This document shows positions 1 through 64,000 of a stretch of 64,000 nucleotides of DNA, one piece after another. A program made the translations under genes and the position numbers. Origin of the DNA: Halovivax cerinus (GTDB lineage Archaea > Halobacteriota > Halobacteria > Halobacteriales > Natrialbaceae); assembly GCF_024498195.1 (NCBI RefSeq), contig NZ_CP101824.1, positions 2,418,001 through 2,482,000 of the forward strand, read 5' to 3'. The notes under the pieces are model-generated. The model worked only from the letters and a program-made list of their open reading frames with translations. It was not told where the DNA came from and did no database searches. Numbering within the stretch: the first letter of the stretch is position 1; each line of letters begins with the position of its first letter.

Positions 1-768
1 GAGCGCGTCGAGGAAGTCGAACGCGAGGTCGAACGCCTGCTGCGCGACGTCGAGAAGTCGCCGCTGTCGGTCGAGCGCCACGGCGTCGACGCCGCCGTCG
101 AGGAGATCGACGAGACGGTCGTTCCGATCGCCCGCACGAGCGCGGTCACGATGACGGGCCTCGACACCCTCGACGAATTGTTCGACCGGTTGCCCAAGAC
201 CGCGGGCGAGGACGGCGAGTTCCGGATGTACGTCGATCGCTCCTACTCGGTGACCGGCGTCGGGGCGGTCGCATCGGGGACGATCAAGTCGGGTGCGGTC
301 GAGGCCGGCGACGAATTACTCGTCGGTCCGATGGCCGACGGCGGGTTCCACGAAGTCGAGGTGCGCTCCATCGAGATGCACTACCACCGCGTCGACAGGG
401 CTCGCTCCGGTCGGATCGTCGGTATCGCGCTGAAGGGGATCTCCGAATCGGCCCTGGAGCGAGGGATGGTCCTCCTGCCCGCCGACGCAGATCCCGAACC
501 CGTCCGGGAGTTCGAGGCCGAGGTGATGGTGCTCAACCACCCGACCCGCATCGGGGATGGCTACGAACCCGTGGTACACCTGGAGACGATCGGCGAGGCC
601 GCGGCGTTCTACCCCGAGGGTGGTCGTCTCCTGCCAGGCGACACGGGAAAGACACGCATTCGTTTCAAGTTCCGTCCGTATCTCGTCGAGGAGGGCCAGA
701 AGTTCGTCTTCCGCGAGGGCCGCAGCAAGGGCGTCGGTACGGTGACGGACGTCACGCCCCGAGTCTGA
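1..768 (+). CDS. GTPBP1-like translational GTPase, C-terminal part
   Basis: The reading frame is open from base 1, so the gene begins outside the window and the N-terminal G domain is missing. About 255 residues remain. They contain the end of the GTPase domain followed by EF-Tu-like beta-barrel domains 2 and 3: the stretch 'GTIKSGAVEAGDELLVGP' is the typical domain-2 pattern of elongation-factor GTPases, and 'RSGRIVGIALKG' the following strand. The overall arrangement resembles archaeal GTP-binding proteins of the GTPBP1/GTPBP2 group, which act in translation quality control or mRNA turnover in eukaryotes. The exact role in archaea is not known. It ends with a TGA stop, 90 bases before the next gene on the same strand. 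Confidence 0.8.
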   Translation, partial: ERVEEVEREVERLLRDVEKSPLSVERHGVDAAVEEIDETVVPIARTSAVTMTGLDTLDELFDRLPKTAGEDGEFRMYVDRSYSVTGVGAVASGTIKSGAVEAGDELLVGPMADGGFHEVEVRSIEMHYHRVDRARSGRIVGIALKGISESALERGMVLLPADADPEPVREFEAEVMVLNHPTRIGDGYEPVVHLETIGEAAAFYPEGGRLLPGDTGKTRIRFKFRPYLVEEGQKFVFREGRSKGVGTVTDVTPRV

Positions 769-828
769 CTCGAGCCGGTTTACGCCAGGTGACGGACGGG
801 GTTCTCAGTACCGAACCTGACAGAAACA

Positions 829-838
829 GTTAGTATTC
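829..838 (+). promoter_or_regulatory. TATA-like element of the SDR gene
   Basis: The AT-rich stretch AGTTAGTATT lies 21-30 bases before the ATG at 859. This is the normal spacing of an archaeal TATA box for a leaderless transcript. Confidence 0.45.
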
Positions 839-858
839 CCGCGGGTGAACTGTCGACT

Positions 859-1851
859 ATGCACATCTTCGTCGCCGGCGCGACAGGCGTCCTCGGACGG
901 CGACTCGTCGCGGAACTCGAAGATCGCGGCCACAACGTGGTCGGACTAGTACGGGACGACGCAGGCGCGGAAGCGGTCCGATCGCGTGGTGGGACGCCGG
1001 TCGTCGGTGACGTACTCGACCGCCCCTCTCTCGTCGAGGCTGTCGGGCCTGACATCGATGCCATTGTCCACGCGGCGACGGCGATTCCGACCGACGCGAA
1101 ACCGTCCGCGGCGGACTGGAAACGCAACGACCGGATCCGGATCGACGGAACCGAACATTTGCTCGCGGCGGCCAGAGAGGCCGAGGTGGGGCAATTTGTC
1201 GCACAGAGCATCGTCTGGGTCGCTCGCCAGCCCGACGGGAGCGCGTTCGACGAGACGGCGACGCCGAACCCGGATCGAACGACGGCGTCGGCGCTCGAAG
1301 CCGAGGAGCTGGTGGAAGCGGCGACGGCCGGGACCGGGATGGATGGCTGCGTTCTACGCGGCGGCTGGTTTTACGCCCCCGATGCGGCACATACGCGCCA
1401 ATTCGGCGAGCGTCTCCTCGCCGGCCGGATGCCTGTCGTCGGGAGCGGCCTCCTCGGTCGCCGGGACGCGACGCTCTCGGTGGTGCACGTCGACGACGCC
1501 GCGGCGGCCTACGCCAGCGCGATCGAACACCGCCTCTCTGGGGTGTATCACGTGGTCGACGAGGAACCGGTGACGCTGGCTGCGTTTCTGCGCACGCTGG
1601 CGGACGAACTCGGCGCGTCGGCGCCACGTCGAGTTCCCGGCTGGCTCGCACGGCTGGCCGTCGGGCGCGACACCGTCCGACTGCTGACGAACTCGATGCC
1701 GACGAATGCGGCGCGTTTTCGTGCGGAGACGGGCTGGAAACCTGTATACTCGACCTACGAGGCGGGGATCGAACGCGTCGTCGAACGGTGGCGGGAAACC
1801 GGTGCGATCGAACGGGTCGACGGTAGGTACGTCTGGCGGGGCGAGGTGTGA
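859..1851 (+). CDS. NAD(P)-binding SDR-type epimerase/dehydratase family protein
   Basis: A 330-residue protein with an N-terminal Rossmann fold (GATGVLG at residues 7-13), so it binds NAD(P). The order of strands fits extended or atypical short-chain dehydrogenases such as NAD-dependent epimerases. I do not see the usual catalytic YxxxK; the corresponding stretch reads TASALEAEELVEAA, so it may be a binding protein or an atypical reductase rather than a classical epimerase. The substrate is unknown. The C-terminal half (VVHVDDAAAAYASAIEH) matches the family's substrate-domain pattern. The gene has its own TATA-like element and converges on the minus-strand gene ending at 1888. Confidence 0.8.
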   Translation: MHIFVAGATGVLGRRLVAELEDRGHNVVGLVRDDAGAEAVRSRGGTPVVGDVLDRPSLVEAVGPDIDAIVHAATAIPTDAKPSAADWKRNDRIRIDGTEHLLAAAREAEVGQFVAQSIVWVARQPDGSAFDETATPNPDRTTASALEAEELVEAATAGTGMDGCVLRGGWFYAPDAAHTRQFGERLLAGRMPVVGSGLLGRRDATLSVVHVDDAAAAYASAIEHRLSGVYHVVDEEPVTLAAFLRTLADELGASAPRRVPGWLARLAVGRDTVRLLTNSMPTNAARFRAETGWKPVYSTYEAGIERVVERWRETGAIERVDGRYVWRGEV

Positions 1852-1887
1852 CCGGACGACGATCTACACTTGCGCCACACCGTCCGC

Positions 1888-2397
1888 TCACTCCGCGAGC
1901 CGATACCCGCCTTCGACCCGTTCGACGAGGCCGAACGCCGCGGCCCACCCGAGCAGTCGGTCGATACGGTCCGTCCAGTGCTCCGTGAGGTCGTCCCCGT
2001 GGCGGCGCCGAGCCGTGCGCGGGATCCCGCCCCCTTCGTCGAGGTGGGCGAAGACGGCCGTCGGCGGGAGCGGCTCGTCCGCCGTCTCGATCGCGTCGAG
2101 GACTACGGCAGCGCCCACCACTCGCGATCTGAACGCGTTCGCGAGGCACTCCGGGTCGAGGGTACCGTCTATCGGGTTGCGCCGGTAGCCAGTCGATTCC
2201 TCGGCGGCGAGTTCGAGCGCGCGGCAGAACGTCAGCCAGTCCGCCGCGGCGTCACGCGTTTCGATCGTCGTTATCGCCATCACTCGGGCACAGCAATCGA
2301 GTTCGGGATCGGGCGTCGCCGGAAGCGCCGTCCGGACGGCGTCGAGCGTGACGAGCGGCTCGTCGGCCGGTGGAGCGGGGAGCGGTTTGAATTGCAC
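1888..2397 (-). CDS. Conserved-looking hypothetical haloarchaeal protein
   Basis: I chose the GTG at 2397, which gives 169 residues starting VQFKPLPAPP; a longer frame upstream is low-complexity antisense of mch. The protein is acidic and mainly alpha-helical, with no signal peptide or membrane segment. Two cysteines occur together (DCCARVM near residue 38). It begins 19 bases after the stop of mch on the same strand, so the two are probably co-transcribed. I do not recognise the family and assign no function. Confidence 0.65.
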   Translation of the reverse strand: MQFKPLPAPPADEPLVTLDAVRTALPATPDPELDCCARVMAITTIETRDAAADWLTFCRALELAAEESTGYRRNPIDGTLDPECLANAFRSRVVGAAVVLDAIETADEPLPPTAVFAHLDEGGGIPRTARRRHGDDLTEHWTDRIDRLLGWAAAFGLVERVEGGYRLAE

Positions 2398-2416
2398 GGG
2401 TGGTCTCGGGGATCGA

Positions 2417-3349
2417 CTACAGGTCGAACGACTCGACGAGGACGTCCTCGTGCGTCTCGCCGAACGTGTGTGTCTCGCCGCCGAGTACGTCGACGGTGAC
2501 CGTCGCGGGACCGAACAGTTCGGCTGGCGCGTCCTCGAAGTTCCAGTCCATCCCGTCGAAGATCTCCGCGAACGGACTGCCGTGCTCGTCGGCGGCCGAC
2601 GACGCGATCGCGTCGAAGTCTTCGAACGGTTCGCGGACGACGAGGTGAGCGCGACCGCCGTAGGCGACCGCGTCGGTCGTACGGCCGATGGCCGTCCGCT
2701 CGTCCGCGGCGACGGGTGCGACCGGGGCACGACTGCTCGCGGAGACGATATCCCGGGGATCGTAGCCGAGTTCAGTGAGTCGGTACGTCGCAAGCTCGGC
2801 CACCCGCGCGGCGTTCGTCACGCTGCCGACGAGGCTCGCCGTCGGGTACGCGAGGAGGAAGACCCCGCTGGGCTGGACGTCGGCGAACGCGGCCACCTGG
2901 TCGGCCGCGGCGACCGTCGGTCGCTCGTCCGTCTCGACGGCCAGCGCCGTGAGGTCGAACTCTTCCGCGTAGCCGAGTCGCTGATAGACGTCCTCTTCGG
3001 CGACGAGTGCGCGAGCTGGACCGCTGCCGAGTCCCTCGAAGTCTTCGGTCACGAGCTCCCAGCCGGCCTTCTGGGCGCACAGTAGCGACAGGGCGGGCTG
3101 GTCCGTCGAGAGTTCGACGTACGGAATCGACGCGCCGGCGAGCGTGTCGAGCGCTCGGTGAGGGGTCGCGAGTCCGGCGGTCTGAATCTCCGTGAGTAAT
3201 AGACCGGCCTCCATCCCGCCTGGGTGATCGATTCCGAAGTCGAGGACGGTCGATTCGTTCGCGAGTTCCGTGACGCCGAGGTTCAGTTCGTCGGCGTACT
3301 CGAGGGCTTCGTCGACGAGTTCGATCGCCATCCGGTTCAGTTGGTCCAT
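2417..3349 (-). CDS. mch: Methenyltetrahydromethanopterin cyclohydrolase
   Basis: A 310-residue protein, the usual length for Mch. It matches the family along its whole length, for example 'STVLDFGIDHPGGMEAGLLL' near the start, 'ELSTDQPALSLLCAQKAGW' and 'GLGSGPARAL' in the middle. The enzyme interconverts methenyl- and formyl-tetrahydropterin in the cytosol. In methanogens the cofactor is tetrahydromethanopterin; haloarchaea do not make methane, and Mch there is thought to work in folate-like one-carbon metabolism. A TATA-like CGTTAAGG (minus-strand reading CCTTAACG, 3370-3377) sits 21-28 bases upstream of the ATG. The hypothetical gene at 2397 follows directly. A beta-RFAP synthase homologue occurs at 62216. 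Confidence 0.93.
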   Translation of the reverse strand: MDQLNRMAIELVDEALEYADELNLGVTELANESTVLDFGIDHPGGMEAGLLLTEIQTAGLATPHRALDTLAGASIPYVELSTDQPALSLLCAQKAGWELVTEDFEGLGSGPARALVAEEDVYQRLGYAEEFDLTALAVETDERPTVAAADQVAAFADVQPSGVFLLAYPTASLVGSVTNAARVAELATYRLTELGYDPRDIVSASSRAPVAPVAADERTAIGRTTDAVAYGGRAHLVVREPFEDFDAIASSAADEHGSPFAEIFDGMDWNFEDAPAELFGPATVTVDVLGGETHTFGETHEDVLVESFDL

Positions 3350-3516
3350 GTACCGTCTTGTGGGTCACCCGTTAAGGGGTTTGTCAGATAGGGTTTGGTT
3401 CGTCTCCGGGTCGCGTCCGGATGAACGATTGTGGGGCCGATCCCACCGACCGGGCCCACCGGAGGTGACTCCTCGACGCTCCGTCGTCCGCGACCGGTCG
3501 TGCCCGAAGAAAAAGG

Positions 3517-3524
3517 CTTGTATA
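3517..3524 (+). promoter_or_regulatory. TATA box of the DUF106 gene
   Basis: CTTGTATA lies 26-33 bases before the ATG at 3550. The intergenic region 3350-3549 is divergent and also holds the mch promoter on the other strand. Confidence 0.5.
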
Positions 3525-3549
3525 CTGGAGGTGGCCTAGGCTCGAACGA

Positions 3550-4509
3550 ATGACCCGTACGGTGGAGAAAGTGAACTCGCTCCTTCGGGAGGACGCGGAG
3601 ATGGAATCCGCGCTCGAATCCATCCGCGATCAGGCGGACGACAACGGGGGTGAGGTCGCGTGGGGTGACGTCAGCGACGACCTCACGAGCGGCCAGTGGG
3701 GCCGGATCATCGAACAGGGCGTGCTGGTCGACGGGAACGACGGGTTCGAGATCGCCGACCGAGAGGCGCTCGACGAGGCCCTTGACGGTGACACGGACGG
3801 CGAGCCCCTCGGCGGCGTCGAGATCGATCCCGAGGAGTCGAAGTGGTCCCAGTGGGACAAACTCGCCGGCGCCACTGCGCTCCTGTTGATGTTCGGCTAC
3901 TGGACGAACACCGTCCGCGACCTCGTCGGCAACACGATGAACGCGTTCCTCGGTCCGCTCGACGCGAACCTCCCGTTCTATGCGGTCATCCTCTCGATCT
4001 CGTTGCTCACCGGGCTCGCCTCGGCACTCGTCCAGTCGAACGTCATGGACCCCGAACGGATGGGCAAGTACCAAAAGCGCATGCAGGCCGTCCAGCAGAA
4101 GTCGAAGGACGCCCAGAAGGCACTGGAGGAAGCGAAGGACCGCGACGCGAGTGACGCGGAGATCGAACGTCTCCAGAACGAGGTCGATCGCGTCCAGCAA
4201 GAGCAGATGGAGTCGATGGGCGAGAACCTCGGCATGTTCAAAGAGCAGGGTCGGATGATGGTCTGGTCGATGCTCTTCATCATCCCGCTGTTCCTCTGGA
4301 TGTACTGGAAGATTCGCGCGTCCGGACCGCAGGCGGTCGACGCCGTAGAGATGGAGATGATCATGCCCATCTTCGGGAAGACCCAGTTCAACTCGGGCGC
4401 AGTCGGTCCCATGCCGGCCTGGATCGTCTGGTACTTCGTCTGTTCGATGGGCTTCTCCCAGGTCATCCGGAAGGCTCTGGACATCAACATGAGTCCCACG
4501 ACGGACTGA
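3550..4509 (+). CDS. DUF106 family membrane protein (archaeal Oxa1/EMC3-superfamily insertase)
   Basis: A 319-residue protein. The N-terminal 110 residues are soluble and acidic. They are followed by a first membrane stretch ([14 protein letters not shown]), a second ([20 protein letters not shown]), a charged coiled coil (about residues 175-225, rich in K, E, Q and R), and then membrane segments around [18 protein letters not shown] and [17 protein letters not shown]. This arrangement is that of archaeal DUF106, relatives of YidC/Oxa1, Get1 and EMC3, which insert membrane proteins. The order DUF106-cmk-truB is common in haloarchaea, where it usually follows secY and adk; here mch lies upstream instead. 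Confidence 0.88.
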
Positions 4510-4590
4510 GTCGGCCGACGATCGAGCCGCGCGGTCGATCGGTAGCGTACGCCGGGGTCCCGACGGGACGGGCGGTGTGATTCAAAACCC

Positions 4591-4598
4591 ATTTTACC
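4591..4598 (+). promoter_or_regulatory. TATA box of cmk
   Basis: ATTTTACC is 21-28 bases before the ATG at 4619. It supports that ATG, not the upstream in-frame start at 4577, because a transcript from this box would begin at or next to 4619. Confidence 0.6.
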
Positions 4599-4618
4599 TG
4601 CCCTCGCACACTTCGGGT

Positions 4619-5194
4619 ATGTTACTGACCGTCTCCGGTCCGCCGGGCAGCGGGAAGAGTACCACGGCGGCGTTGCTCGCGGAGCACTTCGAACTCCAGC
4701 ACGTGAGCGGCGGGGACATCTTTCGCGAACTCGCCGACGAACGAGACTACACGCCGCTCGAGTTCAACAAGTTAGCCGAGGAGAACGACTCGATCGACCG
4801 CGATCTCGACCGTCGACTTCGCGACGTCGCCGTCGAACGCGACGACCTGGTGCTCGAATCACGACTCGCCGGCTGGCTCGCCGGCGAGCACGCCGATTTC
4901 AAGTTCTGGCTCGACGCCCCGGCGTCGGTCCGCGGCGAACGCATCGCCGAGCGCGAGGAGAAGGACCCGGCGGCCGCCACGGAAGAGACGCGCGCTCGCG
5001 AGGCGAGTGAGGCTCAGCGCTACCGTGAGTACTACGGGATCGACATCGAGGATCTGAAGATCTACGACCTCTCCGTCAACACGGCGCGCTGGGATCCCGA
5101 CGCGGTCCTCGACATGCTCACGACGGCCGTCGAGGAGTACGACGCGACGGGAGACGAGGGCAAAGCCCCCGTCGAACTCGCAATCGACGTCTGA
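4619..5194 (+). CDS. cmk: Cytidylate kinase (archaeal type)
   Basis: A 191-residue P-loop kinase that phosphorylates CMP or dCMP with ATP in the cytosol. The Walker A motif GPPGSGKS is at residues 7-14, followed by [12 protein letters not shown], the typical archaeal CMP kinase substrate segment, and the lid arginines in [12 protein letters not shown]. The length fits the archaeal Cmk family. The start at 4619 places Walker A at the N-terminus as expected and lies the right distance from a TATA box. It is followed 36 bases later by truB, with which it is probably co-transcribed. Confidence 0.93.
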
Positions 5195-5230
5195 GTCGAT
5201 ACCCGCTCACCAACACACCCGCTCATCCAC

Positions 5231-6166
5231 ATGTCTTTGCGCGACCCACCGACTGACCGCTCGCTCGTCGACAGCCTCCACTTCGGCGTCGTAAACCTCG
5301 ATAAGCCACCCGGACCATCGTCCCATCAGGTAAGTGCCTGGATCCGGGACGCCGTCGACGACCGCCTGGCTGCGGTCGGTGCGGAGCCGATCGGACGGGC
5401 CGCGCACGCAGGGACGTTAGATCCCAAGGTGACTGGGTGCCTTCCCGTGATGCTCGGCGACGCAACCCGACTCGCCCAGGTGTTCCTCGAGGGGGAAAAG
5501 GAGTACGTGGCCGTTCTCGAGTGTCACGGTCCGGTTCCGACCGACGTCGAGTCGACGCTCGCCGCGTTCGAGGGCCCGATCTACCAGAAACCGCCGCGCA
5601 AGAGCGCGGTGTCGCGTCGACTTCGCGTGCGGGAGATCTACGACCTCGACGCGCTGGAGGTCCAGGAGCGCCGGCTCCTCCTGCGGATCCGCTGTGAGAG
5701 CGGGACGTACGTCCGGAAGCTCTGTCACGATCTGGGTCTCGCGCTCGGAACGGGCGCGCACATGGGCGACCTCCGGCGGACGGCGACCGATCCGTTCGAC
5801 GATCGCGATCTCGTGAGTGCAACGGATCTGCTCGACGCGCTCGCCTTCTGGGTCGAAGACGACGACCCCGAGCCGCTTCGATCGATCGTCGACCCGGCCG
5901 AGCGCATTCTGACCGGACTCCCTGCGGTGACGATCGCCGAGACCGCGGCGCACGAGGTGGCCAACGGTGCACCGGTCTACGCACCCGGCGTTCTCGACGT
6001 GGAGGGCGTGCCGGACCGGACACCTGGTGACGATACGGAGGCGGGCGAGCCGCCACTCGTCGCGTGTTACACGCCGAACGGATCTGCCGTCTGTCTCGGC
6101 ACGCTCGTCGGCGATCCGGACGCGGATTCGGGGACGGTCGTGGATCTCGAACGGGTGCTCGTCTGA
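5231..6166 (+). CDS. truB: tRNA/rRNA pseudouridine synthase Cbf5/TruB
   Basis: A 311-residue protein with the TruB catalytic motif AGTLDP (aspartate at about residue 65), the 'NLDKPPGPSSHQV' entry motif, and CESGTYVRKLCHDLG of the TruB fold. The C-terminal 90 residues form a PUA RNA-binding domain (VANGAPVYAPGV...VACYTPNG). In archaea this enzyme is the catalytic subunit of the H/ACA RNP, which converts uridine to pseudouridine in rRNA, and can also make Psi55 in tRNA. It lies 36 bases after cmk without an obvious promoter of its own, so it is likely in the same operon. Confidence 0.94.
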   Translation: MSLRDPPTDRSLVDSLHFGVVNLDKPPGPSSHQVSAWIRDAVDDRLAAVGAEPIGRAAHAGTLDPKVTGCLPVMLGDATRLAQVFLEGEKEYVAVLECHGPVPTDVESTLAAFEGPIYQKPPRKSAVSRRLRVREIYDLDALEVQERRLLLRIRCESGTYVRKLCHDLGLALGTGAHMGDLRRTATDPFDDRDLVSATDLLDALAFWVEDDDPEPLRSIVDPAERILTGLPAVTIAETAAHEVANGAPVYAPGVLDVEGVPDRTPGDDTEAGEPPLVACYTPNGSAVCLGTLVGDPDADSGTVVDLERVLV

Positions 6167-6210
6167 CGGTCGGTGCTGTCACGGCCTCGTCGATTGCCCA
6201 GGTCGTGACC

Positions 6211-6218
6211 GTTTAGCG
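6211..6218 (+). promoter_or_regulatory. TATA-like element before the M14-type hydrolase gene
   Basis: GTTTAGCG lies 22-29 bases before the ATG at 6240, consistent with a leaderless transcript. Confidence 0.4.
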
Positions 6219-6239
6219 TCCGCCCCCGAGTGAGCGAGT

Positions 6240-7355
6240 ATGGAAATCGGAACGGCGACGGCGCGTCCCGGCGAGCGGACAACTGGGTATCTGGACGTCA
6301 CCGGGTTACCGACCGGCGGCGCCGAACGACTCCCGGTCGTACTCGCGCGCGGAGAGACCGATGGACCGACGTTGTGGGTCACCGGTGGTGTCCACGGCAA
6401 CGAACTGACGGGCGTCGCGGTCACGCAGGACGTCCTCGCGGACGGCGTGCCGGACGGATTGTCGGGAACGGTGGTTTGCGTGCCCATCTGTAATCCATCT
6501 GGCGTGCGGGGCGTGGAGCGAACGTCGTCCTATCACGGCGACGATCCGAACCGATTCTTTCCGGATGGGCCGACGAGCGACGCGGACGATTCGAGCGACG
6601 ACCGGAGAGTCCAGGAACTGATCGACGAGCGCCTCTACCGGGCTATCGTCGACGGCGCGGACGCACATCTCGACGTCCACACCGCACAGGTCGGTTCCGT
6701 CCCCTTCGTGATCCGCGACCGAATTCTGTACGATCCGGCGGCGGACGAGGACACCGAATCCGGTGGTGGGGATGGCGAGCGCACCGAGCGCGAGGCCGCG
6801 GAACTGGCCGACCGACTCGACGCACTCGCGCGGGCGACGGGGATTCCGGTGGTGAACGAGTATCCCGCAGCGGAGTACGCCGATCGCAATCTCGACCGCT
6901 CGGCCGCCGGGGCGGTGCTCAATCGGGCCAGGATCCCGGCACTCACGCTGGAACTGGGGAGTTACGGCGTGGTCGAAGAGGCTCACCGCGCGACAGGCGT
7001 CGCGGCCGTCTATCGGACGATGGTCCACCTGGGTATGCTGGAGTCCGTACCGGATGCGGTGGCGAACGCCGCGCCGCCGGTCGCATCTCCGGTCGACTTT
7101 CCCGTCCGCCGGTACCGGGGTCCGAGAGCGCCGAGGGCGGGACTCTGTAGACACGTGCTCGAGGCCGGCGAAACCTTCGAATCCGGCGCGGAACTCGCGA
7201 CCCTCGTGTCGCCACACGGCGACGAGATCGATTCGATACCCGTCGAAAACGACGGGTACGTCCTCGGTCGTGCGAATACGATCTGTTACGAGAACGACCC
7301 TGTGACGAGTCTCGCGGTCCGAGACGAGGGTCCGCTGGTCGCGCCGCGGGACTGA
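6240..7355 (+). CDS. Succinylglutamate desuccinylase/aspartoacylase family zinc hydrolase
   Basis: A 371-residue member of the M14-fold deacylases. The zinc ligands are visible: GGVHGNE (His and Glu, about residues 50-56) and DVHT (about residue 145), with a proposed catalytic glutamate in LTLELGSYG. NPSGVRG corresponds to the substrate-binding arginine region. The C-terminal 100 residues form the beta-barrel seen in aspartoacylases. Such enzymes remove acyl groups from amino acids; the substrate cannot be told from sequence. The gene stands alone, with the proline tRNA 84 bases downstream. Confidence 0.85.
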   Translation: MEIGTATARPGERTTGYLDVTGLPTGGAERLPVVLARGETDGPTLWVTGGVHGNELTGVAVTQDVLADGVPDGLSGTVVCVPICNPSGVRGVERTSSYHGDDPNRFFPDGPTSDADDSSDDRRVQELIDERLYRAIVDGADAHLDVHTAQVGSVPFVIRDRILYDPAADEDTESGGGDGERTEREAAELADRLDALARATGIPVVNEYPAAEYADRNLDRSAAGAVLNRARIPALTLELGSYGVVEEAHRATGVAAVYRTMVHLGMLESVPDAVANAAPPVASPVDFPVRRYRGPRAPRAGLCRHVLEAGETFESGAELATLVSPHGDEIDSIPVENDGYVLGRANTICYENDPVTSLAVRDEGPLVAPRD

Positions 7356-7407
7356 GCCACTTGTCGCCGACAGGGAGTCGCGTCGGTGATCACGTTCAAA
7401 CGACACG

Positions 7408-7415
7408 CTTAAACG
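7408..7415 (+). promoter_or_regulatory. TATA box of the tRNA-Pro gene
   Basis: GCTTAAAC is centred about 28 bases before the first base of the tRNA, the standard position for an archaeal promoter. Confidence 0.6.
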
Positions 7416-7439
7416 GCAACCGCACATCGATTCGGGTAC

Positions 7440-7510
7440 GGGACCGTGGGGTAGTGGTATCCTCTGCGGATGGGGTCCGTAGGACCTGAGTTCGACTCTC
7501 AGCGGTCCCA
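7440..7510 (+). tRNA. tRNA-Pro (anticodon GGG)
   Basis: A full cloverleaf can be folded by hand. The acceptor stem is GGGACCG paired with CGGTCCC (7440-7446 with 7503-7509), seven perfect pairs. The D arm contains the GGTA loop. The anticodon stem is TGCGG with CCGTA enclosing loop ATGGGGT, whose central GGG is the anticodon for proline CCC/CCU codons. The T arm is CTGAG-TTCGACT-CTCAG. The discriminator base is A, and no CCA is encoded. No intron is present. Confidence 0.95.
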
Positions 7511-7594
7511 CTTTTCGCTTTACAACTGTCGCACAATAGGCGTTTCAGCGCCTCTAGCGGCAGTTTTGGGGTCTGGAAGCAGCCCAAAATCGGG

Positions 7595-7837
7595 GTGGTC
7601 TGGGTGAGCGCGGACCGTTCCGATATCGACCCCGAGATTTTCCGAAAGCGGGTGTTCGTTGCACCCTCTCCGACCACGGATCGAGAGTTTCGGTGTGGGG
7701 AGTGTGGTGCGCGCTGTACACTCCTGCTCGACGGTCACTCGGAGGCCGGGCATCACTACTACTGCTCGCGACGGATGGAACGGACGGGATCGTACCGTCG
7801 CCCGCCGGTCGCGACCGACGGGGGTGAGCGACGGTGA
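7595..7837 (+). CDS. Small zinc-ribbon-like hypothetical protein
   Basis: An 80-residue frame starting at GTG. Its centre has FRCGECGARC and, 18 residues later, HHYYCSRR, giving Cys and His spacing like a short zinc ribbon. The N-terminal part (DPEIFRKRVFVAPSPTTD) reads like coding sequence, while the last 20 residues are arginine-rich and may be a degraded end. Small proteins of this shape are common in haloarchaeal proviruses and integrated elements, and it lies just behind a tRNA gene. Its stop overlaps a further short frame (7834-7941). The function is unknown, and it may be a remnant. Confidence 0.4.
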   Translation: MVWVSADRSDIDPEIFRKRVFVAPSPTTDREFRCGECGARCTLLLDGHSEAGHHYYCSRRMERTGSYRRPPVATDGGERR

Positions 7838-7941
7838 CGGACGTGTTCGTTCCCGCGTCGGCGCTGTACGACGTCGAGACGCGATCGACGAAGGCCGTCA
7901 CCTTCGACGTCGAGATGTCGGTGGCCACTCACACCGGGTGA
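7834..7941 (+). CDS. Possible 35-residue ORF overlapping the zinc-ribbon ORF
   Basis: It starts at GTG (7834) sharing four bases (GTGA) with the upstream stop, an arrangement typical of translational coupling. It reads VTDVFVPASALYDVETRST and then an acidic tail ending in THTG. Its composition is acidic like real haloarchaeal proteins, unlike its shadows. There is no known family. It may be real or the surviving end of a longer gene. Confidence 0.22.
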   Translation: MTDVFVPASALYDVETRSTKAVTFDVEMSVATHTG

Positions 7942-8307
7942 GAGGTGCCAGTAGTCTTTTATCATAATACGTTATATTTCTCTCTGCGGGCATGTCCGTC
8001 TGTGGTTGCCACCCAGATCATACACCGAGGTGCCCGCGTTTCTCGCAAACCTTCCCCAACGGAGATTAGGTTTACCGATGCCCGATATCGGCCAGAACGC
8101 CTATTCGTTAGGGGTACACGGGTTATACTGGCGGGTAGCACCCCCGACATTGATCACCGTCAATAGCCTGGGACCCCCGCCAACGGAGACGTGGGATGTA
8201 GCGCGGTCGGTCGGTCCCCCCGCCGAGCGCGCCACTATCATTTTCGGTTACTGAACGTTGTATGGGCTATCCGCCCAACGCTATTCCAATCGGTTGCGTC
8301 GCTCCCC
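7942..8307. other. Gene-free stretch, AT-rich at its left end
   Basis: 366 bases with no convincing gene. Positions 7953-7985 are much more AT-rich than the surroundings (TTTTATCATAATACG followed by TTATATTTC), which could be promoter or foreign DNA. No copy of the tRNA 3' end, terminal inverted repeat or transposase fragment was recognised. Codon quality of the open frames here is poor. Confidence 0.4.
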
Positions 8308-8517
8308 TCAGTGGCTGTGGCCGTGGTGGTGGCCGTGCCAGCCTGCGTCTTCCGTGTAGTGCAGGAAGTATTCGGAGTCCCCTCGTTTCAGGAAGAGGTG
8401 ATCGATGGGCCCCTCCTCTTCCATCGCGCCGACGAAGTCGAACGCGTCGTGTTGCTGGAGCGCGACGACCTCCTCGGGTCGTAACGGACGGTCTGGGAGC
8501 GAGTTCTCGAGTGCCAT
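8308..8517 (-). CDS. Small hypothetical protein with a histidine-rich tail
   Basis: 69 residues starting MALENSLPDRPLRPEEV. I preferred this ATG (8517) to the one at 8541 because the product then starts like other haloarchaeal small proteins. The C-terminus is WHGHHHGHSH: six of the last nine residues are histidine, a likely metal-binding tail for nickel, zinc or copper. The rest is acidic and probably folded (VALQQHDAFDFVGAMEEEG; HLFLKRGDSEYFLHYTED). No signal peptide or membrane segment. The function is unknown. Confidence 0.6.
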   Translation of the reverse strand: MALENSLPDRPLRPEEVVALQQHDAFDFVGAMEEEGPIDHLFLKRGDSEYFLHYTEDAGWHGHHHGHSH

Positions 8518-8899
8518 GGGAACGAAAGTGAGTGGACCCACTTGAATTGCTCTGTCACGTCTCGGTCGACCGCCGAAACCGAATCTCGTCGGCCAGTAGA
8601 GCTAACAGGGCCACTCACTCACTCGTAGGTGGCGAGGGACACGGAGCTGTCGTTGCCGACAGGGGGCTCGACGAACCCGTTCCGACCCTCGCCAGACTCG
8701 TTGCCAACGGCTCGTGTCAGTTCGCCTCGGTCGTGTGATGCGTGGCCCGTCGTACCGTTTGGGTATCGATCGCCGCCAGACTGGCTACGGTTGCACCTTC
8801 GAACGGTGACTGTGTTCAGGAAATGTGCGATTTCTTCCGGACCGACCGATAAACGGTGAAAACAGTTTTGTAATCTACAGGGTTCGGATCGGATGCAAC
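8518..8899. other. Intergenic stretch without a recognised gene
   Basis: 382 bases between the divergent small genes at 8517 and 8900. It should hold both promoters. The plus-strand side has an AT-richer region (8852-8874, including TTTTGTAAT) about 30 bases before the ATG at 8900. No other structure was seen. Confidence 0.4.
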
Positions 8900-9052
8900 A
8901 TGCGAGGTCTCAGCCAACTCAGCGACGAGTGTCGGACCCACCTGGAGCGTGCACTGGCGACTGACGATCCGGCCGAGAAGGACTTTCACATTCGGACCGT
9001 GATGCAGGCGGGTTGTGTCGAGGACGTTCCGGAGGACCTCCGCGACCGGTGA
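8900..9052 (+). CDS. 50-residue hypothetical protein
   Basis: Starts at ATG 8900 and reads MRGLSQLSDECRTHLER, then ALATDDPAEKDFHIRTVMQA and an acidic end. It is acidic and helical, with two cysteines, and looks genuinely coding. The TATA-like TTTTGTAA sits at leaderless distance. I believe short proteins of this kind are conserved in haloarchaea, but I cannot name the family or a function. Confidence 0.6.
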   Translation: MRGLSQLSDECRTHLERALATDDPAEKDFHIRTVMQAGCVEDVPEDLRDR

Positions 9053-9300
9053 ACCGTTCGATACTCGCGTTCGGAACGAACGGGCTGGTTCCAATTCGTT
9101 GTACCGAGGCACTACCGTTCTGGCGGACCCTCCCCCAGACTGACCGACGATTGGCGGGTAGTCGGACCGACCACGATCCCGGTCTCACTCACGGATTCCC
9201 CATCGTGGGGTTCGACTTCCCGGTTTTTGTCGCGAGTACAGATCGTCGTGGATAGCAGAAGACGGTGGGCGTTTTTGTACCCGACGTGGTAGCGGGCCCC

Positions 9301-9561
9301 GTGACGGAACTCGAAATACCACCTGGTTCCGATGCCGAGACTACGATATCGCTCGTTAGAGAATTCACCGATGTCGGCGCTATCGTTCGTGTTCAGACCC
9401 GTCCCTCGAGCGGGGACCGATCCGACGAGGGGACGGGTATCGAAGGGGAAGTGACGGGGTTCGAACCAGGGTATCTAGAACTCGACGGCGAGGGACCGCA
9501 GGGGAACGGAATTCGATGGGACGCCCTCTCGATACTCACCCGGATCGAATCCCAGTCGTGA
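9301..9561 (+). CDS. 86-residue hypothetical protein
   Basis: I used the GTG at 9301 (VTELEIPPGSDAETTISL); an earlier in-frame start at 9265 would add twelve residues. The product is acidic and beta-rich, with the pattern IEGEVTGFEPGYLELDGEG that suggests a small SH3-like or beta-barrel fold. No membrane segment or signal peptide. The function is unknown. It stands alone between the tRNA-linked small-ORF region and tiaS. Confidence 0.55.
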   Translation: MTELEIPPGSDAETTISLVREFTDVGAIVRVQTRPSSGDRSDEGTGIEGEVTGFEPGYLELDGEGPQGNGIRWDALSILTRIESQS

Positions 9562-9744
9562 GCGGTGGATTCGAGACGCTCGTCGCGAACGGCCGCCGAC
9601 ACGGTCGATGCGAGTGTGCCGATTTCACCTCCGACCATCGTGTTCCGCCGCGCCGGAGTGTGATCCGACCGGGTGTGTACGGTACCAACGAGGAGGTGTA
9701 CCGTTCTCGACCGGGTGCGTCACCCGATCGTCCGTCGTATTCCG

Positions 9745-11094
9745 TCATCGTTCGGGATGGGTCTGTGCGTCGAACCCACCACGAACGAGCGGTTTCGCGA
9801 CGTGGCGGCGGGCGCGAGGCGGCACTTCGTACCACCCCTCCTCGAGTGACCGCTCGATCGGGACCTGGTCGCGTCGCGCTCGGGTGGTTCCGCAGTCGCG
9901 ACAGCGATATCCCTGATCGCTCCCGGCGCTTTCCATCGTTCGATCGCACGACGGACACGTCGGTGTGGCGCGTTCCGTTCGACGGAGGGTTCTGACGGCG
10001 AACTTCTCGAGTTTGAGGGTTCCGCGACCGACCTCGCCGCACGCGGTGATCCGATCGCCCGGCCTGAGTGCCCGTACACGATCTCGAAACCGTTTCGTCG
10101 GCTCGAACGCGACACACTCCTGACGATTGCCACCGACGGCTGCCCCGGGATCCGGTTCGCTTCGGTCGTCCGTGGTCTCTTCGCCGTCGACCGGTTCGTC
10201 GGCGATGGTGACGAAGACGTGTCCCCCGCGTCGTGTCTCCGGTTCGGTCGCGACGATCCCGTCGACGGCGTACGCGCGGCCGTCGCGTAGGTCGCCGAGC
10301 GACCCGTCCTGGAGGTGGACGTCGGTCCCCTGGTTCGTCAGGAATCGCTGGCTCGTGGCGATCGGTTCGCCGTCGAGCTGGTCGATCACTGCATCGACGG
10401 CGTCTGCGTCGTCACCTCTGATCCCGACGAGGACGGGACCGGGCGTCCGCGGAACGGCGACGAGTTCGTCGGTTCCGCGATCGATCGTATCCCAGACGTC
10501 CGGGTAGGCCCCGTCGGCGGCCGTCCGGAGCGATGCCGGGTCGACGTCGCGGACGGTTCCCCACCGGTCGGGCGTTCGATAGGCGATGTGTTCGACGGTC
10601 CACTCGTCGAGGGCATCCCAGGCGCCGATCGCGGCGAGCGCACCGATCAGCCCTCGCCCGTTCCCCCACGCGCTGTAGTCGTAACCCGGCGCATCGAGTC
10701 GACGCCTGACGTCGTCGATGGTGAGTCGCTCGCGGATCGCCCGGCGCGTAAACGACGCGACTGCCGGGTCGATCGACGACGCGTCTGTCGGGGCACCCGG
10801 GACGGGCCGATCGGTGACGACGAGCCCAGGGTTGGTTCGATCGTCGTCGACGATTGCCAGGTCGTCGAGGACGTCGCTGGCGACGTCGAAGGCGTCACCG
10901 GGATCGACGTCGGTGTGGATCGCGATCGAGGCGTTGCCGCGGGTCTTGTGTTCGATTGCGGGATTGAGACGAATCAGGAGGAGCCGTTCGACCCTGCCAC
11001 GATCGCGAAGGTGCGCGGCGATCCGACTCGCCACGTAGGTGGTACACATCCCTCGCTCCCGGGAGTCCGTATCGTCGAGCCCGACGAGGGTCAT
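9745..11094 (-). CDS. tiaS: tRNA(Ile2) 2-agmatinylcytidine synthetase TiaS
   Basis: 449 residues from the ATG at 11094 (MTLVGLDDTDSRERGMCTTY); the open frame upstream of it is not coding. TiaS attaches agmatine to C34 of the AUA-reading isoleucine tRNA, using ATP, so that the anticodon reads AUA and not AUG. Visible family features are the N-terminal GLDDTDS motif, RLNPAIEHKTRGNASIA, the YSAWGNGRGLIGALAAIG block, an OB-fold region, and a C-terminal zinc ribbon (CPSC-x13-CRDC). The protein is cytosolic and essential in archaea that use this modification. It is divergent from the COG1395 regulator gene. Confidence 0.94.
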   Translation of the reverse strand: MTLVGLDDTDSRERGMCTTYVASRIAAHLRDRGRVERLLLIRLNPAIEHKTRGNASIAIHTDVDPGDAFDVASDVLDDLAIVDDDRTNPGLVVTDRPVPGAPTDASSIDPAVASFTRRAIRERLTIDDVRRRLDAPGYDYSAWGNGRGLIGALAAIGAWDALDEWTVEHIAYRTPDRWGTVRDVDPASLRTAADGAYPDVWDTIDRGTDELVAVPRTPGPVLVGIRGDDADAVDAVIDQLDGEPIATSQRFLTNQGTDVHLQDGSLGDLRDGRAYAVDGIVATEPETRRGGHVFVTIADEPVDGEETTDDRSEPDPGAAVGGNRQECVAFEPTKRFRDRVRALRPGDRITACGEVGRGTLKLEKFAVRTLRRTERATPTCPSCDRTMESAGSDQGYRCRDCGTTRARRDQVPIERSLEEGWYEVPPRARRHVAKPLVRGGFDAQTHPER

Positions 11095-11297
11095 ACCCCT
11101 CGTTGACGGTGCGACGTGGTACGCGTTTCGGACGTCGGCGACGGTCGGGCTGGTGGCCCGATGATCGACGCGAGTGCCGTCTGATTCCTCGACGGTTTCG
11201 AAACTGCCGTGAACGGCCAATCTCGCTGAACGAAATGGAAATCGTCCGGGGTTTAGCACAAAAAACGCAAGCAGGCGCGCCGAGATACGGGAAAAGC

Positions 11298-11305
11298 ATT
11301 TATAC
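11298..11305 (+). promoter_or_regulatory. TATA box of the COG1395 regulator gene
   Basis: ATTTATAC lies 22-29 bases before the ATG at 11327 and is preceded by an A-rich BRE-like GAAAAG. One of the clearest promoters in the window. Confidence 0.7.
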
Positions 11306-11326
11306 GATGAATAGCTAGTCACCACC

Positions 11327-12295
11327 ATGTCCCGGTCCGCACTGGTCGGAAACGTCACCGCGATGTTGACTGACGCGGGGTTCGTGGTGAGCGACCGGTG
11401 TGCCATTCGCCCAAAGAGTTTCGACGTCGCGGCACGCCGGGGAGACGAACTCGTACTCGTGAAGATCCTCGGAAACGTCGACGCGTTCAACGAGGAAACC
11501 GGCATGGAGATGCGCCGGCTCGGAACCCACCTGGGTGCAACCCCGTTCGTGATCGGTCTACGAAGTCGAGACGAGGACCTGAAACCCGACGTCGTCTACT
11601 TCCGACACGGGGTCCCGGTGTTCAGCCCCGACACCGCGTACAACCTCTTCATCGAAGGGGTCCCCCCGCTGATCTACGCCGCTCCGGGTGGCCTCTACGT
11701 GAACATCGACGGCGACCTGCTCGCCGACGAGCGAAAACGCCGCGACTGGAGCCTCGGTCGCCTCGCCACCGAACTCGGTGTATCGCGACGGACTGTCTCG
11801 AAGTACGAAGATGGGATGAACGCTTCCGTGGAGATCGCGATGGCGCTAGAGGAACTCTTCGAGGGGGAACTGACGAGCCCGGTCGACGTTCTCGAGGGGA
11901 CGGACGAGATCCACGAGACCGATCCGACTCCCGAGGACCCGGCGGCCGATCCAAACGACGAGGAACTCGTGGCCACGCTCGTTCGAACTGGCTTTACCGT
12001 CCACCCGACGAATCGGTCTCCGTTCAACGCCGTCAGCACGGAAGAAGACCGGGACGAAGGGCCGGTCCTGACCGGCCACTCGACGTTTACGCGAGCTGCG
12101 AAGAAGCGTGCGAAGATAATGTCCTCTATCGGGCACGTCACGCGGACGCGCTCGGTCTACGTCGTCGACGAAACCTCGCGCGAATCGGTAGACGGAACGG
12201 CGCTCGTCGAACGCGAGGAACTCGAAGCGCTGGACGACGCGGACGAACTCCGCGCCATGATCCGTGAACGCGCCGAACCGGAAGAGGCGCTGTAA
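11327..12295 (+). CDS. COG1395-type archaeal HTH transcriptional regulator
   Basis: A 322-residue protein. Residues 1-130 form an alpha/beta domain ([20 protein letters not shown]) that resembles a nuclease-like fold found in this archaeal family. Residues 130-185 are an XRE/Cro helix-turn-helix ([19 protein letters not shown] then [10 protein letters not shown]). An acidic linker and a C-terminal domain ([16 protein letters not shown]) follow. The length and architecture match the family of putative HTH regulators kept across archaea. The targets are unknown. It is divergent from tiaS with a 232-base gap. Confidence 0.85.
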
Positions 12296-12508
12296 CGCGA
12301 AATCTCCCCGTTCGTCCGATTTTGGCTCGGAGTGCGTTCGAGCGCGCCTCGAGACGAGCCGTCGAAGCCGTTCGTCGGGAGACGCCGGACGCGTTCGGAT
12401 CCGTTCCAGAGACTCGTCGTTCGAAATATAGTATCAATCGATTTACCTTCGTTCGACTCCGTCGCTCGCGTAGCGCCATCGACTCGCCGATGGCGGTTCG
12501 AACGTACC

Positions 12509-13498
12509 ATGACTCACGAACCCGGAACAGCAGGCGCGCTGGACGATGCGTTCACGGACACGACGCTCGACGCGATCGGCGGGACACCGATGGTGGCGTT
12601 GCCGTCGATCCGGCCGAACGGTGGGGCTTCGATCGCCGTCAAGTGGGAAGGTGCCAACCCGACGGGGAGTCTCAAAGATCGCATGGCGCTCGCGATGGTC
12701 CGACACGCCAGAGAGCGCGGCGAGCTGATGCCGGGTGACCGCGTCGTCGAGTTCACCGGCGGATCGACCGGGTCGAGCCTGGCGTTCGTCTGCGCCGTTC
12801 TGGGCCACCCGCTCTCGATCGTGACTGCCGATTGCGTCGCCGAGGAGAAGATCGACTCGATGCGCGCGCTCGGTGCCGAGCTGACGATCGTCGAGACGCC
12901 AGACGGACGTCCGTACGACGGTCTTTTCGACGACCTCAGGGACGAAGCAGAGCAGATTTCGGACGAGGGCGCGTACTTCACCGACCAGTTCACGAACGAG
13001 GACCAACTGGCCGGCTACGAGGGACTCGGCCGCGAGATACTGGAGCAGCGGCCCGACGTCGACGAGTTCGTGATGATCGTCGGGACCGGGGGGTCGGCCA
13101 TGGGGACCGCTCGCGCGCTCGATTCTGCGGGTGCCGACGTGACGATCACCGGCGTCGAACCCGCCGAGTCCCCCGTCCTGACCGAAGGGGAGGCCGGTAC
13201 TCACAGCGTCCAGGGGACGGCGATCGTCGGTTCGCCGCCGCTCGTCGACGTCGACGTGTTCGACCGGATCGAGTCGGTGCCGACCGAGGAGGGCGTCGAG
13301 TGTGTCCAGCGAATCGCCGCCGAAGACGGCCTGCTCGTCGGGACGAGTACCGGAATGAACGTCGCGGCTGCCCGCCGCGTCGCGGCGGAGCGTGACCCGG
13401 ACGAGACAGTCGTCACCGTCGCCTGCGACACCGGCCTGAAGTACCTCTCCGACGGGCTCTACGACGGACTGGACGAAACGCCCTTCTGTCTCTGCTGA
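12509..13498 (+). CDS. PLP-dependent cysteine synthase family enzyme
   Basis: 329 residues from the ATG at 12509; the earlier in-frame starts read poorly. The fold-type II PLP pattern is clear: NPTGSLKDRMA carries the PLP lysine, EFTGGSTGSSLAF the substrate and phosphate-binding loop, and VGTGGSAMGTARAL the glycine-rich loop that holds the PLP phosphate. The enzyme probably makes cysteine (or cystathionine) from O-acetyl- or O-phosphoserine, but homologues act on other substrates. The C-terminus ends in CLC. A TATA-like ATTTACC lies about 60 bases upstream. Confidence 0.85.
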   Translation: MTHEPGTAGALDDAFTDTTLDAIGGTPMVALPSIRPNGGASIAVKWEGANPTGSLKDRMALAMVRHARERGELMPGDRVVEFTGGSTGSSLAFVCAVLGHPLSIVTADCVAEEKIDSMRALGAELTIVETPDGRPYDGLFDDLRDEAEQISDEGAYFTDQFTNEDQLAGYEGLGREILEQRPDVDEFVMIVGTGGSAMGTARALDSAGADVTITGVEPAESPVLTEGEAGTHSVQGTAIVGSPPLVDVDVFDRIESVPTEEGVECVQRIAAEDGLLVGTSTGMNVAAARRVAAERDPDETVVTVACDTGLKYLSDGLYDGLDETPFCLC

Positions 13499-13628
13499 GC
13501 GAGATCCGTGGTCGCGCACCGGTTGTCCCGGGAACTGGGACTCGAACGGGGTGCCTTAGATGTCGCCACCGTCGATCCAGGTGAACACTGCGGATTCGGG
13601 TGACGTTCCGATTGGGCCAACCCTGGCT

Positions 13629-13754
13629 GTCGGTTCGTGTCGAACTGGCCTCGATCGCCGTCGGATCGAGCCGAACTGGTCTCGGTCGCCGTCGGACCGT
13701 GTCGAACTTGCCTCGGTCGCCGTCGGACCGTGCCGATCGGTCTCGGTCGATCCG
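13629..13754 (+). repeat. Imperfect ~31-base tandem repeat
   Basis: Three near-identical units start at 13650, 13681 and 13712 (31, 31 and 30 bases), each beginning CTCGRTCGCCGTCGGA and ending in a variant of GCCGAACTGGT. Partial units flank them on both sides, from 13629 and up to 13754. The period is not a multiple of three, so this is not a coding repeat. It lies in the gap between the cysteine-synthase-like gene and the HTH gene (13499-13864), where I see no gene. Confidence 0.7.
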
Positions 13755-13864
13755 GATCGGTCCTATCGGGTTTCGATCCGCGACACGACCCGGCCCACAT
13801 CGATGGACCCAACCCGACCGAGTGCGAGGGATCGCGTACCGACTACCGACTGGTGACGGCCCAC

Positions 13865-14425
13865 ATGACTGAAACACCCACCGGCTGGGACCGCTGGTCC
13901 CCGTTCACCGACTCGCGCCAGGAGGACACCGCTCGACCGATGACCGGCGGACCAGACGAGACGGACCGGACGCCGTCGCTCGAGGCGGTCCTCACGACGA
14001 TCGAGGACGCCGACTGTCGGACACTCCTCGCCAGCCTCGATCGACCGAAGTCGGCGGCCGAACTGCGCCAGGAGTGTGGCCTGCCGCGCTCGACTGTGTA
14101 TCGGAAACTGGACCGGCTCGCCGACGCGGCGCTGGTCTCCGAGTACACAGAGATCAGGCGCGACGGGCCGAACGCCACGCTGTACGAGCGCGACGTCACT
14201 GCCATCTCGATCGAGATAGACGACGAAGACGAGTTCGACCTGCAGATCGAGTGCCCGCCAGCGGACCCGACCGATCGTATGGCAGCCTTCTGGGCCGGGA
14301 TGAAGGGGTCGTCCGACGGGGGCGAGGTCGACGGCGACGCGACGGGAGTTGCAGCCGGTGATGCGACGGGAGATGCAGCCGGCGAGGCCCCGATCGACGA
14401 CGGGTCCGGGGCGGGTGAGCCATGA
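13865..14425 (+). CDS. Winged-helix transcriptional regulator
   Basis: 186 residues from ATG 13865; the frame extends upstream through the tandem repeat, but that part is not coding in composition. Residues 35-110 form a winged helix of the ArsR/HTH_20 type, with RTLLASLDRPKSAAELRQEC and the recognition helix in GLPRSTVYRKLDRLADAALV. The C-terminal third is a low-complexity alanine, glycine and aspartate stretch with repeated 'GDATG' units. The stop overlaps the next start (ATGA), so it is translationally coupled to a small membrane protein. An alternative start at 13940 is possible. Confidence 0.8.
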   Translation: MTETPTGWDRWSPFTDSRQEDTARPMTGGPDETDRTPSLEAVLTTIEDADCRTLLASLDRPKSAAELRQECGLPRSTVYRKLDRLADAALVSEYTEIRRDGPNATLYERDVTAISIEIDDEDEFDLQIECPPADPTDRMAAFWAGMKGSSDGGEVDGDATGVAAGDATGDAAGEAPIDDGSGAGEP

Positions 14426-14697
14426 CGATGTTGCAGACGCTGCTCGTCGTCGTGAAGATCGTCCTGCTCGTCCTCGGTAGTACGGTCGCGCTGCTCGCCT
14501 ACCGGGCGTATCGCCAGACTGGAATGGATGGCCTCCAGTACTTCGCTGTCGGCCTGCTCGTCATCACGGTCGGGACGACGCTCGTCGGCTTCTTACACCA
14601 CGTCGTCGGTGTGGGACTCACGGTCGGTCTGCTGGCCGAGAGTCTCCTCATCGGCGTCGGATTCGTCGTCTTGATCTACGCACTCTACTGCCGCTAA
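14422..14697 (+). CDS. Small three-helix membrane protein, coupled to the HTH regulator
   Basis: 91 residues, almost entirely hydrophobic, with three transmembrane helices (VVVKIVLLVLGSTVALLAY; FAVGLLVITVGTTLVGFL; LLAESLLIGVGFVVLIYAL). Its start overlaps the preceding stop by four bases. HTH regulator plus small membrane protein pairs of this kind recur in haloarchaea, and the membrane partner may sense a signal for the regulator. That is inference; I know no tested member. Confidence 0.75.
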   Translation: MTMLQTLLVVVKIVLLVLGSTVALLAYRAYRQTGMDGLQYFAVGLLVITVGTTLVGFLHHVVGVGLTVGLLAESLLIGVGFVVLIYALYCR

Positions 14698-14755
14698 GGT
14701 GTCCCGGCCGACGGGTTCCTCTCGACCGCCCAGTCGACTCGGTTCGGCGACCCCG

Positions 14756-15007
14756 TCACTCGTCGCCGTAGGTTTTCTCCAGGTACTCGACGATGTCGCT
14801 GCTTTCGGGCATACCGCGGACGCCGTTCACCTCGTCGGTGATGACCGGGACGCCGGTCTGCCCGCTCACTTCTTTCACCCGTGTTCGCTCGTGGTGTGCG
14901 GCGGGAACGTCGACGGTCTCGTACTGGAGGTCCAGTTCCTCGAGTTTGCTCCGGACCATCGCACAGAACGGACAGCCAGGGAGTTCGTAGTACGTGATGT
15001 CGGTCAT
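14756..15007 (-). CDS. Glutaredoxin-like thiol oxidoreductase
   Basis: An 83-residue thioredoxin-fold protein with the active site CPFC (residues 12-15) and the cis-proline motif TGVPVITDEV. It probably reduces disulfides or mixed disulfides in the cytosol; haloarchaea use gamma-glutamylcysteine in place of glutathione. The size is normal for glutaredoxins. It stands between the membrane protein gene (convergent) and the purine permease. Confidence 0.88.
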   Translation of the reverse strand: MTDITYYELPGCPFCAMVRSKLEELDLQYETVDVPAAHHERTRVKEVSGQTGVPVITDEVNGVRGMPESSDIVEYLEKTYGDE

Positions 15008-15116
15008 GGAAGCGGTTGGATACTCCGAAGCAAGAGACCGTCGGTACCGATCGCCAGGAGACCGTGGTCCAGTCGAACACCCAACCGGCGACAGATACGA
15101 TCGGGTGTCGGCCGCG

Positions 15117-16643
15117 TTAATACGTAATAAGCCCGCCGTCGGCAGCGAAGTACATGACGAAGTACAGGACCAGTGCCCCGGCGAGCAGCCACTGACCGAC
15201 GGAGACGTCGCTTCGGCGACCGACCGCCGACTTAACGAGCGGGTAGCTGATGATACCTGCCGCGAGGCCGTTCGAGACGGACGCCGTGAGTGGCATGAAG
15301 GTAACCGTGAGTCCGGCGGAGATGGCCCACGCAGGGTCGTTCCAGTCGACTTCCGTGACGCCCTGCAGCATGATGATCCCGACGACGACGAGCGCGATGT
15401 ACGTCGCGTACGCAGGGATCATCTGGATGAGTGGGACGACGAGCAGCGAGACCCCGAAGAGGATCGCCACGACGAGGGCCGTGAAGCCGGTTCGACCGCC
15501 CTCCTCGATCCCGGTCGACGATTCGACGAAGGTCGTCACTGTCGACGTCCCTATCATCGCACCGACGGTGGTCCCGACGGCGTCGGCCATCAGCGGTTCG
15601 TCGGCGTTCGGGAGATCACCATCTTCGTCGAGGAATCCGCCGATCTGGGAGACACCGATGAGCGTGCCCGCCGTGTCGAAGAAGTCGACGAAGAAGAACG
15701 TAAACACGACGAGGACGAAGACGAGCGGATCCTCCGCGATCATGCCGAGCCCCTCTGTGAAACCCCAGAAGAGCGGTGTGAAGTCGTACTGGACGCTCGT
15801 TATCATGCTGATGGGCCCCTCGGTGGTGACCTGCGAGTAGGTGTCAGCAGGTGTGAGTGTTCCCGGGGAGACCAGGTCCGCGGCGGTTGCGACCCATCCG
15901 GCGATGGCAGTCGTCAGGATACCGATGACAATCGATCCGCTGATTCCTCGCGCGTAGAGGACGAGCGTGAAGATCAGCCCCAGCGTCCCAATTGCGGTGA
16001 CCGGGTTGACGATTGCGTTCCCGACCTCTAGGAGCGGCGTTATTGGCTCGCCGGCGGCGTTCGTGTAGGCGACGACGAGATCGAGTTCCTGTAATCCAAG
16101 GAAGAGCAGGAAGACACCGATCCCGGCCCCAACGCTTCGTTTGACGGGCTCTGGGAACAGCGTGATCACGTACTCCCTCGCGCCGACGACAGTCAGCAGA
16201 ATGAAGAGTAATCCCTCCACGAAGACGGCCGCGAGCGCGAGCTGCCACGGAACGCCGAGCAGGATGACGACGGTGTACGTGAAGAAGGCGTTGAGCCCCA
16301 TTCCCGGAGCGAGACCGAACGGACGATTCGCGTACAGCGCCATCACGAGGATCGCGACGATCGACGCGAGTATCGTCGCGATGGCCAGCATCTGGAACAC
16401 CTCGCCCGCGGTGTACTGGGCCCCATCGATCGTGACGGTGTCCTGGAACCCGCCGTTCTGCTGGTCCCAGGTGATCGCCTCGCTCAATATCGCGGGGTTC
16501 ACGACGATGATGTACGCCATCGCGAGGAACGTCGTCAGCCCGGCCAGCGTCTCGGTCCGCAGGTCGGTTCCGTACTCCGCGAAGTCGAAGTACCCGGCGA
16601 TTCCTCCCGTGTCGGCCTGCCCATCTGTCGACCCTGATGACAT
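15117..16643 (-). CDS. NCS2/AzgA-type purine permease
   Basis: 508 residues from ATG 16643; a TTG start three codons earlier is less likely. It is a polytopic protein with about 12-14 membrane segments. Family features include TLAGLTTFLAMAYIIVVNPA near the start, GLAPGMGLNAFFTYTV, GIGVFLLFLGLQ, and the TSTVTTFVESSTGIEEGGR motif typical of AzgA-like adenine/guanine/hypoxanthine importers. It probably takes up a purine base by cation symport. The minus-strand TATA-like CTTTACTC lies about 27-35 bases upstream, preceded by a short dyad GACCA-GGGA-TGGTC (16692-16705) that might bind a regulator. Confidence 0.9.
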   Translation of the reverse strand: MSSGSTDGQADTGGIAGYFDFAEYGTDLRTETLAGLTTFLAMAYIIVVNPAILSEAITWDQQNGGFQDTVTIDGAQYTAGEVFQMLAIATILASIVAILVMALYANRPFGLAPGMGLNAFFTYTVVILLGVPWQLALAAVFVEGLLFILLTVVGAREYVITLFPEPVKRSVGAGIGVFLLFLGLQELDLVVAYTNAAGEPITPLLEVGNAIVNPVTAIGTLGLIFTLVLYARGISGSIVIGILTTAIAGWVATAADLVSPGTLTPADTYSQVTTEGPISMITSVQYDFTPLFWGFTEGLGMIAEDPLVFVLVVFTFFFVDFFDTAGTLIGVSQIGGFLDEDGDLPNADEPLMADAVGTTVGAMIGTSTVTTFVESSTGIEEGGRTGFTALVVAILFGVSLLVVPLIQMIPAYATYIALVVVGIIMLQGVTEVDWNDPAWAISAGLTVTFMPLTASVSNGLAAGIISYPLVKSAVGRRSDVSVGQWLLAGALVLYFVMYFAADGGLITY

Positions 16644-16901
16644 CGTAGTCAAGCGCGGCTACTCAGAGGGGAGAGTAAAGGTTTCCCATACGACCAGGGA
16701 TGGTCTTTTGAAATAACATCACTACGCACAGATTGTAGCGATATTTTAACCTATTGGCGATAATTGTCTGCCTATCTAATGCAACCCTTCCGAGTAACCG
16801 AATTGTACTGAAGGCGACGCCGTCTCCATCCGCGCGAACGGCGCGGGAGCCGACACGTTCCAGAGCGACACTGAAGTGCCTGCTCGTCGTGGACCGACAC
16901 A

Positions 16902-17768
16902 GTGGACGCGACAACGCTCGGACTGGATTCGATGTCCGCGGTCGCATCGGGCCTGAACCGGGGCGCTCTCGCCGCGCTCGACGTGGGTCTGGCGCAGGCC
17001 GATGGGTTCGGACTCGACCGCACAGCCGTGTGTCCGTTCGACGTCGACCCGTCAGCGGTCGTCACTGGTCGAGACGTCGGCGTGACGCGCTCGATCCGCG
17101 GGTCACTACCCTCGTGGATCGTCCCGCTCGCCGACGCGGTGACGCTGCTCGGCGACCTGGCGGTCGTGGTGGGCGGGCTCGTCCTGACGATCCTGCTCGA
17201 CCTCCGTCGCGGGCGTCGCACGTCGCGCGACCGGCTCGTTTCCGACCGGACCGCGTTCGTCGTCGGGGTCGTCCTCGGTGGACTGGCGGTGACGCTGATT
17301 CTGAAGACGATAGCCGGTGCGCCGCGGCCGCCCGCCGAGTTACAGGCGGTAGAGCGAGGTGGACACGGCTTTCCGAGCGGGCACACGCTGGCCGCGACCT
17401 TCCTCTGGGGCGCGCTCGCGATCTGGGGCCGATGGGGGACGCGTCAGCGGCGCCTGCTCATCGCATCGGTCGCCGTCGGACTGGTCGCCGTCTCCCGACT
17501 CGTCCTCGGCGTCCATTACCTGCCGGACGTCGTCGCTTCCATCACGGTCGGCGTGGCTTTCCTGGTTACCGCCGGCGTCCTCTTCGACGAGAACCCGCGG
17601 CGCGCGCTTGGTGTGGCCGCCGTTCTGGGCGTCGTCGCGCTCCTCGTGACGGGGGCGACGACGGACGGTCTCCTCGCGTTCCTCGGCTGCGTCGGCGGTG
17701 CGGTGGGGTGGCTACTGGCCGGACGGACGGTGCCGTGGTCGCTGCCGACCGGGCGGTCGGCGGAGTGA
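16902..17768 (+). CDS. PAP2-superfamily membrane phosphatase
   Basis: 288 residues from a GTG; an ATG at 16932 would remove ten. The three PAP2 motifs are present: KTIAGAPRP (K-x6-RP), PSGH (in GHGFPSGHTLAA) and SRLVLGVHYLPDV (SR-x5-H-x3-D). There are about seven membrane helices. Such enzymes remove phosphate from lipid phosphates or polyprenyl pyrophosphates at the membrane surface. Because a glycan locus that needs a lipid carrier begins right after it, recycling of dolichyl pyrophosphate is a reasonable guess. Confidence 0.88.
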   Translation: MDATTLGLDSMSAVASGLNRGALAALDVGLAQADGFGLDRTAVCPFDVDPSAVVTGRDVGVTRSIRGSLPSWIVPLADAVTLLGDLAVVVGGLVLTILLDLRRGRRTSRDRLVSDRTAFVVGVVLGGLAVTLILKTIAGAPRPPAELQAVERGGHGFPSGHTLAATFLWGALAIWGRWGTRQRRLLIASVAVGLVAVSRLVLGVHYLPDVVASITVGVAFLVTAGVLFDENPRRALGVAAVLGVVALLVTGATTDGLLAFLGCVGGAVGWLLAGRTVPWSLPTGRSAE

Positions 17769-17822
17769 CGCCGTTATCCCTCGAATCGCATCACACCTCC
17801 AGAACCCACAGCTGATCCCGTC

Positions 17823-18296
17823 TCACCGGAACCCGTCACGGACGCGTGCGAGCAGTTCGACGCCGGTTACGAGCACCTCGACGCCGGCGAGCCCGAGTGC
17901 CGCCCCGACGGCGTTCACGCCGACGTCCGCGACGGTGCCGGCCCGATGTGATAGCCCGGCCTGGACGAGCTCGACGGCCGCGCCGAATCCGATCACGAGA
18001 CAGACCACGAGTGCGAGGCGGCCCACGCCGCGGTCTGACGGCGCGGTTCCGGTGACGATCGGCGCCAGGACGACGGCGAGTCCGGCGTACGCGAGCAGGT
18101 GCCGCGTCTGGCTCGCCGTGAGGCCGAGCAGCGACGTGCCCGGTGGGACCGGGAGCGATGCGGCGGTGATGGAACCGAGCAGGACGACGCCGACGACGGC
18201 GAGAAGGGTGAGCCAGCGGACGACGAGCTGGTTGCGGGTGGTGCGTCGGTCGGCGTCGGTTCGTCCTTCGAGCGGAGGATCCGTCGAATCGCTCAT
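17823..18296 (-). CDS. VanZ-like family membrane protein
   Basis: 157 residues from the ATG at 18296; the longer frame upstream overlaps another small gene in a different frame. It has four or five membrane helices, and the 'HLLAYAGLAVVLAP' and 'VELVQAGLSHRAGTVADVGVN' segments match VanZ-like proteins. The family's role is not settled; several members sit in cell-surface or sugar loci. It follows the small Tat peptide gene by 28 bases and is probably co-transcribed with it. Confidence 0.8.
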   Translation of the reverse strand: MSDSTDPPLEGRTDADRRTTRNQLVVRWLTLLAVVGVVLLGSITAASLPVPPGTSLLGLTASQTRHLLAYAGLAVVLAPIVTGTAPSDRGVGRLALVVCLVIGFGAAVELVQAGLSHRAGTVADVGVNAVGAALGLAGVEVLVTGVELLARVRDGFR

Positions 18297-18324
18297 CGTA
18301 TCGTGAGTCGGGAGTAACCCGGCG

Positions 18325-18492
18325 TTATTGGACGGTGCCGTAGGCAGTCCTGCCGTATCCAGCGTCCGCGTATCCGTCGGGGACCGCGGTTTCTTTCGCA
18401 CTGGCCGTCCCGGCGCAGGCCGCGGTCGATACCGCCGTCAACAGAGAACTAATCAGGAATTGTCGCCGCGGTAATCGCGATTTGTCGGACAC
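18325..18492 (-). CDS. 55-residue Tat-exported peptide (small secreted microprotein)
   Basis: Read directly: it starts at GTG (18492) with VSDKSRLPRRQFLISS, a twin-arginine signal (RRQFL) followed by a hydrophobic stretch LLTAVSTAACAGTASA with a good A-x-A cleavage site. The mature part would be only about 23 residues, with GY-type repeats (DGYADAGYGRTAYGTVQ). A cysteine inside the signal could alternatively act as a weak lipobox. A TATA box at 18545-18552 lies upstream, and VanZ begins 28 bases downstream. Similar short Tat peptides with GYG tails occur in other haloarchaea, as I recall; their role is unknown. Confidence 0.75.
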   Translation of the reverse strand: MSDKSRLPRRQFLISSLLTAVSTAACAGTASAKETAVPDGYADAGYGRTAYGTVQ

Positions 18493-18544
18493 GTACGGAC
18501 GGCAGAATCCGGCGGGCCAAAGCGGGCGCCTTCAACTGTTCGCA

Positions 18545-18552
18545 TTTTATAT
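18545..18552 (-). promoter_or_regulatory. TATA box for the Tat peptide-vanZ operon
   Basis: ATATAAAA on the minus strand, 53-60 bases upstream of the GTG at 18492. Transcription would begin near 18520 and give a short leader. Confidence 0.55.
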
Positions 18553-18777
18553 GGTGTGCCCGGGCGAGCGACACTAGATCGGATCGTTTCACTTGTCAGT
18601 GCGTCGCGGCGTCGGTACTGCCAGGCAACTCGACGCAACGATACGGAAATGAACGACTCGCCCCGAAAGCAGGCTTCGGGCAGCATTCCGCGCTCGATCC
18701 GTCGTGGGCGACTGTCTCGGTTCGGATACCTGATTTCAATGGCGAAGAAACCGACGGCGTCAGTCTGGAAACGGATA

Positions 18778-20151
18778 TCAACTCGGCAAGGTACTCGTCG
18801 TCGATTCACGCAGCGCCGGTGCCGAGATGTACGCGAACGCGGCGCAGTAGATAGTACCCATCAGGAAGACTTTGAACAGGGACGTGGCCTGGCCGAGGAA
18901 CAGTTGATTGCCCAGGTAAATCGCGAACACGCCGTACAGCGCGACGTACGAACTGTTGTGGTCCGTATTGGGATCGAAGTACTCGTACCCGAACCTGAGC
19001 ACGATGCCGAACAGGAACGTCCCGACGAGGACACCGGGGAGCATGAAGTTGTAGTACAGTTCTCCCACGAGCGAGGGCGGGACGCCGCCGCCGGGCATGC
19101 CGACCCCTTGAGCGTAGATCGTCTCTCCGAAGAACTGTCCGATGTTTTTTGGTTTCGCTGGCCAGAGCCGTCGTGGAATCGGAAAGACGATCGGATGGAG
19201 TAACGACTGACCGTATGCCGGGTCGAGATCCGCCGGTACACGGTGGTAGATGTGGCTGACGATAGATATTCCGTTCGTCCGGGCGCCCACGATCGGATCG
19301 ACAACGCGAGGCGAGAGGAGAAATGGCAGCAGGTCGGCGGATGTAACGTTCGAACTCCAGGCCAACCGGCGAAGCATTGCCATTAACCCCGCCAACAGCG
19401 AGAAGGCAATCACGAATCCGGATAGAAGTGTCGGCCCAATACGACGCCACGTGTAGTGAAAGATGACCACCAACAGGACGAAAAACCACAGCAGTCCGGA
19501 TCGATTGCTCGCGTAGAAGGGCGTAAGGCTGGCGCCGACTATCATGATACCGGCGAGTCCATAGTGGTGGAGTTTGCGGGTTTCTACCGCTGCAGAGAGG
19601 TGGACGAGATAGATGATTGCGGCGACCTGAAGCAGCGTTGTCCCCCAGCGAATGTACTCCGTCGGTGGATACCGTTTTCGCGAGATGTCGCCGACTGAGG
19701 CTGGTATCCCACCGGTCGTGTAGACGAACACTGCGACCGAGGCGACGCCGAGAGCGGCGTAAACGGCGACGACTCGTCGTGCCCGTTCGCCGTGCCAGTC
19801 GAGGCTGGGTCGCCACGCTCGATCCGCTATCGACTGACCGACGGGGAGCGAGTAGCCGACGACGGCGAATCCCACGGCGAGGACGCTCAACGCCATCGGA
19901 GCGACGAGGTACTCGATCCCGTGCCCGAGGAGGAGGCCGTCGGGGTCGCCAGCGATGGCGTAGTCGATCGCCGGTCCGAACCAGCCCATCAGGAACGCGA
20001 GCCCGAGAAACCCCATCGGCGAAAAGATGTCGCGGTCTCGCAGGTACGCGATGGAGATGACGAGGAGTCCGATCGTCGCGAGTGCGACGAGCTGGACGCG
20101 TGGCGACGTCACCGCGTCGCCGACGAGGAGGGGTGAAACGCTACCAGTCAT
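18778..20151 (-). CDS. Wzy-like oligosaccharide repeat-unit polymerase
   Basis: A 457-residue protein with about 11-12 membrane helices and a large outer loop near residues 270-360 (HRVPADLDPAYGQSL; PIPRRLWPAKPKNIGQFFGE; GGVPPSLVGELYYNF). This architecture and the 'PPSLVGELYYNF' loop are those of the O-antigen polymerase/EpsG-like group, which join lipid-linked repeat units outside the membrane. It starts directly after the stop of the sulfatase-fold gene and is third in the operon that begins at 22847. Confidence 0.82.
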   Translation of the reverse strand: MTGSVSPLLVGDAVTSPRVQLVALATIGLLVISIAYLRDRDIFSPMGFLGLAFLMGWFGPAIDYAIAGDPDGLLLGHGIEYLVAPMALSVLAVGFAVVGYSLPVGQSIADRAWRPSLDWHGERARRVVAVYAALGVASVAVFVYTTGGIPASVGDISRKRYPPTEYIRWGTTLLQVAAIIYLVHLSAAVETRKLHHYGLAGIMIVGASLTPFYASNRSGLLWFFVLLVVIFHYTWRRIGPTLLSGFVIAFSLLAGLMAMLRRLAWSSNVTSADLLPFLLSPRVVDPIVGARTNGISIVSHIYHRVPADLDPAYGQSLLHPIVFPIPRRLWPAKPKNIGQFFGETIYAQGVGMPGGGVPPSLVGELYYNFMLPGVLVGTFLFGIVLRFGYEYFDPNTDHNSSYVALYGVFAIYLGNQLFLGQATSLFKVFLMGTIYCAAFAYISAPALRESTTSTLPS

Positions 20152-21579
20152 TTAGCGGTACCCAAGTGTTTCGAGGTGCGACTCGACCGCGGCTCGGTGA
20201 TCGTCGGTCGCACCCAGACGGTGATCGAACTCGGGGCACGCCTCACGGAGGGTCGAAACGAGTGCTGGTTCGGTCCGACCGGGTTCTGTGATTTCTCTCC
20301 CGTCCCGCTCGAAATCGGGGCCGTCGCCGGCGGCGTAGAGTCGTTCGGTTCCGTCGTCCGCGACGACGAGTTTGTGCGACTCCGTTCGGGCGGCCGCGTA
20401 TCGACGATCGTACGCGCTTCCCTCGAATGTGAAGTCGTCTCTGGTCGTCTCGGGGGCGTAGTCGGTCGACAGGTATTCGGTCACGATCGGTCCGGGCGAA
20501 GGCATCGTCGTGGGATCGGCTCCGTCGATGGAGGCGTCTAGCAGCCAGTTGTGAAGGTCGACCAGATCGACCGGATCGGAGACGCGTTCGCCACGGCCCG
20601 AATCGGGGTGGCGAACGACGAGCGGGACGTGTAACAGGGTGTCGTGCACCGAGAACCGGTGGGCCAGTAGTCCGTGGTCGCCGATGTTTTCGCCGTGGTC
20701 GCCGACGATCGCGACGATCGTCTCCGACAGCAGGTCGTGCGCTGCCAGCGCGTCGAACACGTGGCGCAACCGGGCGTCGAGGTACCGGAGCTCGCCGTCG
20801 TAGAGCGATTCCATCATCGAGAACTCCTCGTCGCCGAGCGCGAGCGCGCCGGCGTGGTAGTCGACGCTGCGCCCGCTCAGCTCGGTGTACCGCGAAGCGT
20901 CGTCGAGATCGGTCGGCAGATACGCTCTCGAATGCGGGTGTTCCTGGTACGGCGCGTGGCCTTCCATGTAGTTGACGAACGCGAAGAACGGCTCCCGAAC
21001 GTCTTCCAGGACCGATCCGAGGTGGTTCGTGGTCCGCTTCGCACCGAAGTCGGACCGTCGATACCAGTACTTTCCGTAGAGCCCGTTGAGCGCGTTTTCG
21101 ATGGGGTTCCCGCTCGCGAACGCTCGAAGGAGGGCTAGCCGTGATCGATCGCCGGTTTTCAACGCGTGTCCGAGTTCCTGTGCCTCCCGGAAGAGTTGCC
21201 ACTCCTTGTAGAACGAGTCGAAGCCGCGGTCGAAGCCGAAGTGGTCGCTGATCCAGACGTTGTTGCTGAGTGCCAGGGTTCGATATTCCTGGGCCGACAG
21301 CGTTTCGGCGAGACTCGGGCCGCCAGGATCGAATTCGAGCGACCCGCCGTGACACCCGTGTTCGGACGGGAGCGTTCCCGTAAAGAGTGATGCGTGGGCG
21401 GGGACGGTCCACGGCGCGTTCGTGTACGCGCTATTGAATACTGTGGCATCCTCGGCGAACTCCGTGAGGGCGGGCATCGGGTCACGATCTCGGCCGTACA
21501 GGCCGAGTTGCCTGGCCCTGACCGTATCGAGGACGACGAGGACGACGTTGTATCGTCGAGTGCCAGTTGGATCAGTCAT
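20152..21579 (-). CDS. Sulfatase/alkaline-phosphatase-fold protein, likely phosphotransferase-type
   Basis: 475 residues. The fold is clear: NVVLVVLDTVRARQLGLYG (metal aspartate), the nucleophile region WTVPAHASLFTGTLPSEHG, and the metal motif VGDHGENIGDHGL. The sulfatase signature needs Cys or Ser followed by P and R; here the nucleophile position is threonine (TVPAH) and the arginine is replaced by histidine. Threonine at this position occurs in LtaS-type glycerol-phosphate and phosphoethanolamine transferases. It may therefore act on phosphate groups of the glycan, not sulfate. No signal peptide or membrane anchor is evident. It overlaps the upstream gene by four bases. Confidence 0.82.
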   Translation of the reverse strand: MTDPTGTRRYNVVLVVLDTVRARQLGLYGRDRDPMPALTEFAEDATVFNSAYTNAPWTVPAHASLFTGTLPSEHGCHGGSLEFDPGGPSLAETLSAQEYRTLALSNNVWISDHFGFDRGFDSFYKEWQLFREAQELGHALKTGDRSRLALLRAFASGNPIENALNGLYGKYWYRRSDFGAKRTTNHLGSVLEDVREPFFAFVNYMEGHAPYQEHPHSRAYLPTDLDDASRYTELSGRSVDYHAGALALGDEEFSMMESLYDGELRYLDARLRHVFDALAAHDLLSETIVAIVGDHGENIGDHGLLAHRFSVHDTLLHVPLVVRHPDSGRGERVSDPVDLVDLHNWLLDASIDGADPTTMPSPGPIVTEYLSTDYAPETTRDDFTFEGSAYDRRYAAARTESHKLVVADDGTERLYAAGDGPDFERDGREITEPGRTEPALVSTLREACPEFDHRLGATDDHRAAVESHLETLGYR

Positions 21580-22847
21580 GACAGGTACCCCAACTCTTCG
21601 AGTCGCGTTCGCTGTTCGTCGGTGAGTGAGACCGCCCGTCCGCGGGTCGCCTCTGCGCGCAGCGCGTCCAGTGCATTGCGCGCTCCCGACCGCGAAACGG
21701 TTGGACTTCCGAAGCGCCGATCTCCCGCGGCGTAAGACCGGATCGCGGCGCCGAGGTTTGCCCGCAGAAAATCGCGCGTCGGACTCTTGAGCAGCTTTCC
21801 GCCGAGCGCGGCGAGCCGTTCGTGCGCGGGGGAGGCGGCGAAGACGCGACCGCCACCCCTGTCCCAGACGCCCTCGTAGCGGATCGATTCGACGCGCGAC
21901 GTGACGGGCACCGGGAGCGACGATTCGTAGAACGACGATCCGTACCTCGGAAGCCGCTCGCCGATGCGGCTCACTCCGTCGCCCGCGGCCGCCTCGGCCG
22001 TTCGGTCCGACGTCGGTTGCCCTTCACTCACTCCGGCGGCCGTCGGTTGCCGCCCACTCGTATCCGACACACGGTTCAGCGCGTCGACGATCGTCGGACG
22101 GAGATCGACGTGTCTGAAGACCCCCGACGTCAGGCGGGTCGCTGGCAGATCCGGATGGACGAACACCGTCGGGACCCGAACCAGGGCGGGGTGCATGGGT
22201 GCGTTGTGTCCGAGCACGCCACCCTCTCCGAGCAGTTCGCCGTGGTCCGACGTGTAGACGACCAGCGTCTCCTCACGGAGTCCACGGTCGTCGAGTTCGT
22301 CGAGCCGACGTTCGAATCGATCGGCGTCGTCCGCGACGGCCGTGGCGTACTCACGTTCGTACTCGCTCGCGGGTTGACTCCCGCGCGCTTCGAAGTACTC
22401 CCACGCGGTCCCCTCGAACGTCCCGTAGGGGGCGTGACCACCGGGCCCGCGCTCCATCACGGCGAATGGTTCGTCGATCCCGTCGAACGGGTGATCGGTC
22501 GGTGGCGGCTCGACGTCGAGCACCGAGTAGATCGGGTCCACGTCCGACGGCTGGTCCCGAACCGAGTTCACGAACCGGGTGTCGAACCCCGGGAGGTCGA
22601 AGAACGTGGGCGCGTCGGCAGGGAGCCGGTCGGTGAAGTCTCGGACGCCGTGCCGTGGCGGTGCCCACCCGGTAGCGAGCGACGCGAATGACGTCGGGCT
22701 GTGTGTCGACGCGGCGATCGTCTCGCACGAAACGCCCCGATCGAGGAGTCGATTCGGCGTGTGGTCCCACCTGACGGCGTCGCCGACGTAGACGAAGACG
22801 TTCGTCGCGTCGAATGACGCGGCTGATTCGGGCCACTGCGTCAGCAT
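21576..22847 (-). CDS. Second sulfatase-fold protein with divergent active site
   Basis: 423 residues from the ATG at 22847 (MLTQWPESAASFDATNVFVY). It keeps the metal motif YTSDHGELLGEGGVLGHNAP and a shortened N-terminal VGDAVRWDH. The nucleophile region reads SPTSFASLATG: serine replaces cysteine, the expected proline and arginine are T and F, so it also lacks a full sulfatase signature. It may hydrolyse or transfer a phosphate or sulfate ester, or be inactive. No signal peptide is visible. It is the first gene of an operon with the next sulfatase-fold gene (ATGA overlap) and the Wzy-like polymerase. Confidence 0.78.
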   Translation of the reverse strand: MLTQWPESAASFDATNVFVYVGDAVRWDHTPNRLLDRGVSCETIAASTHSPTSFASLATGWAPPRHGVRDFTDRLPADAPTFFDLPGFDTRFVNSVRDQPSDVDPIYSVLDVEPPPTDHPFDGIDEPFAVMERGPGGHAPYGTFEGTAWEYFEARGSQPASEYEREYATAVADDADRFERRLDELDDRGLREETLVVYTSDHGELLGEGGVLGHNAPMHPALVRVPTVFVHPDLPATRLTSGVFRHVDLRPTIVDALNRVSDTSGRQPTAAGVSEGQPTSDRTAEAAAGDGVSRIGERLPRYGSSFYESSLPVPVTSRVESIRYEGVWDRGGGRVFAASPAHERLAALGGKLLKSPTRDFLRANLGAAIRSYAAGDRRFGSPTVSRSGARNALDALRAEATRGRAVSLTDEQRTRLEELGYLS

Positions 22848-23014
22848 AGGCTGCTCTGTCACCGACCGCACGGATAACGCTAGTCGGATCGTACGGTGAC
22901 ACTCACGAGGTTCGAGAGAGTTCGATCGCCGACTGGACCGGTCGTTGACGGCACGACTGCCAGTCGTTCGATCTGTAGAAGCAGCGATCGGGACCGTGTC
23001 ATGCTCCCGACTGC

Positions 23015-24754
23015 TCACTGTTTCGGCGGGAGCGACGATGGCACTCGTGCGTGTGGATCCTCGCCGATCGTTCGTTCGAGCGCCGGCGCGTGCGATCGAA
23101 TGTACCGGAGGCGGTCGATCCAGTCGATGTCGAGTCGCCAGTTGATGCCCTTGGCGATCGGTGGCCGTCGGGCATAGGCCTCCGGAAAGCAGGCGAGAAA
23201 CGCATCACGCGACAGACCGACGCCGTCGCAGTACCGGCCGACGAGCGACGAGACGACGGCGCGGTAACGGCGATCGTCGACGAACATCGTTCGAAACCCA
23301 TCGCAGAACGTCTCGCCGACGTAGTCGGCGTACTGAAGGAGAAAGAACGCCGGATCGATGATCGGGTTTCCGTCGAGCTCGCCGCGTTCCCAGTCTATGA
23401 CCCGGGTTACGCGCTCCGATTCGACGTAGACGTTGGAGCCGAAGAAATCGCCGTGTACGGGTGCCGGGAACAGATCCAGATGGTCCGGAGGTGAATCGGG
23501 AGAAGAGAGGAGGCGATCACCGCTGCTCGATCGCGCGGCGAGTTCGGCGTGGCTTAGTCGGACGCGCTTCCCTCTGCAGGCTTTCTGGAGTCCGACGAGC
23601 CAGTCGATCGCGATCGATCCGGTCCGATGGAGGGCTTCCGGGGTCGGTTCCATCCGATGTTTGAGCGTCGTCCCGTTGATCGGCTCCTCCACGAGCTGGG
23701 GGCCGAAGGGGGACGGTTCGAGCCGCGTTTGCGAGATCCCGGTGACCGAATCGTCTCGAAGCCGAGCGGTGATCACGGCCTCGTTGGCGTTAAACACGGA
23801 CTGGCGGGTGCTGTTCGGGAGTTTCACCGCCTCGGTGATCGTGCCCTCCTCGATCGCGAGCAGCGTCGATCGGTTCCGGCCGGACATGAGCAGCCCATCT
23901 CGGGTGACGGGGGTACCGCTCCGTTTGGCGACGAAGAGGTACTCCGGGTAGCACTGGTCGAGGAGCCCAAGCCCCGCCGACAGCCTCGCGAGCGCCTTTC
24001 CGAGCCGGAGCGGGCCAGTGATGCCAGCCTTGTCGTTCGCGCCGAACACCCACTCGACGACGTCTCGGTCGGAAACGTCGAACACCCACTCGTTCTTTCG
24101 ACGCGCCGAGGACAGTCGTGCGAACGTTTCGCATTCGTCGAATCCCGACCGGGCGAACAGTTGGCGGAACGCACGTTTCGTCGAGCCGAGCGCACTCGTG
24201 AGCGTCTCGTCTCTGGCGACGGGTTCGAGTTCGATGCCGAGCAGATCGGTCAGTTTTGCCTCCCGCGGTAAGCCGTTCGTCAGAACGACGAGCGTTCCGT
24301 CCCGATCGAGAACCGCGTCGAGCGCCTCGATTGCGGCGTTCAGTTCGCTCCTGGTCGCGGTAACGACGACCGTATTGAACGAGTTCGGCTCGACCGGGAG
24401 GGTGTCGAGCGACCCCCTAACCGTCTCGATCTGGGCGTGTTCGACCGAGGCAATCGCACGCGTCGCTCCGAGCTCCGGCTCGGATCCGCTCAGGACCGTC
24501 ACGCTGTCGGCGATCGCCGACAGGAGGATGCCGGTCTGCCCGGGTCGAAAGCCACAGACGAGACACCGGCCCCGAAGTTCCTCCGGGAGCAACAGTCGCC
24601 AGCACGCCGTTCTGGTCTGTAGGAACCGTTTTAGGATTTCGTCACCACGGTCGCTCGTCCGGACGAACTCGTCGAAGGCGTCGGCGGGGTTCAGACGAGC
24701 GAGGAGGTCGGCTAATCGTCGATAGCGGGCCTCGTCCGAACGTGCGCTGCGCAC
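23015..24754 (-). CDS. Methyltransferase-like/aminoglycoside-phosphotransferase-like kinase fusion
   Basis: 579 residues from a GTG. Residues about 60-200 look like a class I methyltransferase fold, but motif I is degenerate (VCGFRPGQTG). Residues 290-560 are an APH/choline-kinase-type kinase with the catalytic loop HGDFFGSN (434-441), the metal motif DWE (454-456) and a possible ATP-binding lysine in AVKLPNS. It resembles, in concept, E. coli WbdD, whose kinase plus methyltransferase caps polymannose O-antigen; that is analogy, not homology I can show. A longer paralogue lies at 35675-37564. It ends 167 bases before the sulfatase-fold operon. Confidence 0.8.
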   Translation of the reverse strand: MRSARSDEARYRRLADLLARLNPADAFDEFVRTSDRGDEILKRFLQTRTACWRLLLPEELRGRCLVCGFRPGQTGILLSAIADSVTVLSGSEPELGATRAIASVEHAQIETVRGSLDTLPVEPNSFNTVVVTATRSELNAAIEALDAVLDRDGTLVVLTNGLPREAKLTDLLGIELEPVARDETLTSALGSTKRAFRQLFARSGFDECETFARLSSARRKNEWVFDVSDRDVVEWVFGANDKAGITGPLRLGKALARLSAGLGLLDQCYPEYLFVAKRSGTPVTRDGLLMSGRNRSTLLAIEEGTITEAVKLPNSTRQSVFNANEAVITARLRDDSVTGISQTRLEPSPFGPQLVEEPINGTTLKHRMEPTPEALHRTGSIAIDWLVGLQKACRGKRVRLSHAELAARSSSGDRLLSSPDSPPDHLDLFPAPVHGDFFGSNVYVESERVTRVIDWERGELDGNPIIDPAFFLLQYADYVGETFCDGFRTMFVDDRRYRAVVSSLVGRYCDGVGLSRDAFLACFPEAYARRPPIAKGINWRLDIDWIDRLRYIRSHAPALERTIGEDPHARVPSSLPPKQ

Positions 24755-24978
24755 TGGTCACACCCGTTCGAGCGGCGGATGGCGGTTCGATTCGCCCGCT
24801 TCGATTCGGTTGATCCGCGTCGACATTGTGAACGGAAGTGTCGCGTCGCGTCGCCTTAATTCGTATCCGCTCGTGCCGTGACAGTCGTCACCGGAGTAGC
24901 GAGTTGGCGCCGTTACGATTCTGGAGGTCGTCCGGAGAGGGACTGGTGTCGGCCGGGTGCTCGACTCGCGCGCCGTGG

Positions 24979-24986
24979 ATTTATGA
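24979..24986 (+). promoter_or_regulatory. TATA box before the GT4 gene at 25010
   Basis: ATTTATGA is 24-31 bases before the ATG at 25010. It contains an in-frame ATG (24983) that would lie inside the promoter, so 25010 is the better start. Confidence 0.55.
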
Positions 24987-25009
24987 CCGACGCCGTCGGG
25001 TTCCGCTCC

Positions 25010-26182
25010 ATGCCCCGCGTTCTCTACTACGGGTCCTCGACGCAGGTCCACAGTGGAGCGTCGCAGTGGATGTTCCGGCTGGCAGATCGAATGCGCGAGC
25101 GGGGTCACCGGACCCTCGCTGCGCTGCCAGCCGACGGCGGTATCGCGGAGTGGTATCACGAAGCAGGCGTTCCGACGGTACGATGCTGGTCGAAGCCGCT
25201 CAGCCGCCGGCGATCACTTTTCGGTCAGCTTCGCTATCCGGCCGCACTTTTCGACGCCGTTGCGGACCTTCGGTCCGTAATTCGCGCCCACGACGTGGAT
25301 ATCGTTCACGTCAACGAGGTCACCTACCTCGCCGGCTTACTCGCCGGCCGGGTGAGCGACGTCGAGACCGTCTGTCACGTTCGAATCTGTCGGACGTCTT
25401 CCCCCATGCGGAACGTCCTCGGTTCGCTCGCCTACCGATTCTCCGATCGTGTCGTCTGTGTCTCCGACAGGGTTGCCGAGTGTCTGTTCAGGGACCTCGG
25501 GTTCGACGGACCGCGAGTGACGGTCGTTCGCGACGGCCTACCGTCGCCGGAACGCTTCGAGTCCCTCCCTGACGGCCGGCGATTTCGGGCGACGTTCGAC
25601 ATCGACGAGGACGCGTTTCTGGTGGTGAACGTATCCAAACTGATTCGGAACAAGGGCCAGGATCGCGTCCTCGACGCTGCCGGACGAACCTGGGACGAGG
25701 ACATCGTGTACGCCATCGTCGGCGGCGACGTCGACGGCCACGAGGCGTACGCCGCTTCACTCCGTCGACGCGGGGCCGGCCTCGAAAACGTCGCCATGAC
25801 GGGCTTTTACCCGGACCTCACCGAAGTCCTCGGTGCGGCCGATGCCCTGATCCACGTCCCGCGGCACGAGGATCCGTTCCCGGGTGTCGTCCTGGAGGGC
25901 ATGGCGGCGGGGCTCCCGGTGATCGGATCGACGAGCGGCGGTATTCCCGAGCAGATCGACGACGGGGAGACCGGCTACCTGGTGGACCAGCGGGGCGATA
26001 CGGAGACGATCGTCGGTCACATCCGGCGACTTGCGGCGGAGCCCACGCTCCGCTCGCGTCTCGGACGAACCGGGGCCGATCGTGCGTTCGATCGATTCGA
26101 CCCGGACGCGTATTTCGACGAGATGGACGGACTGTACCGTCAGCTGTCCGACGAACCTCGGGTGCGAGCGTACTCATCGTAG
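25010..26182 (+). CDS. GT4-family glycosyltransferase
   Basis: 390 residues with the two-Rossmann GT-B fold. The N-terminal domain starts MPRVLYYGSSTQVHSGASQW, where 'SGASQWMF' is the glycine-rich acceptor loop. The C-terminal domain holds NVSKLIRNKGQDRVLDAA and the EX7E nucleotide-sugar motif in EDPFPGVVLEGMAAGLPVIG. It transfers a sugar with retention of configuration to a lipid-linked chain on the inner face of the membrane. Donor and acceptor cannot be inferred. It is divergent from the methyltransferase-kinase gene and converges on the GDP-fucose-synthase gene. Confidence 0.85.
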   Translation: MPRVLYYGSSTQVHSGASQWMFRLADRMRERGHRTLAALPADGGIAEWYHEAGVPTVRCWSKPLSRRRSLFGQLRYPAALFDAVADLRSVIRAHDVDIVHVNEVTYLAGLLAGRVSDVETVCHVRICRTSSPMRNVLGSLAYRFSDRVVCVSDRVAECLFRDLGFDGPRVTVVRDGLPSPERFESLPDGRRFRATFDIDEDAFLVVNVSKLIRNKGQDRVLDAAGRTWDEDIVYAIVGGDVDGHEAYAASLRRRGAGLENVAMTGFYPDLTEVLGAADALIHVPRHEDPFPGVVLEGMAAGLPVIGSTSGGIPEQIDDGETGYLVDQRGDTETIVGHIRRLAAEPTLRSRLGRTGADRAFDRFDPDAYFDEMDGLYRQLSDEPRVRAYSS

Positions 26183-26356
26183 GCCGAACGTAGTGACCGG
26201 GAAGCGTCGTCCCGCCCACATCACTCGCCGCGACTTCGTTTGCTGGTGGTGCGGATCCGTTTCGACGCGTGTCTGCTAGCTCCTGTCGACGGATCGACCC
26301 CGGAAAGTGCGCTTTAGTGGGTATCGACCGATACAATTTGTCCGCATACCGGATCC

Positions 26357-27382
26357 TTACTGGGCTTCGATCGGTTCGCGGTGTTGCTCGTACCAGTCGA
26401 TGGTCTCGCGAAGCCCCGTGCGGAACGACGTGGTCGCCTCCCAGCCGAACCGTTCCCTCGCCCGTCGCGTATCCAGTTTCCGTCGGGGCTGCCCATCCGG
26501 CTTGGAGGTGTCCCACTCGATACGGCCGTCGAACCCGGTCGCGTCGGCGATGGTCTCGACCAACTCCCGGATGCTGATCTCCGACCCGCTCCCGAGGTTG
26601 ACCGGCTCCGACGAGTCGTAGCGTTCGGTCGCGTCGAGAATTCCTTCGGCGGCATCTTTCACGTAGAGGAACTCGCGCGTGGGGTCGCCGGTGCCCCAGG
26701 CGGTGATCGATTCGTCACCGCGCTCGCGAGCTTCGATACACTTTCGAAGTATTGCAGGGATGACGTGGGAGGTCTCGGGATCGAAGTCGTCTCCGGGACC
26801 GTACAGGTTCACCGGGAGGAGGTAGATGCTGTTGAACCCCCACTGCTGGCGATAGGCTTTCGACTGCGTCAGGAGGGCTTTCTTCGCGATTCCGTACGGT
26901 GCGTTCGTCTCCTCGGGATAGCCATCGAAGAGGTCGTCCTCGCTGAACGGAACCGGGGTGTGCTTCGGGTACGCACAGATCGTTCCGAGAATCGTACACT
27001 TCTCGACGCCGTGGCGCCGTGCGGCATCGATCAACTCGATACCCATCACCGCATTGTCGTAGAAGTATCGCCCGGGATTGTCCATGTTGGCACCGATGCC
27101 GCCGACGCTGGCCGCGAGGTGGATGACGACGTCCGGCTCCGCCACGTCCAGTGCCCGCTCGATGGCCGGTTTCTCCCGCAGATCGTACTCGTCGCTTCGC
27201 GGCACGAAGATCTCGACACTGTCCGAGCGCGATCGAAGGTCCTCGACCAGGTGACCGCCGAGGAAGCCCGCGCCGCCGGTCACCATGACGGTCGTGTCGT
27301 CCCAGTACGCTTCGTCGCGTCTCACCGGTCCCCCGTCAGCCACCGGCTCACCGTCGCTCGTCCTCCGTTCTTCGTCGCTCAT
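26357..27382 (-). CDS. fcl: GDP-L-fucose synthase family epimerase/reductase
   Basis: 341 residues. After a 30-residue leader the Rossmann motif [10 protein letters not shown] binds [30 protein letters not shown] (active-site Thr and Cys) and YGIAKKA (YxxxK) are the signature of GDP-fucose synthase, which epimerises and reduces GDP-4-keto-6-deoxymannose. Together with the upstream 4,6-dehydratase gene (ATGA overlap) it probably makes a GDP-6-deoxyhexose such as GDP-L-fucose. Another product such as GDP-colitose or GDP-6-deoxy-talose cannot be excluded. Confidence 0.87.
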
Positions 27383-28440
27383 CGCCAGTCGACCCTCCCG
27401 TACCACTTTTCGGGGTGATTCGCGTACCACTCGATCGTCCGGGCGATTCCCTCGCGCCAGGGCACGCTCGGCTTCCAGCCGGTCTCTTCGTGTAACTTCT
27501 CGTAGCCGACGAGCAACTCTTCGACGTCGCTGTCGCCGGGTCGGAACCGTTCCTCTCGCTGGACGATCTCCGGGAGCTCCCAGTACTCTGCTTCCGCCCC
27601 GACGTCGAGGATCGTCCGGGCCCAGTCTCGCATCGAGACGTTCTCGCCGTAGCCGTAGACGTACTGCTCGCCGGGATTGCCGGCGAGGGCGACGTGGAGG
27701 TGCCCACGGACGCCGTCTTCGACGAAGCACATGTCGCGCTTCGATTCGAGGTTGCCGAGTTCGACGATGTCGCGTTCGAGTGCCTGCGTGATGATCGTCC
27801 CGGTGATGTAGCGCGGGTTCTGCCGCGGGCCGTAGTTGTTGAACATTCGCGTGGTGAGCGTCGGGAGCCCGTAGGCGTCGTGGTAGTTCATCGTCAGGAA
27901 GTCGCCCGCGAGTTTCGACGTCGCGTAGACGCTCGTCGGATTGACGGGCGAACGCTCGCTCAACAGCACCCGATCGTTCCCGTCGTACTCGTACTTCTCG
28001 ACCATCTCCTCGTTCGGGTTGCCGTACTCCTCGCTCGTACCGGCCATGTCGAACGCCGCGATGTCGAGGTCCAGATCCACGATGGACTGCAGGAGATTGA
28101 GCGTCCCGACGACGTTCGTGTCGATCGTTTCGTACGGCCGGTCCCATGACTCGCCGACGTGTGCCTGGGCGCCGAGGTGAAAGAGCAGCGAGTCGCTGTG
28201 CTCGGCCAGGGGACGGAGCGCGCGTTCGACGGAGTGCTTGTCACGCAAATCTCCTCGATGGATCGTCAGGGCCTCGCCGTGGCCACGGATGTTCTTCAGT
28301 TCGCCGCTCGACGTCGCGCGGACGAACGCGTGGACGTCCGCGTCCATCTCGACGAGCCGGTCAACCAGGTGGGAGCCGACGAACCCGTCCGCGCCGGTGA
28401 CGAACGTGGGCCGTTCTGCGAGTTGGGTGTAGAGGTCCAT
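27379..28440 (-). CDS. NDP-sugar 4,6-dehydratase, GDP-mannose 4,6-dehydratase-like
   Basis: 353 residues of the extended SDR family. [10 protein letters not shown] is the NAD(P) motif, [15 protein letters not shown] a dehydratase substrate segment, TSEEYG the catalytic Thr-x-Glu region, and [10 protein letters not shown] the YxxxK pair. These fit dTDP-glucose or GDP-mannose 4,6-dehydratases. Because the next gene is GDP-fucose-synthase-like and overlaps it, GDP-mannose is the most likely substrate (Gmd role). It runs divergently from the GT4 gene at 28558. Confidence 0.84.
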
Positions 28441-28526
28441 CGATGCGGATGGCCATTCCGATCGGCAAGAACGTTACAGTACAGTCACGTGTAGGTGACG
28501 ATTTCTCCGGCGCTCGGGCACAAACG

Positions 28527-28534
28527 GTTTACCT
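28527..28534 (+). promoter_or_regulatory. TATA-like element before the GT4-HprK-like operon
   Basis: GTTTACCT is 24-31 bases before the ATG at 28558, supporting this start over an upstream in-frame one at 28495. Confidence 0.45.
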
Positions 28535-28557
28535 GGCTTCCCCGGGACATCGTCGGC

Positions 28558-29847
28558 ATGACCACCGCGTCGTCCGAACCGCGCGTCGTTCTCCTGTCAC
28601 AGTATTATCGCCCCGATACGTCCGCGAACGCGGGCGTGCTGACCGAACTCGCGTCCGGCCTCGCCGACCGCGGCGTCGACGTCTCCGTCGTCACTACCCA
28701 GCCGTCGTACACGGCGGACGACCGCGCGTCGAAACGGCCAGCCGACGAGGTCATCGACGGCGTACACGTTCGCCGGTTGCCCGCAACCCGGTTCGACCGA
28801 AACGACGGCGTCGCGAAGCGAATGCTCAACGAACTCACGTTCTTCCTCGTCGCGTCCGCGTTCCTCTTCGTTCGCCAGCGCGGCGACGTCGTGCTGTTGC
28901 CGACGGCCCCATCGTTTCTCCCCGTGGCAACTGTCCCTCTACGCTGGCGAGGGTATCGACCCGTCCCGATCGTGATGGACCTCTATCCGGAGATGGCCGT
29001 CGCCCTCGGCTATATCGACGCAGGAGGAATCGTACACCGGGCGTGGGAGTGGGCGAATCGGCGGGCGTATCGGCGGGCCGTCGTCACCGTGACCATCGGC
29101 GAGCGGATGGCCGAGCGGATCCAGGAACGCTACGGACCTGTCCCGGTGGCGGTTATTCACAACTGGGAGGACGGCGACGAGATCGAACCGATTCCGAAGG
29201 CCGAAAACGAGTTCGCCCGGAAACACGGGTTCGACGCGGACCTGACGGTCCTGTACTCCGGGAACCTCGGTCGCCACCACGAACTCGAAAGCGTCGTTCA
29301 CGCGGCCCGGCTGCTGGAAGCCGACGGCGTCGACGGAGTCGAATTCGTCTTCATCGGTGACGGCGGCAAGAAAGAGCGGCTGCAGGCGCTCGCCCGGGAA
29401 CACGACCTCGACTCCGTCTCCTTTCTCCCCTACCAGCCCACGTCCGTCCTCCCGCAGTCTCTCACGAGCGGTGACGTCGCCCTGGTGACGATGGACGAGG
29501 CCGTCGAGGGGCTTTGTGTGCCAAGCAAGTTCTACACCGCGCTCGCGAGCGGACAGACTATCCTCGCCGTGGCCCCAAAATCCGCCGAAATCGCCCGCAT
29601 CGTCGATCGACACGACTGTGGCGTCACCGTCGAACCGGGCGAGTCGGGAGCGATCGCCGACGCCGTTCGCGAGTGGCTCGAGAATCGTGAGGACGTAGCC
29701 GATACGGGTGCCCGTTCGAGAACGGTCTTCGACGAGAGGTACACGAAAGAAGTCGCCATCCAGTCGTATCTCGCGCTAATTCGACGCGTCGTCCACCCTT
29801 CACCGCCGTCACCTACGGTGAAACCGTCGGAATCGCCCTCGAGGTAG
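28558..29847 (+). CDS. GT4-family glycosyltransferase (WcaI/WbuB-like)
   Basis: 429 residues. The pattern LLSQYYRPDTSANAGVLTEL near the start and LLPTAPSFLPVATVPLRWRG, then DLYPEMAVALGYID, are those of WcaI/WbuB-type GT4 enzymes, which often transfer fucose or N-acetyl-fucosamine in capsule synthesis. YSGNLGRHHELES and DEAVEGLCVPSKFYTALASG form the donor-binding domain; GLCVPSK replaces the usual EX7E loop. A GDP-6-deoxyhexose donor is plausible given the neighbouring gmd-like and fcl genes. The HprK-like gene follows eight bases later. Confidence 0.85.
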   Translation: MTTASSEPRVVLLSQYYRPDTSANAGVLTELASGLADRGVDVSVVTTQPSYTADDRASKRPADEVIDGVHVRRLPATRFDRNDGVAKRMLNELTFFLVASAFLFVRQRGDVVLLPTAPSFLPVATVPLRWRGYRPVPIVMDLYPEMAVALGYIDAGGIVHRAWEWANRRAYRRAVVTVTIGERMAERIQERYGPVPVAVIHNWEDGDEIEPIPKAENEFARKHGFDADLTVLYSGNLGRHHELESVVHAARLLEADGVDGVEFVFIGDGGKKERLQALAREHDLDSVSFLPYQPTSVLPQSLTSGDVALVTMDEAVEGLCVPSKFYTALASGQTILAVAPKSAEIARIVDRHDCGVTVEPGESGAIADAVREWLENREDVADTGARSRTVFDERYTKEVAIQSYLALIRRVVHPSPPSPTVKPSESPSR

Positions 29848-29855
29848 CGCGACGA

Positions 29856-30968
29856 ATGCCGACGTTACTTTTCACCGCCGACGGTGAAATAGCGTCTGTG
29901 AGATCGTACAGCTTTTACGACGACTTTCGGCTGGCCATTCGCGGGTCCGGTGCGATCGCCGACCACCTCGATCTCGTCTATCGCCACTTCGCTGAGGACG
30001 AGGTACATGACCCCGACCTGCAGCTCACGGTGACAGACGTCGACGTCGATCCGGACGGCATTCTTGGTGGCCCATCGAAATTTTACACGACCTTCGACGA
30101 TCGATTCGTCCTCTCGAACGAAGGTGGCGTCTGGACCGTGGACGAGGAGTGGACGTCGATCCACTGTACGCCAGGCGTCCACAACGCGTGGACGCGAGCG
30201 ATCGTGGAGGCTGAGCTGCGGAGGGTGTTGGCAGAACGCGACTTTGCGATCATCCACGCCTCTGGCGTGACCGTCGACGGCGAGACGATCGTCTTCCCGG
30301 CGTGGCGCCACACGGGGAAGACCAACACGATGCTGACGATGCTCGCTGAGGGCGGCGAGTATCTCTCCGACGATCGAATGTGGGTCGGCGCCGACGGGAC
30401 GATCCGGCCGTTCCCGATTCCGATCCACCTGCTCTCGTACAACTATAACGCGTTTCCCTCGCTCTCGCCGGACAGGCTGACAGATATTCTGGCGACGGCG
30501 AGTACAGCTCTCGATTCGATCGTTTATGATCGTACGGGGAAATTGGGCAAGGGCCTCGACCTGTTCAATCGGGGGTTCCTCACTCGATCCAACTGGGTCT
30601 GGCCCGACCAGTTGTTCCCGGACGTATCGGTCTCCGAGACGACGAGCGTCGATAAAGTCGTCCTCCTCCAGAGCACCGGATCGACGACGCCGTCGTTCGA
30701 ACGCGTAGACCCCGACGAGTTGACGGCGATGCTCGAAGTGATAAACGAGTACGAATGGAACAGTCGCCTCAGGGAAATATACACCGTTCACGACACGATG
30801 CGAGACGCCGCTCCGCTCAAACGACCACAACTCGGCGATCTCGTCGATCGGGAGCGAGCGATTTTCCAGTCCTTCGTCGATACCGCGGACATCTATCGAT
30901 TGCAACTCCCCCAGCAGGAAGGGTGGACGGACGAAACGAAGGCCCGGATCCGGTCGTTCCTGCGCTAA
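29856..30968 (+). CDS. HPr-kinase/PEPCK-fold kinase-like protein of unknown target
   Basis: A 370-residue protein. Residues 130-180 carry the HPr-kinase-type core: FAIIHASGVTVDGETIVFPA, a P-loop AWRHTGKT (149-156, fitting A-x4-GKT), and a Walker-B-like LSDDRMWV (DD at 172-173). The N-terminal 110 residues are family-specific; the C-terminal half is helical. HPr-kinase relatives without a phosphotransferase system occur in glycan and peptide-modification loci, where their target is unknown. It shares a unit with the preceding GT4 gene and converges on the flippase gene with a four-base overlap of the two stops. Confidence 0.75.
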   Translation: MPTLLFTADGEIASVRSYSFYDDFRLAIRGSGAIADHLDLVYRHFAEDEVHDPDLQLTVTDVDVDPDGILGGPSKFYTTFDDRFVLSNEGGVWTVDEEWTSIHCTPGVHNAWTRAIVEAELRRVLAERDFAIIHASGVTVDGETIVFPAWRHTGKTNTMLTMLAEGGEYLSDDRMWVGADGTIRPFPIPIHLLSYNYNAFPSLSPDRLTDILATASTALDSIVYDRTGKLGKGLDLFNRGFLTRSNWVWPDQLFPDVSVSETTSVDKVVLLQSTGSTTPSFERVDPDELTAMLEVINEYEWNSRLREIYTVHDTMRDAAPLKRPQLGDLVDRERAIFQSFVDTADIYRLQLPQQEGWTDETKARIRSFLR

Positions 30969-32443
30969 CCGGCTCGTTCGCCGATGGATTCGAGCAGGCG
31001 TCGGTCCCCGTCTTCCAGTCCGAGCAGGGTGATCGTTGTGCCGAACGCGATCGTTCCGGTCACGGCAGCGACTCCAATCCACAGCGGACCGCCGAAGGCT
31101 TTCGAGAACGCGACGAACGTCGCAACGGCGGGAACGAGAGAGAGGCCGCCTTTCCAGTAGGACCGGTTGTAAGGGGTCGGTCCGACGAAGTATCGGACCT
31201 CCACCAGTCGAACCACGTTCAGGAGGGTTAACGAAAACGCCGTCGCGATTGCGGCCCCCAAGACACCGTACAACTGGATCAGCCAAACGTTCAACGCCGC
31301 GTTGACGAACAACATTCCTGCGGCGTTGTAGAGCTCTATCCGCTCGTAGTTGGTCATCTTCAGGACGTTCCCACCCGGCCCAGTGGCTGCTACGGTCGCC
31401 TGCCCGACGGCCAGGACGCTGAGCGCGACGGCGCCGGCACTGAAGGCTGGACCGAAGAGTCGCATAATCTCTTCGGCGAAGACGACCACGAACGCGGCGC
31501 CGAGGCAGGTCAGGTATGCCGTCCACTTCGTGATCGAGATGTAGAACGCGTCCAGCCGTTCCGTGTCACGCTGGTGGTAGGACTCGGCGATGATACTGGG
31601 AAAGATGACGTTGGTCGCGTTCAACACGATCGTGATTAGCATGGAGGTCTGAAACGCAATCTGGTAGACGCCGACCGCTCTGGGGCTGGCGAAGACGCCG
31701 AGAATGAGGATATCGACCCAGGAAGCGGCGTAGGAGGTGACGCCGGCGAACAGTAGCGGGAGCGAGAAGAGCAGAATTTCACGGGACTGAAAGTTCGGGT
31801 TCCCGATCGACTCGAACGCGCCGAGCCGATACAGATAATATCCGACTGCGACGACGCCAACGGCCAGCGAAAGGACGTACGCGTAGATCACCAGTTGCAG
31901 GCTCGTGAATACGAACGCGGCCACGGCAATACAACCCAGCGCGACACCACTCTGGATAAACTCTCGCGTGTACACGGAGTACTTGGTTTCTTTGAACCCT
32001 CTCGTGGCGTGCATGCCGATCTCCATCAACGCGAGGAGTGGTATCGCGAGGACGAACGATCGAATCACCGATCGATACGCGTCGAAGAAGCCGATGGACA
32101 GTTCTGTGAGTGCAACGAGTACGACGACGGTCACACCACCGAAGGCGATCGAATAGCCGACCGTCGTGAGAACCACGCCGGTAACCGTTCGACTCTCACC
32201 GTCCCCTTCGTGGATCGAGACGTACTTTTCGGCCGCTTTGTCCAGTCCAGCCTGCGCGAACCGCGATCCGATCTTCACGACGACCAGCCCCATCGCGAAG
32301 AACCCGACGGCCTCCGGCCCCAGCCCGCGGGCGATTACGAACTGGATGAGGTAGCGAATCCCCTTTCCAACGACGGCGCCCGCGAACGCGACGCCGACGA
32401 GGAACAGGACCGATCGCCGGAGCGGCTCGCCGCTCCCCATCAT
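30965..32443 (-). CDS. Wzx-type polysaccharide flippase (MOP superfamily)
   Basis: 492 residues from the first of two adjacent ATGs at 32443; a start at 32491 adds 16 basic residues. About 14 hydrophobic helices are arranged as in Wzx/RfbX lipid-linked oligosaccharide flippases, beginning LFLVGVAFAGAVVGKGIRYL, a typical 'K...Y..' membrane start. It moves the finished lipid-linked unit across the membrane. A second flippase is encoded at 42683, so the locus may serve two glycans. It is divergent from the initiating transferase gene. Confidence 0.86.
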   Translation of the reverse strand: MMGSGEPLRRSVLFLVGVAFAGAVVGKGIRYLIQFVIARGLGPEAVGFFAMGLVVVKIGSRFAQAGLDKAAEKYVSIHEGDGESRTVTGVVLTTVGYSIAFGGVTVVVLVALTELSIGFFDAYRSVIRSFVLAIPLLALMEIGMHATRGFKETKYSVYTREFIQSGVALGCIAVAAFVFTSLQLVIYAYVLSLAVGVVAVGYYLYRLGAFESIGNPNFQSREILLFSLPLLFAGVTSYAASWVDILILGVFASPRAVGVYQIAFQTSMLITIVLNATNVIFPSIIAESYHQRDTERLDAFYISITKWTAYLTCLGAAFVVVFAEEIMRLFGPAFSAGAVALSVLAVGQATVAATGPGGNVLKMTNYERIELYNAAGMLFVNAALNVWLIQLYGVLGAAIATAFSLTLLNVVRLVEVRYFVGPTPYNRSYWKGGLSLVPAVATFVAFSKAFGGPLWIGVAAVTGTIAFGTTITLLGLEDGDRRLLESIGERAG

Positions 32444-32878
32444 TTCTCGAAACGACACAACCGTACTCCGACGGCGAGGGTGGGAAAACACCTGGCCTGT
32501 AGCTCGTGCCTACTCTCTTCGGAGTCACCGCGGGCGGCACCGACCAGGGCGAGTAACCGACGGCTGTGAACGCAGCCGTCGGCGCGGTGGTGTCGAGAGA
32601 CGGTCCGATCGCACACAGCTCTCAGATTCCTCGCCACCCGCGAGTTGTTCGAAACCGACCCGATCGATGTGGTCCCAGCGGCCCGTGTGGCGACGAGTTC
32701 AGTTCGGACCGCCGACGCGGTCGCGCTGTCAATCGACTGTTACTCTGCGACGGGTGCGGTGTCGGTGCGTTTCAGCTATCGAGCCACGAGTGCCCGGTCG
32801 GATGCCGTGTGGGTAGTTAAAGTATGTGACTGAAACGACGGTCCGTGGTTATCCGGCAGGCGGTCGACGGATGGGTTC
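32444..32878. other. Divergent intergenic region with a long palindrome
   Basis: 435 bases between the flippase and the initiating transferase. No gene was found. It contains a perfect 10-base inverted repeat (32557-32582) and should hold both promoters. The left 100 bases are basic-coding-like but probably only an extension of the flippase frame. Confidence 0.5.
32557..32582. promoter_or_regulatory. Perfect 10-bp inverted repeat
   Basis: CCGACGGCTG, six-base spacer TGAACG, CAGCCGTCGG. It lies between divergent glycan genes, about 115 and 300 bases from the two starts. It could be an operator for a dimeric regulator, or a hairpin in a leader RNA. No U-run follows on either strand, so it is not a classical terminator. 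Confidence 0.6.
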
Positions 32879-34522
32879 ATGCGCATGGTTCGGAGTCGCT
32901 CCCTGGCGAATCTAGCGAGCGTCTTCGCACTCTCCGCGGTCGTTGCCGGTAGTGCCTCCCTCGTCAGCGACGTGTCCAGCGAGCCGATTTCATCGGCCGG
33001 ACCGGTCTCGGGCGTTCCGATGGTGTTCGCCTTCGCTGTCGTCACCGCTGTGGTAACAACGGTGTCGGTCGGACCGCTGGCCGTCTCCGGGCCGTGGGGG
33101 CCACGGACGGTCCTGCGCGGGACGGTAGGGCGAGTGGCTGTCGCCACGCTAGTGGTCGCGCTCATCTCGCTCGTCGTGCCGGCGTTCCCGGACGTTTCCA
33201 CCGTCGTCGTAACGGGTGTCGTTCTGGCGACGTTGCTCACTGGCTGGTTCGTTCGCTTCGATCGGCCAAGCGGCGGTGGGACGCTCGTCGCGACGACCGA
33301 TCCCGACCTGGCCAGCCGCGCCATCGAGACGTTACCTGTCCGCCCAGATGGATTCGTCTCTCCGCCGCTTCACGTCACACCAGACCCCCGGGTCGACGGC
33401 GTGGACACGACGCACGAACGGGGTACCGACGCGGACTCGACGGCCAATCGTTCGGGTCGTCGTCCGATGGATGGCGTCCCGGCACCCACCGAGGAGGACG
33501 ACGGCCAGCACAGCCCGCGCAGCGACGGCGGCCGGCCGGCAAACGAGTCGGATGGCAACGAGGACAGGGATAGGGACGTAGATCACGACTTCGGGAATTC
33601 GGGTTCACCGCACAGGGTGACGATCGACGCGGAAACGGAGGCTGTCGTCGAGACGTCGACGCTCGACGGCGTCGCGGCGATCGACGGCGTTCCTCGTCTC
33701 GGCGGCTTGTCTCGGCTGGATGCGATCTTTTCGTCGCACGACGTCGATGCAGTCGCCCTGGCCATCGGCGAGGCTGACCGTTGTGAGTTCTTCGGGACGC
33801 TAGAGCTGTGTCGCGATCACACCATCGCGGCGCTCGTCCCGGCCTCTCTCGCCGAGCACGTTATCGTCACCGAGGAACTCGACGGTGGGTTCTATCGGGT
33901 CGACCTGAACCCGTGGTCGTGGTACAGCCGTCTCGGGAAACGCATCTTCGACCTCGCGTTCGCCGCGTTCGGCCTCGTCGTTCTGACCCCGCTCATCCTC
34001 CTCATCGCCGCGGCGATCACCCTCGACTCCGCTGGCCCGGTGTTCTACGAGCAACCTCGAACGACGACGTTCGGCCGGCAGTTTCGGCTCCTGAAGTTTC
34101 GGACGATGGTACCGGAGAGCGACGACGCGGCGCCGCTCGGCGACGAGCAGAACGAACGGATCACCCGGGTCGGTCGGCTCCTTCGGACGACCCACCTCGA
34201 CGAGATCCCACAACTCGCCTCGATCCTCGTCGGAGATATGAGCGTCGTCGGCCCGAGAGCAGTCTGGACCGAGGAGGAACGCCTCCTCGAACGGGAGGTG
34301 CCCGGCTGGCGCAGCCGATGGCTCGTGAAACCCGGGCTAACTGGGCTGGCGCAGGTCCGGGGCGTCACCAGCACCGACGGGCACCGGAAACTGGAACACG
34401 ACCTGGAGTACGTCCGTGACCGATCGTTCCTGCTGGACCTTCGGATCGTTCTCGCACAGATTCACACCGTCCTGACGGATACACACTCGCTGGCGACCGG
34501 CGACGACGGAGGGTCGTCCTGA
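32879..34522 (+). CDS. Initiating sugar-phosphate transferase (WbaP/polyisoprenyl-phosphate type)
   Basis: 547 residues; an ATG two codons later is equally good. Four N-terminal membrane helices (residues 8-125), a Rossmann-like middle region interrupted by a long low-complexity acidic insert (about 160-250, rich in D, E, S, R), a further membrane segment LVVLTPLILLIAAAITL, and the C-terminal catalytic domain. Catalytic signatures: KRIFDLAF, KFRTMVP, THLDEIPQL, SVVGPRAVW, KPGLTGLAQVRG. It transfers a sugar 1-phosphate from an NDP-sugar to a polyprenyl phosphate, the first step of glycan assembly. The next GT4 gene starts one base after its stop. Confidence 0.87.
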   Translation: MRMVRSRSLANLASVFALSAVVAGSASLVSDVSSEPISSAGPVSGVPMVFAFAVVTAVVTTVSVGPLAVSGPWGPRTVLRGTVGRVAVATLVVALISLVVPAFPDVSTVVVTGVVLATLLTGWFVRFDRPSGGGTLVATTDPDLASRAIETLPVRPDGFVSPPLHVTPDPRVDGVDTTHERGTDADSTANRSGRRPMDGVPAPTEEDDGQHSPRSDGGRPANESDGNEDRDRDVDHDFGNSGSPHRVTIDAETEAVVETSTLDGVAAIDGVPRLGGLSRLDAIFSSHDVDAVALAIGEADRCEFFGTLELCRDHTIAALVPASLAEHVIVTEELDGGFYRVDLNPWSWYSRLGKRIFDLAFAAFGLVVLTPLILLIAAAITLDSAGPVFYEQPRTTTFGRQFRLLKFRTMVPESDDAAPLGDEQNERITRVGRLLRTTHLDEIPQLASILVGDMSVVGPRAVWTEEERLLEREVPGWRSRWLVKPGLTGLAQVRGVTSTDGHRKLEHDLEYVRDRSFLLDLRIVLAQIHTVLTDTHSLATGDDGGSS

Positions 34523-35635
34523 ATGCGGATCTGTCGCGTGGCACAGAAGGTCTATCCAGACGTTCCCGGCGGCGGACCGTATCACGTTCACGCGATGAGT
34601 CGCGACCAGGCGGCCCGCGGGCACGACGTGACCGTGTTGACCGTTCGTCACGACGCCTCGCTCCCGCGCGTCGAGGAACGAGACGGCTACACGATTCGCC
34701 GATTCGATCCGACGGCCTGCGTGCTCGGCAACGACTTCTCGCTCGGACTCGCGCGTCGACTCGCGGACTTAGACGACGTCGATGTCGTTCACGCTCACTC
34801 TCACCTGTACGCGTCCACGAACGTCGCCGCGATCAGGCGCTCGCTCGACGACATCCCGCTCGCGATCACGAACCACGGACTGTTCTCCCAGAACGCCCCG
34901 GCGTGGGCGATCGAGGGCTACCTGCGCTCGATCGGTCGGTGGACGCTCAACCGCGCGGATATCGTCTTCTGCTACAGCGAGGTCGACGAGCGACGGCTTC
35001 GATCGTACGGCGTCTCCACACCGGTGGCGGTCGTCCGGAACGGCATCGACGTAGACCGGTTCTCACCCGATGGCCCGACGAGTGACCTGATCGACGACGA
35101 CGGTATCGTCGTCCTGTTCGTCGGACGCCTCGTCGAGGGAAAGCGGCCGAAGGATGCGGTTCGGACGCTGGAGTACCTCCGGCGGGACCTCAACGACGTC
35201 ACCCTGTACGTCTGCGGCGACGGTCCGCTCCGAGACGATCTGGAGACGGCGATCGCCCGACGCGATCTGGTAGACCACGTCGAGTTCCTCGGCCACGTCT
35301 CGTACGACGAGATGCCGAGACTCTACCGGAGCAGCGACGTGCTACTCCTCCCGAGCCGGGCAGAGGGTATGCCGCGAACGATGTTAGAGGCCCAGGCGTC
35401 CGGTCTCCCGGTCGTCTCGTCCGATCTCGATCAGTTGCGAACGATCCGGACGTCGGCCGATCGGTTCGTCTCCGACGATGCGGGAAGCGCCTTCGCGGCG
35501 GGCGTCCAGTCGGTTATCGAGACGAACGGTCATCTGAAGACGACAGACGAACCGTCGAGCCGATTCTCGTGGGACCGAACGGTCGAGGAGACGACGACGG
35601 TGCTAGAGCGACTGGTGACCGACCGGCACGTATAA
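34523..35635 (+). CDS. GT4-family glycosyltransferase
   Basis: 370 residues, starting immediately after the initiating transferase stop, so the two are co-translated. GT-B fold: MRICRVAQKVYPDVPGGGPY (glycine-rich N-terminal loop), VHAHSHLYASTN, ITNHGLFSQNAPAW; donor domain LFVGRLVEGKRPKDAVRTL and the EX7E region PSRAEGMPRTMLEAQASGLP. It most likely adds the second sugar to the lipid-linked intermediate, given its tight linkage to the first-step enzyme. The donor is unknown. Confidence 0.88.
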   Translation: MRICRVAQKVYPDVPGGGPYHVHAMSRDQAARGHDVTVLTVRHDASLPRVEERDGYTIRRFDPTACVLGNDFSLGLARRLADLDDVDVVHAHSHLYASTNVAAIRRSLDDIPLAITNHGLFSQNAPAWAIEGYLRSIGRWTLNRADIVFCYSEVDERRLRSYGVSTPVAVVRNGIDVDRFSPDGPTSDLIDDDGIVVLFVGRLVEGKRPKDAVRTLEYLRRDLNDVTLYVCGDGPLRDDLETAIARRDLVDHVEFLGHVSYDEMPRLYRSSDVLLLPSRAEGMPRTMLEAQASGLPVVSSDLDQLRTIRTSADRFVSDDAGSAFAAGVQSVIETNGHLKTTDEPSSRFSWDRTVEETTTVLERLVTDRHV

Positions 35636-35674
35636 CGGCCGTTCGGACGCCGACGGAGCGGTTCGCGCTCGTCG

Positions 35675-37564
35675 TTACCGTCGCCGTCGAGGACGCTTCG
35701 GTGACTCGATTCCGCCACTGCACGTCCGTATTCGCCGTTCGATCGTCTCCCGGTGATCCCACACGTTCCGAATCCGCGCGTCCCACTCGATATCCAGCCG
35801 ACCGTTCAACTGACCCTCCGTTCGGACGCGTTCGACGTAGCCGATCGCGAGGTAGGTGGCCATCGCCCGTGCGTCGACGCCGATCGTCACGCCGTATTCG
35901 GCCAGGTCTTCGTAGACGACCGACGAGTAGGGGTTCCGATCCAGGAACAGCCGTGCGAACCCCGTTTCGAAACCGTCCCAGAGCGACGTCGCCGACTGGA
36001 GCGCAACGAATCCGGCATCGACGATCGGGATTCCCTCGACGCTGGCCCACTCCCAGTCGATGACGCCCGTCACCTCCCAGTCGTCCGTTTCGGTGTCCAC
36101 GTAGATGTTCGAACCGAAGTAGTCACCGTGCGTGAGAACCTGCGGGAGTTCGATCGGCCGGTCGACTCCGGGTGGATCCGTCAACCCGAGCCGGTCGAGC
36201 GCGAGATCCGAGACGACGTCAGCCGGCTCTTTTCGGACTACTCCCGACTGCGTGCCGAGGTGCAGGCGCTGTAGCCAGTCGAACGCGACGTCCAGAATCC
36301 GTTCGAAACGTTCCGGGTCCCGAGAGAGTACCGAATCGAGCGGCCTCCCGTCGACGGGACGCTCGACTCGTTCCGGCCCGAACACCGTCGTCCTCGTCCG
36401 TGCATTCGGGATCGTTGCCGAAACGGAACTGACCGACGAGGCAGTGCGGGTCGCACGATCGGCCGCCTCGTTCGCCGCTGCGTGGCGCCGACTGTTCGGG
36501 ATCTTTCGAACGGCGGCGAGGATCCCCTCGTCCAGTTCCAGCACGCTCGTTCGGTTCTTGCCGGCCACGCTGACCACGTCCGTGACCGGCGCATCGGGTC
36601 GGGTAGCCACAGGCGATCGCCCGCACACGAACAGGTACCGCGGAAACGTTTGCGCTACCGTACGCGTTCGTCGTCCAATCCGGACCAGCCGTCGTAACAC
36701 GCCGAAACCGGTTCTGTCCGCCGTCGCGTCGAACTCTCCGAGGAGCCACGGCAGTACGTCGTCGCTCTCGGCGTCGAACGCGAGTTCGTTCTCGTGTCGA
36801 CCCCGGGAGAGGAGGCCGTACGTGCGTTCGACGGCGAGCCCGTGTCGATCGAGCGCCCGGGTCACTCTGGCCGGTATCGCGTCGATCGACGCGGCGATCC
36901 GGGTACCGAGCCCGTCTCGCTGGGACGGGGCGAGTCCGAGGAGTGCTGTTAGTCCGAGCTCGCGGATCCAGCCGTCGACGACGAGGGCGAGTCGGCCGTC
37001 CGGCGCGAGGCGGTTCGACACTTCAGAGAGGTACTTCGGGAGTTCGCTCGCCGGACACTGTAGCACGACGAGATCGAAGGCGCCGTCGGGGAACGGAAGG
37101 TCTACAACCGTCGCGTGGAGCGGCTCGACGTCGGTTCCCTCGGCGCTCGCGACGGCCGCCGTCGCTTGGAGGGAGGCGACGGACGTATCCGCGACCCAGA
37201 CAGAGTCCATCGCTTCTGCGACCGAGAGCGCCACCGACTCGTCGTGCGTCCCGACGACGAGCGCCCGCCCGGCACAGTACGGTTCGAGCAGGACTCGCCA
37301 GCCGACCGTTCGCCGCGTGAAGAACCGGTCGACTACCTCGTCGTCGAGGCGGCCCACCTGATGGGCCGCGAAGACGGGCGCTATCGTGTCGTCGATCTCG
37401 AGCCCGGCGAGTTCCCGGAGTTGCTCGGCGCGCGGATCGGGTTCCACGACCGTTGTCGTGCTCGGAACGCCGCCGCGCGACGAGACGTGGCGGCCGCACA
37501 CGAGACACTCCTCGTCGTCCATCGCATCTCGAAGACAGTGCGGACACGTCGGTGACCGGGCCAC
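35675..37564 (-). CDS. Zinc-ribbon/methyltransferase-like/kinase fusion, paralogue of the gene at 23015
   Basis: 629 residues from a GTG. Residues 7-23 are a zinc ribbon (CPHC-x9-CLVC) lacking in the shorter paralogue. Residues 95-250 are a methyltransferase-like fold with degenerate motif I (VVGTHDES) but intact later strands (DLPFPDGAFDLVVLQC). Residues 330-620 are an APH-type kinase: GKNRTSVLELDEG and RKIPNSRR, catalytic loop HGDYFGSN (479-486), metal site DWEW (503-506). The central block [GRK]NR[ST]...EG...AV.K.PNS.R is shared with the paralogue. The function is unknown; glycan phosphorylation or chain capping is suggested by context. Confidence 0.8.
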   Translation of the reverse strand: MARSPTCPHCLRDAMDDEECLVCGRHVSSRGGVPSTTTVVEPDPRAEQLRELAGLEIDDTIAPVFAAHQVGRLDDEVVDRFFTRRTVGWRVLLEPYCAGRALVVGTHDESVALSVAEAMDSVWVADTSVASLQATAAVASAEGTDVEPLHATVVDLPFPDGAFDLVVLQCPASELPKYLSEVSNRLAPDGRLALVVDGWIRELGLTALLGLAPSQRDGLGTRIAASIDAIPARVTRALDRHGLAVERTYGLLSRGRHENELAFDAESDDVLPWLLGEFDATADRTGFGVLRRLVRIGRRTRTVAQTFPRYLFVCGRSPVATRPDAPVTDVVSVAGKNRTSVLELDEGILAAVRKIPNSRRHAAANEAADRATRTASSVSSVSATIPNARTRTTVFGPERVERPVDGRPLDSVLSRDPERFERILDVAFDWLQRLHLGTQSGVVRKEPADVVSDLALDRLGLTDPPGVDRPIELPQVLTHGDYFGSNIYVDTETDDWEVTGVIDWEWASVEGIPIVDAGFVALQSATSLWDGFETGFARLFLDRNPYSSVVYEDLAEYGVTIGVDARAMATYLAIGYVERVRTEGQLNGRLDIEWDARIRNVWDHRETIERRIRTCSGGIESPKRPRRRR

Positions 37565-37701
37565 GGGGGTTCGAGTGGCCGGACCACGCCGTCGGGGTTA
37601 AGCATTCGCGTCGGGGCCACCGGTGTCGGAGCCGATCGAGCGATTGGTCCATCCGACCCGCCGAGTAAGGGCGCCGTACAGCCGGTTCACCCTGCCAACC
37701 A

Positions 37702-37709
37702 CTTTAGGG
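37702..37709 (+). promoter_or_regulatory. TATA-like element before the nucleotidyltransferase-like gene
   Basis: CTTTAGGG is 22-29 bases before the ATG at 37731 and decides for that start over the in-frame ATG at 37623. Confidence 0.4.
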
Positions 37710-37730
37710 CTCTCCGCGGTACCTCCGGCG

Positions 37731-38687
37731 ATGGACGTCGATTCCGCCCACCCGTCCGCCGCGGCGATCGCGACGAGGTACGCGACCGCCGGGGCCGACG
37801 ACTGGACGGACGTGTTACGGCGCGCCGACGCGAACGGGGTCGCGACCGTGGTCCTTGAGACGCTGTTCGCCGGCGAGGAGGGACCGATCGGTGCGGATCG
37901 GACGGGCGAGCTGGACTGTCGGGCGCTCGACGCGTCCACCCCCGAGTACCTCTCGGCGGCCCTTCGACGCCGACGGTCGCGCGCGGAGCAGTTCGAACTC
38001 GACCTCGAGGCCGTCGGTGGCCACTTCGCAGATCGGGGAATTCCGTACGCGGTGATCAAGACGAACGTCGACCACGCGTACCACCCGTGGGACCTGAACG
38101 TCCTCGTCTCCCCGGCTGACTTGCCGGCCGCCGACGAGTTGCTCACCGCCAGCGGCTGGGAGCGGACGTCGCTCCGCGCGCACCCGCTCGCCCGGACCGA
38201 GCCGGGAAAGCGGCTGTACGAACACCCGGTCAGGCACCCGGTCCACCTCCACCGTGCGGTGTCGTGGAACGGGCTCACCTACCTCCGGCCGGAGACCGTC
38301 CTCGACTCGCGGTGTCGCATCGACGGCGTTGCCTACCCGGATCCGGTCGTCGACGCCGCGATTCACTGTGCGCACACCGTCTTCGAGGGATTCTCCCTCC
38401 GACTCGTCGAAGCGCTCGAGATCGTCCGTCTGCTCGGTGACGCGGCGGAATCGGATCAGGTGCGCGCTCGTCGACTCGCGGTGGACAACGGCTGGCCGGC
38501 CGGCTTCGACCTGGCGCTGACGACGGCGACGTCGGTCGTCGACGCGATCGAGCACGACCCCGCGTCGGTGTCTCTCCCGAGACGCTATCCGCGCCGCCAA
38601 CTCGTCGGAGCCTGGCTGCAACACGCTCGTCGAACGGGCGGGTGGTACGAACCGCCGCTCAACGCCCTCCTGGGGGTTGTCAAATGA
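37731..38687 (+). CDS. Nucleotidyltransferase-like protein (NTP_transf_5 type)
   Basis: 318 residues. The middle (FADRGIPYAVIKTNVDHAYH then PWDLNVLVSPADLPAADELL and RHPVHLHRAVSW) resembles the uncharacterised nucleotidyltransferase family found in capsule, lasso-peptide and related loci, where HPr-kinase-like proteins are also found. In that family 'K' and 'DLNVLV' occupy the place of the nucleotide/metal-binding strand. No membrane segment. The activity is untested, and the assignment rests on pattern only. Its stop overlaps the start of the thymidylate-kinase-like gene (ATGA). Confidence 0.62.
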   Translation: MDVDSAHPSAAAIATRYATAGADDWTDVLRRADANGVATVVLETLFAGEEGPIGADRTGELDCRALDASTPEYLSAALRRRRSRAEQFELDLEAVGGHFADRGIPYAVIKTNVDHAYHPWDLNVLVSPADLPAADELLTASGWERTSLRAHPLARTEPGKRLYEHPVRHPVHLHRAVSWNGLTYLRPETVLDSRCRIDGVAYPDPVVDAAIHCAHTVFEGFSLRLVEALEIVRLLGDAAESDQVRARRLAVDNGWPAGFDLALTTATSVVDAIEHDPASVSLPRRYPRRQLVGAWLQHARRTGGWYEPPLNALLGVVK

Positions 38688-39364
38688 CGAGCCGGTCGCT
38701 TCCAGCGCTCGTGGTGGTGTGCGGGATCGACGGCGCCGGGAAGACGACGCAGACGCGACTCCTCGTCGAGTCGCTCGCCGACCGCGGACTCGACGCCAGA
38801 GCGGCCCAGACGACCGGCCCGAACACCCGTGTCACCGGGGCGCTCAAACGCACGATCGCGCCGCGATTCCTCGATCGCGAGGACGACCTGGCCCGGGCCG
38901 GATCGACTGCGACCGGACCGGCGAGCGCTGGCGGCTGGATCTTCCTCGTACGCGGGCTCTGGGGGAGCTGGACGACCGTCCTCGCGAACGCCACCGCAGA
39001 CGTGCTCGTCCTCGATCGCTACCTCTACGACGACCTCGTCCGCGTGGCCTGGCGCTACGGGTACGAGGAATCGCGACTCGTCGCCCTCTCGCGACTGGTT
39101 CCCGCGCCGGCCCTGATCGTCCGTCTGGTCGCGCCGACCGCGGTCGCCTGGGAGCGCGAGTCGGACGGACGGACGACGCTCGCCGAACACGAGGCGAAAC
39201 GCGCCGCCTACGACCGGGTCTTCGCAGCACTCGATACCGATGGCGCGATACTCACCGTCGATACCGGCGAACACGGCGTCGAGGAGACGCGAGATCGACT
39301 CCGCCGCGCGTTCGACACCCGCCTCTCGACGGTCGCAGCCGACTCCCGTCGTGCGCAGCGGTGA
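38684..39364 (+). CDS. Thymidylate-kinase-like P-loop kinase
   Basis: 226 residues from the ATG at 38684 (overlapping the previous stop). Walker A GIDGAGKT near residue 12, 'DRYLYDDLVR' (the DR[YF] motif of the TMP kinase family) near residue 108, and a lid region. The region between, RFLDREDDLARAG, differs from housekeeping TMP kinases. Its position, coupled to a nucleotidyltransferase-like gene inside a glycan locus, suggests another phosphoryl acceptor such as a sugar or lipid. The true substrate is unknown; it could still be dTMP. Confidence 0.75.
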   Translation: MTSRSLPALVVVCGIDGAGKTTQTRLLVESLADRGLDARAAQTTGPNTRVTGALKRTIAPRFLDREDDLARAGSTATGPASAGGWIFLVRGLWGSWTTVLANATADVLVLDRYLYDDLVRVAWRYGYEESRLVALSRLVPAPALIVRLVAPTAVAWERESDGRTTLAEHEAKRAAYDRVFAALDTDGAILTVDTGEHGVEETRDRLRRAFDTRLSTVAADSRRAQR

Positions 39365-39409
39365 ACGCCGGCGTGGTCCCGTGTGGATCGGAACCGAGCT
39401 GAATACGAA

Positions 39410-40663
39410 TCACGTTCGGAGACCGGACGGGTTGGTCCGTGTCAGTTCCGCCTCCGCCAGACACTCCTCGACGACGCGTACGAAGGTCGACACCAGTGCC
39501 GTCTGCGAGTAGGAGGTTTCGACGATCTCGCGGCCCCGTCGGCCGAACGCGCGCCGTCGATCCGGATCGGAGAACTGTTCCAGTGCGTCCGCGAACGCGG
39601 CCGGGTCGGGCTCGTCTAGCAGGTAGCCCGAGGCGCCGTCCTCGACGTAGTGTGCGAGCCCACCCACTCGTGTCGAGACGACCGGCAGGCCACACGCCAT
39701 CGCCTCGAGCGCAGCGATACAGAGTCCCTCGTATGCGGAGGTGTGCAGGTAGACGTCGTGTCGTCGCAGGAACGACGCGACGTCGTCGACGAACCCGACG
39801 AACTCGACGGTATCGAGGCCCAACTCGTCGCGCTGGGAGCGCAATCGGTCAGCGAGTTCCCCGGTCCCCGCGATGGTGAACCGGACCGTCGGCGCTCCCG
39901 CACGCGCTTCGAGTTCTCTCGCCGTCTCGAGCACCCGAACGTGTTTCTTCGGCGGGACGAGCGAACCCACGGTCGCGACGCGAAGCGGACGGGCGGTCGA
40001 GTGCCGCCGCGGCGTGGGTGTCGACGCTTCGGCCGGACGGGGCCCACCGTCGGTGGTCCCTTCCGAATCGGTCTCTGCTGGCACGAATTCGTCCGTGTCC
40101 ACGCCCGCGATCGGAACCGTCCGAACCAGGTCTGGGTCGACGCCGACGTCGTCGACGAGTGCCTCCGCGACCGCCGGTGAGTCGGCGAGGATCCGATCGG
40201 CGAGTCGATTCGTCGCGACCACCGCTCGCTCGCGGAGTCGCGAGGAAAAGCGCTCGCTGTGTATCCAGTTCACCACGACCGGAACCCGGTGTACGCGCCC
40301 GAGCACCCGGCCGACGAGGGTCGCGTGAAAGAGCGAGCAGACGAGGACGTCGGCCGAGGCGACGGTGCGCGAGAGGACGAGCGGTCGTCGCCACGGGGCG
40401 ACCGACTCCAGTTCGCGGACCGTGACCCACCCGGGTATCGCCGCTCGGACGTCGTCCGTTCCCCGGTAGGCGCACACGACGGTGACGTCGTACAGATCGC
40501 GATCGAGTCCGGCGAACAACCTCGACATGCCGATCTGCGCGCCACCGGCGGACAGTGTCGAGACGAAGTAGACCAGCGAGTACCGTTTCGCCGACGTTCC
40601 GACCGACGGCCGATCCACGGACGAGCGCACGCGTGGCCGCTCCGGATCCGATCGCGTCGTCAT
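39410..40663 (-). CDS. GT4-family glycosyltransferase
   Basis: 417 residues from ATG 40663; the longer upstream frame is not coding. N-terminal domain YFVSTLSAGGAQIGMSRLFA (the 'GGAQ' acceptor loop of GT4), donor domain VATVGSLVPPKKHVRVLETA and SAYEGLCIAALEAMACGLPV (EX7E). A short proline, threonine and arginine-rich insert (EASTPTPRRHSTARP) separates the two domains. It adds one of the later sugars. It converges with the thymidylate-kinase-like gene. Confidence 0.86.
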   Translation of the reverse strand: MTTRSDPERPRVRSSVDRPSVGTSAKRYSLVYFVSTLSAGGAQIGMSRLFAGLDRDLYDVTVVCAYRGTDDVRAAIPGWVTVRELESVAPWRRPLVLSRTVASADVLVCSLFHATLVGRVLGRVHRVPVVVNWIHSERFSSRLRERAVVATNRLADRILADSPAVAEALVDDVGVDPDLVRTVPIAGVDTDEFVPAETDSEGTTDGGPRPAEASTPTPRRHSTARPLRVATVGSLVPPKKHVRVLETARELEARAGAPTVRFTIAGTGELADRLRSQRDELGLDTVEFVGFVDDVASFLRRHDVYLHTSAYEGLCIAALEAMACGLPVVSTRVGGLAHYVEDGASGYLLDEPDPAAFADALEQFSDPDRRRAFGRRGREIVETSYSQTALVSTFVRVVEECLAEAELTRTNPSGLRT

Positions 40664-40871
40664 ACGCGAACGCGGACGCGCTCGTCCGCCATGGCAGTGG
40701 GGGTTCGTCACGCGAGCCGCCCTCACGTCGTCCGGGCGGCGGTCGGTAGAACGAGGACCGTACAGTTGGTAACCGGACGTTGTACGGTGTGCAAGGGATG
40801 TGACGCGACGGAGCGGGTCGCGTTCGGCACCGACCGGAGCCTGCAGGCAGGTCGCTTTCACCCGTCTGCCG

Positions 40872-40919
40872 TGCCTGACGCGGTAGCCGCGGGGATGCCT
40901 GCTGCGGTAGCCGCGGGGG
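40872..40919 (+). repeat. Two tandem 24-base repeats, each with a small hairpin
   Basis: TGCCTGACGCGGTAGCCGCG-GGGA at 40872 and a copy with two changes at 40896. Each contains the inverted repeat GCGG-TAG-CCGC. They end just upstream of the start of the beta-helix gene (40926) and have in-frame stops, so they are not coding. They might be a regulatory duplication. Confidence 0.55.
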
Positions 40920-40925
40920 ATCACG

Positions 40926-42410
40926 ATGGTACGCAAAACGCACAACCACGGACTGCACGTCTACGAACGGGGCGACACCGACTGGACGCACGCGCCCGAT
41001 ATGGAGACGATCGAGCGACGGCTCGTCGTCCGCGGCGAGCGCGCGGCACTCGATTCGTACGACCCGCACGACGGGGCGACCTTCGTCGCCACCGACACGG
41101 GCGCCGTCTTCGACGGCGACGGCGACTCGTGGTCGCGCGCTACGCGCCGCTACGCGGAAACGACGGTCGACGACCTCCGGACGCGGGAAACGCCGGTCGC
41201 GGACGTTCGCGCCTACGGAGCGACGGGCGACGGGGAATCGGACGACACCGAGGCGATTCGGTCCGCGATCGACACCGACGGTGCCGCCGTTGCGTACCTC
41301 CCGAAGGGGACGTACCGCGTGACCGACGAACTCTCGCTGGACTCGACGAACCTCCGCGGAGACGGAGCGGGTGCGACGACGATCGCGCTGGACGAGCGAG
41401 TCGATCGGGCCCTCGCGGTCGACGGGGCCGGTGGTGGCGTCGCCGATCTCACCGTCGAGTGCAACGGGATGGCGATGGAGGGCGTCCGTCTCGCCGCCGA
41501 GCACGCGCTCGCCGAACGGGTCGCCGTCGATCACGTCACGCAGTGGGGCGACCGGGACGAGTCGACGGCCTGTATCAACGTGATGTCCGCACCCCACGCG
41601 ACGGTCGAATCATGCCGCGCGACCCGTGCCCGGGCACCGAACACGGGCGTCTCGAACGGGATCCACGTCGCGGGCGACGGCGGCGGCGTGACGATCCGAA
41701 ACTGCGCCGTCGACGACGTGACGCCGAAGGCCGACGGCGACGGTATCGTCGTACAGGGACTGAACGACGGAACGCGGGTGATCGGCAACCACGTCACGAA
41801 CGCGGCGAAGTCCGCCCTCAAACTGAATCGCCCGACTGAGCGGCCGATCTCCGTCCTCGCGACCGGCAATACACTGCAGGCCGGATCGAACTGTCTCTCG
41901 ATCGCGCGCATCCAGGGAACCGAGACGACGTTCGCCGGGAACACCCTGGTACAAGACCGGGTCGCGGACGCGGCCCTTCGCGTATCGACCGACCCCGACC
42001 TGGACGCCGCGCCCGTGACGGTCACGGGAAACGTGATAGAGCTCACCGATCCCGCCGACGGCAACGATCTGATCCGGATCAGGGACTGGGACCGGGGCGT
42101 CGTCGTCAGCGGAAACACGTGCAAGCTCTACGGCGGCGGCAACTGCGGCATCCGGGCCGACAGCTCGGAGAACGTCGTGATCGAGGGGAACGCTCTCGAC
42201 CAGGTGGGTGAGACCGCCATCTCGCTCGTCGGGACGTCGCTCGCGTCCGTGACGGGAAACGTCGTCGACGACGCCGGGACGGCCGGCATCTCGCTCGACG
42301 CCGAGGCGAGTCGCTGCGTCGTCACGGGCAACGTCGTCGACGCGCCCGATGGGATCACCGTCGCGGACGGCGCGGCGGACGTCGCGGTCGGGACGAACGT
42401 TGGGGGATAG
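40926..42410 (+). CDS. Right-handed beta-helix (pectate-lyase-like) protein
   Basis: 494 residues. VRAYGATGDGESDDTEAIRS and AVAYLPKGTYRVTDELSL are the typical opening of Pectate_lyase_3-type beta-helices, and about ten rungs with NxxxxN and 'VTGNVV' repeats follow (GNHVTNAAKSAL, GNTLQAGSNCLSI, GNTCKLYGGGNCGI, GNVVDDAGTAGISL). The N-terminal 80 residues (DPHDGATFVATDTGAVFDGD) read like the capsid-binding or adaptor ends of viral tail-spike proteins. No signal peptide is visible. It may cleave or bind a polysaccharide; no catalytic triad could be identified by eye. Confidence 0.8.
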   Translation: MVRKTHNHGLHVYERGDTDWTHAPDMETIERRLVVRGERAALDSYDPHDGATFVATDTGAVFDGDGDSWSRATRRYAETTVDDLRTRETPVADVRAYGATGDGESDDTEAIRSAIDTDGAAVAYLPKGTYRVTDELSLDSTNLRGDGAGATTIALDERVDRALAVDGAGGGVADLTVECNGMAMEGVRLAAEHALAERVAVDHVTQWGDRDESTACINVMSAPHATVESCRATRARAPNTGVSNGIHVAGDGGGVTIRNCAVDDVTPKADGDGIVVQGLNDGTRVIGNHVTNAAKSALKLNRPTERPISVLATGNTLQAGSNCLSIARIQGTETTFAGNTLVQDRVADAALRVSTDPDLDAAPVTVTGNVIELTDPADGNDLIRIRDWDRGVVVSGNTCKLYGGGNCGIRADSSENVVIEGNALDQVGETAISLVGTSLASVTGNVVDDAGTAGISLDAEASRCVVTGNVVDAPDGITVADGAADVAVGTNVGG

Positions 42411-42539
42411 GCGGTCACGGCGACGGTCCGGCTGCTTGCGTCGGCGGTCCGGAAACTGAAGCCATCGCTTCGACCGCACGGTTCGGGTCCGCGTCTCGTC
42501 GCCCGGGTTTTACCCGGCCGCGCGTGGTGGGTCACCTCC

Positions 42540-42686
42540 ATGTGCTCCGTGCCTCGTGGGACGGGTCGCTCCGACCTCGTTGCCGTCGTGGGCCGGGCGA
42601 CGGCCCGACGATCGTTCGTCAGGACCGGTCGCGGGTTGGCCGCCGGATCCAGCGGACCGGACCACGGTAGCGCTCCGAACCGATGA
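42540..42686 (+). CDS. Possible 48-residue leader ORF coupled to the second flippase
   Basis: An ATG at 42540 opens a short frame (MCSVPRGTGRSDLV...) that ends in TGA overlapping the flippase ATG (ATGA). The palindromic TATA-like GGTTTTACC at 42506-42514 is 26-34 bases upstream, so a leaderless transcript would begin at this ATG and not at the flippase. The product is arginine-rich, which is unusual for this organism, so it may be a coupling peptide or a chance frame. Confidence 0.3.
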   Translation: MCSVPRGTGRSDLVAVVGRATARRSFVRTGRGLAAGSSGPDHGSAPNR

Positions 42687-44176
42687 AATCGCGCCTCCTT
42701 CGCGGATTCGTCGCGGTCCTCGGGGGCAACGTCACCACCAAACTCGTCGGCGTCGCGTTCGTCCCGGTACTCGTCAGGTTCGTCGGGAGCGACGGCTACG
42801 GCGATTACGCGTTCGTCACCTCCTCGATGTGGCTGTTGTTGATCGTCGCGAACGCGGGCATCTTCACGAGTCTTCGCAAGTACATTCCGGAGGCGCGTGA
42901 CTACCCGGACTGGGCGGATCGGGTGTTCGGCTTCTACGTCCGATGGGCGGTCGTCCTCGTCGGCGCCGCGGTCGCACTCGTCCTCGCCGGCGTGGCGACG
43001 GGTGCGGTCGGCGGCCTGTTCGGCGACCGGTTCGGCACGTACTTCCTCGTCATGTGCGGCATGCTCGTCACGACGCAGTTTCACTCGGTGACCAGAGCCG
43101 CACTGATGGCGTTCGGCCGCGAACCCGCCTCGGAGGGGTTACACGCCCTCCAGAAGGCCCTCTTCGCCGGATTCGCCGTCCTTGCTCTCGCCGTCGGATT
43201 CGGGGTGACGGCCGTCCTCGTCGCGTTCACGGTCGCGTCCGGTATCGTCGCCGTCGCCGGCGCGGTTGCGCTCAGGCACAACGTGGCACTGCGAGCGGTT
43301 CTGGAACGTCCGCCTCCGGACTTTCCTCGCCGCGAACTGTTCGCGTACAACGGCCTGACGATTCTCCTGATCGGCGGCACGTTCTCGCTCTATCACGTCG
43401 ACGTCGTGCTCTTGCAGACGTTCTACGGCAGTCACGAGACCGGCCTCTACCGGGCGAGCCTCCAGATATCCGAGTTCCTCTGGTTCGTCCCGATCGTCGT
43501 CGGGACGGTGTTTATCCACTCGCTCTCGGAACTGTGGTCGCGAGATCGGACGGACCTCGTGGAGGAGATCGCCGCACGCTCGACGCGCTACACGATCGTC
43601 GTCACGCTCCTGTTCGCCCTCGGCGTTGCCGCCCTCGCCGAGCCGTTCGTCGCGCTCTACTTCGGCGAGGACTTTCTCCCGGCCGTCGGGCCGCTGCTCG
43701 TCCTCTTGCCCGGCGCGTTCGGGTTCGCGATCGCCAGACAGCTGTTCTCGGTCGGCCAGGCGAAGGGTGCACTTCGGGTACTCATCGCCGCGACGGGCTC
43801 CGCCGCCGCGCTCAACCTCGTCCTGAACCTCCTGCTGATTCCGCCGTACGGCATGTGGGGCGCCGCCGTCGCCACGTCGACGAGTTACGGCTCGATGGCC
43901 GTCTTCCACGTCCGGGCCGCCAGATCGATCGGCTTCGATCCGCTCGCGGACATCAGGGCCGGGCCCACGCTCGCGACGGCCCTGCTCGCCGCACCGGCGA
44001 TCCTCGGGGCCGGGTACGCACTCGATGGCCTCGTCGCGCTCGTCGTCGTTCCGCCGACCGGGTTCGTCCTCTACGCGGCGCTGGCGTTGAAGACCGGGGC
44101 CGTCGATGCCGCCGAGGTGACCGATCTCGTCGGTCCGCTCCCCGAACCCGTCGCGCGAGCGCTCGCCTGGTTCTGA
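42683..44176 (+). CDS. Second Wzx-type polysaccharide flippase
   Basis: 497 residues, about 14 membrane helices. MKSRLLRGFVAVLGGNVTTK and 'GVAFVPVLVRFVGSDGYGDY' are the standard opening of the polysaccharide transporter (Wzx/MATE-like) family, and charged loops (TRAALMAFGREPASEGLHAL) fit. It presumably flips a lipid-linked glycan across the membrane. No second Wzy was found in the window, so this unit may be used by the same polymerase or by an oligosaccharide transferase elsewhere. It is the last gene of the glycan locus. Confidence 0.86.
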   Translation: MKSRLLRGFVAVLGGNVTTKLVGVAFVPVLVRFVGSDGYGDYAFVTSSMWLLLIVANAGIFTSLRKYIPEARDYPDWADRVFGFYVRWAVVLVGAAVALVLAGVATGAVGGLFGDRFGTYFLVMCGMLVTTQFHSVTRAALMAFGREPASEGLHALQKALFAGFAVLALAVGFGVTAVLVAFTVASGIVAVAGAVALRHNVALRAVLERPPPDFPRRELFAYNGLTILLIGGTFSLYHVDVVLLQTFYGSHETGLYRASLQISEFLWFVPIVVGTVFIHSLSELWSRDRTDLVEEIAARSTRYTIVVTLLFALGVAALAEPFVALYFGEDFLPAVGPLLVLLPGAFGFAIARQLFSVGQAKGALRVLIAATGSAAALNLVLNLLLIPPYGMWGAAVATSTSYGSMAVFHVRAARSIGFDPLADIRAGPTLATALLAAPAILGAGYALDGLVALVVVPPTGFVLYAALALKTGAVDAAEVTDLVGPLPEPVARALAWF

Positions 44177-44249
44177 AAACGCGACGGACGGGAGGCCACT
44201 CAGCGCTCGTGACTACCGGCACACTACCCGATCGACCGTCCGTACGTCG

Positions 44250-44873
44250 TCACTGACTGACGTTTCGATTCGCCCGCGACGGCGGGAGGTAGCCGGCCGT
44301 CGTCGACTCGACGGGATCGGGTCGGACGCAGCGGATCGGCTCGCGATTGACGTGCCGGTACTGCTCTGGGGAGTTTGCGAGCGGATGTGCCGGGTTGTCG
44401 TCGCTGTCGATTCGCGCGGCGCGCACGTCACCGAATCCGGTCAGCCGGGCCCGGATGCCCCGCCAGTGGTTGGCACTCGCCGCCGGAACGGAGTACGGCC
44501 GTGGTGGACGCCTGTCGGGGTGTCTGGCGGCCAGGATGGCGGCGTTGACGTTACTCGCGAGGTCGTCGTGGTCGACGAGGATGCCGACGCGTGCGTCGGG
44601 TGGTGCCCTCGCCGCGAGAACGTCGAGCCCGAGGTGCAGCGCCCGGTACTCGGCGACGTTGTTGTTCGGCGGCGAATCCGGACGCGAGAGTCGGGCGACG
44701 TGGGCGCCGTCTCGCGTCTGGATTACCGCACCGAGCCCGCCGCCCGCGGTCCTGAACGAACCGTCCGTGGCGACGTAGAAGTCCCTGTGGTGGGTGCGAG
44801 GGTGGTGAGCGATGTGCGGTGTCGGCGACTCGTCGAAGAGATCCCGAAGGGCGGGACGGCCGTGCGCGGCCAT
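44250..44873 (-). CDS. RNase HI-like protein
   Basis: 207 residues from ATG 44873, supported by a TATA-like AGTTAAGT at leaderless distance; a start at 44921 is less likely. The RNase H fold shows DGSFRTAGGGLG (first catalytic Asp), NNVAEYRALHLGL (Glu) and GILVDHDDL (Asp), as in archaeal RNase HI, which cuts the RNA strand of RNA-DNA hybrids. The N-terminus is histidine-rich (PTPHIAHHPRTHH), and the C-terminal 50 residues are extra and basic. Confidence 0.78.
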   Translation of the reverse strand: MAAHGRPALRDLFDESPTPHIAHHPRTHHRDFYVATDGSFRTAGGGLGAVIQTRDGAHVARLSRPDSPPNNNVAEYRALHLGLDVLAARAPPDARVGILVDHDDLASNVNAAILAARHPDRRPPRPYSVPAASANHWRGIRARLTGFGDVRAARIDSDDNPAHPLANSPEQYRHVNREPIRCVRPDPVESTTAGYLPPSRANRNVSQ

Positions 44874-44896
44874 ATCTATCGGTCGGAACCGGACTG

Positions 44897-44904
44897 ACTT
44901 AACT
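44897..44904 (-). promoter_or_regulatory. TATA-like element of the RNase HI gene
   Basis: Minus-strand AGTTAAGT, 24-31 bases upstream of the ATG at 44873. Confidence 0.45.
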
Positions 44905-44990
44905 GTAGGGGCGAGTCGCATCCCACGAAGGTGTGGTCGGTTCGAGAGTCGATGCAGCCGATAGGACGGCCGACCGGCAGTCGACGACCG

Positions 44991-45383
44991 CTAGACGCCG
45001 AGTGCGATCGACGTAAGCGCCGCAGCGATCACCCACCCTGCGCCCGCCCACGAGAGGACGAAAAACGCCTCGCGAGCGCCGATCTCCGTCCATCCGTTCG
45101 ATACGTCCACGAACGCTCCCACACCGCGTATGGTTTCGCCGAGTCCGACGGCCATCGACCAGGCGGTGACGCCGAATCCGAGGAGGAGTGCGCCGAGCGC
45201 GAACGCGGTGTCAGTTGCCCCTTTCGCCGTCGAGACGGTGAGCAAGCCGATCGAGAGGACGACCCCGATGATCGCGCCGACTGCCATCCAGCGGGCAGCG
45301 GCGGGGACGAGATATCGAAGCCGTTTCCAGTAGCTGATTCGATCAGTCGAACGCAACGCATCGGTCGATTGGTCGTCACGCAT
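44991..45383 (-). CDS. Small four-helix membrane protein of unknown function
   Basis: 130 residues from the ATG at 45383. Four hydrophobic helices: AVGAIIGVVLSIGLLTVS, FALGALLLGFGVTAWSMAVG, a weaker GETIRGVGAFVDV, and AFFVLSWAGAGWVIAAALTS. No family recognised. It follows the dipeptide ABC permease genes by 52 bases on the same strand and may be the last gene of that operon, but its job there is unclear. Confidence 0.6.
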   Translation of the reverse strand: MRDDQSTDALRSTDRISYWKRLRYLVPAAARWMAVGAIIGVVLSIGLLTVSTAKGATDTAFALGALLLGFGVTAWSMAVGLGETIRGVGAFVDVSNGWTEIGAREAFFVLSWAGAGWVIAAALTSIALGV

Positions 45384-45435
45384 CAGTTCAGTTGGGAGTA
45401 GTAGAGTCGTCACGCGTCGCCGAATTCCCCGGCCG

Positions 45436-46356
45436 TCAGACCGTCTCCCGCATACGCGGATCCAGTGCGTCGCGCATGCCGTCGCCGAGGAGATTAAAGC
45501 CGAGGACGGTCAGCGCGAGGAACAGGCCGGGGAAGAACGACCACCACCACGCACCCATGAACATCCCCTTCTCGACGCCTTCGGAGAGCATCATTCCCCA
45601 GGAGGGATCGCCGGGATCGGCACCGAACCCGAGGAACGAGAGTGCTGCGATGTCGATGATCGCGAGGCCGTAGTTCAGGGTCGCCTGGACGGTGATCGGT
45701 GCGAGACAGTTCGGCAGGACGTGACGGACGAGGACGCGTAGATCGCTCGCCCCCAGCGCCTGCGTCGCGTCGATGTACTCGTCTTCGAGCACTTTTAGTG
45801 CTGCACCCCGGACGACGCGGGCGAATCGTGGCGTGTAGACGAGCGTGAGCGCGGCTACTGCTCGCCAGAGCCCCCACGATTCGGGGAAGATGGTGATGAG
45901 TGCGAGTGCAAGCAGTAGTGATGGAAACGATAGTAACACGTCCATCGACCGCATGATGATATTGTCGGTGATGGTCCCGTAGTAGGCTGCGAGGGTGCCG
46001 GCGGCGATTCCAAGCACCGTAGACGCGACGACGGCTGCGGTCCCGTACAGGAGTGCATACCACGCCCCGTAGAGGACGCGTGGATAGATGTCGCGTGCCT
46101 GCCCATCGGTACCGAACCAGTACTCCGTGCTCGGTGCACCCCTGTTCGGATTCTGTCCGTACATCGTTCGGGTGATCGCATCGATGTCGTAGGTGAGTTT
46201 GGCGTAGACGGCGATGACGAACATCGTGACGATGATCACGAGTCCGAACACGGCGAGTCGGTTCGAGAGCAGTTCCATGAGGAACTGGTTCGCTCTGAGC
46301 CGGTCGACGAAATTTCGGTTCGCCGCCGTTCGCTCGGTGGTGGTTGTCGTGCTCAT
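45436..46356 (-). CDS. Peptide/nickel-type ABC transporter permease, DppC-like
   Basis: 306 residues. Six membrane helices with the OppC/DppC N-terminal extension and the binding-protein-dependent permease loop 'EYIDATQALGASDLRVLVRH' (EAA motif). It forms the pore with the DppB-like protein whose gene overlaps it by four bases. The transporter probably imports peptides or similar small molecules. It is the fourth gene of the operon that starts at 52380. Confidence 0.9.
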   Translation of the reverse strand: MSTTTTTERTAANRNFVDRLRANQFLMELLSNRLAVFGLVIIVTMFVIAVYAKLTYDIDAITRTMYGQNPNRGAPSTEYWFGTDGQARDIYPRVLYGAWYALLYGTAAVVASTVLGIAAGTLAAYYGTITDNIIMRSMDVLLSFPSLLLALALITIFPESWGLWRAVAALTLVYTPRFARVVRGAALKVLEDEYIDATQALGASDLRVLVRHVLPNCLAPITVQATLNYGLAIIDIAALSFLGFGADPGDPSWGMMLSEGVEKGMFMGAWWWSFFPGLFLALTVLGFNLLGDGMRDALDPRMRETV

Positions 46357-47366
46357 TGGTTTATTCTGGGGTCGAGTACGGAGTAGGTAATGTCGACGAA
46401 GAGGTTCACCAGCGTGTACAGTAGCGCGAAGACGAGCACTGTCGCCTGAACGACAGGGTAGTCATTCTGTTCGATTGCTGATACTAGAAGCGTTCCGATC
46501 CCGTTGATCTCGAAGACGGTCTCCGTGAGTACCGACCCACCGAGCATCGATCCGAACTGAATGCCGATGATGGTGATGACGGGAATGAACGCGTTTCTGA
46601 GTCCGTGTTTCATCACCGTCGTCTTCGCGCCCTGGCCCTTTGCGCGGGCCGTTCGCATGTAGTCCTGCCTGATGACTTCGAGCATGGACGAGCGCATCAT
46701 CCGTGAGATGAACGCCATCGAGTAGATGCCGAGAACCATCACCGGCATCGCGAGGTGGCGCACGGCGGAGACGAACGCGTCCAGCTCGCCGACGAGTACC
46801 GTATCGATCAGGATGAATCCGGTCCGTCGTTCGACGAAGTACGTCGAGCCGATTCGACCGCTCGTCGGGAAGACGTCGAGGAAGACAGCGAACAGCAGGA
46901 TGAGCAGTGGACCACTCCAGTAGATCGGGACGCTGATCCCGGCGAGGGCACCGATACGGGAAAAATGATCGGTGAACGTGTCCTGTTTGACGCCGCTTAC
47001 GATCCCGAGTGGCAGCCCGAACGCCAATCCGGCGATCAATCCGAGGACAGCGAGCTCGATCGTGATCGGGAGCCGCCCGGCGAGAATCTCCGTGACCGGT
47101 GTCCCACGCTGGATCTGGTAGGACTGGCCGAAATCGAGGCGGACCGTGTCCCAGAGGAATCGAAGATACTGTTGCCAGAGGGGGTCGTCCAGCCCGAGAT
47201 CGGCTCTGATTTGTTCGACGAACTCCTGACTGGCCCGATTGCCTGCGATGGTGACCGCCGGGTCCCCCGGAGAAATTTGCAAAATCGCGAAGACGAACGT
47301 TGCGACGCCGAAGAGAACCGGCCCTAGCAACAGGATCCGCTTCGCGATGAAGCGTTTCGATATCAT
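46353..47366 (-). CDS. Peptide/nickel-type ABC transporter permease, DppB-like
   Basis: 337 residues from ATG 47366; a GTG four codons upstream is possible. The family start is visible in RILLLGPVLFGVATFVFAIL, the outer loop in ISPGDPAVTIAGN, and the EAA loop in DYMRTARAKGQGAKTTVMKH. Six membrane helices. It pairs with the DppC-like permease. It is separated from the substrate-binding protein gene by about 80 bases. Confidence 0.9.
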   Translation of the reverse strand: MISKRFIAKRILLLGPVLFGVATFVFAILQISPGDPAVTIAGNRASQEFVEQIRADLGLDDPLWQQYLRFLWDTVRLDFGQSYQIQRGTPVTEILAGRLPITIELAVLGLIAGLAFGLPLGIVSGVKQDTFTDHFSRIGALAGISVPIYWSGPLLILLFAVFLDVFPTSGRIGSTYFVERRTGFILIDTVLVGELDAFVSAVRHLAMPVMVLGIYSMAFISRMMRSSMLEVIRQDYMRTARAKGQGAKTTVMKHGLRNAFIPVITIIGIQFGSMLGGSVLTETVFEINGIGTLLVSAIEQNDYPVVQATVLVFALLYTLVNLFVDITYSVLDPRINQ

Positions 47367-47448
47367 ACGCCTGAACACTGGGGCGAATATCCTAAAATGT
47401 TACTGTAGAAAAACCAATTAGAACTCCCGTAAAATCGACACCGCTTCG

Positions 47449-49116
47449 CTACTCTAGCGTCACGAGGTGGAGGTGCGGACCGCTGATAGCCGAGACGGGG
47501 TACTCACTGACAGTCTCGTGAACGCCGCGGATCTCCTGTGCGTAGTCGATGTACACCCACGGTGCCTCGTCGTAGGCGATCTGTGCGGCTTCGTAGTAGA
47601 GTTCCTGACGCTCGTCCTGATCCGCGGTTTGCTGGCCCTGCTCTATGAGATCCATGAACTCCGTGTTGGCCCACGCGGATCGGTTCGACGTGTTGTAGTC
47701 GGTGACGTCGAAGCTGTCGATGTAATCCTGACCCTCCGGCGGTTCGACCTGTGGGTGCAACAGGGCGTAGTAGAAGTTGTCCGGATCGGCGTTGTCGGTG
47801 TACCAGCCTGCGAGCGATGCATCGTGGTTGCCGGCTCCCGTGTACTCGAGGTAGTCGCCGAACGGCCGGTCGTCGATCGTAACGTCGATTCCCACGTCAC
47901 TCAGGTTCGTCCTGATCGTCTCGGCGGTCGACGTCGGCGCGGGGTTGTACCCCCGCGAGTTCTGGAACGTCGTCAGTGTGAACGAGAAACCGTCGCCGTA
48001 GCCGGCCTCCTCGAGCAGCGTCTGGGCCTGATCCGTGTCGTATTCGTACGGATCGAGATCGTCGTTGTGCCCGAAGCCGATAGTTGGGGGACACGGCTGG
48101 CTGGCCTGGTCGGCGATGCCGGAATAGACCTCGGTGACGATCGACTCGGTATCGATCGCGTGGCTGATGGCGCGCCGAACTCGGGCGTCGCGGAACGCCT
48201 CGACGCGGGACATGTTGAACGACATGTACCCGATGTTGATTCCCTGTACCTCCTCGATCGTGGCGGTATCGCTGTCTTCGACGATCGAGATGGCGCTTGG
48301 GTTGAGCGTGTCGACGATTTCGACTTCGTCTTCGGTGAGCGCCTGCGCACGCGAGTTGGGCTCTCCGTATTCGAGGAACAGTACTTCGTCGACCTCCGGG
48401 CCCTCCCCCCAGTAGTTCTCATTGGGGGTGAGGCGGATGCGACCGTTCGCGTTGTCGAGCGTCTCGAGCTGGAACGGGCCAGTTCCGTTGGCATCGCCGT
48501 TGAAGTCGAAATCGCTCTCGATGCCGTCCTTCGGCAAGACGGCGGTCGCGAACATACCGAGGTTGCGCAGGAACGGCGCGTACGTCTGCGTCAGCGTGAT
48601 GTTCAGCGTATAGTCGCCGTCAGTCTCGATGGAGTCGATCCAGTTTCCGAGCATGAGTGGACCGTAGGCGGACGACTCCTCCAGGTAGTACTCGTAGTCC
48701 TCGTCGACGAACCGGCGATACGTCGCGATGAAGTCGTCGGCGGTGAAATCGGTTCCGTCGTCGAACTGGGCGTCCTCGCGGAGCGTGATGGTGACGGAGT
48801 CACCCTCCATCTCCCAGTCGGTGGCGAGACTCTCGACGAGCGCCGAGCCACCGGGCTCGAAGTCGAGCAACCCGTCGTAAATCTGGTTGGTTACTTTCGC
48901 GACTTCACCACTGGTCGAATTCTGTGGGTCGAGCGTCTGCGAGTGGGCGCCACGACCGTATCGTAGCGTTGCACTCCCTGTCTCACCCTCATCGTCGTCG
49001 GGATCGTTGTCGAGACAGCCAGCGAGCGATCCCATAGACGTGGCCGCCACGGTTGCAGTGCCTGTCGCCTTCAGGAAACTCCGTCTGGAAGCGTCGTCGT
49101 TAGTAGCACCTTCCAT
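47449..49116 (-). CDS. Tat-exported lipoprotein, peptide-type ABC substrate-binding protein
   Basis: A 555-residue SBP_bac_5 protein. The signal reads DASRRSFLKATGTATVAATS with a Tat motif (SRRSFLK) and a lipobox SLAGC at about residue 33, so it is a lipid-anchored Tat substrate, as usual in haloarchaea. The body is acidic with family patterns (LVESLATDWEMEGDSVTITL, RAISHAIDTESIV, GYNPAPTSTAE). It captures the substrate, probably peptides, outside the membrane for the DppBC-like pore. A minus-strand TATA box at 49164-49172 may add a second promoter. Confidence 0.93.
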   Translation of the reverse strand: MEGATNDDASRRSFLKATGTATVAATSMGSLAGCLDNDPDDDEGETGSATLRYGRGAHSQTLDPQNSTSGEVAKVTNQIYDGLLDFEPGGSALVESLATDWEMEGDSVTITLREDAQFDDGTDFTADDFIATYRRFVDEDYEYYLEESSAYGPLMLGNWIDSIETDGDYTLNITLTQTYAPFLRNLGMFATAVLPKDGIESDFDFNGDANGTGPFQLETLDNANGRIRLTPNENYWGEGPEVDEVLFLEYGEPNSRAQALTEDEVEIVDTLNPSAISIVEDSDTATIEEVQGINIGYMSFNMSRVEAFRDARVRRAISHAIDTESIVTEVYSGIADQASQPCPPTIGFGHNDDLDPYEYDTDQAQTLLEEAGYGDGFSFTLTTFQNSRGYNPAPTSTAETIRTNLSDVGIDVTIDDRPFGDYLEYTGAGNHDASLAGWYTDNADPDNFYYALLHPQVEPPEGQDYIDSFDVTDYNTSNRSAWANTEFMDLIEQGQQTADQDERQELYYEAAQIAYDEAPWVYIDYAQEIRGVHETVSEYPVSAISGPHLHLVTLE

Positions 49117-49163
49117 GTTGTGACAAGTTATGTGCGAAATAGATAAGGGTACCGGTGTACGAG

Positions 49164-49172
49164 ATTATATAG
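49164..49172 (-). promoter_or_regulatory. TATA box before the substrate-binding protein gene
   Basis: Minus-strand CTATATAAT about 48-56 bases before the ATG at 49116, in the 189-base gap between the fused ATPase gene and the binding protein gene. It would allow the abundant binding protein to be made in excess. Confidence 0.55.
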
Positions 49173-49305
49173 TGGGAGTCCTAAATTGGCGATAGATGGC
49201 TATATTGGTTGATCGTTTTGTAGAGACGAGACCGAGTCGGGTGCTGGTGGTGACCGAAGATCGATACGCGGTTCCGACTACCGAACGACCGGGCAACTCC
49301 CTCGA

Positions 49306-52300
49306 TCACGATTCGTCCGGAAAGAGGTGGCAGGCTACGGGGTGGGTTCCGTCCCCTGTGACGGGGTGTTCGCGTTCGCAGACGCTCTCGAACGTCTCGT
49401 GAAGCACTGCTTCGGCGCCCTCCCAGTCGTGCGCGTCGAGGCACTCGATCGATTCGGTGACCGCCCGATCGGCCGCTCCGGAGAGCGGTCCGGAGAAGAA
49501 CTCCTCGCGGATCGCCGCCTGGAACGCGTCACCGCCGTCTGCGACGGCGCCTTGCTCGGCTTTCGGGACCGTTGCGTCCGCTCGGATAGCCTCGAGATCG
49601 ATGTCTCGCGCTTCGACGCGCTGTCGGTAGAACATCACCTCGCGATAGCGTTTCTGTTCGATGTGGAGATCCTCTGGTGGGATCACGGCCGGACAGCGCG
49701 TCCGGAAGTGACAGCCGGACGGCGGGTCGATGGGTGACGGCACGTCACCCTCGAGGATCGTCCGATCGCTCGTGTCGGCCAGCGGATCGGGTTCCGGGAT
49801 CGCCGACAGTAACGCCCGGGTGTAGGGATGTTTTGGCTCCTCGAACAGGAGATCCGTTTCGGCCACTTCGACGATTTCGCCCAGGTACATGACGGCGACC
49901 CGGTCGGAGATGTGCTGGACCACCGAGAGGTCGTGGGCGATGAAGAGATACGTGAGGCCAAACTGCTCCTGGAGGTCTTCCATCAGGTTTATGATCTGTG
50001 CCTGTACGGAGACGTCCAGGGCCGAGACGGGCTCGTCGGCGACGATGAAGTCGGGATCGACAGCGAGCGCTCGGGCGATTCCGACCCGCTGGCGCTGACC
50101 GCCGGAAAGCTCGTGGGGATAGCGGTCGTACTGGCTCCGGTCGAGTCCGACTTCTTCGAGGAGTGCGACGACCCTGTTTCGGCGCATTCGTCGGGTCGAA
50201 CTCCCGGCTGTCACCGTGACGTGAACGTTCGTAATCCGTCCGCCCTCTCTGGTTACGTCGGTCGAAACGTCGAGTTCACCATCGACGCCGACGACTACCT
50301 CGTCGTCGGTGACCGAGACGTCGACCGAAACGACACACTCGCCGTCAGTGCTGCCGAGCAGGGCGTCGACGGTGTCGGCGACGTCGACGGTGACGGCCTC
50401 GGGCGTGAGTCCCGTGACCGAGAGGTCAGCGCGTGTCTCGACGTCCGGATCGCTCTCGGGGAGGCCGTGTATCTTCAGCGGCTCCATGACTGTCTGCCCG
50501 ACTGTCATCCTGGGATCCAGACTCGACATTGGATCCTGGAAGACCATCTGCATGTTCTTTCGCATCTCGCGGAGGTCCGACTTCGAGAGGTCACCCAGGG
50601 TTTCCCCCGCGAAGACGACGGTTCCGTCGGTCGGTGGATCGAGATGCAACAGTGCACGCCCGGCCGTCGACTTTCCACAGCCGGATTCGCCGACGAGGCC
50701 GAGGGTTTCTCCCTCCCTGACCGTGAAGGTCACGTCGTCGACGGCTTTGACACTCGGTTGTTCGTCAAAGAACCGGTCGAGCAGTCCCTCTTCTTGTTCG
50801 TAGAATTTTCGTACGCTATCGACCGCTACGAGGGTGTCCCCGATCACGTGCTCGGACGCGGAGGCCACGCCTTGGGTGCCGTACTCGCTCGTATCGAAGT
50901 GTTCGAGGATGCACTTCGAACGGTGGTCGACGTCGTCAGGTCCGTGCTGGAGGTACGGAATCTCGCCCGTCCGGCACTCTGGTTGGGCCCACGGACATCG
51001 GTCGGCAAAGTGGCATCCATCTGGCATGTCGATGAGATCGGGAACGTTTCCTTCGATGGGTGTGAGGCGATCTTTCTCCTCGGTCGGGATCGACTCGAGC
51101 AAGGTGTAGGTGTAGGGATGACTCGGATTGTGGAAGATCTCTTCGACTGGTCCTTCCTCGACGATCTCGCCGGCGTACATCACGGCGACGCGGTCGCACG
51201 TCTCCGCGACGACGCCCAGATCGTGTGTAATCATCAGAACTGACATGCCAAACTCGTCCTGAAGCTCGTCGATGAGTTCGAGGATCTGCGCCTGAATCGT
51301 GACGTCGAGTGCGGTCGTCGGTTCGTCAGCGATCAGGAGGCTGGGGCGACACGCGAGTGCGATGGCGATGAGTACGCGCTGGCGCATGCCGCCGGAAAAC
51401 TCGTGAGGGTACTCGTCTAGACGCGTCGTCGCCTCGGGGATACCGACCTCGGTCAGGATTTCGACGACGTCGTCGGTGATCTCCTCGTCGAACGCCCGGC
51501 CGCCGATCTTCGGCACAATTTCGCGGATCGCGTTCACCCAGGTATCGGGTTTTTGGCCCCCGTACTGGTGGAGTCGGAGCGACTCGGCGACCTGTTCGCC
51601 GACGGTAACCGCGGGGTTCAGCGACGTCATCGGGTCCTGGAAAATCATCCCCATCGAGCCGCCACGAGCAGTTCGCATCGCTTCTTCTGGTGCCGTGGTC
51701 AGATCGACGAGGGCGTCGTCGAGACGGATCCGTTCTTCGTCGACGGCTTCCGAACCGTCGTCTGGACCGATTCCATCGAGTCCGTCGGCCCGGGTCGCCC
51801 CGACGAGTGTCGCGTCGCCCCCGGTGTCACGGTATCGTTCGAGCGCGTTCGTATCGATGTAGACGAAGCCGTCCGTCGCCCGTGCGATAGCGTCGTCGAC
51901 CGCGTCGGCGGCAGCCTCGTGGTTGTCTTCTGCGATCGAGGCAGCCTCTTCGAGCTCCGTCGCGAACTCGTCCCTGCCTCGGTCGCGCCCGTCCACGTCT
52001 CGAACCTCGGCGGCGATCCCGCGGAGTTCCTGTGGCGCTCTATCGGTTTCGGTTTCCCCCCTGAGTTCGTCGGTGATGCGCCACATCGCCTCGATACGCT
52101 CGATCGGATACGACGAGACGGCGTCGTCGTACTCGTCAGCCAACTCCGCCGCGAGCGCGGGTTCTCTGAAGGTCACACGACCGTCGACGATGTCGCCCGG
52201 TTCGTCGACCAGGTCCATCGCCGACAGGGCCGTTACGCTCTTGCCCGATCCTGACTCGCCCACGAGCCCTACCGTCTCACCTTCTTCGATCGTGAGATCG

Positions 52301-52380
52301 ACGCCGTCGACAGCCTTTACGTCACCTCGATTCGTTCTGAACTGCGTTCGCAGGTTCGAAATGGAGAGGAGATCTGTCAC
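49306..52380 (-). CDS. Fused peptide ABC ATPase (DppD-DppF) with two acidic insertions
   Basis: 1024 residues that combine both ATPases of an oligopeptide transporter. First half: Walker A GESGSGKS (41-48), Q-loop [12 protein letters not shown] (about 245-256), signature FSGGMRQR, Walker B LLIADEP. Second half: Walker A GESGCGKS (564-571), [12 protein letters not shown], signature LSGGQRQR, Walker B IVADEP. Each half ends with the oligopeptide-ABC tail carrying a CxxxxxxC site (CHFADRC; CHFRTRC). An extra segment of about 150 residues lies between Walker A and the Q-loop of half one (about 75-235), and another of about 85 in half two (645-730). The last 80 residues are also extra. Confidence 0.9.
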
Positions 52381-52422
52381 TGGCAGCTACACGGGTGCCG
52401 GCGAAGAAATACCTTTTGGAGC

Positions 52423-52433
52423 CATATATATTC
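52423..52433 (-). promoter_or_regulatory. TATA box of the peptide ABC operon
   Basis: Minus-strand AATATATATGG, 43-53 bases before the ATPase start at 52380; transcription would start near 52400. It shares the region with the divergent promoter of the gene at 52531. Confidence 0.6.
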
Positions 52434-52499
52434 ATTTGTCTGAAATGGGTGTGTCGTGTTATTCGACTTCACTTAAACCTTCGAGGAATGGAGGGCAAC

Positions 52500-52507
52500 T
52501 TTTATAT
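52500..52507 (+). promoter_or_regulatory. TATA box of the gene at 52531
   Basis: TTTTATAT is 24-31 bases upstream of the ATG, a leaderless arrangement. Confidence 0.65.
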
Positions 52508-52530
52508 CCGAATGCACTACCGAAGAATGC

Positions 52531-53016
52531 ATGGATACTCCGGGCTGCGTACCCCCCGATACGATCCGGACGACTGACAGCTGGCGATCCGTCCTGGACG
52601 ACATGGAGTCGACAGCTGCGGCGTACCGCGATCGTGGATGGTCGACACTCGAACTCCACCCTGGAGACTGCGTACTCGTCGACTCCGAGCGGCGTACCGG
52701 GCTCGACGTGCTCCTCTCCGGTTCCGAGTACGAAGCGCTCGAATCGCTCACCGCGGCGCACACGTTCACCGACGTCGAAGTGTTTGCCGCCCCGACGGGA
52801 GAGATGCAGTACCTTCTGATCGTCGAAACCGATCCTGTAGCCGAGTCTGCAGCGTTCGTTCCCGCGTATTTCGAACTGGCCGGCGCTAGAGCGGTCATAG
52901 AAACAGCCTCCGAAGCGGGCACGTTCCGCGTCTTTTGTCGTCGATTGAACGACGACTTCGTCGTGTTCGACCACGATGCGGTCGACCTCTTCGTCCCGGA
53001 TCGATTTCTGGACTAG
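52531..53016 (+). CDS. Conserved-looking hypothetical haloarchaeal protein
   Basis: 161 residues, acidic. The N-terminal half (VLDDMESTAAAYRDRGWSTL then ELHPGDCVLVDSERRTG) and the C-terminal beta-strand region (GTFRVFCRRLNDDFVVFDHD) suggest an alpha/beta domain. No membrane segment or signal. I think it belongs to a haloarchaea-specific family of unknown function but cannot name it. It has a strong TATA box and stands alone, divergent from the peptide ABC operon. Confidence 0.65.
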   Translation: MDTPGCVPPDTIRTTDSWRSVLDDMESTAAAYRDRGWSTLELHPGDCVLVDSERRTGLDVLLSGSEYEALESLTAAHTFTDVEVFAAPTGEMQYLLIVETDPVAESAAFVPAYFELAGARAVIETASEAGTFRVFCRRLNDDFVVFDHDAVDLFVPDRFLD

Positions 53017-53259
53017 GCGGATTCCCGTGGCGGGGTACCGCTGATCTCGACCCCGCTCTCGAAACTGCCACCACACGACTGCGGTCTCGAGCGACACCGA
53101 CGTCGGTTCGAACACTTTACCCTGCGCCAGTGTTCCGATCTGGTTCGCACTGTTCTGACAGGCCGAACCCACCACTGAACCTGGCCGTTCGAACGGGGTG
53201 ACGGACGGCGGATCCTTCGAATCGAAATCGATACGTTACCCCGATTCGGATAGTACGCC

Positions 53260-54171
53260 GTGAGTCAGTATCGAACCGCCACGCTGTTTCTCGTACTCGC
53301 GTTCGCCTGGGGATCGGCCTTCGTCGCCATCGACGCCGGACTAGCCTACCTCCCACCGGTTCTTTTCGCGGCCGTTCGCTACGACGTCGCTGGGATTATC
53401 ATGCTCACGTACGCGGCGACCGTCGTCGCGGATCCGGTTCCGCGCAGTCGTGCGGAGTGGCTGACCGTGGCCGCCGGTGCCATCCTCATGATCGCGGTCT
53501 ACCACGCGTTCCTCTTCGTGGGCCAGGTGAACACGACGGCGGCTGCCGCGGCCGTCCTCGTGAGTCTCTCACCGGTACTCACGACCGGATTCGCTCGCGC
53601 GCTCGTCCCGCAAGATGCTCTCTCGCCAGTCGGCGTGGTCGGTGTCGGCGTCGGCCTGGTGGGCGTGTTGGTCATCTCCCGGCCTGATCCCTCGAACGTG
53701 CTCGCACCCGGCACGGTCGCCAACCTGCTCGTATTCGGTGCTGCGGCGGCGTTCGCCCTCGGGAGCGTCCTTACGCGTCGGATCGAGGCGGACATGCCAA
53801 TCGAAACGATGGAGGCCTGGTCGATGCTCGGCGGCGCGGCGATCATGCACCTCATGAGCGCCGGTATCGGCGAACGATTCGTCGTCGAGGACTGGTTGCA
53901 GGTGGAGGCCCTCGGGGCGCTCGCGTACCTCTCGATCGTCTCGAGCGCGATCGGTTTTCTGATCTACTTCGACCTGCTGGAACGACTCGGCGCCGTCGAG
54001 ATCAACATGGTCTCGTACGTGGCTCCCATCGTCGCAGCGATCGTCGGCTGGCTCTACCTCGGGCAAGCGGTGGACGCCCCGACGATGGTCGGCTTCGGAT
54101 TCATCTTCGTCGGGTTCCTCCTCGTAAAACGCGACGCGATTCGGCGGGAAATCGCCTCGTTATCGCGGTGA
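53260..54171 (+). CDS. EamA/DMT-superfamily transporter
   Basis: 303 residues from a GTG with ten membrane helices in two EamA repeats. Repeat one starts LFLVLAFAWGSAFVAIDAGL, repeat two GTVANLLVFGAAAAFALGSV, each with the conserved end (VGLVGVLVISRP; GFGFIFVGFLLVKRD). Members export metabolites or import amino acids; the substrate is not predictable. A TATA-like CGTTACCC lies 20-27 bases before the start. It converges with the Cdc48 gene. Confidence 0.87.
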   Translation: MSQYRTATLFLVLAFAWGSAFVAIDAGLAYLPPVLFAAVRYDVAGIIMLTYAATVVADPVPRSRAEWLTVAAGAILMIAVYHAFLFVGQVNTTAAAAAVLVSLSPVLTTGFARALVPQDALSPVGVVGVGVGLVGVLVISRPDPSNVLAPGTVANLLVFGAAAAFALGSVLTRRIEADMPIETMEAWSMLGGAAIMHLMSAGIGERFVVEDWLQVEALGALAYLSIVSSAIGFLIYFDLLERLGAVEINMVSYVAPIVAAIVGWLYLGQAVDAPTMVGFGFIFVGFLLVKRDAIRREIASLSR

Positions 54172-54297
54172 GCGGACTGCGCCTCTGGCCCCGCTGACGT
54201 GGCAGGATGCGACGAAGATGGAGCGCACACTTTCGCGGACAGGTGAAAATGGGTTTTGGTCGGGCACTCCGAGCGAATTTGGGAACCGATCGGCGCG

Positions 54298-56526
54298 TTA
54301 TTGGAAGCCGATGCGACTGCCGCGGCGGCCGCCGGTCGGGGCGGTCGTGGTGCCGCCACGGAACTGGTCTTCGATGCCCTCGTAGTACTCCAGGATGTCC
54401 TCCGTGATCGTCGGACGGACGTTCTCGAGCGCCTGGCGGAAGTGACGCATCTCGACGACCTCGGCGCCGTCGTCCTCGCGGAGGGCCTCGATGGCTGCCT
54501 CGCGGCCGATCGATTCGAGGTCGGAGCCGACGTAGCCGTCCGTGATCTCGGCGATCTCGCGCAGACTGACGTCCGCGGCCAGCGGCGTGTCCTCGGTGTG
54601 GATCTCGAGGATGCGCTCGCGTCCGTCGGTGTCCGGTTCGCCGATCATGACGAGGCGGTCGAAGCGGCCGGATCGGAGCAGCGCGGGATCGATCATGTCG
54701 GGGCGGTTGGTCGCGCCGACGACCATCACGTCGCCCATGTCTTCCAGCCCGTCGAGTTCGGTTAGCAGCTGGTTGACGACGCGCTCGGAGACGTTCGAAC
54801 CGACCTCGCCGCCCCGGCCCGGCGCCAGTGCGTCGAGCTCGTCGAAGAAGATCACGGTCGGCGACACCTGTCGTGCCTTGCGGAAGGTCTGGCGGATCGC
54901 CTTCTCCGACTCGCCGACCCACTTCGAGAGCAGTTGCGGACCGCGCACGGAGATGAAGTTTGCGTTAGTCTCGTTGGCGACGGCTTTCGCCATGAGCGTC
55001 TTGCCGGTCCCCGGCGGGCCGTACAGCAGGACGCCAGCCGGCGGGTCGATACCCAGGCGGCCGAACTTCTCGGGGCTGTTGAGGGGCCACTCGACCGACT
55101 CCTTCACCTTTTCTTTGGCCTCGTGGAGGCCCCCGACGTCGTCCCAGGAGACTTTCGGGAGCTCGACCAGCACTTCGCGCATCGCCGAGGGTTCGACCTC
55201 GTTCAACGCACCGGCGAAGTCGTCACGCTTGACGATCATCCGGTCGATGAGGCTCGGCGGGATGTCCTCTTCGTCCAGGTCGATCTCCGGCAGGTAGCGA
55301 CGCAGTGCCTTCATCGCGGCTTCCTTGGTGAGGCTCTCGATGTCGGCGCCGACGAAGCCGTGCGTGTCGTCGGCCAATCGCGAGAGGTTGACGTCGTCGG
55401 AAAGCGGCATGCCGCGCGTGTGGATCTGGAGGATCTCCTCGCGGCCGGTCTCGTCGGGGACGCCGATCTCGATCTCGCGGTCGAACCGCCCCGGCCGTCT
55501 GAGGGCGGGGTCGACGCTGTCGACCCGGTTGGTCGCCGCGATGACGATGACCTGGCCGCGGGATTCGAGGCCGTCCATCATCGTCAGTAGCTGGGCGACG
55601 ACGCGGCGTTCGACCTCGCCAGTGACGTCCTCGCGCTTGGGCGCGATGGAGTCGAGTTCGTCGATGAAGATGATCGCTGGCGACTCCTCACTCGCGTCCT
55701 CGAAGATCTCCCTGAGTTGCTGTTCGGATTCACCGTAGTACTTCGAGATGATCTCCGGGCCAGCGATCGAGAAGAACGAGGCCGACGTCTCGTTGGCGAC
55801 GGCCTTCGCGAGTAGCGTCTTCCCGGTCCCTGGCGGTCCGTGTAAGAGCACACCCTGAGGCGGCTCGATGCCAAGCTTCTTGAAGATCTGTGGGTGCTTC
55901 ATCGGGAGTTCCACCATCTCGCGGACCCGCTGAATCTCGTTTTGCAGGCCGCCGATGTCTTCGTACGTGATGCCGCCCCCGGTCTTCTCGAAGCCGGAGA
56001 TGGGCTCTTCGCGGAGTTCGACGTCCGTGTCCTCTGTGATGAGGACGACGCCGTCGGGCTCGGTCTCGACCGAGATCAGTGGGATCGCCTGTCCGGGCGA
56101 GCGCATGAACGGGTGGTTCGTCGAGCTCATCACGGGGACGATGTCGCGCTCGACGACTGGCCGCTTCAAGATCTGTCGTTTGACCATCCCTGCGGCGTCG
56201 GAACCGAACTGTACCGACGCCTCTTCCGGGGGCGCGAGGACGAGCGAGTCCGCCTTCGTCGCCTCCGCCTTTCGGATCGTCACGCGCTCGCCGATGCCGA
56301 CCTCGGCGTTCTGGCGCGTGAAACCGTCGATGCGGACGGTATCCGTGTTCCAGTCCTGTCGGTCGGCCCGCCAGACCTTGGCCGCGGTCGTGTTGGCCCC
56401 CTCGATCTCGATGATGTCTCCGGGACTCAGCTTCAGATGCAACAGCGTATCTGGATCGAGACGGGCGATTCCTCGACCCGAGTCGTTCGGATACGCTTTT
56501 GCGACCTCCAGTTGCACTTCGTTCAT
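54298..56526 (-). CDS. cdc48: Cdc48/VAT-type AAA ATPase
   Basis: 742 residues. Residues 1-180 form the double-psi barrel and Cdc48 N-domain; D1 has Walker A GPPGTGKT (about residue 225) with Walker [11 protein letters not shown]2 has Walker A GPPGTGKT (about residue 500) with Walker [10 protein letters not shown], both with the arginine-finger region [16 protein letters not shown]. The aromatic pore loops are KYYGES and KWVGES. The hexamer unfolds proteins for the proteasome. The C-terminal tail is glycine-rich ([13 protein letters not shown]). Length is normal. Confidence 0.95.
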
Positions 56527-57256
56527 GGGTAGTGGTGGGCGACGTTGCCGATACTCCGGTTGCTCGCCGGATAGCTCTTTTGCTCACGATGCCACGGGTT
56601 GGCGTTCACACGTGGTACCTGGACTCGAACGCCCTTAGGGTTACTGCCATCACGCGTCGATCGGGATCGATCGGATCGTGGGGGGGAACGGGCGATCGAT
56701 TGGCTGGTGATCGGGCGTGGTCGTGCGACGCGGGGGTAGCTGTCGGCGAGTTCGAACGAGGGAGCTGTCGGAAAACTGTCGTCCCGCCTCCGCACGCCAC
56801 TATCGGACGAACGAGTCGATGCGATGGGGCTATCGAACCATCCACCAGGGTCCTTTATATGGTGTCGTGTTATTCTGTCACGTGAATCCTATGGCGCTAT
56901 ACAAAATATTGGCCTGGACGGTCACCCTGGTGGGTGTGCGAACGACACGGTAAACTGGATGTATCCTGCCGTCAGGGCCGTTTCCCGATAGTTCGGAACG
57001 AACCTCTGTTTCCAGACGGGTCGGACTCCTCGGAGTAATCGGCCCATTTCCATCGGATGGTATCCGGCTCTCTTCGAGCCGAATCGATAATCGGGCGAGA
57101 AATCGAGCCAGGTCCGTGAACGCGGACGGGCACCGGTTGGCGTCGCGTGCAGGCGACGGCGGCAGGACGTTCCCATGGGGCAGCGAGATGGATCCGTCCC
57201 TGGAGCCGGGTCGGTCTATCGCCCATCGAGGCGAGTGGCCGTCGTCGGTCGTTCGG
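56527..57256. other. Long intergenic region between cdc48 and the TetR gene
   Basis: 730 bases without a convincing gene. It contains a clear TATA (CTTTATAT, 56853-56860) followed by a tiny frame (56882-56953) and otherwise GC-rich sequence with several open but arginine-rich frames that look like noise. It may hold the cdc48 promoter (minus strand) and an unannotated RNA. No repeat or hairpin stood out. Confidence 0.5.
56853..56860 (+). promoter_or_regulatory. Orphan TATA box in the cdc48-tetR gap
   Basis: CTTTATAT, good archaeal consensus, 22-29 bases before a GTG at 56882 that opens a 23-residue frame. Confidence 0.4.
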
Positions 57257-57877
57257 CTACTCGCGTTCGTATTCGGGCGCAAGGAGACATTCGCGGACGT
57301 ACCGTTCGAATTCGGTCCGCGCGTCGTCCAGTACTTCGTCGTCGCTCGTCACCCGCTGGGTCATCGTGCCGACGAAGGTGAGTTGAAAGAGCGCTGCCGT
57401 CTCCTGTGGATCGACGTCACGAAAGATACCCTGTTCGATGCCCGAACGAATCGTGTGGGCGACGTGTTTTCGGACGAACTGATCGCTTCGGGTGAAGTAG
57501 GATCGAAATTCGTCGTCGTGGGCTGCTTGGGTCCGGAGTTCGAGGATCGCGCGCACGAAGTCGTCCGGTGCGTGGCTGTCGCCGAACACGAACGTCTGGT
57601 CGACGATGTCCTGGATGTGGTCGTCTGCGCCACTGTCCCTGTACACCGGTAACTGCTCTTCGAGCTGGTTCAACATAAACTCGAGAAAGTCGAGTAGCAG
57701 GTCGTCTTTGCTGTCGTAGTGGTGGTACAGTAACGACTTGCTCTTGGAGAACTCGTCACCGATCCGCTGGATCGTCAGGTCCGAGTAGCCGTGCTTCCCG
57801 AGTGCGACGTACGTCGCCCGCATGATCGCCTCTCGGGTGTCGTCCGGATCGTCGAGAAACGACGACGTCTGGTTCAT
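57257..57877 (-). CDS. TetR/AcrR-family repressor
   Basis: 206 residues. The N-terminal HTH is typical: REAIMRATYVALGKHGYSDL, TIQRIGDEFSKSKSLLYHHY, DSKDDLLLDFLE. The C-terminal domain is helical. TetR regulators control exporter genes, and here the divergent neighbour is a large MMPL/RND permease. Two near-identical operator dyads lie one next to each promoter, so it probably represses both itself and the permease until a ligand binds. Confidence 0.9.
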   Translation of the reverse strand: MNQTSSFLDDPDDTREAIMRATYVALGKHGYSDLTIQRIGDEFSKSKSLLYHHYDSKDDLLLDFLEFMLNQLEEQLPVYRDSGADDHIQDIVDQTFVFGDSHAPDDFVRAILELRTQAAHDDEFRSYFTRSDQFVRKHVAHTIRSGIEQGIFRDVDPQETAALFQLTFVGTMTQRVTSDDEVLDDARTEFERYVRECLLAPEYERE

Positions 57878-57951
57878 CGCACCACACGGCCGTTCGCGTG
57901 CCCGGGTCCTGACATCCCACAGTCCATGCTAGTGCCCGTACTCACGCCGGC

Positions 57952-57960
57952 TATAAAAAT
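57952..57960 (-). promoter_or_regulatory. TATA box of tetR
   Basis: Minus-strand ATTTTTATA, about 75-83 bases upstream of the tetR start, directly next to operator 1. Confidence 0.55.
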
Positions 57961-57978
57961 TGATTGAATAGTCAGTCA
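57961..57978. promoter_or_regulatory. TetR operator copy 1
   Basis: TGATTGAATAGTCAGTCA, an imperfect dyad (14 of 18 positions symmetric), abutting the tetR TATA box on its upstream side. It matches operator 2 in 16 of 18 positions. Confidence 0.7.
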
Positions 57979-58121
57979 CCGGGTCGAACCGGGTTGGAGG
58001 CGGGTGGGTCCGGTCGGACCGACGCGATCGACTACGGACGGTCTCCGAGACCGGATTATCCGAGGAGCGTGGCGCTGGGCGCCACATTCCGATTCGCTGC
58101 GGATCGGGTGAAGTGAGAAGG

Positions 58122-58129
58122 TTCTTAAG
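58122..58129 (+). promoter_or_regulatory. TATA-like box of the MMPL permease gene
   Basis: TTCTTAAG just upstream of operator 2, so a bound repressor would block transcription start. Confidence 0.5.
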
Positions 58130-58132
58130 TCC

Positions 58133-58150
58133 TGATTGAATATTCAGTTA
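58133..58150. promoter_or_regulatory. TetR operator copy 2
   Basis: TGATTGAATATTCAGTTA with a perfect central TGAATATTCA palindrome. It lies between the TATA box and the permease gene and covers the expected transcription start. Confidence 0.75.
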
Positions 58151-58213
58151 CAAGATGATCGACGACGCGCGGCCGGTGATCGACGCGGCGACGAACGGGG
58201 GGCGGGGTCTTCC

Positions 58214-61186
58214 ATGAGCTGGGTGGACCGTCTGACAGGGGCGATCATGGGCCACAGCAAGGCCGTGATCGGAATTATGCTGATTCTCACCGTCGTCATG
58301 GGCGCTGGGGCTGGGATGGTCGACCAGACGTCATCGCTCGACGCGTTCCAGAGCGATACGGAGCAATCGCAGGCGCTTACCTACGCCCAGAACAACTTCG
58401 GCGGTGCGGAGCAGAACGGCACGACGGCCCAGGTGATCGTCAGGGGCGACGACGTACTCACGAAGGAGTCGCTCGTCTCACAACTCGAACTCCAGCAGTC
58501 GTTCAGAGACGACGAGACGATCAATCGCACTCTCGCTGACGAGCAACCCTCGATCGGAGTGGCGAATCTCGTCGCGATCACAGCGATTTCCGGTGACCAA
58601 CAGCGCGAGTTGCAGGAGGAGGCCGCCTCGGTCCAGCAGCGTCGGGACGAATTGAACGCGACCGCTGGGGCGCTCAGCACGTCGCTCGATTCCATTCGAG
58701 ACGGCCAGTCGTCGTCGGCGCGAGACGCGTTCGAGACGGCGAACCAGAATTCGCCCGTCGAACTGAACGAATCGCACTACGAGACGTTCGAGCGGGCCGT
58801 CGGGATGCTGCAGAACGCACAGAACCAGACGCAGGTCGAGACGGCGTACCAGGTTGGTACGCAGGGCGTCCTCGAGACCGAGTACGACCAACTGAGCGAA
58901 CGCAGCCAGCGGTTGCGGGACCGGCAGGAAGCCATGCAGAACGGCTCCACGCCGTCACTTGCCGACCAGATCGACGCGATCGAGTCGATGAACGGGTCGA
59001 CGTACGAGCGCACTCTCGACACCGTTCTGAGTGAGGACGAAACGAGTCAGTTGAACGGGCTCGCGTTCATGCCGGTCGAGTACGACGTCGGCTCGACGAG
59101 CGCGAACGCGACGATGCTGCTCGTCACCCACCAGATGGAGGGTGGTGGGGGTGGTGCCCAGACGGGCTCGATGCCGCAGTCGATCGTCGACGCCCAGCTC
59201 GAGATGCGGTCGATAGCGAACGCGGACGACGCCCCCGGAACCGAGGTCATGATCTTCGGTGGCGGTGTCATGACCGAGGAGATCAACAACTCGATGGGTG
59301 ACAGCCTGTCGATCGTCGGCCCACTGGCGCTGTTGTTCGTCGTCCTCGCCCTAATCGTCGCCTACCGAGACGTCCTCGATATACTCCTCGGGGTGTTCGG
59401 TATCGTCGCCGTCCTCGTCTGGACGTTCGGGTTCATGGGCTGGGCGGGGATCAGTTTCAACCAGATCTTCATCGCCGTTCCCGTCTTGCTGATCGGGCTC
59501 TCGATCGACTACGCGATCCACATCTTCATGCGTCACCGCGAACAGCGACACGACGGTGGCGAGTACGGCGAGGAGGACACTCGCGGATCGATGCGGATCG
59601 CCCTGGTCGGCGTCGGCATCGCCCTCGTCTGGGTGACGGCGACGACCGTCATCGGGTTCCTCTCGAACCTCACCAGCCCCGTTCCGCCGATCCAGGACTT
59701 CGGGGTAGTGAGCGCGGCCGGTATCACCGCCGCGTTGCTCATCTTCGGTTCGTTGATCCCGGCGATCAAGGTCGAACTCGACGAGTTCTTCGAGAACCGC
59801 GGGTTCGATCGCAAGAAACGAGCCTTCGGGACCGGAGGCGGCCGATTCAGTCAGGTACTCGGCGTCGGTTCGGCGGCGGCACGACGCGCACCGATCGCCG
59901 TCATCCTGATCGCGCTGCTCGTGAGTGCCGGCGGTGCCTACGGCGCCACGCAGGTCGACACGACCTTCGACCAGGAGGACTTCATCGCCGAGGACCCACC
60001 CGAGTGGACGAAAAACTTGCCGGAACCGTTCAAACCGGCCGAGTACACGATGAAGGAGAACCTGGACTTCGTCAACGAGAATTTCGTCCGCGAGGACGCA
60101 CAGGCGCAGATCGTGGTTCAAGGTGACGGCGTCACGGATCCACAGACGTTACAACGGATTCACGAGGCCGAGCGCGAGGCCGCGAACAACAGCGTCGTTG
60201 CGACGCTCGGGAGCGGTGACGCCGATCTCGAGAGTCCGGTTCGAACGATGCAGGCGGTCGCCGCGGAGAACGAATCGTTCAACGCGACGCTCACCGCGGC
60301 AGACACCAACGGCGACATGGTCCCAGACCAGAACGTCGAGGGTGTCTACGATGCCCTGTTCGCGACTGCGCCCACCGAAGCGTCCAACGTGATCGACCGG
60401 ACCGACGATGGCGAGTACCAGGGCGTCCGGATGGTTATCTCGACGCAGGGGACGGCGGCGATGAGCGACGTCACGGACGAGATGCAACAGATCGCCGACG
60501 ATATCGACGGGACGGCTGGCGTCACCGCGATCGCGACCGGTCAGTCGATCCTCTTCGACATCATCTCGGACCAGTTGATGGACACGGTCATCGAGAGCCT
60601 GCTGATCACGCTCGTGGCCGTCTTCGCGTTCCTCATGCTCACCTACCGGATCACGGAAGGCAGCGCGACCCTCGGTGCGGTCACGCTGATGCCCGTCGTC
60701 TTCAGCGTCTCGTGGATTCTGGGGACGATGTACCTCACCGGAATCCCGTTCAACGTCATGACGGGGATGATCACGAGCCTCACGGTCGGTCTCGGCGTGG
60801 CCTACAGCATCCACGTCAGTGAACGCTACAACTTGGAACTCGAACGGACGGGCTCGGTCTGGGAGGCGATGTCCCGGACGATCACCGGGACAGGCGGCGC
60901 ACTGCTCGGGAGCGCTGCAACGACCGTCGGCGGGTTCGGCGTCCTCGCGTTCGCCATCCTCCCGCCGCTCCAGCAGTTCGGCATCATCACCGGGATGACG
61001 ATCATCTACGCGTTCCTCGCGAGCGTGCTCGTCCTGCCGAGCCTGCTCGTGCTCTGGACGAAGTACCTTGGTCCCGACGACGTCTCGTTCGACGCGGCGG
61101 GCACGAACGTTGCGGCCAGCGACGGCGGACAGGCCGGTTCGGCGGACGTGTCCACCGATGGGCTTCCGTCCGACGAAGACGACTGA
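58214..61186 (+). CDS. MMPL/RND-superfamily membrane permease
   Basis: 990 residues from ATG 58214; the frame begins at a TTG inside the operator, which cannot be the start. Two repeats of a first helix, a large outer domain and five helices. RND hallmarks are LLIGLSIDYAIHIFMRH in the first half and SLTVGLGVAYSIHVSERYN in the second. The outer domains are acidic and asparagine/glutamine-rich, with the coiled-coil stretch QRELQEEAASVQQRRDEL. It probably exports lipids or small hydrophobic compounds. Only the first half keeps the aspartate of the GxxxDY proton-relay motif; the second half has GVAY. Confidence 0.9.
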   Translation: MSWVDRLTGAIMGHSKAVIGIMLILTVVMGAGAGMVDQTSSLDAFQSDTEQSQALTYAQNNFGGAEQNGTTAQVIVRGDDVLTKESLVSQLELQQSFRDDETINRTLADEQPSIGVANLVAITAISGDQQRELQEEAASVQQRRDELNATAGALSTSLDSIRDGQSSSARDAFETANQNSPVELNESHYETFERAVGMLQNAQNQTQVETAYQVGTQGVLETEYDQLSERSQRLRDRQEAMQNGSTPSLADQIDAIESMNGSTYERTLDTVLSEDETSQLNGLAFMPVEYDVGSTSANATMLLVTHQMEGGGGGAQTGSMPQSIVDAQLEMRSIANADDAPGTEVMIFGGGVMTEEINNSMGDSLSIVGPLALLFVVLALIVAYRDVLDILLGVFGIVAVLVWTFGFMGWAGISFNQIFIAVPVLLIGLSIDYAIHIFMRHREQRHDGGEYGEEDTRGSMRIALVGVGIALVWVTATTVIGFLSNLTSPVPPIQDFGVVSAAGITAALLIFGSLIPAIKVELDEFFENRGFDRKKRAFGTGGGRFSQVLGVGSAAARRAPIAVILIALLVSAGGAYGATQVDTTFDQEDFIAEDPPEWTKNLPEPFKPAEYTMKENLDFVNENFVREDAQAQIVVQGDGVTDPQTLQRIHEAEREAANNSVVATLGSGDADLESPVRTMQAVAAENESFNATLTAADTNGDMVPDQNVEGVYDALFATAPTEASNVIDRTDDGEYQGVRMVISTQGTAAMSDVTDEMQQIADDIDGTAGVTAIATGQSILFDIISDQLMDTVIESLLITLVAVFAFLMLTYRITEGSATLGAVTLMPVVFSVSWILGTMYLTGIPFNVMTGMITSLTVGLGVAYSIHVSERYNLELERTGSVWEAMSRTITGTGGALLGSAATTVGGFGVLAFAILPPLQQFGIITGMTIIYAFLASVLVLPSLLVLWTKYLGPDDVSFDAAGTNVAASDGGQAGSADVSTDGLPSDEDD

Positions 61187-61234
61187 GCGGCTCGGCATCG
61201 ACGTCACAGCCGGCTCCAACCGGATCCGCTTCGA

Positions 61235-61258
61235 TCTCTCTCTCTCTCTCTCTCTCTC
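61235..61258 (+). repeat. (TC)12 dinucleotide repeat
   Basis: Twelve uninterrupted TC units between the convergent ends of the MMPL gene (61186) and the gene at 61282. Such long dinucleotide runs are rare in archaea. A pyrimidine-rich tract there would give a U/C-rich RNA end for the permease transcript. Confidence 0.85.
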
Positions 61259-61281
61259 GAGTACCCGTGTTGCGGAGTCGA

Positions 61282-62037
61282 CTACTCCTCGTCACGGTCG
61301 CGACTCGCGTCGCGGTGTGCGGCGAGTGCTTCCTCGATCGTCAACTCGCCAGCGGCGACCTTGCGTGCGAACCGATCGTCTATCGCCCGGTCAGTCTCCC
61401 CCGACTCACGGGAGCGATCCTTGATCGCCTGCAGTTCGCCGGCCGTCGGTTCGATCTCGCGTTCCGTGACCGGCTCTCCCGCCATCCGGGCGATGTTCAC
61501 GGCCGCGATGACGTCGCCCATTCCGCGCGCACCGGTCCCGAGGTACGGTGTCGTCCCGGTCTCGTCGACGAGTTCGACCCGAACGTCGTCGGAAAGGTCG
61601 TTCACCAGCGTACTCCCCTGCAAGCGAGCGCCGTCGCCTATTCTGACGATGGGATCGGTGGCGTCCGCCAGTTCCGCGTCGATCGTCTCGACGGCGTCCG
61701 CGAGCGGCACCTGAAAGGCGGCGACGACTGCGTCGCCGGCGAGGACGACGATCCCCGGTTTTCGGCCGGGATCGACGCCGACGATCGTCCGGCCCGTCGA
61801 TCCGCGGACGATCGCGAGGGCTCGGTCGACGACACGGCGTGGTTCGGTCGGATCGCCGGTAACGACCCGGAGGTCCTCGGTGCCACGCGGAGCGGACCGC
61901 TCGTCGCTGATCACGACCGTCGCTTCGTCTGGGAGGTCGTCGCCGGGCTCGACGGTCGTGAACGTCACGTCCCGCTCTCGAAGGTCCGTGACGACCCCGT
62001 GGTACAGTTCGAAGTCCTCCGTGGCGACGACGATCAC
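61282..62037 (-). CDS. RuvC/RNase H-fold-like archaeal hypothetical protein
   Basis: 251 residues. The middle reads GRTIVGVDPGRKPGIVVLAG, which is the first strand and turn of an RNase H-like (RuvC/ASKHA) fold with the acidic residue in VGVDPG, and VRIGDGARLQGSTLVNDLSD follows. The C-terminal part is helical (AAVNIARMAGEPV; RKVAAGELTIEEALAAHRD). No confirmed activity; it might be a nuclease or a nucleotide-binding protein. An archaeal conserved family is likely. Confidence 0.7.
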   Translation of the reverse strand: MIVVATEDFELYHGVVTDLRERDVTFTTVEPGDDLPDEATVVISDERSAPRGTEDLRVVTGDPTEPRRVVDRALAIVRGSTGRTIVGVDPGRKPGIVVLAGDAVVAAFQVPLADAVETIDAELADATDPIVRIGDGARLQGSTLVNDLSDDVRVELVDETGTTPYLGTGARGMGDVIAAVNIARMAGEPVTEREIEPTAGELQAIKDRSRESGETDRAIDDRFARKVAAGELTIEEALAAHRDASRDRDEE

Positions 62038-62086
62038 GTCGTCGTGTTCGGAACGGACCGGAATAAGTGTGCCTTCGGCCGCGGGA

Positions 62087-62131
62087 ACCGGTCGGCTCGC
62101 ACTTCAGGTGCAGGTACCGGTCGGCTCGCAC
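62087..62131 (+). repeat. Direct repeat of 16 bases, spaced 29 bases apart
   Basis: ACCGGTCGGCTCGCAC occurs at 62087-62102 and 62116-62131 in the short intergenic region (62038-62215) between the RuvC-like gene (divergent) and beta-RFAP synthase. Possible binding site of a regulator shared by the two. Confidence 0.6.
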
Positions 62132-62215
62132 GGACAACCGCGTCCCGTCGATGGCTGCAGACGTTGACGGTGCCGAAATCCCCTTGAGTCGACCGGGCTA
62201 ACCCGCGGTATCGCG

Positions 62216-63232
62216 ATGGTCACCGTCAGCGCTGGCGCCCGATTACACGTCGGGTTTCAGAACCTCTCGCTCGCGCACGAGCGCCTCTACGGTGGAATTG
62301 GTGTCGGCCTCGCCGAACCTCGGGTCCGGGTGTGCGCTGAGCGGGCCGACGACGTCACCGTCTCGGACGAGCGACCGACAGAGTCGGACGATACGGCGAT
62401 CGAATCGACCGAATCGACTCGTCGCTACGCGGAACGAGCGGTCGACGTACTCGACGTCCCCGGCGTCGACGTCCGCGTCGAGACGTCGCTGCCACGCCAC
62501 GTCGGGCTCGGAAGCGGCACGCAGCTCGCGCTGTCGATCTACGCCGCGACCGCGCTGGCCTACGACCTGGAGCCGGCAGTCAGGAGCCACGCCCCATCGG
62601 TGGGTCGCGGTGGTCGGAGCGCCGTCGGCGTAGCGACGTTCGAGGCCGGTGGATTCGTCGTCGACGCGGGTCACCCAACCTCCAGGTTCACCACGGCGCC
62701 GCCCGCGGTCGGTGAGTGGACGGTCCCGCCGGTCGTCGCGCGTCACGAACTGCCCTCGGACTGGCGGTTCGTCGTGGTTGTACCCGACGCCGAACCGGGG
62801 AGAAGCGGCGAGACGGAAGATTCGAGCATCAGGTCCGTCGTCGAGGACGCTTCGCCCGGCGCCGCCGACGAGATCGCCGGGGTACTCACCAGGCGACTCC
62901 TCCCCGCAGCTGCCGCCGGCCGGCTCGACGCGTTCGGCGACGCCGTCGAACGGATCGGACGTCTCAACGGCACCTGGTACGCCGACACGCAGGGTGGCGT
63001 CTTCCGTCCGCCGGCCGGTCGCCTCGTCGATCGCCTCGAGTCCGCGTCGGTCCTGACCGGTATCGGGCAGTCCTCGTGGGGGCCCGCCGTCTACGGGGTG
63101 ACTGACGCTGCGCACGCGAACGAAGCCGTCGATGCGGCCCGTGACACCCTCGCCGGGCTCGATCTGGACGGTTCCGTGTACGTCTCTCCGCCGGCCGCGA
63201 ACGGGTACGTCGTCGAGGACCGACGCGACTGA
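62216..63232 (+). CDS. Beta-ribofuranosylaminobenzene 5'-phosphate synthase family protein
   Basis: 338 residues of the GHMP-like fold. Family patterns: MVTVSAGARLHVGFQNLSLA, LYGGIGVGLAEPRVRV, LPRHVGLGSGTQLALSIY (the glycine-rich GHMP loop), PSVGRGGRSAVGVATFE, and GIGQSSWGPAVYGV. The methanogen enzyme condenses 4-hydroxybenzoate or p-aminobenzoate with PRPP in methanopterin synthesis. Haloarchaea lack methanopterin, so the product here may be a modified folate; mch lies at the other end of the window. A TATA-like CCTTGAGT is about 30 bases upstream. Confidence 0.85.
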   Translation: MVTVSAGARLHVGFQNLSLAHERLYGGIGVGLAEPRVRVCAERADDVTVSDERPTESDDTAIESTESTRRYAERAVDVLDVPGVDVRVETSLPRHVGLGSGTQLALSIYAATALAYDLEPAVRSHAPSVGRGGRSAVGVATFEAGGFVVDAGHPTSRFTTAPPAVGEWTVPPVVARHELPSDWRFVVVVPDAEPGRSGETEDSSIRSVVEDASPGAADEIAGVLTRRLLPAAAAGRLDAFGDAVERIGRLNGTWYADTQGGVFRPPAGRLVDRLESASVLTGIGQSSWGPAVYGVTDAAHANEAVDAARDTLAGLDLDGSVYVSPPAANGYVVEDRRD

Positions 63233-63372
63233 TCGGTTCGTCCGCCGGACCGGGTCGCCGCGATTGGCCGTCCGACTCTGGCGGCCGACCGTCGACGATC
63301 GGGTGGGATCGGACACGGGCGACCGGCGGGTCGTGCCACAACAGCTAACCCGATCGTGTTCGATCACCGGCT

Positions 63373-64000
63373 ATGGAGCGGATCCCCTTCGGCATCTCAC
63401 GCCTCGACGCGATGATCGGGGGTGGCGCCCCGGCGGGCAGCGTGGTATTGCTCGCCGGCGAGTCGGGTGCCGGCGCCCGGGAGTTCTGTTACACCAGCGC
63501 GGCGATGAACGGACTCGCCACGGCGGACGAGGCGGGGTTCGAACTCTACTACGGCGACCTCGCGGCCGGCGCGTCGCTACCGGACGCCGTCCACTACGTC
63601 ACGTTCACCGACGAGCCAGCGTCCGTCGTCGACGAGATGCGCTTTTCCCTGGAGGACGACCTCGTCGACGCCGCCGCGACGGACATCACGGTTGCGGACC
63701 TCTCCCAGGAGTACTTCCAGCTCTCGCCAGTCCCGACCGAGTGGTACGCCGAACGGACGCCGGACATCACCGCCCTCGGTTCGTCGAACGACCGTCGTGA
63801 CGTCCTTGCAGCCGTCGCCGAGTACCTGACGGCCAACGCGCCTGGAAACCTGGTCGTGATCGACTCGGTGACGGATCTGCTGGCGGCGGCCACGGGTCGG
63901 TTCGACCCGGCCGATCTCACGTTTCTCCTCAAAGGGCTGGCGCGCGCCACGTACCGGTGGGGCGGACTGATATTACTCCTGGTCAACGTCGAACCGCTCG
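63373..64000 (+). CDS. RecA-superfamily ATPase-like protein with degenerate P-loop (partial)
   Basis: Read directly to the right edge, which cuts the gene: MERIPFGISRLDAMIGGGAP is the KaiC/RadA-like opening. The expected Walker A GxxGxGK[ST] reads GESGAGAREF: the lysine and Ser/Thr are lost. A Walker-B-like strand is intact (NLVVIDSVTDLLAA). It resembles haloarchaeal HTR-like proteins, which I recall as RecA-fold relatives of unknown role. It may bind but not hydrolyse nucleotide. The sequence runs for about 209 residues here. Confidence 0.75.
   Translation, partial: MERIPFGISRLDAMIGGGAPAGSVVLLAGESGAGAREFCYTSAAMNGLATADEAGFELYYGDLAAGASLPDAVHYVTFTDEPASVVDEMRFSLEDDLVDAAATDITVADLSQEYFQLSPVPTEWYAERTPDITALGSSNDRRDVLAAVAEYLTANAPGNLVVIDSVTDLLAAATGRFDPADLTFLLKGLARATYRWGGLILLLVNVEPL

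Follow-up and report, generated by a model that had tools for sequence, protein, structure and literature searches.

The window, a stretch of 64,000 nucleotides at G000:C1:2418001-2482000, belongs to a haloarchaeal genome of 3.9 Mb in a single contig and has a G+C content of about 65%. Its gene content was established with a codon-based gene caller and Pfam/NCBIfam family searches, which identify the cluster as one of the haloarchaeal lipid-linked surface glycan type. The genes concerned are the following (positions within the window).

18778..20151, minus strand: O-antigen-polymerase-like membrane protein, a weak Pfam match (23.9 bits against a cut-off of 24.2)
20152-23018, starts at 20152 and 21576: two adjoining sulfatase-family genes, from family searches
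23015..24754, minus strand: second methyltransferase-APH kinase fusion (MT-APH), a paralogue about 30% identical to the copy at 35675
start at 24983: GT4 glycosyltransferase, from family searches
starts at 26357 and 27379: sugar-nucleotide epimerase and GDP-mannose dehydratase-like genes, assigned by eye and by clustering
28495..29847, plus strand: WcaI-like GT4 glycosyltransferase, directly upstream of the HprK-like gene on the same strand
29856..30968, plus strand: HprK/PEPCK-superfamily P-loop protein of 370 aa (HprK-like), from motifs and modelled fold
30965..32491, minus strand: polysaccharide flippase, from family search
32879..34522, plus strand: polyprenyl glycosylphosphotransferase, initiating the lipid-linked glycan
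34523..35635, plus strand: GT4 glycosyltransferase
35675..37564, minus strand: MT-APH fusion that has an N-terminal CxxC..CxxC ribbon, intact kinase motifs and a degenerate SAM motif I
37731..38687, plus strand: NTP_transf_5-like protein of 318 aa, window-type (Pfam PF14907, 44.9 bits against a gathering cut-off of 31.2)
38684..39364, plus strand: thymidylate-kinase-like (TMPK-like) P-loop kinase of 226 aa (Pfam PF02223, 31.5 bits against a cut-off of 27)
39410..40618, minus strand: GT4 glycosyltransferase, with a homologue adjoining the TMPK-like gene in G207 and G256
40926-42410: beta-helix protein, from family searches
42683..44176, plus strand: second flippase, by similarity, with a 72% homologue in the G256 locus

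The genes named in the original prediction are all confirmed at their starts by strong coding scores, and since those of the kinase set have homologues in other haloarchaea, they are not chance open reading frames. Named relatives of the window genes come from Haloarcula, Halorubrum, Halobellus, Halogeometricum and Halomarina. Many haloarchaeal glycan loci hold relatives of the two sulfatase-family genes, whose products may be hydrolases or else phospho- or sulfo-transferases, and relatives of the beta-helix protein adjoin a lasso-type cluster in G063 (L137:11946-13683).

In each of the six genomes found to contain both the NTP_transf_5-like and the TMPK-like gene (G000, G207, G256, G288, G068 and G002), the two are adjacent and stand beside glycan genes. 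Their reading frames overlap in five of the six, in the window by the ATGA already recognized in the original prediction, and the called frames in G207 stand about 22 bases apart, possibly due to start choice. The window-type NTP_transf_5 protein occurs in 2 of the 242 genomes of a class sample; a search of 125 family genomes added G256 and G288, and a TMPK profile search added G068, then G002, where the NTP_transf_5 neighbour was read directly. The window-type pair is known from four homologues, of which three come from one genus and the fourth, in G288, from outside it, and G002 and G068 represent two genera distant from the window genome. Pair co-occurrence is given as counts without a p-value, as genomes with a common glycan island are not independent. 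An alignment scan for NTP_transf_5 in the named genomes confirmed no relative, and a tblastn search of both proteins against plasmids gave no match.

Besides this pair, the accompanying genes vary. In G207, G256 and G288, the pair is flanked by the same initiating glycosylphosphotransferase and GT4 (32879 and 34523 in the window). An MT-APH fusion belongs to the pair locus in G000, G207 and G256, and in G068 a methyltransferase that stands alone and starts with a zinc-ribbon-like stretch lies 1.3 kb from the pair. An HprK-like gene lies near the pair in three of the six genomes, at 7 kb in G000, about 8 kb in G068 and about 10 kb in G002, and the block regions fetched from G207, G256 and G288 showed none. 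The co-occurrence of the families is thus partial, a constant pair forming the core and the other genes being optional. The idea of five enzymes forming one module is not supported, given these three blocks and the fact that the window HprK-like subfamily mostly occurs in cohesin/dockerin operons. Next to the G207 block stand an ABC exporter and several small genes; their reading as a RiPP cassette was rejected, the small genes belonging to ferritin-like and other unrelated families.

The TMPK-like protein scores 34.6 bits against the dTMP-kinase equivalog TIGR00041, for which the cut-off is 83.25. Its P-loop kinase motifs are intact (Walker A GIDGAGKTTQ, DRY and the ERESDGR lid), and Walker A, DRY and the lid arginines are kept in all homologues aligned. 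True dTMP kinases carry a canonical motif after DRY; here, the residues following it are YDD or similar and the usual dTMP-site residues are absent. The G002 and G068 proteins begin with an N-terminal membrane hairpin and their next gene encodes a flippase, which points to a membrane-bound substrate.

The NTP_transf_5-like protein is a member of PF14907 by its score, with a remodelled active site. In 4/4 window-type homologues, the metal triad D-D-[DE] aligns with D-N-H, as in the product of 37731 where D121-x-N123 is found and H172 occupies the third-carboxylate position. Compared with the G068 and G002 forms, DVD is replaced by D(L/V)N and VDI by V/I-H-L/V, the key positions aligning without gaps. 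The latter forms keep the canonical D-D-D (D-x-D and V-D-I), and members from lasso-peptide clusters keep DxD and the third carboxylate, the combination typical of active pol-beta-type nucleotidyltransferases that all four window-type proteins lack. The segment 141-220, with 40/74 of the invariant positions of the window-type protein, is its most conserved part; as this conservation surrounds the triad, the site appears to be under constraint and remodelled rather than decaying. With two of the three carboxylates missing, phosphorylation is likelier than nucleotide addition, and nucleotidylation is disfavoured on these residues for the window while possible for the G002/G068 form. Thus, where the glycan or its carrier had been predicted to be phosphorylated or nucleotidylated, the first alternative stays plausible given the intact kinase motifs and the second loses ground. 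PDB sequence searches with the NTP_transf_5-like and HprK-like proteins gave no useful match, and searches of the open-access literature returned nothing on target for the NTP_transf_5 Pfam name or haloarchaeal glycan kinases.

The kinases might alternatively make activated sugar precursors, such as sugar-1-phosphates or modified nucleotide sugars, instead of decorating a finished glycan. The GDP-mannose dehydratase-like and epimerase genes nearby would suit such a role, and sugar 1-kinases, NahK among them, have the APH fold. This explanation is nevertheless improbable, as the canonical NTP_transf_5 family is not one of sugar-nucleotidyltransferases and the window copy is without the catalytic triad, whereas the membrane-anchored TMPK-like proteins of G002 and G068 and the adjacency of flippases favour a lipid-linked substrate.

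Two APH-type kinases had been predicted and are present, but the one at 23015-24754 lies outside the interval concerned and both proved, by family searches and alignment, to be methyltransferase-APH fusions, a feature that the prediction did not mention. All MT-APH proteins (18/18) retain the kinase motifs HGD..N and DWE, and K354, H479-G-D481, N486 and D503-W-E505 are invariant in the 16 aligned, as expected of APH-type kinases. The methyltransferase part is less constant. Its glycine motif, retained by many members such as L098, is lost in the window clade, the SAM motif of the window copy reading VVGTHDESV instead of a Gly-rich stretch, and some members (L080) have a truncated domain. An N-terminal zinc-ribbon-like CxxC..CxxC is present in some members. 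A flippase immediately adjoins the MT-APH gene in 9/18 cases versus 19/262 background genes (Fisher p 7e-6, the loci being not fully independent). In L072, L073, L074, L080 and L097-L101, this adjoining flippase is often accompanied by a conserved protein that has no Pfam match and reaches about 700 aa (cluster cl1).

The AlphaFold model of the 35675 product (mean pLDDT 86.5) has as its best PDB match WbdD 4ax8 (E 4e-7), with both domains aligned in the same order, methyltransferase then kinase in one chain. Other WbdD entries stand at ranks 4, 5 and 14, and the remaining matches are single-domain methyltransferases and APHs with almost equal scores. The overall TM-score of the WbdD match is 0.21-0.27 with an rmsd of about 22 A, so that it supports a common domain order, not a common arrangement. 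No sequence-profile match to WbdD stood among the best 60 chains listed. A C-terminal coiled-coil ruler was not found in the 35675 product, which ends soon after the kinase helices.

The HprK-like gene starts 8 bases after the stop of the GT4 gene 28495..29847. Its product has no Pfam match, Hpr_kinase_C is without a match anywhere in the genome, and the scores against the NCBIfam HprK_rel_A and HprK_rel_B models (TIGR04352/TIGR04355) are 19.5 and 18.2 bits for a cut-off of 200; it is therefore assigned neither to HprK/P proper nor to the HprK-related kinases A and B. As predicted for 29856, it does belong to the HprK/PEPCK P-loop superfamily, displaying a HAS motif, a GK[ST] P-loop (GKT) and a DD motif, and its AlphaFold model (pLDDT 82.5) matches ATP-dependent PEPCK along its length, with a TMq of about 0.5 (E 1e-7), and HprK/P in the core (E 2e-4).

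Full-length relatives with 30-35% identity exist in 12 other genomes of the 242-genome class sample. In Haloarcula, Halorubrum, Halobellus and Halogeometricum, most of them share an operon-like arrangement (L084-L093, L193, L198; also L091, L094, L194, L200) in which HprK is followed by a secreted metallophosphoesterase of Tat type, itself bearing CBM96 and dockerin, and by a cohesin protein. This usual setting suggests that the HprK-like protein could be unrelated to the glycan, a protein-serine or peptide kinase merely located in the cluster. Such a reading is somewhat unlikely, given that the gene stands among glycosyltransferase genes in the window, in G002 and G068 and in some Halorubrum and Halobellus loci, a minority of relatives lying among glycosyltransferase and sulfatase-family genes (L091, L094, L194), and that in G002 and G068 it directly overlaps the end of the upstream glycosyltransferase gene. 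The nearest relative, L189 from a Euryarchaeota MAG, has an ABC exporter in its vicinity. In two genera, L151:9359-13899 and L147:14791-19328 carry a GT4, a 397-aa protein without Pfam match, a second GT4 and an HprK-like gene, with 77-86% identity between them. The window genome itself has 15 of its 16 cohesin module matches within 21 kb outside the window (G000:C1:470364-491710), where no HprK-like homologue was found.

The association of HprK-like proteins with nucleotidyltransferases invoked in the original prediction is real, but it belongs to another type of locus. A canonical HprK and NTP_transf_5 pair is found in about 20 of the 242 haloarchaeal genomes, inside full lasso-peptide clusters (L133-L146, e.g. 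L134:5875-9722) that include PqqD, B2, asparagine synthase, the HprK-like and NTP_transf_5 proteins, an ABC exporter and a small possible precursor. An earlier publication reports a lasso-type cluster in haloarchaea that includes B1, B2 and a kinase (PMC10093198). Among the window open reading frames at 20000-48000, no PqqD, B2 transglutaminase-like protein, asparagine synthase or precursor was seen, and the window HprK-like protein falls outside the subfamily that pairs with NTP_transf_5 in these clusters.

These data bear on the pathway originally proposed, in which five nucleotide-dependent enzymes would phosphorylate and then nucleotidylate (or phospho-glycosylate) the glycan as in lasso peptides. 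A precedent exists in pseudomycoidin, where hexoses are attached by a nucleotidyltransferase to the phosphate that an HprK-like kinase puts on Ser (PMC8498205). The HprK-like, NTP_transf_5 and TMPK-like genes do stand together in one glycan locus in three genomes, each from a different genus, and G002 and G068 keep the canonical triad. Against this stand the window-type D-N-H triad, the three fetched loci where no HprK-like gene was seen and the distance between the HprK-like subfamilies of the window and of G002/G068, which are only about 29-35% identical over parts. A single pathway of this kind is consequently held to be quite unlikely.

The preferred interpretation, to which we give about an even chance, is that the window carries a recurring phosphate-decoration set within a lipid-linked glycan cluster, composed of the NTP_transf_5/TMPK pair as core, the MT-APH kinase and the HprK-like protein as accessory kinase. 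From the gene content, pairing, conserved motifs and model folds described above, we infer the substrates, the order of steps and the phosphate on the product. The surface glycan would be built on the cytosolic membrane face by the initiating glycosylphosphotransferase, several GT4 enzymes, two flippases and the polymerase-like protein, and phosphorylated in the cytosol while lipid-linked, before flipping. In favour of this stand the initiating transferase and flippases of the locus, the membrane hairpin and following flippase gene of the G002 and G068 TMPK-like proteins, the flippases adjoining MT-APH genes and the precedent of WbdD and the O7 terminator. Instead of dTMP, the TMPK-like protein would use ATP to phosphorylate the lipid-linked glycan, at either a sugar hydroxyl or a sugar phosphate. 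Its NTP_transf_5-like partner may use its remodelled site for binding or positioning the phosphorylated glycan, with no nucleotide transfer. MT-APH would be a second glycan kinase phosphorylating the glycan before export, like WbdD or the Klebsiella pneumoniae O7 terminator, methylation by the window copy at 35675 being doubtful.

A broader proposal, namely a haloarchaeal glycan phosphate-decoration system combining a TMPK-derived kinase, a non-nucleotidyl D-N-H NTP_transf_5 protein and a WbdD-like methyltransferase-kinase adapted to flippase rather than ABC export, is rather unlikely as a whole. The enzymes are of known kinds, and the unusual feature is the rewired NTP_transf_5 protein paired with a TMPK-like kinase. 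This pair forms a genetic unit small enough to test, and with D-D-D occurring in G002 and G068 and D-N-H in the window genus and G288, nature offers a contrast by which the function of the uncharacterised NTP_transf_5 family can be tested directly.

We know of no characterised archaeal counterpart of methylphosphate-capping enzymes, and none was found in searches of the open-access literature. In bacteria, WbdD and the O7 terminator of K. pneumoniae act on the glycan end by phosphorylation and subsequent methylation (PMC3482155, PMC11231755). WbdD of E. coli O9a (PDB 4AX8/4AZS), a kinase-methyltransferase chain terminator capping the O-antigen with methylphosphate, resembles MT-APH by an N-terminal methyltransferase followed by a kinase in one protein and by a polysaccharide export context. 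However, the kinase of WbdD is eukaryotic-type whereas that of the fusions is APH-type, and MT-APH proteins are without the coiled-coil ruler, have flippase or glycosyltransferase neighbours and, in the window, a degenerate SAM motif. The O7 terminator ORF6(O7)-N, acting on the non-reducing end of the polysaccharide, also has a methyltransferase then a kinase, the latter resembling the APH-like amicoumacin kinase AmiN (PMC11231755); this likeness to MT-APH is drawn from its description, not from direct sequence comparison, and the O7 enzyme, whose described orthologues are bacterial, differs by its CBM, coiled coil and GT2 modules. With thymidylate kinase, the TMPK-like protein has in common Walker A, DR(Y) and the lid arginines, and it departs from it by the replaced dTMP-pocket residues, the sub-cut-off score and the glycan-locus setting. 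Finally, the lasso-peptide cassettes of paeninodin and pseudomycoidin (PMC8498205) likewise include an HprK-like P-loop kinase and an NTP_transf_5 protein in one locus, whereas in the window both proteins belong to divergent subfamilies and the other cassette genes are absent.
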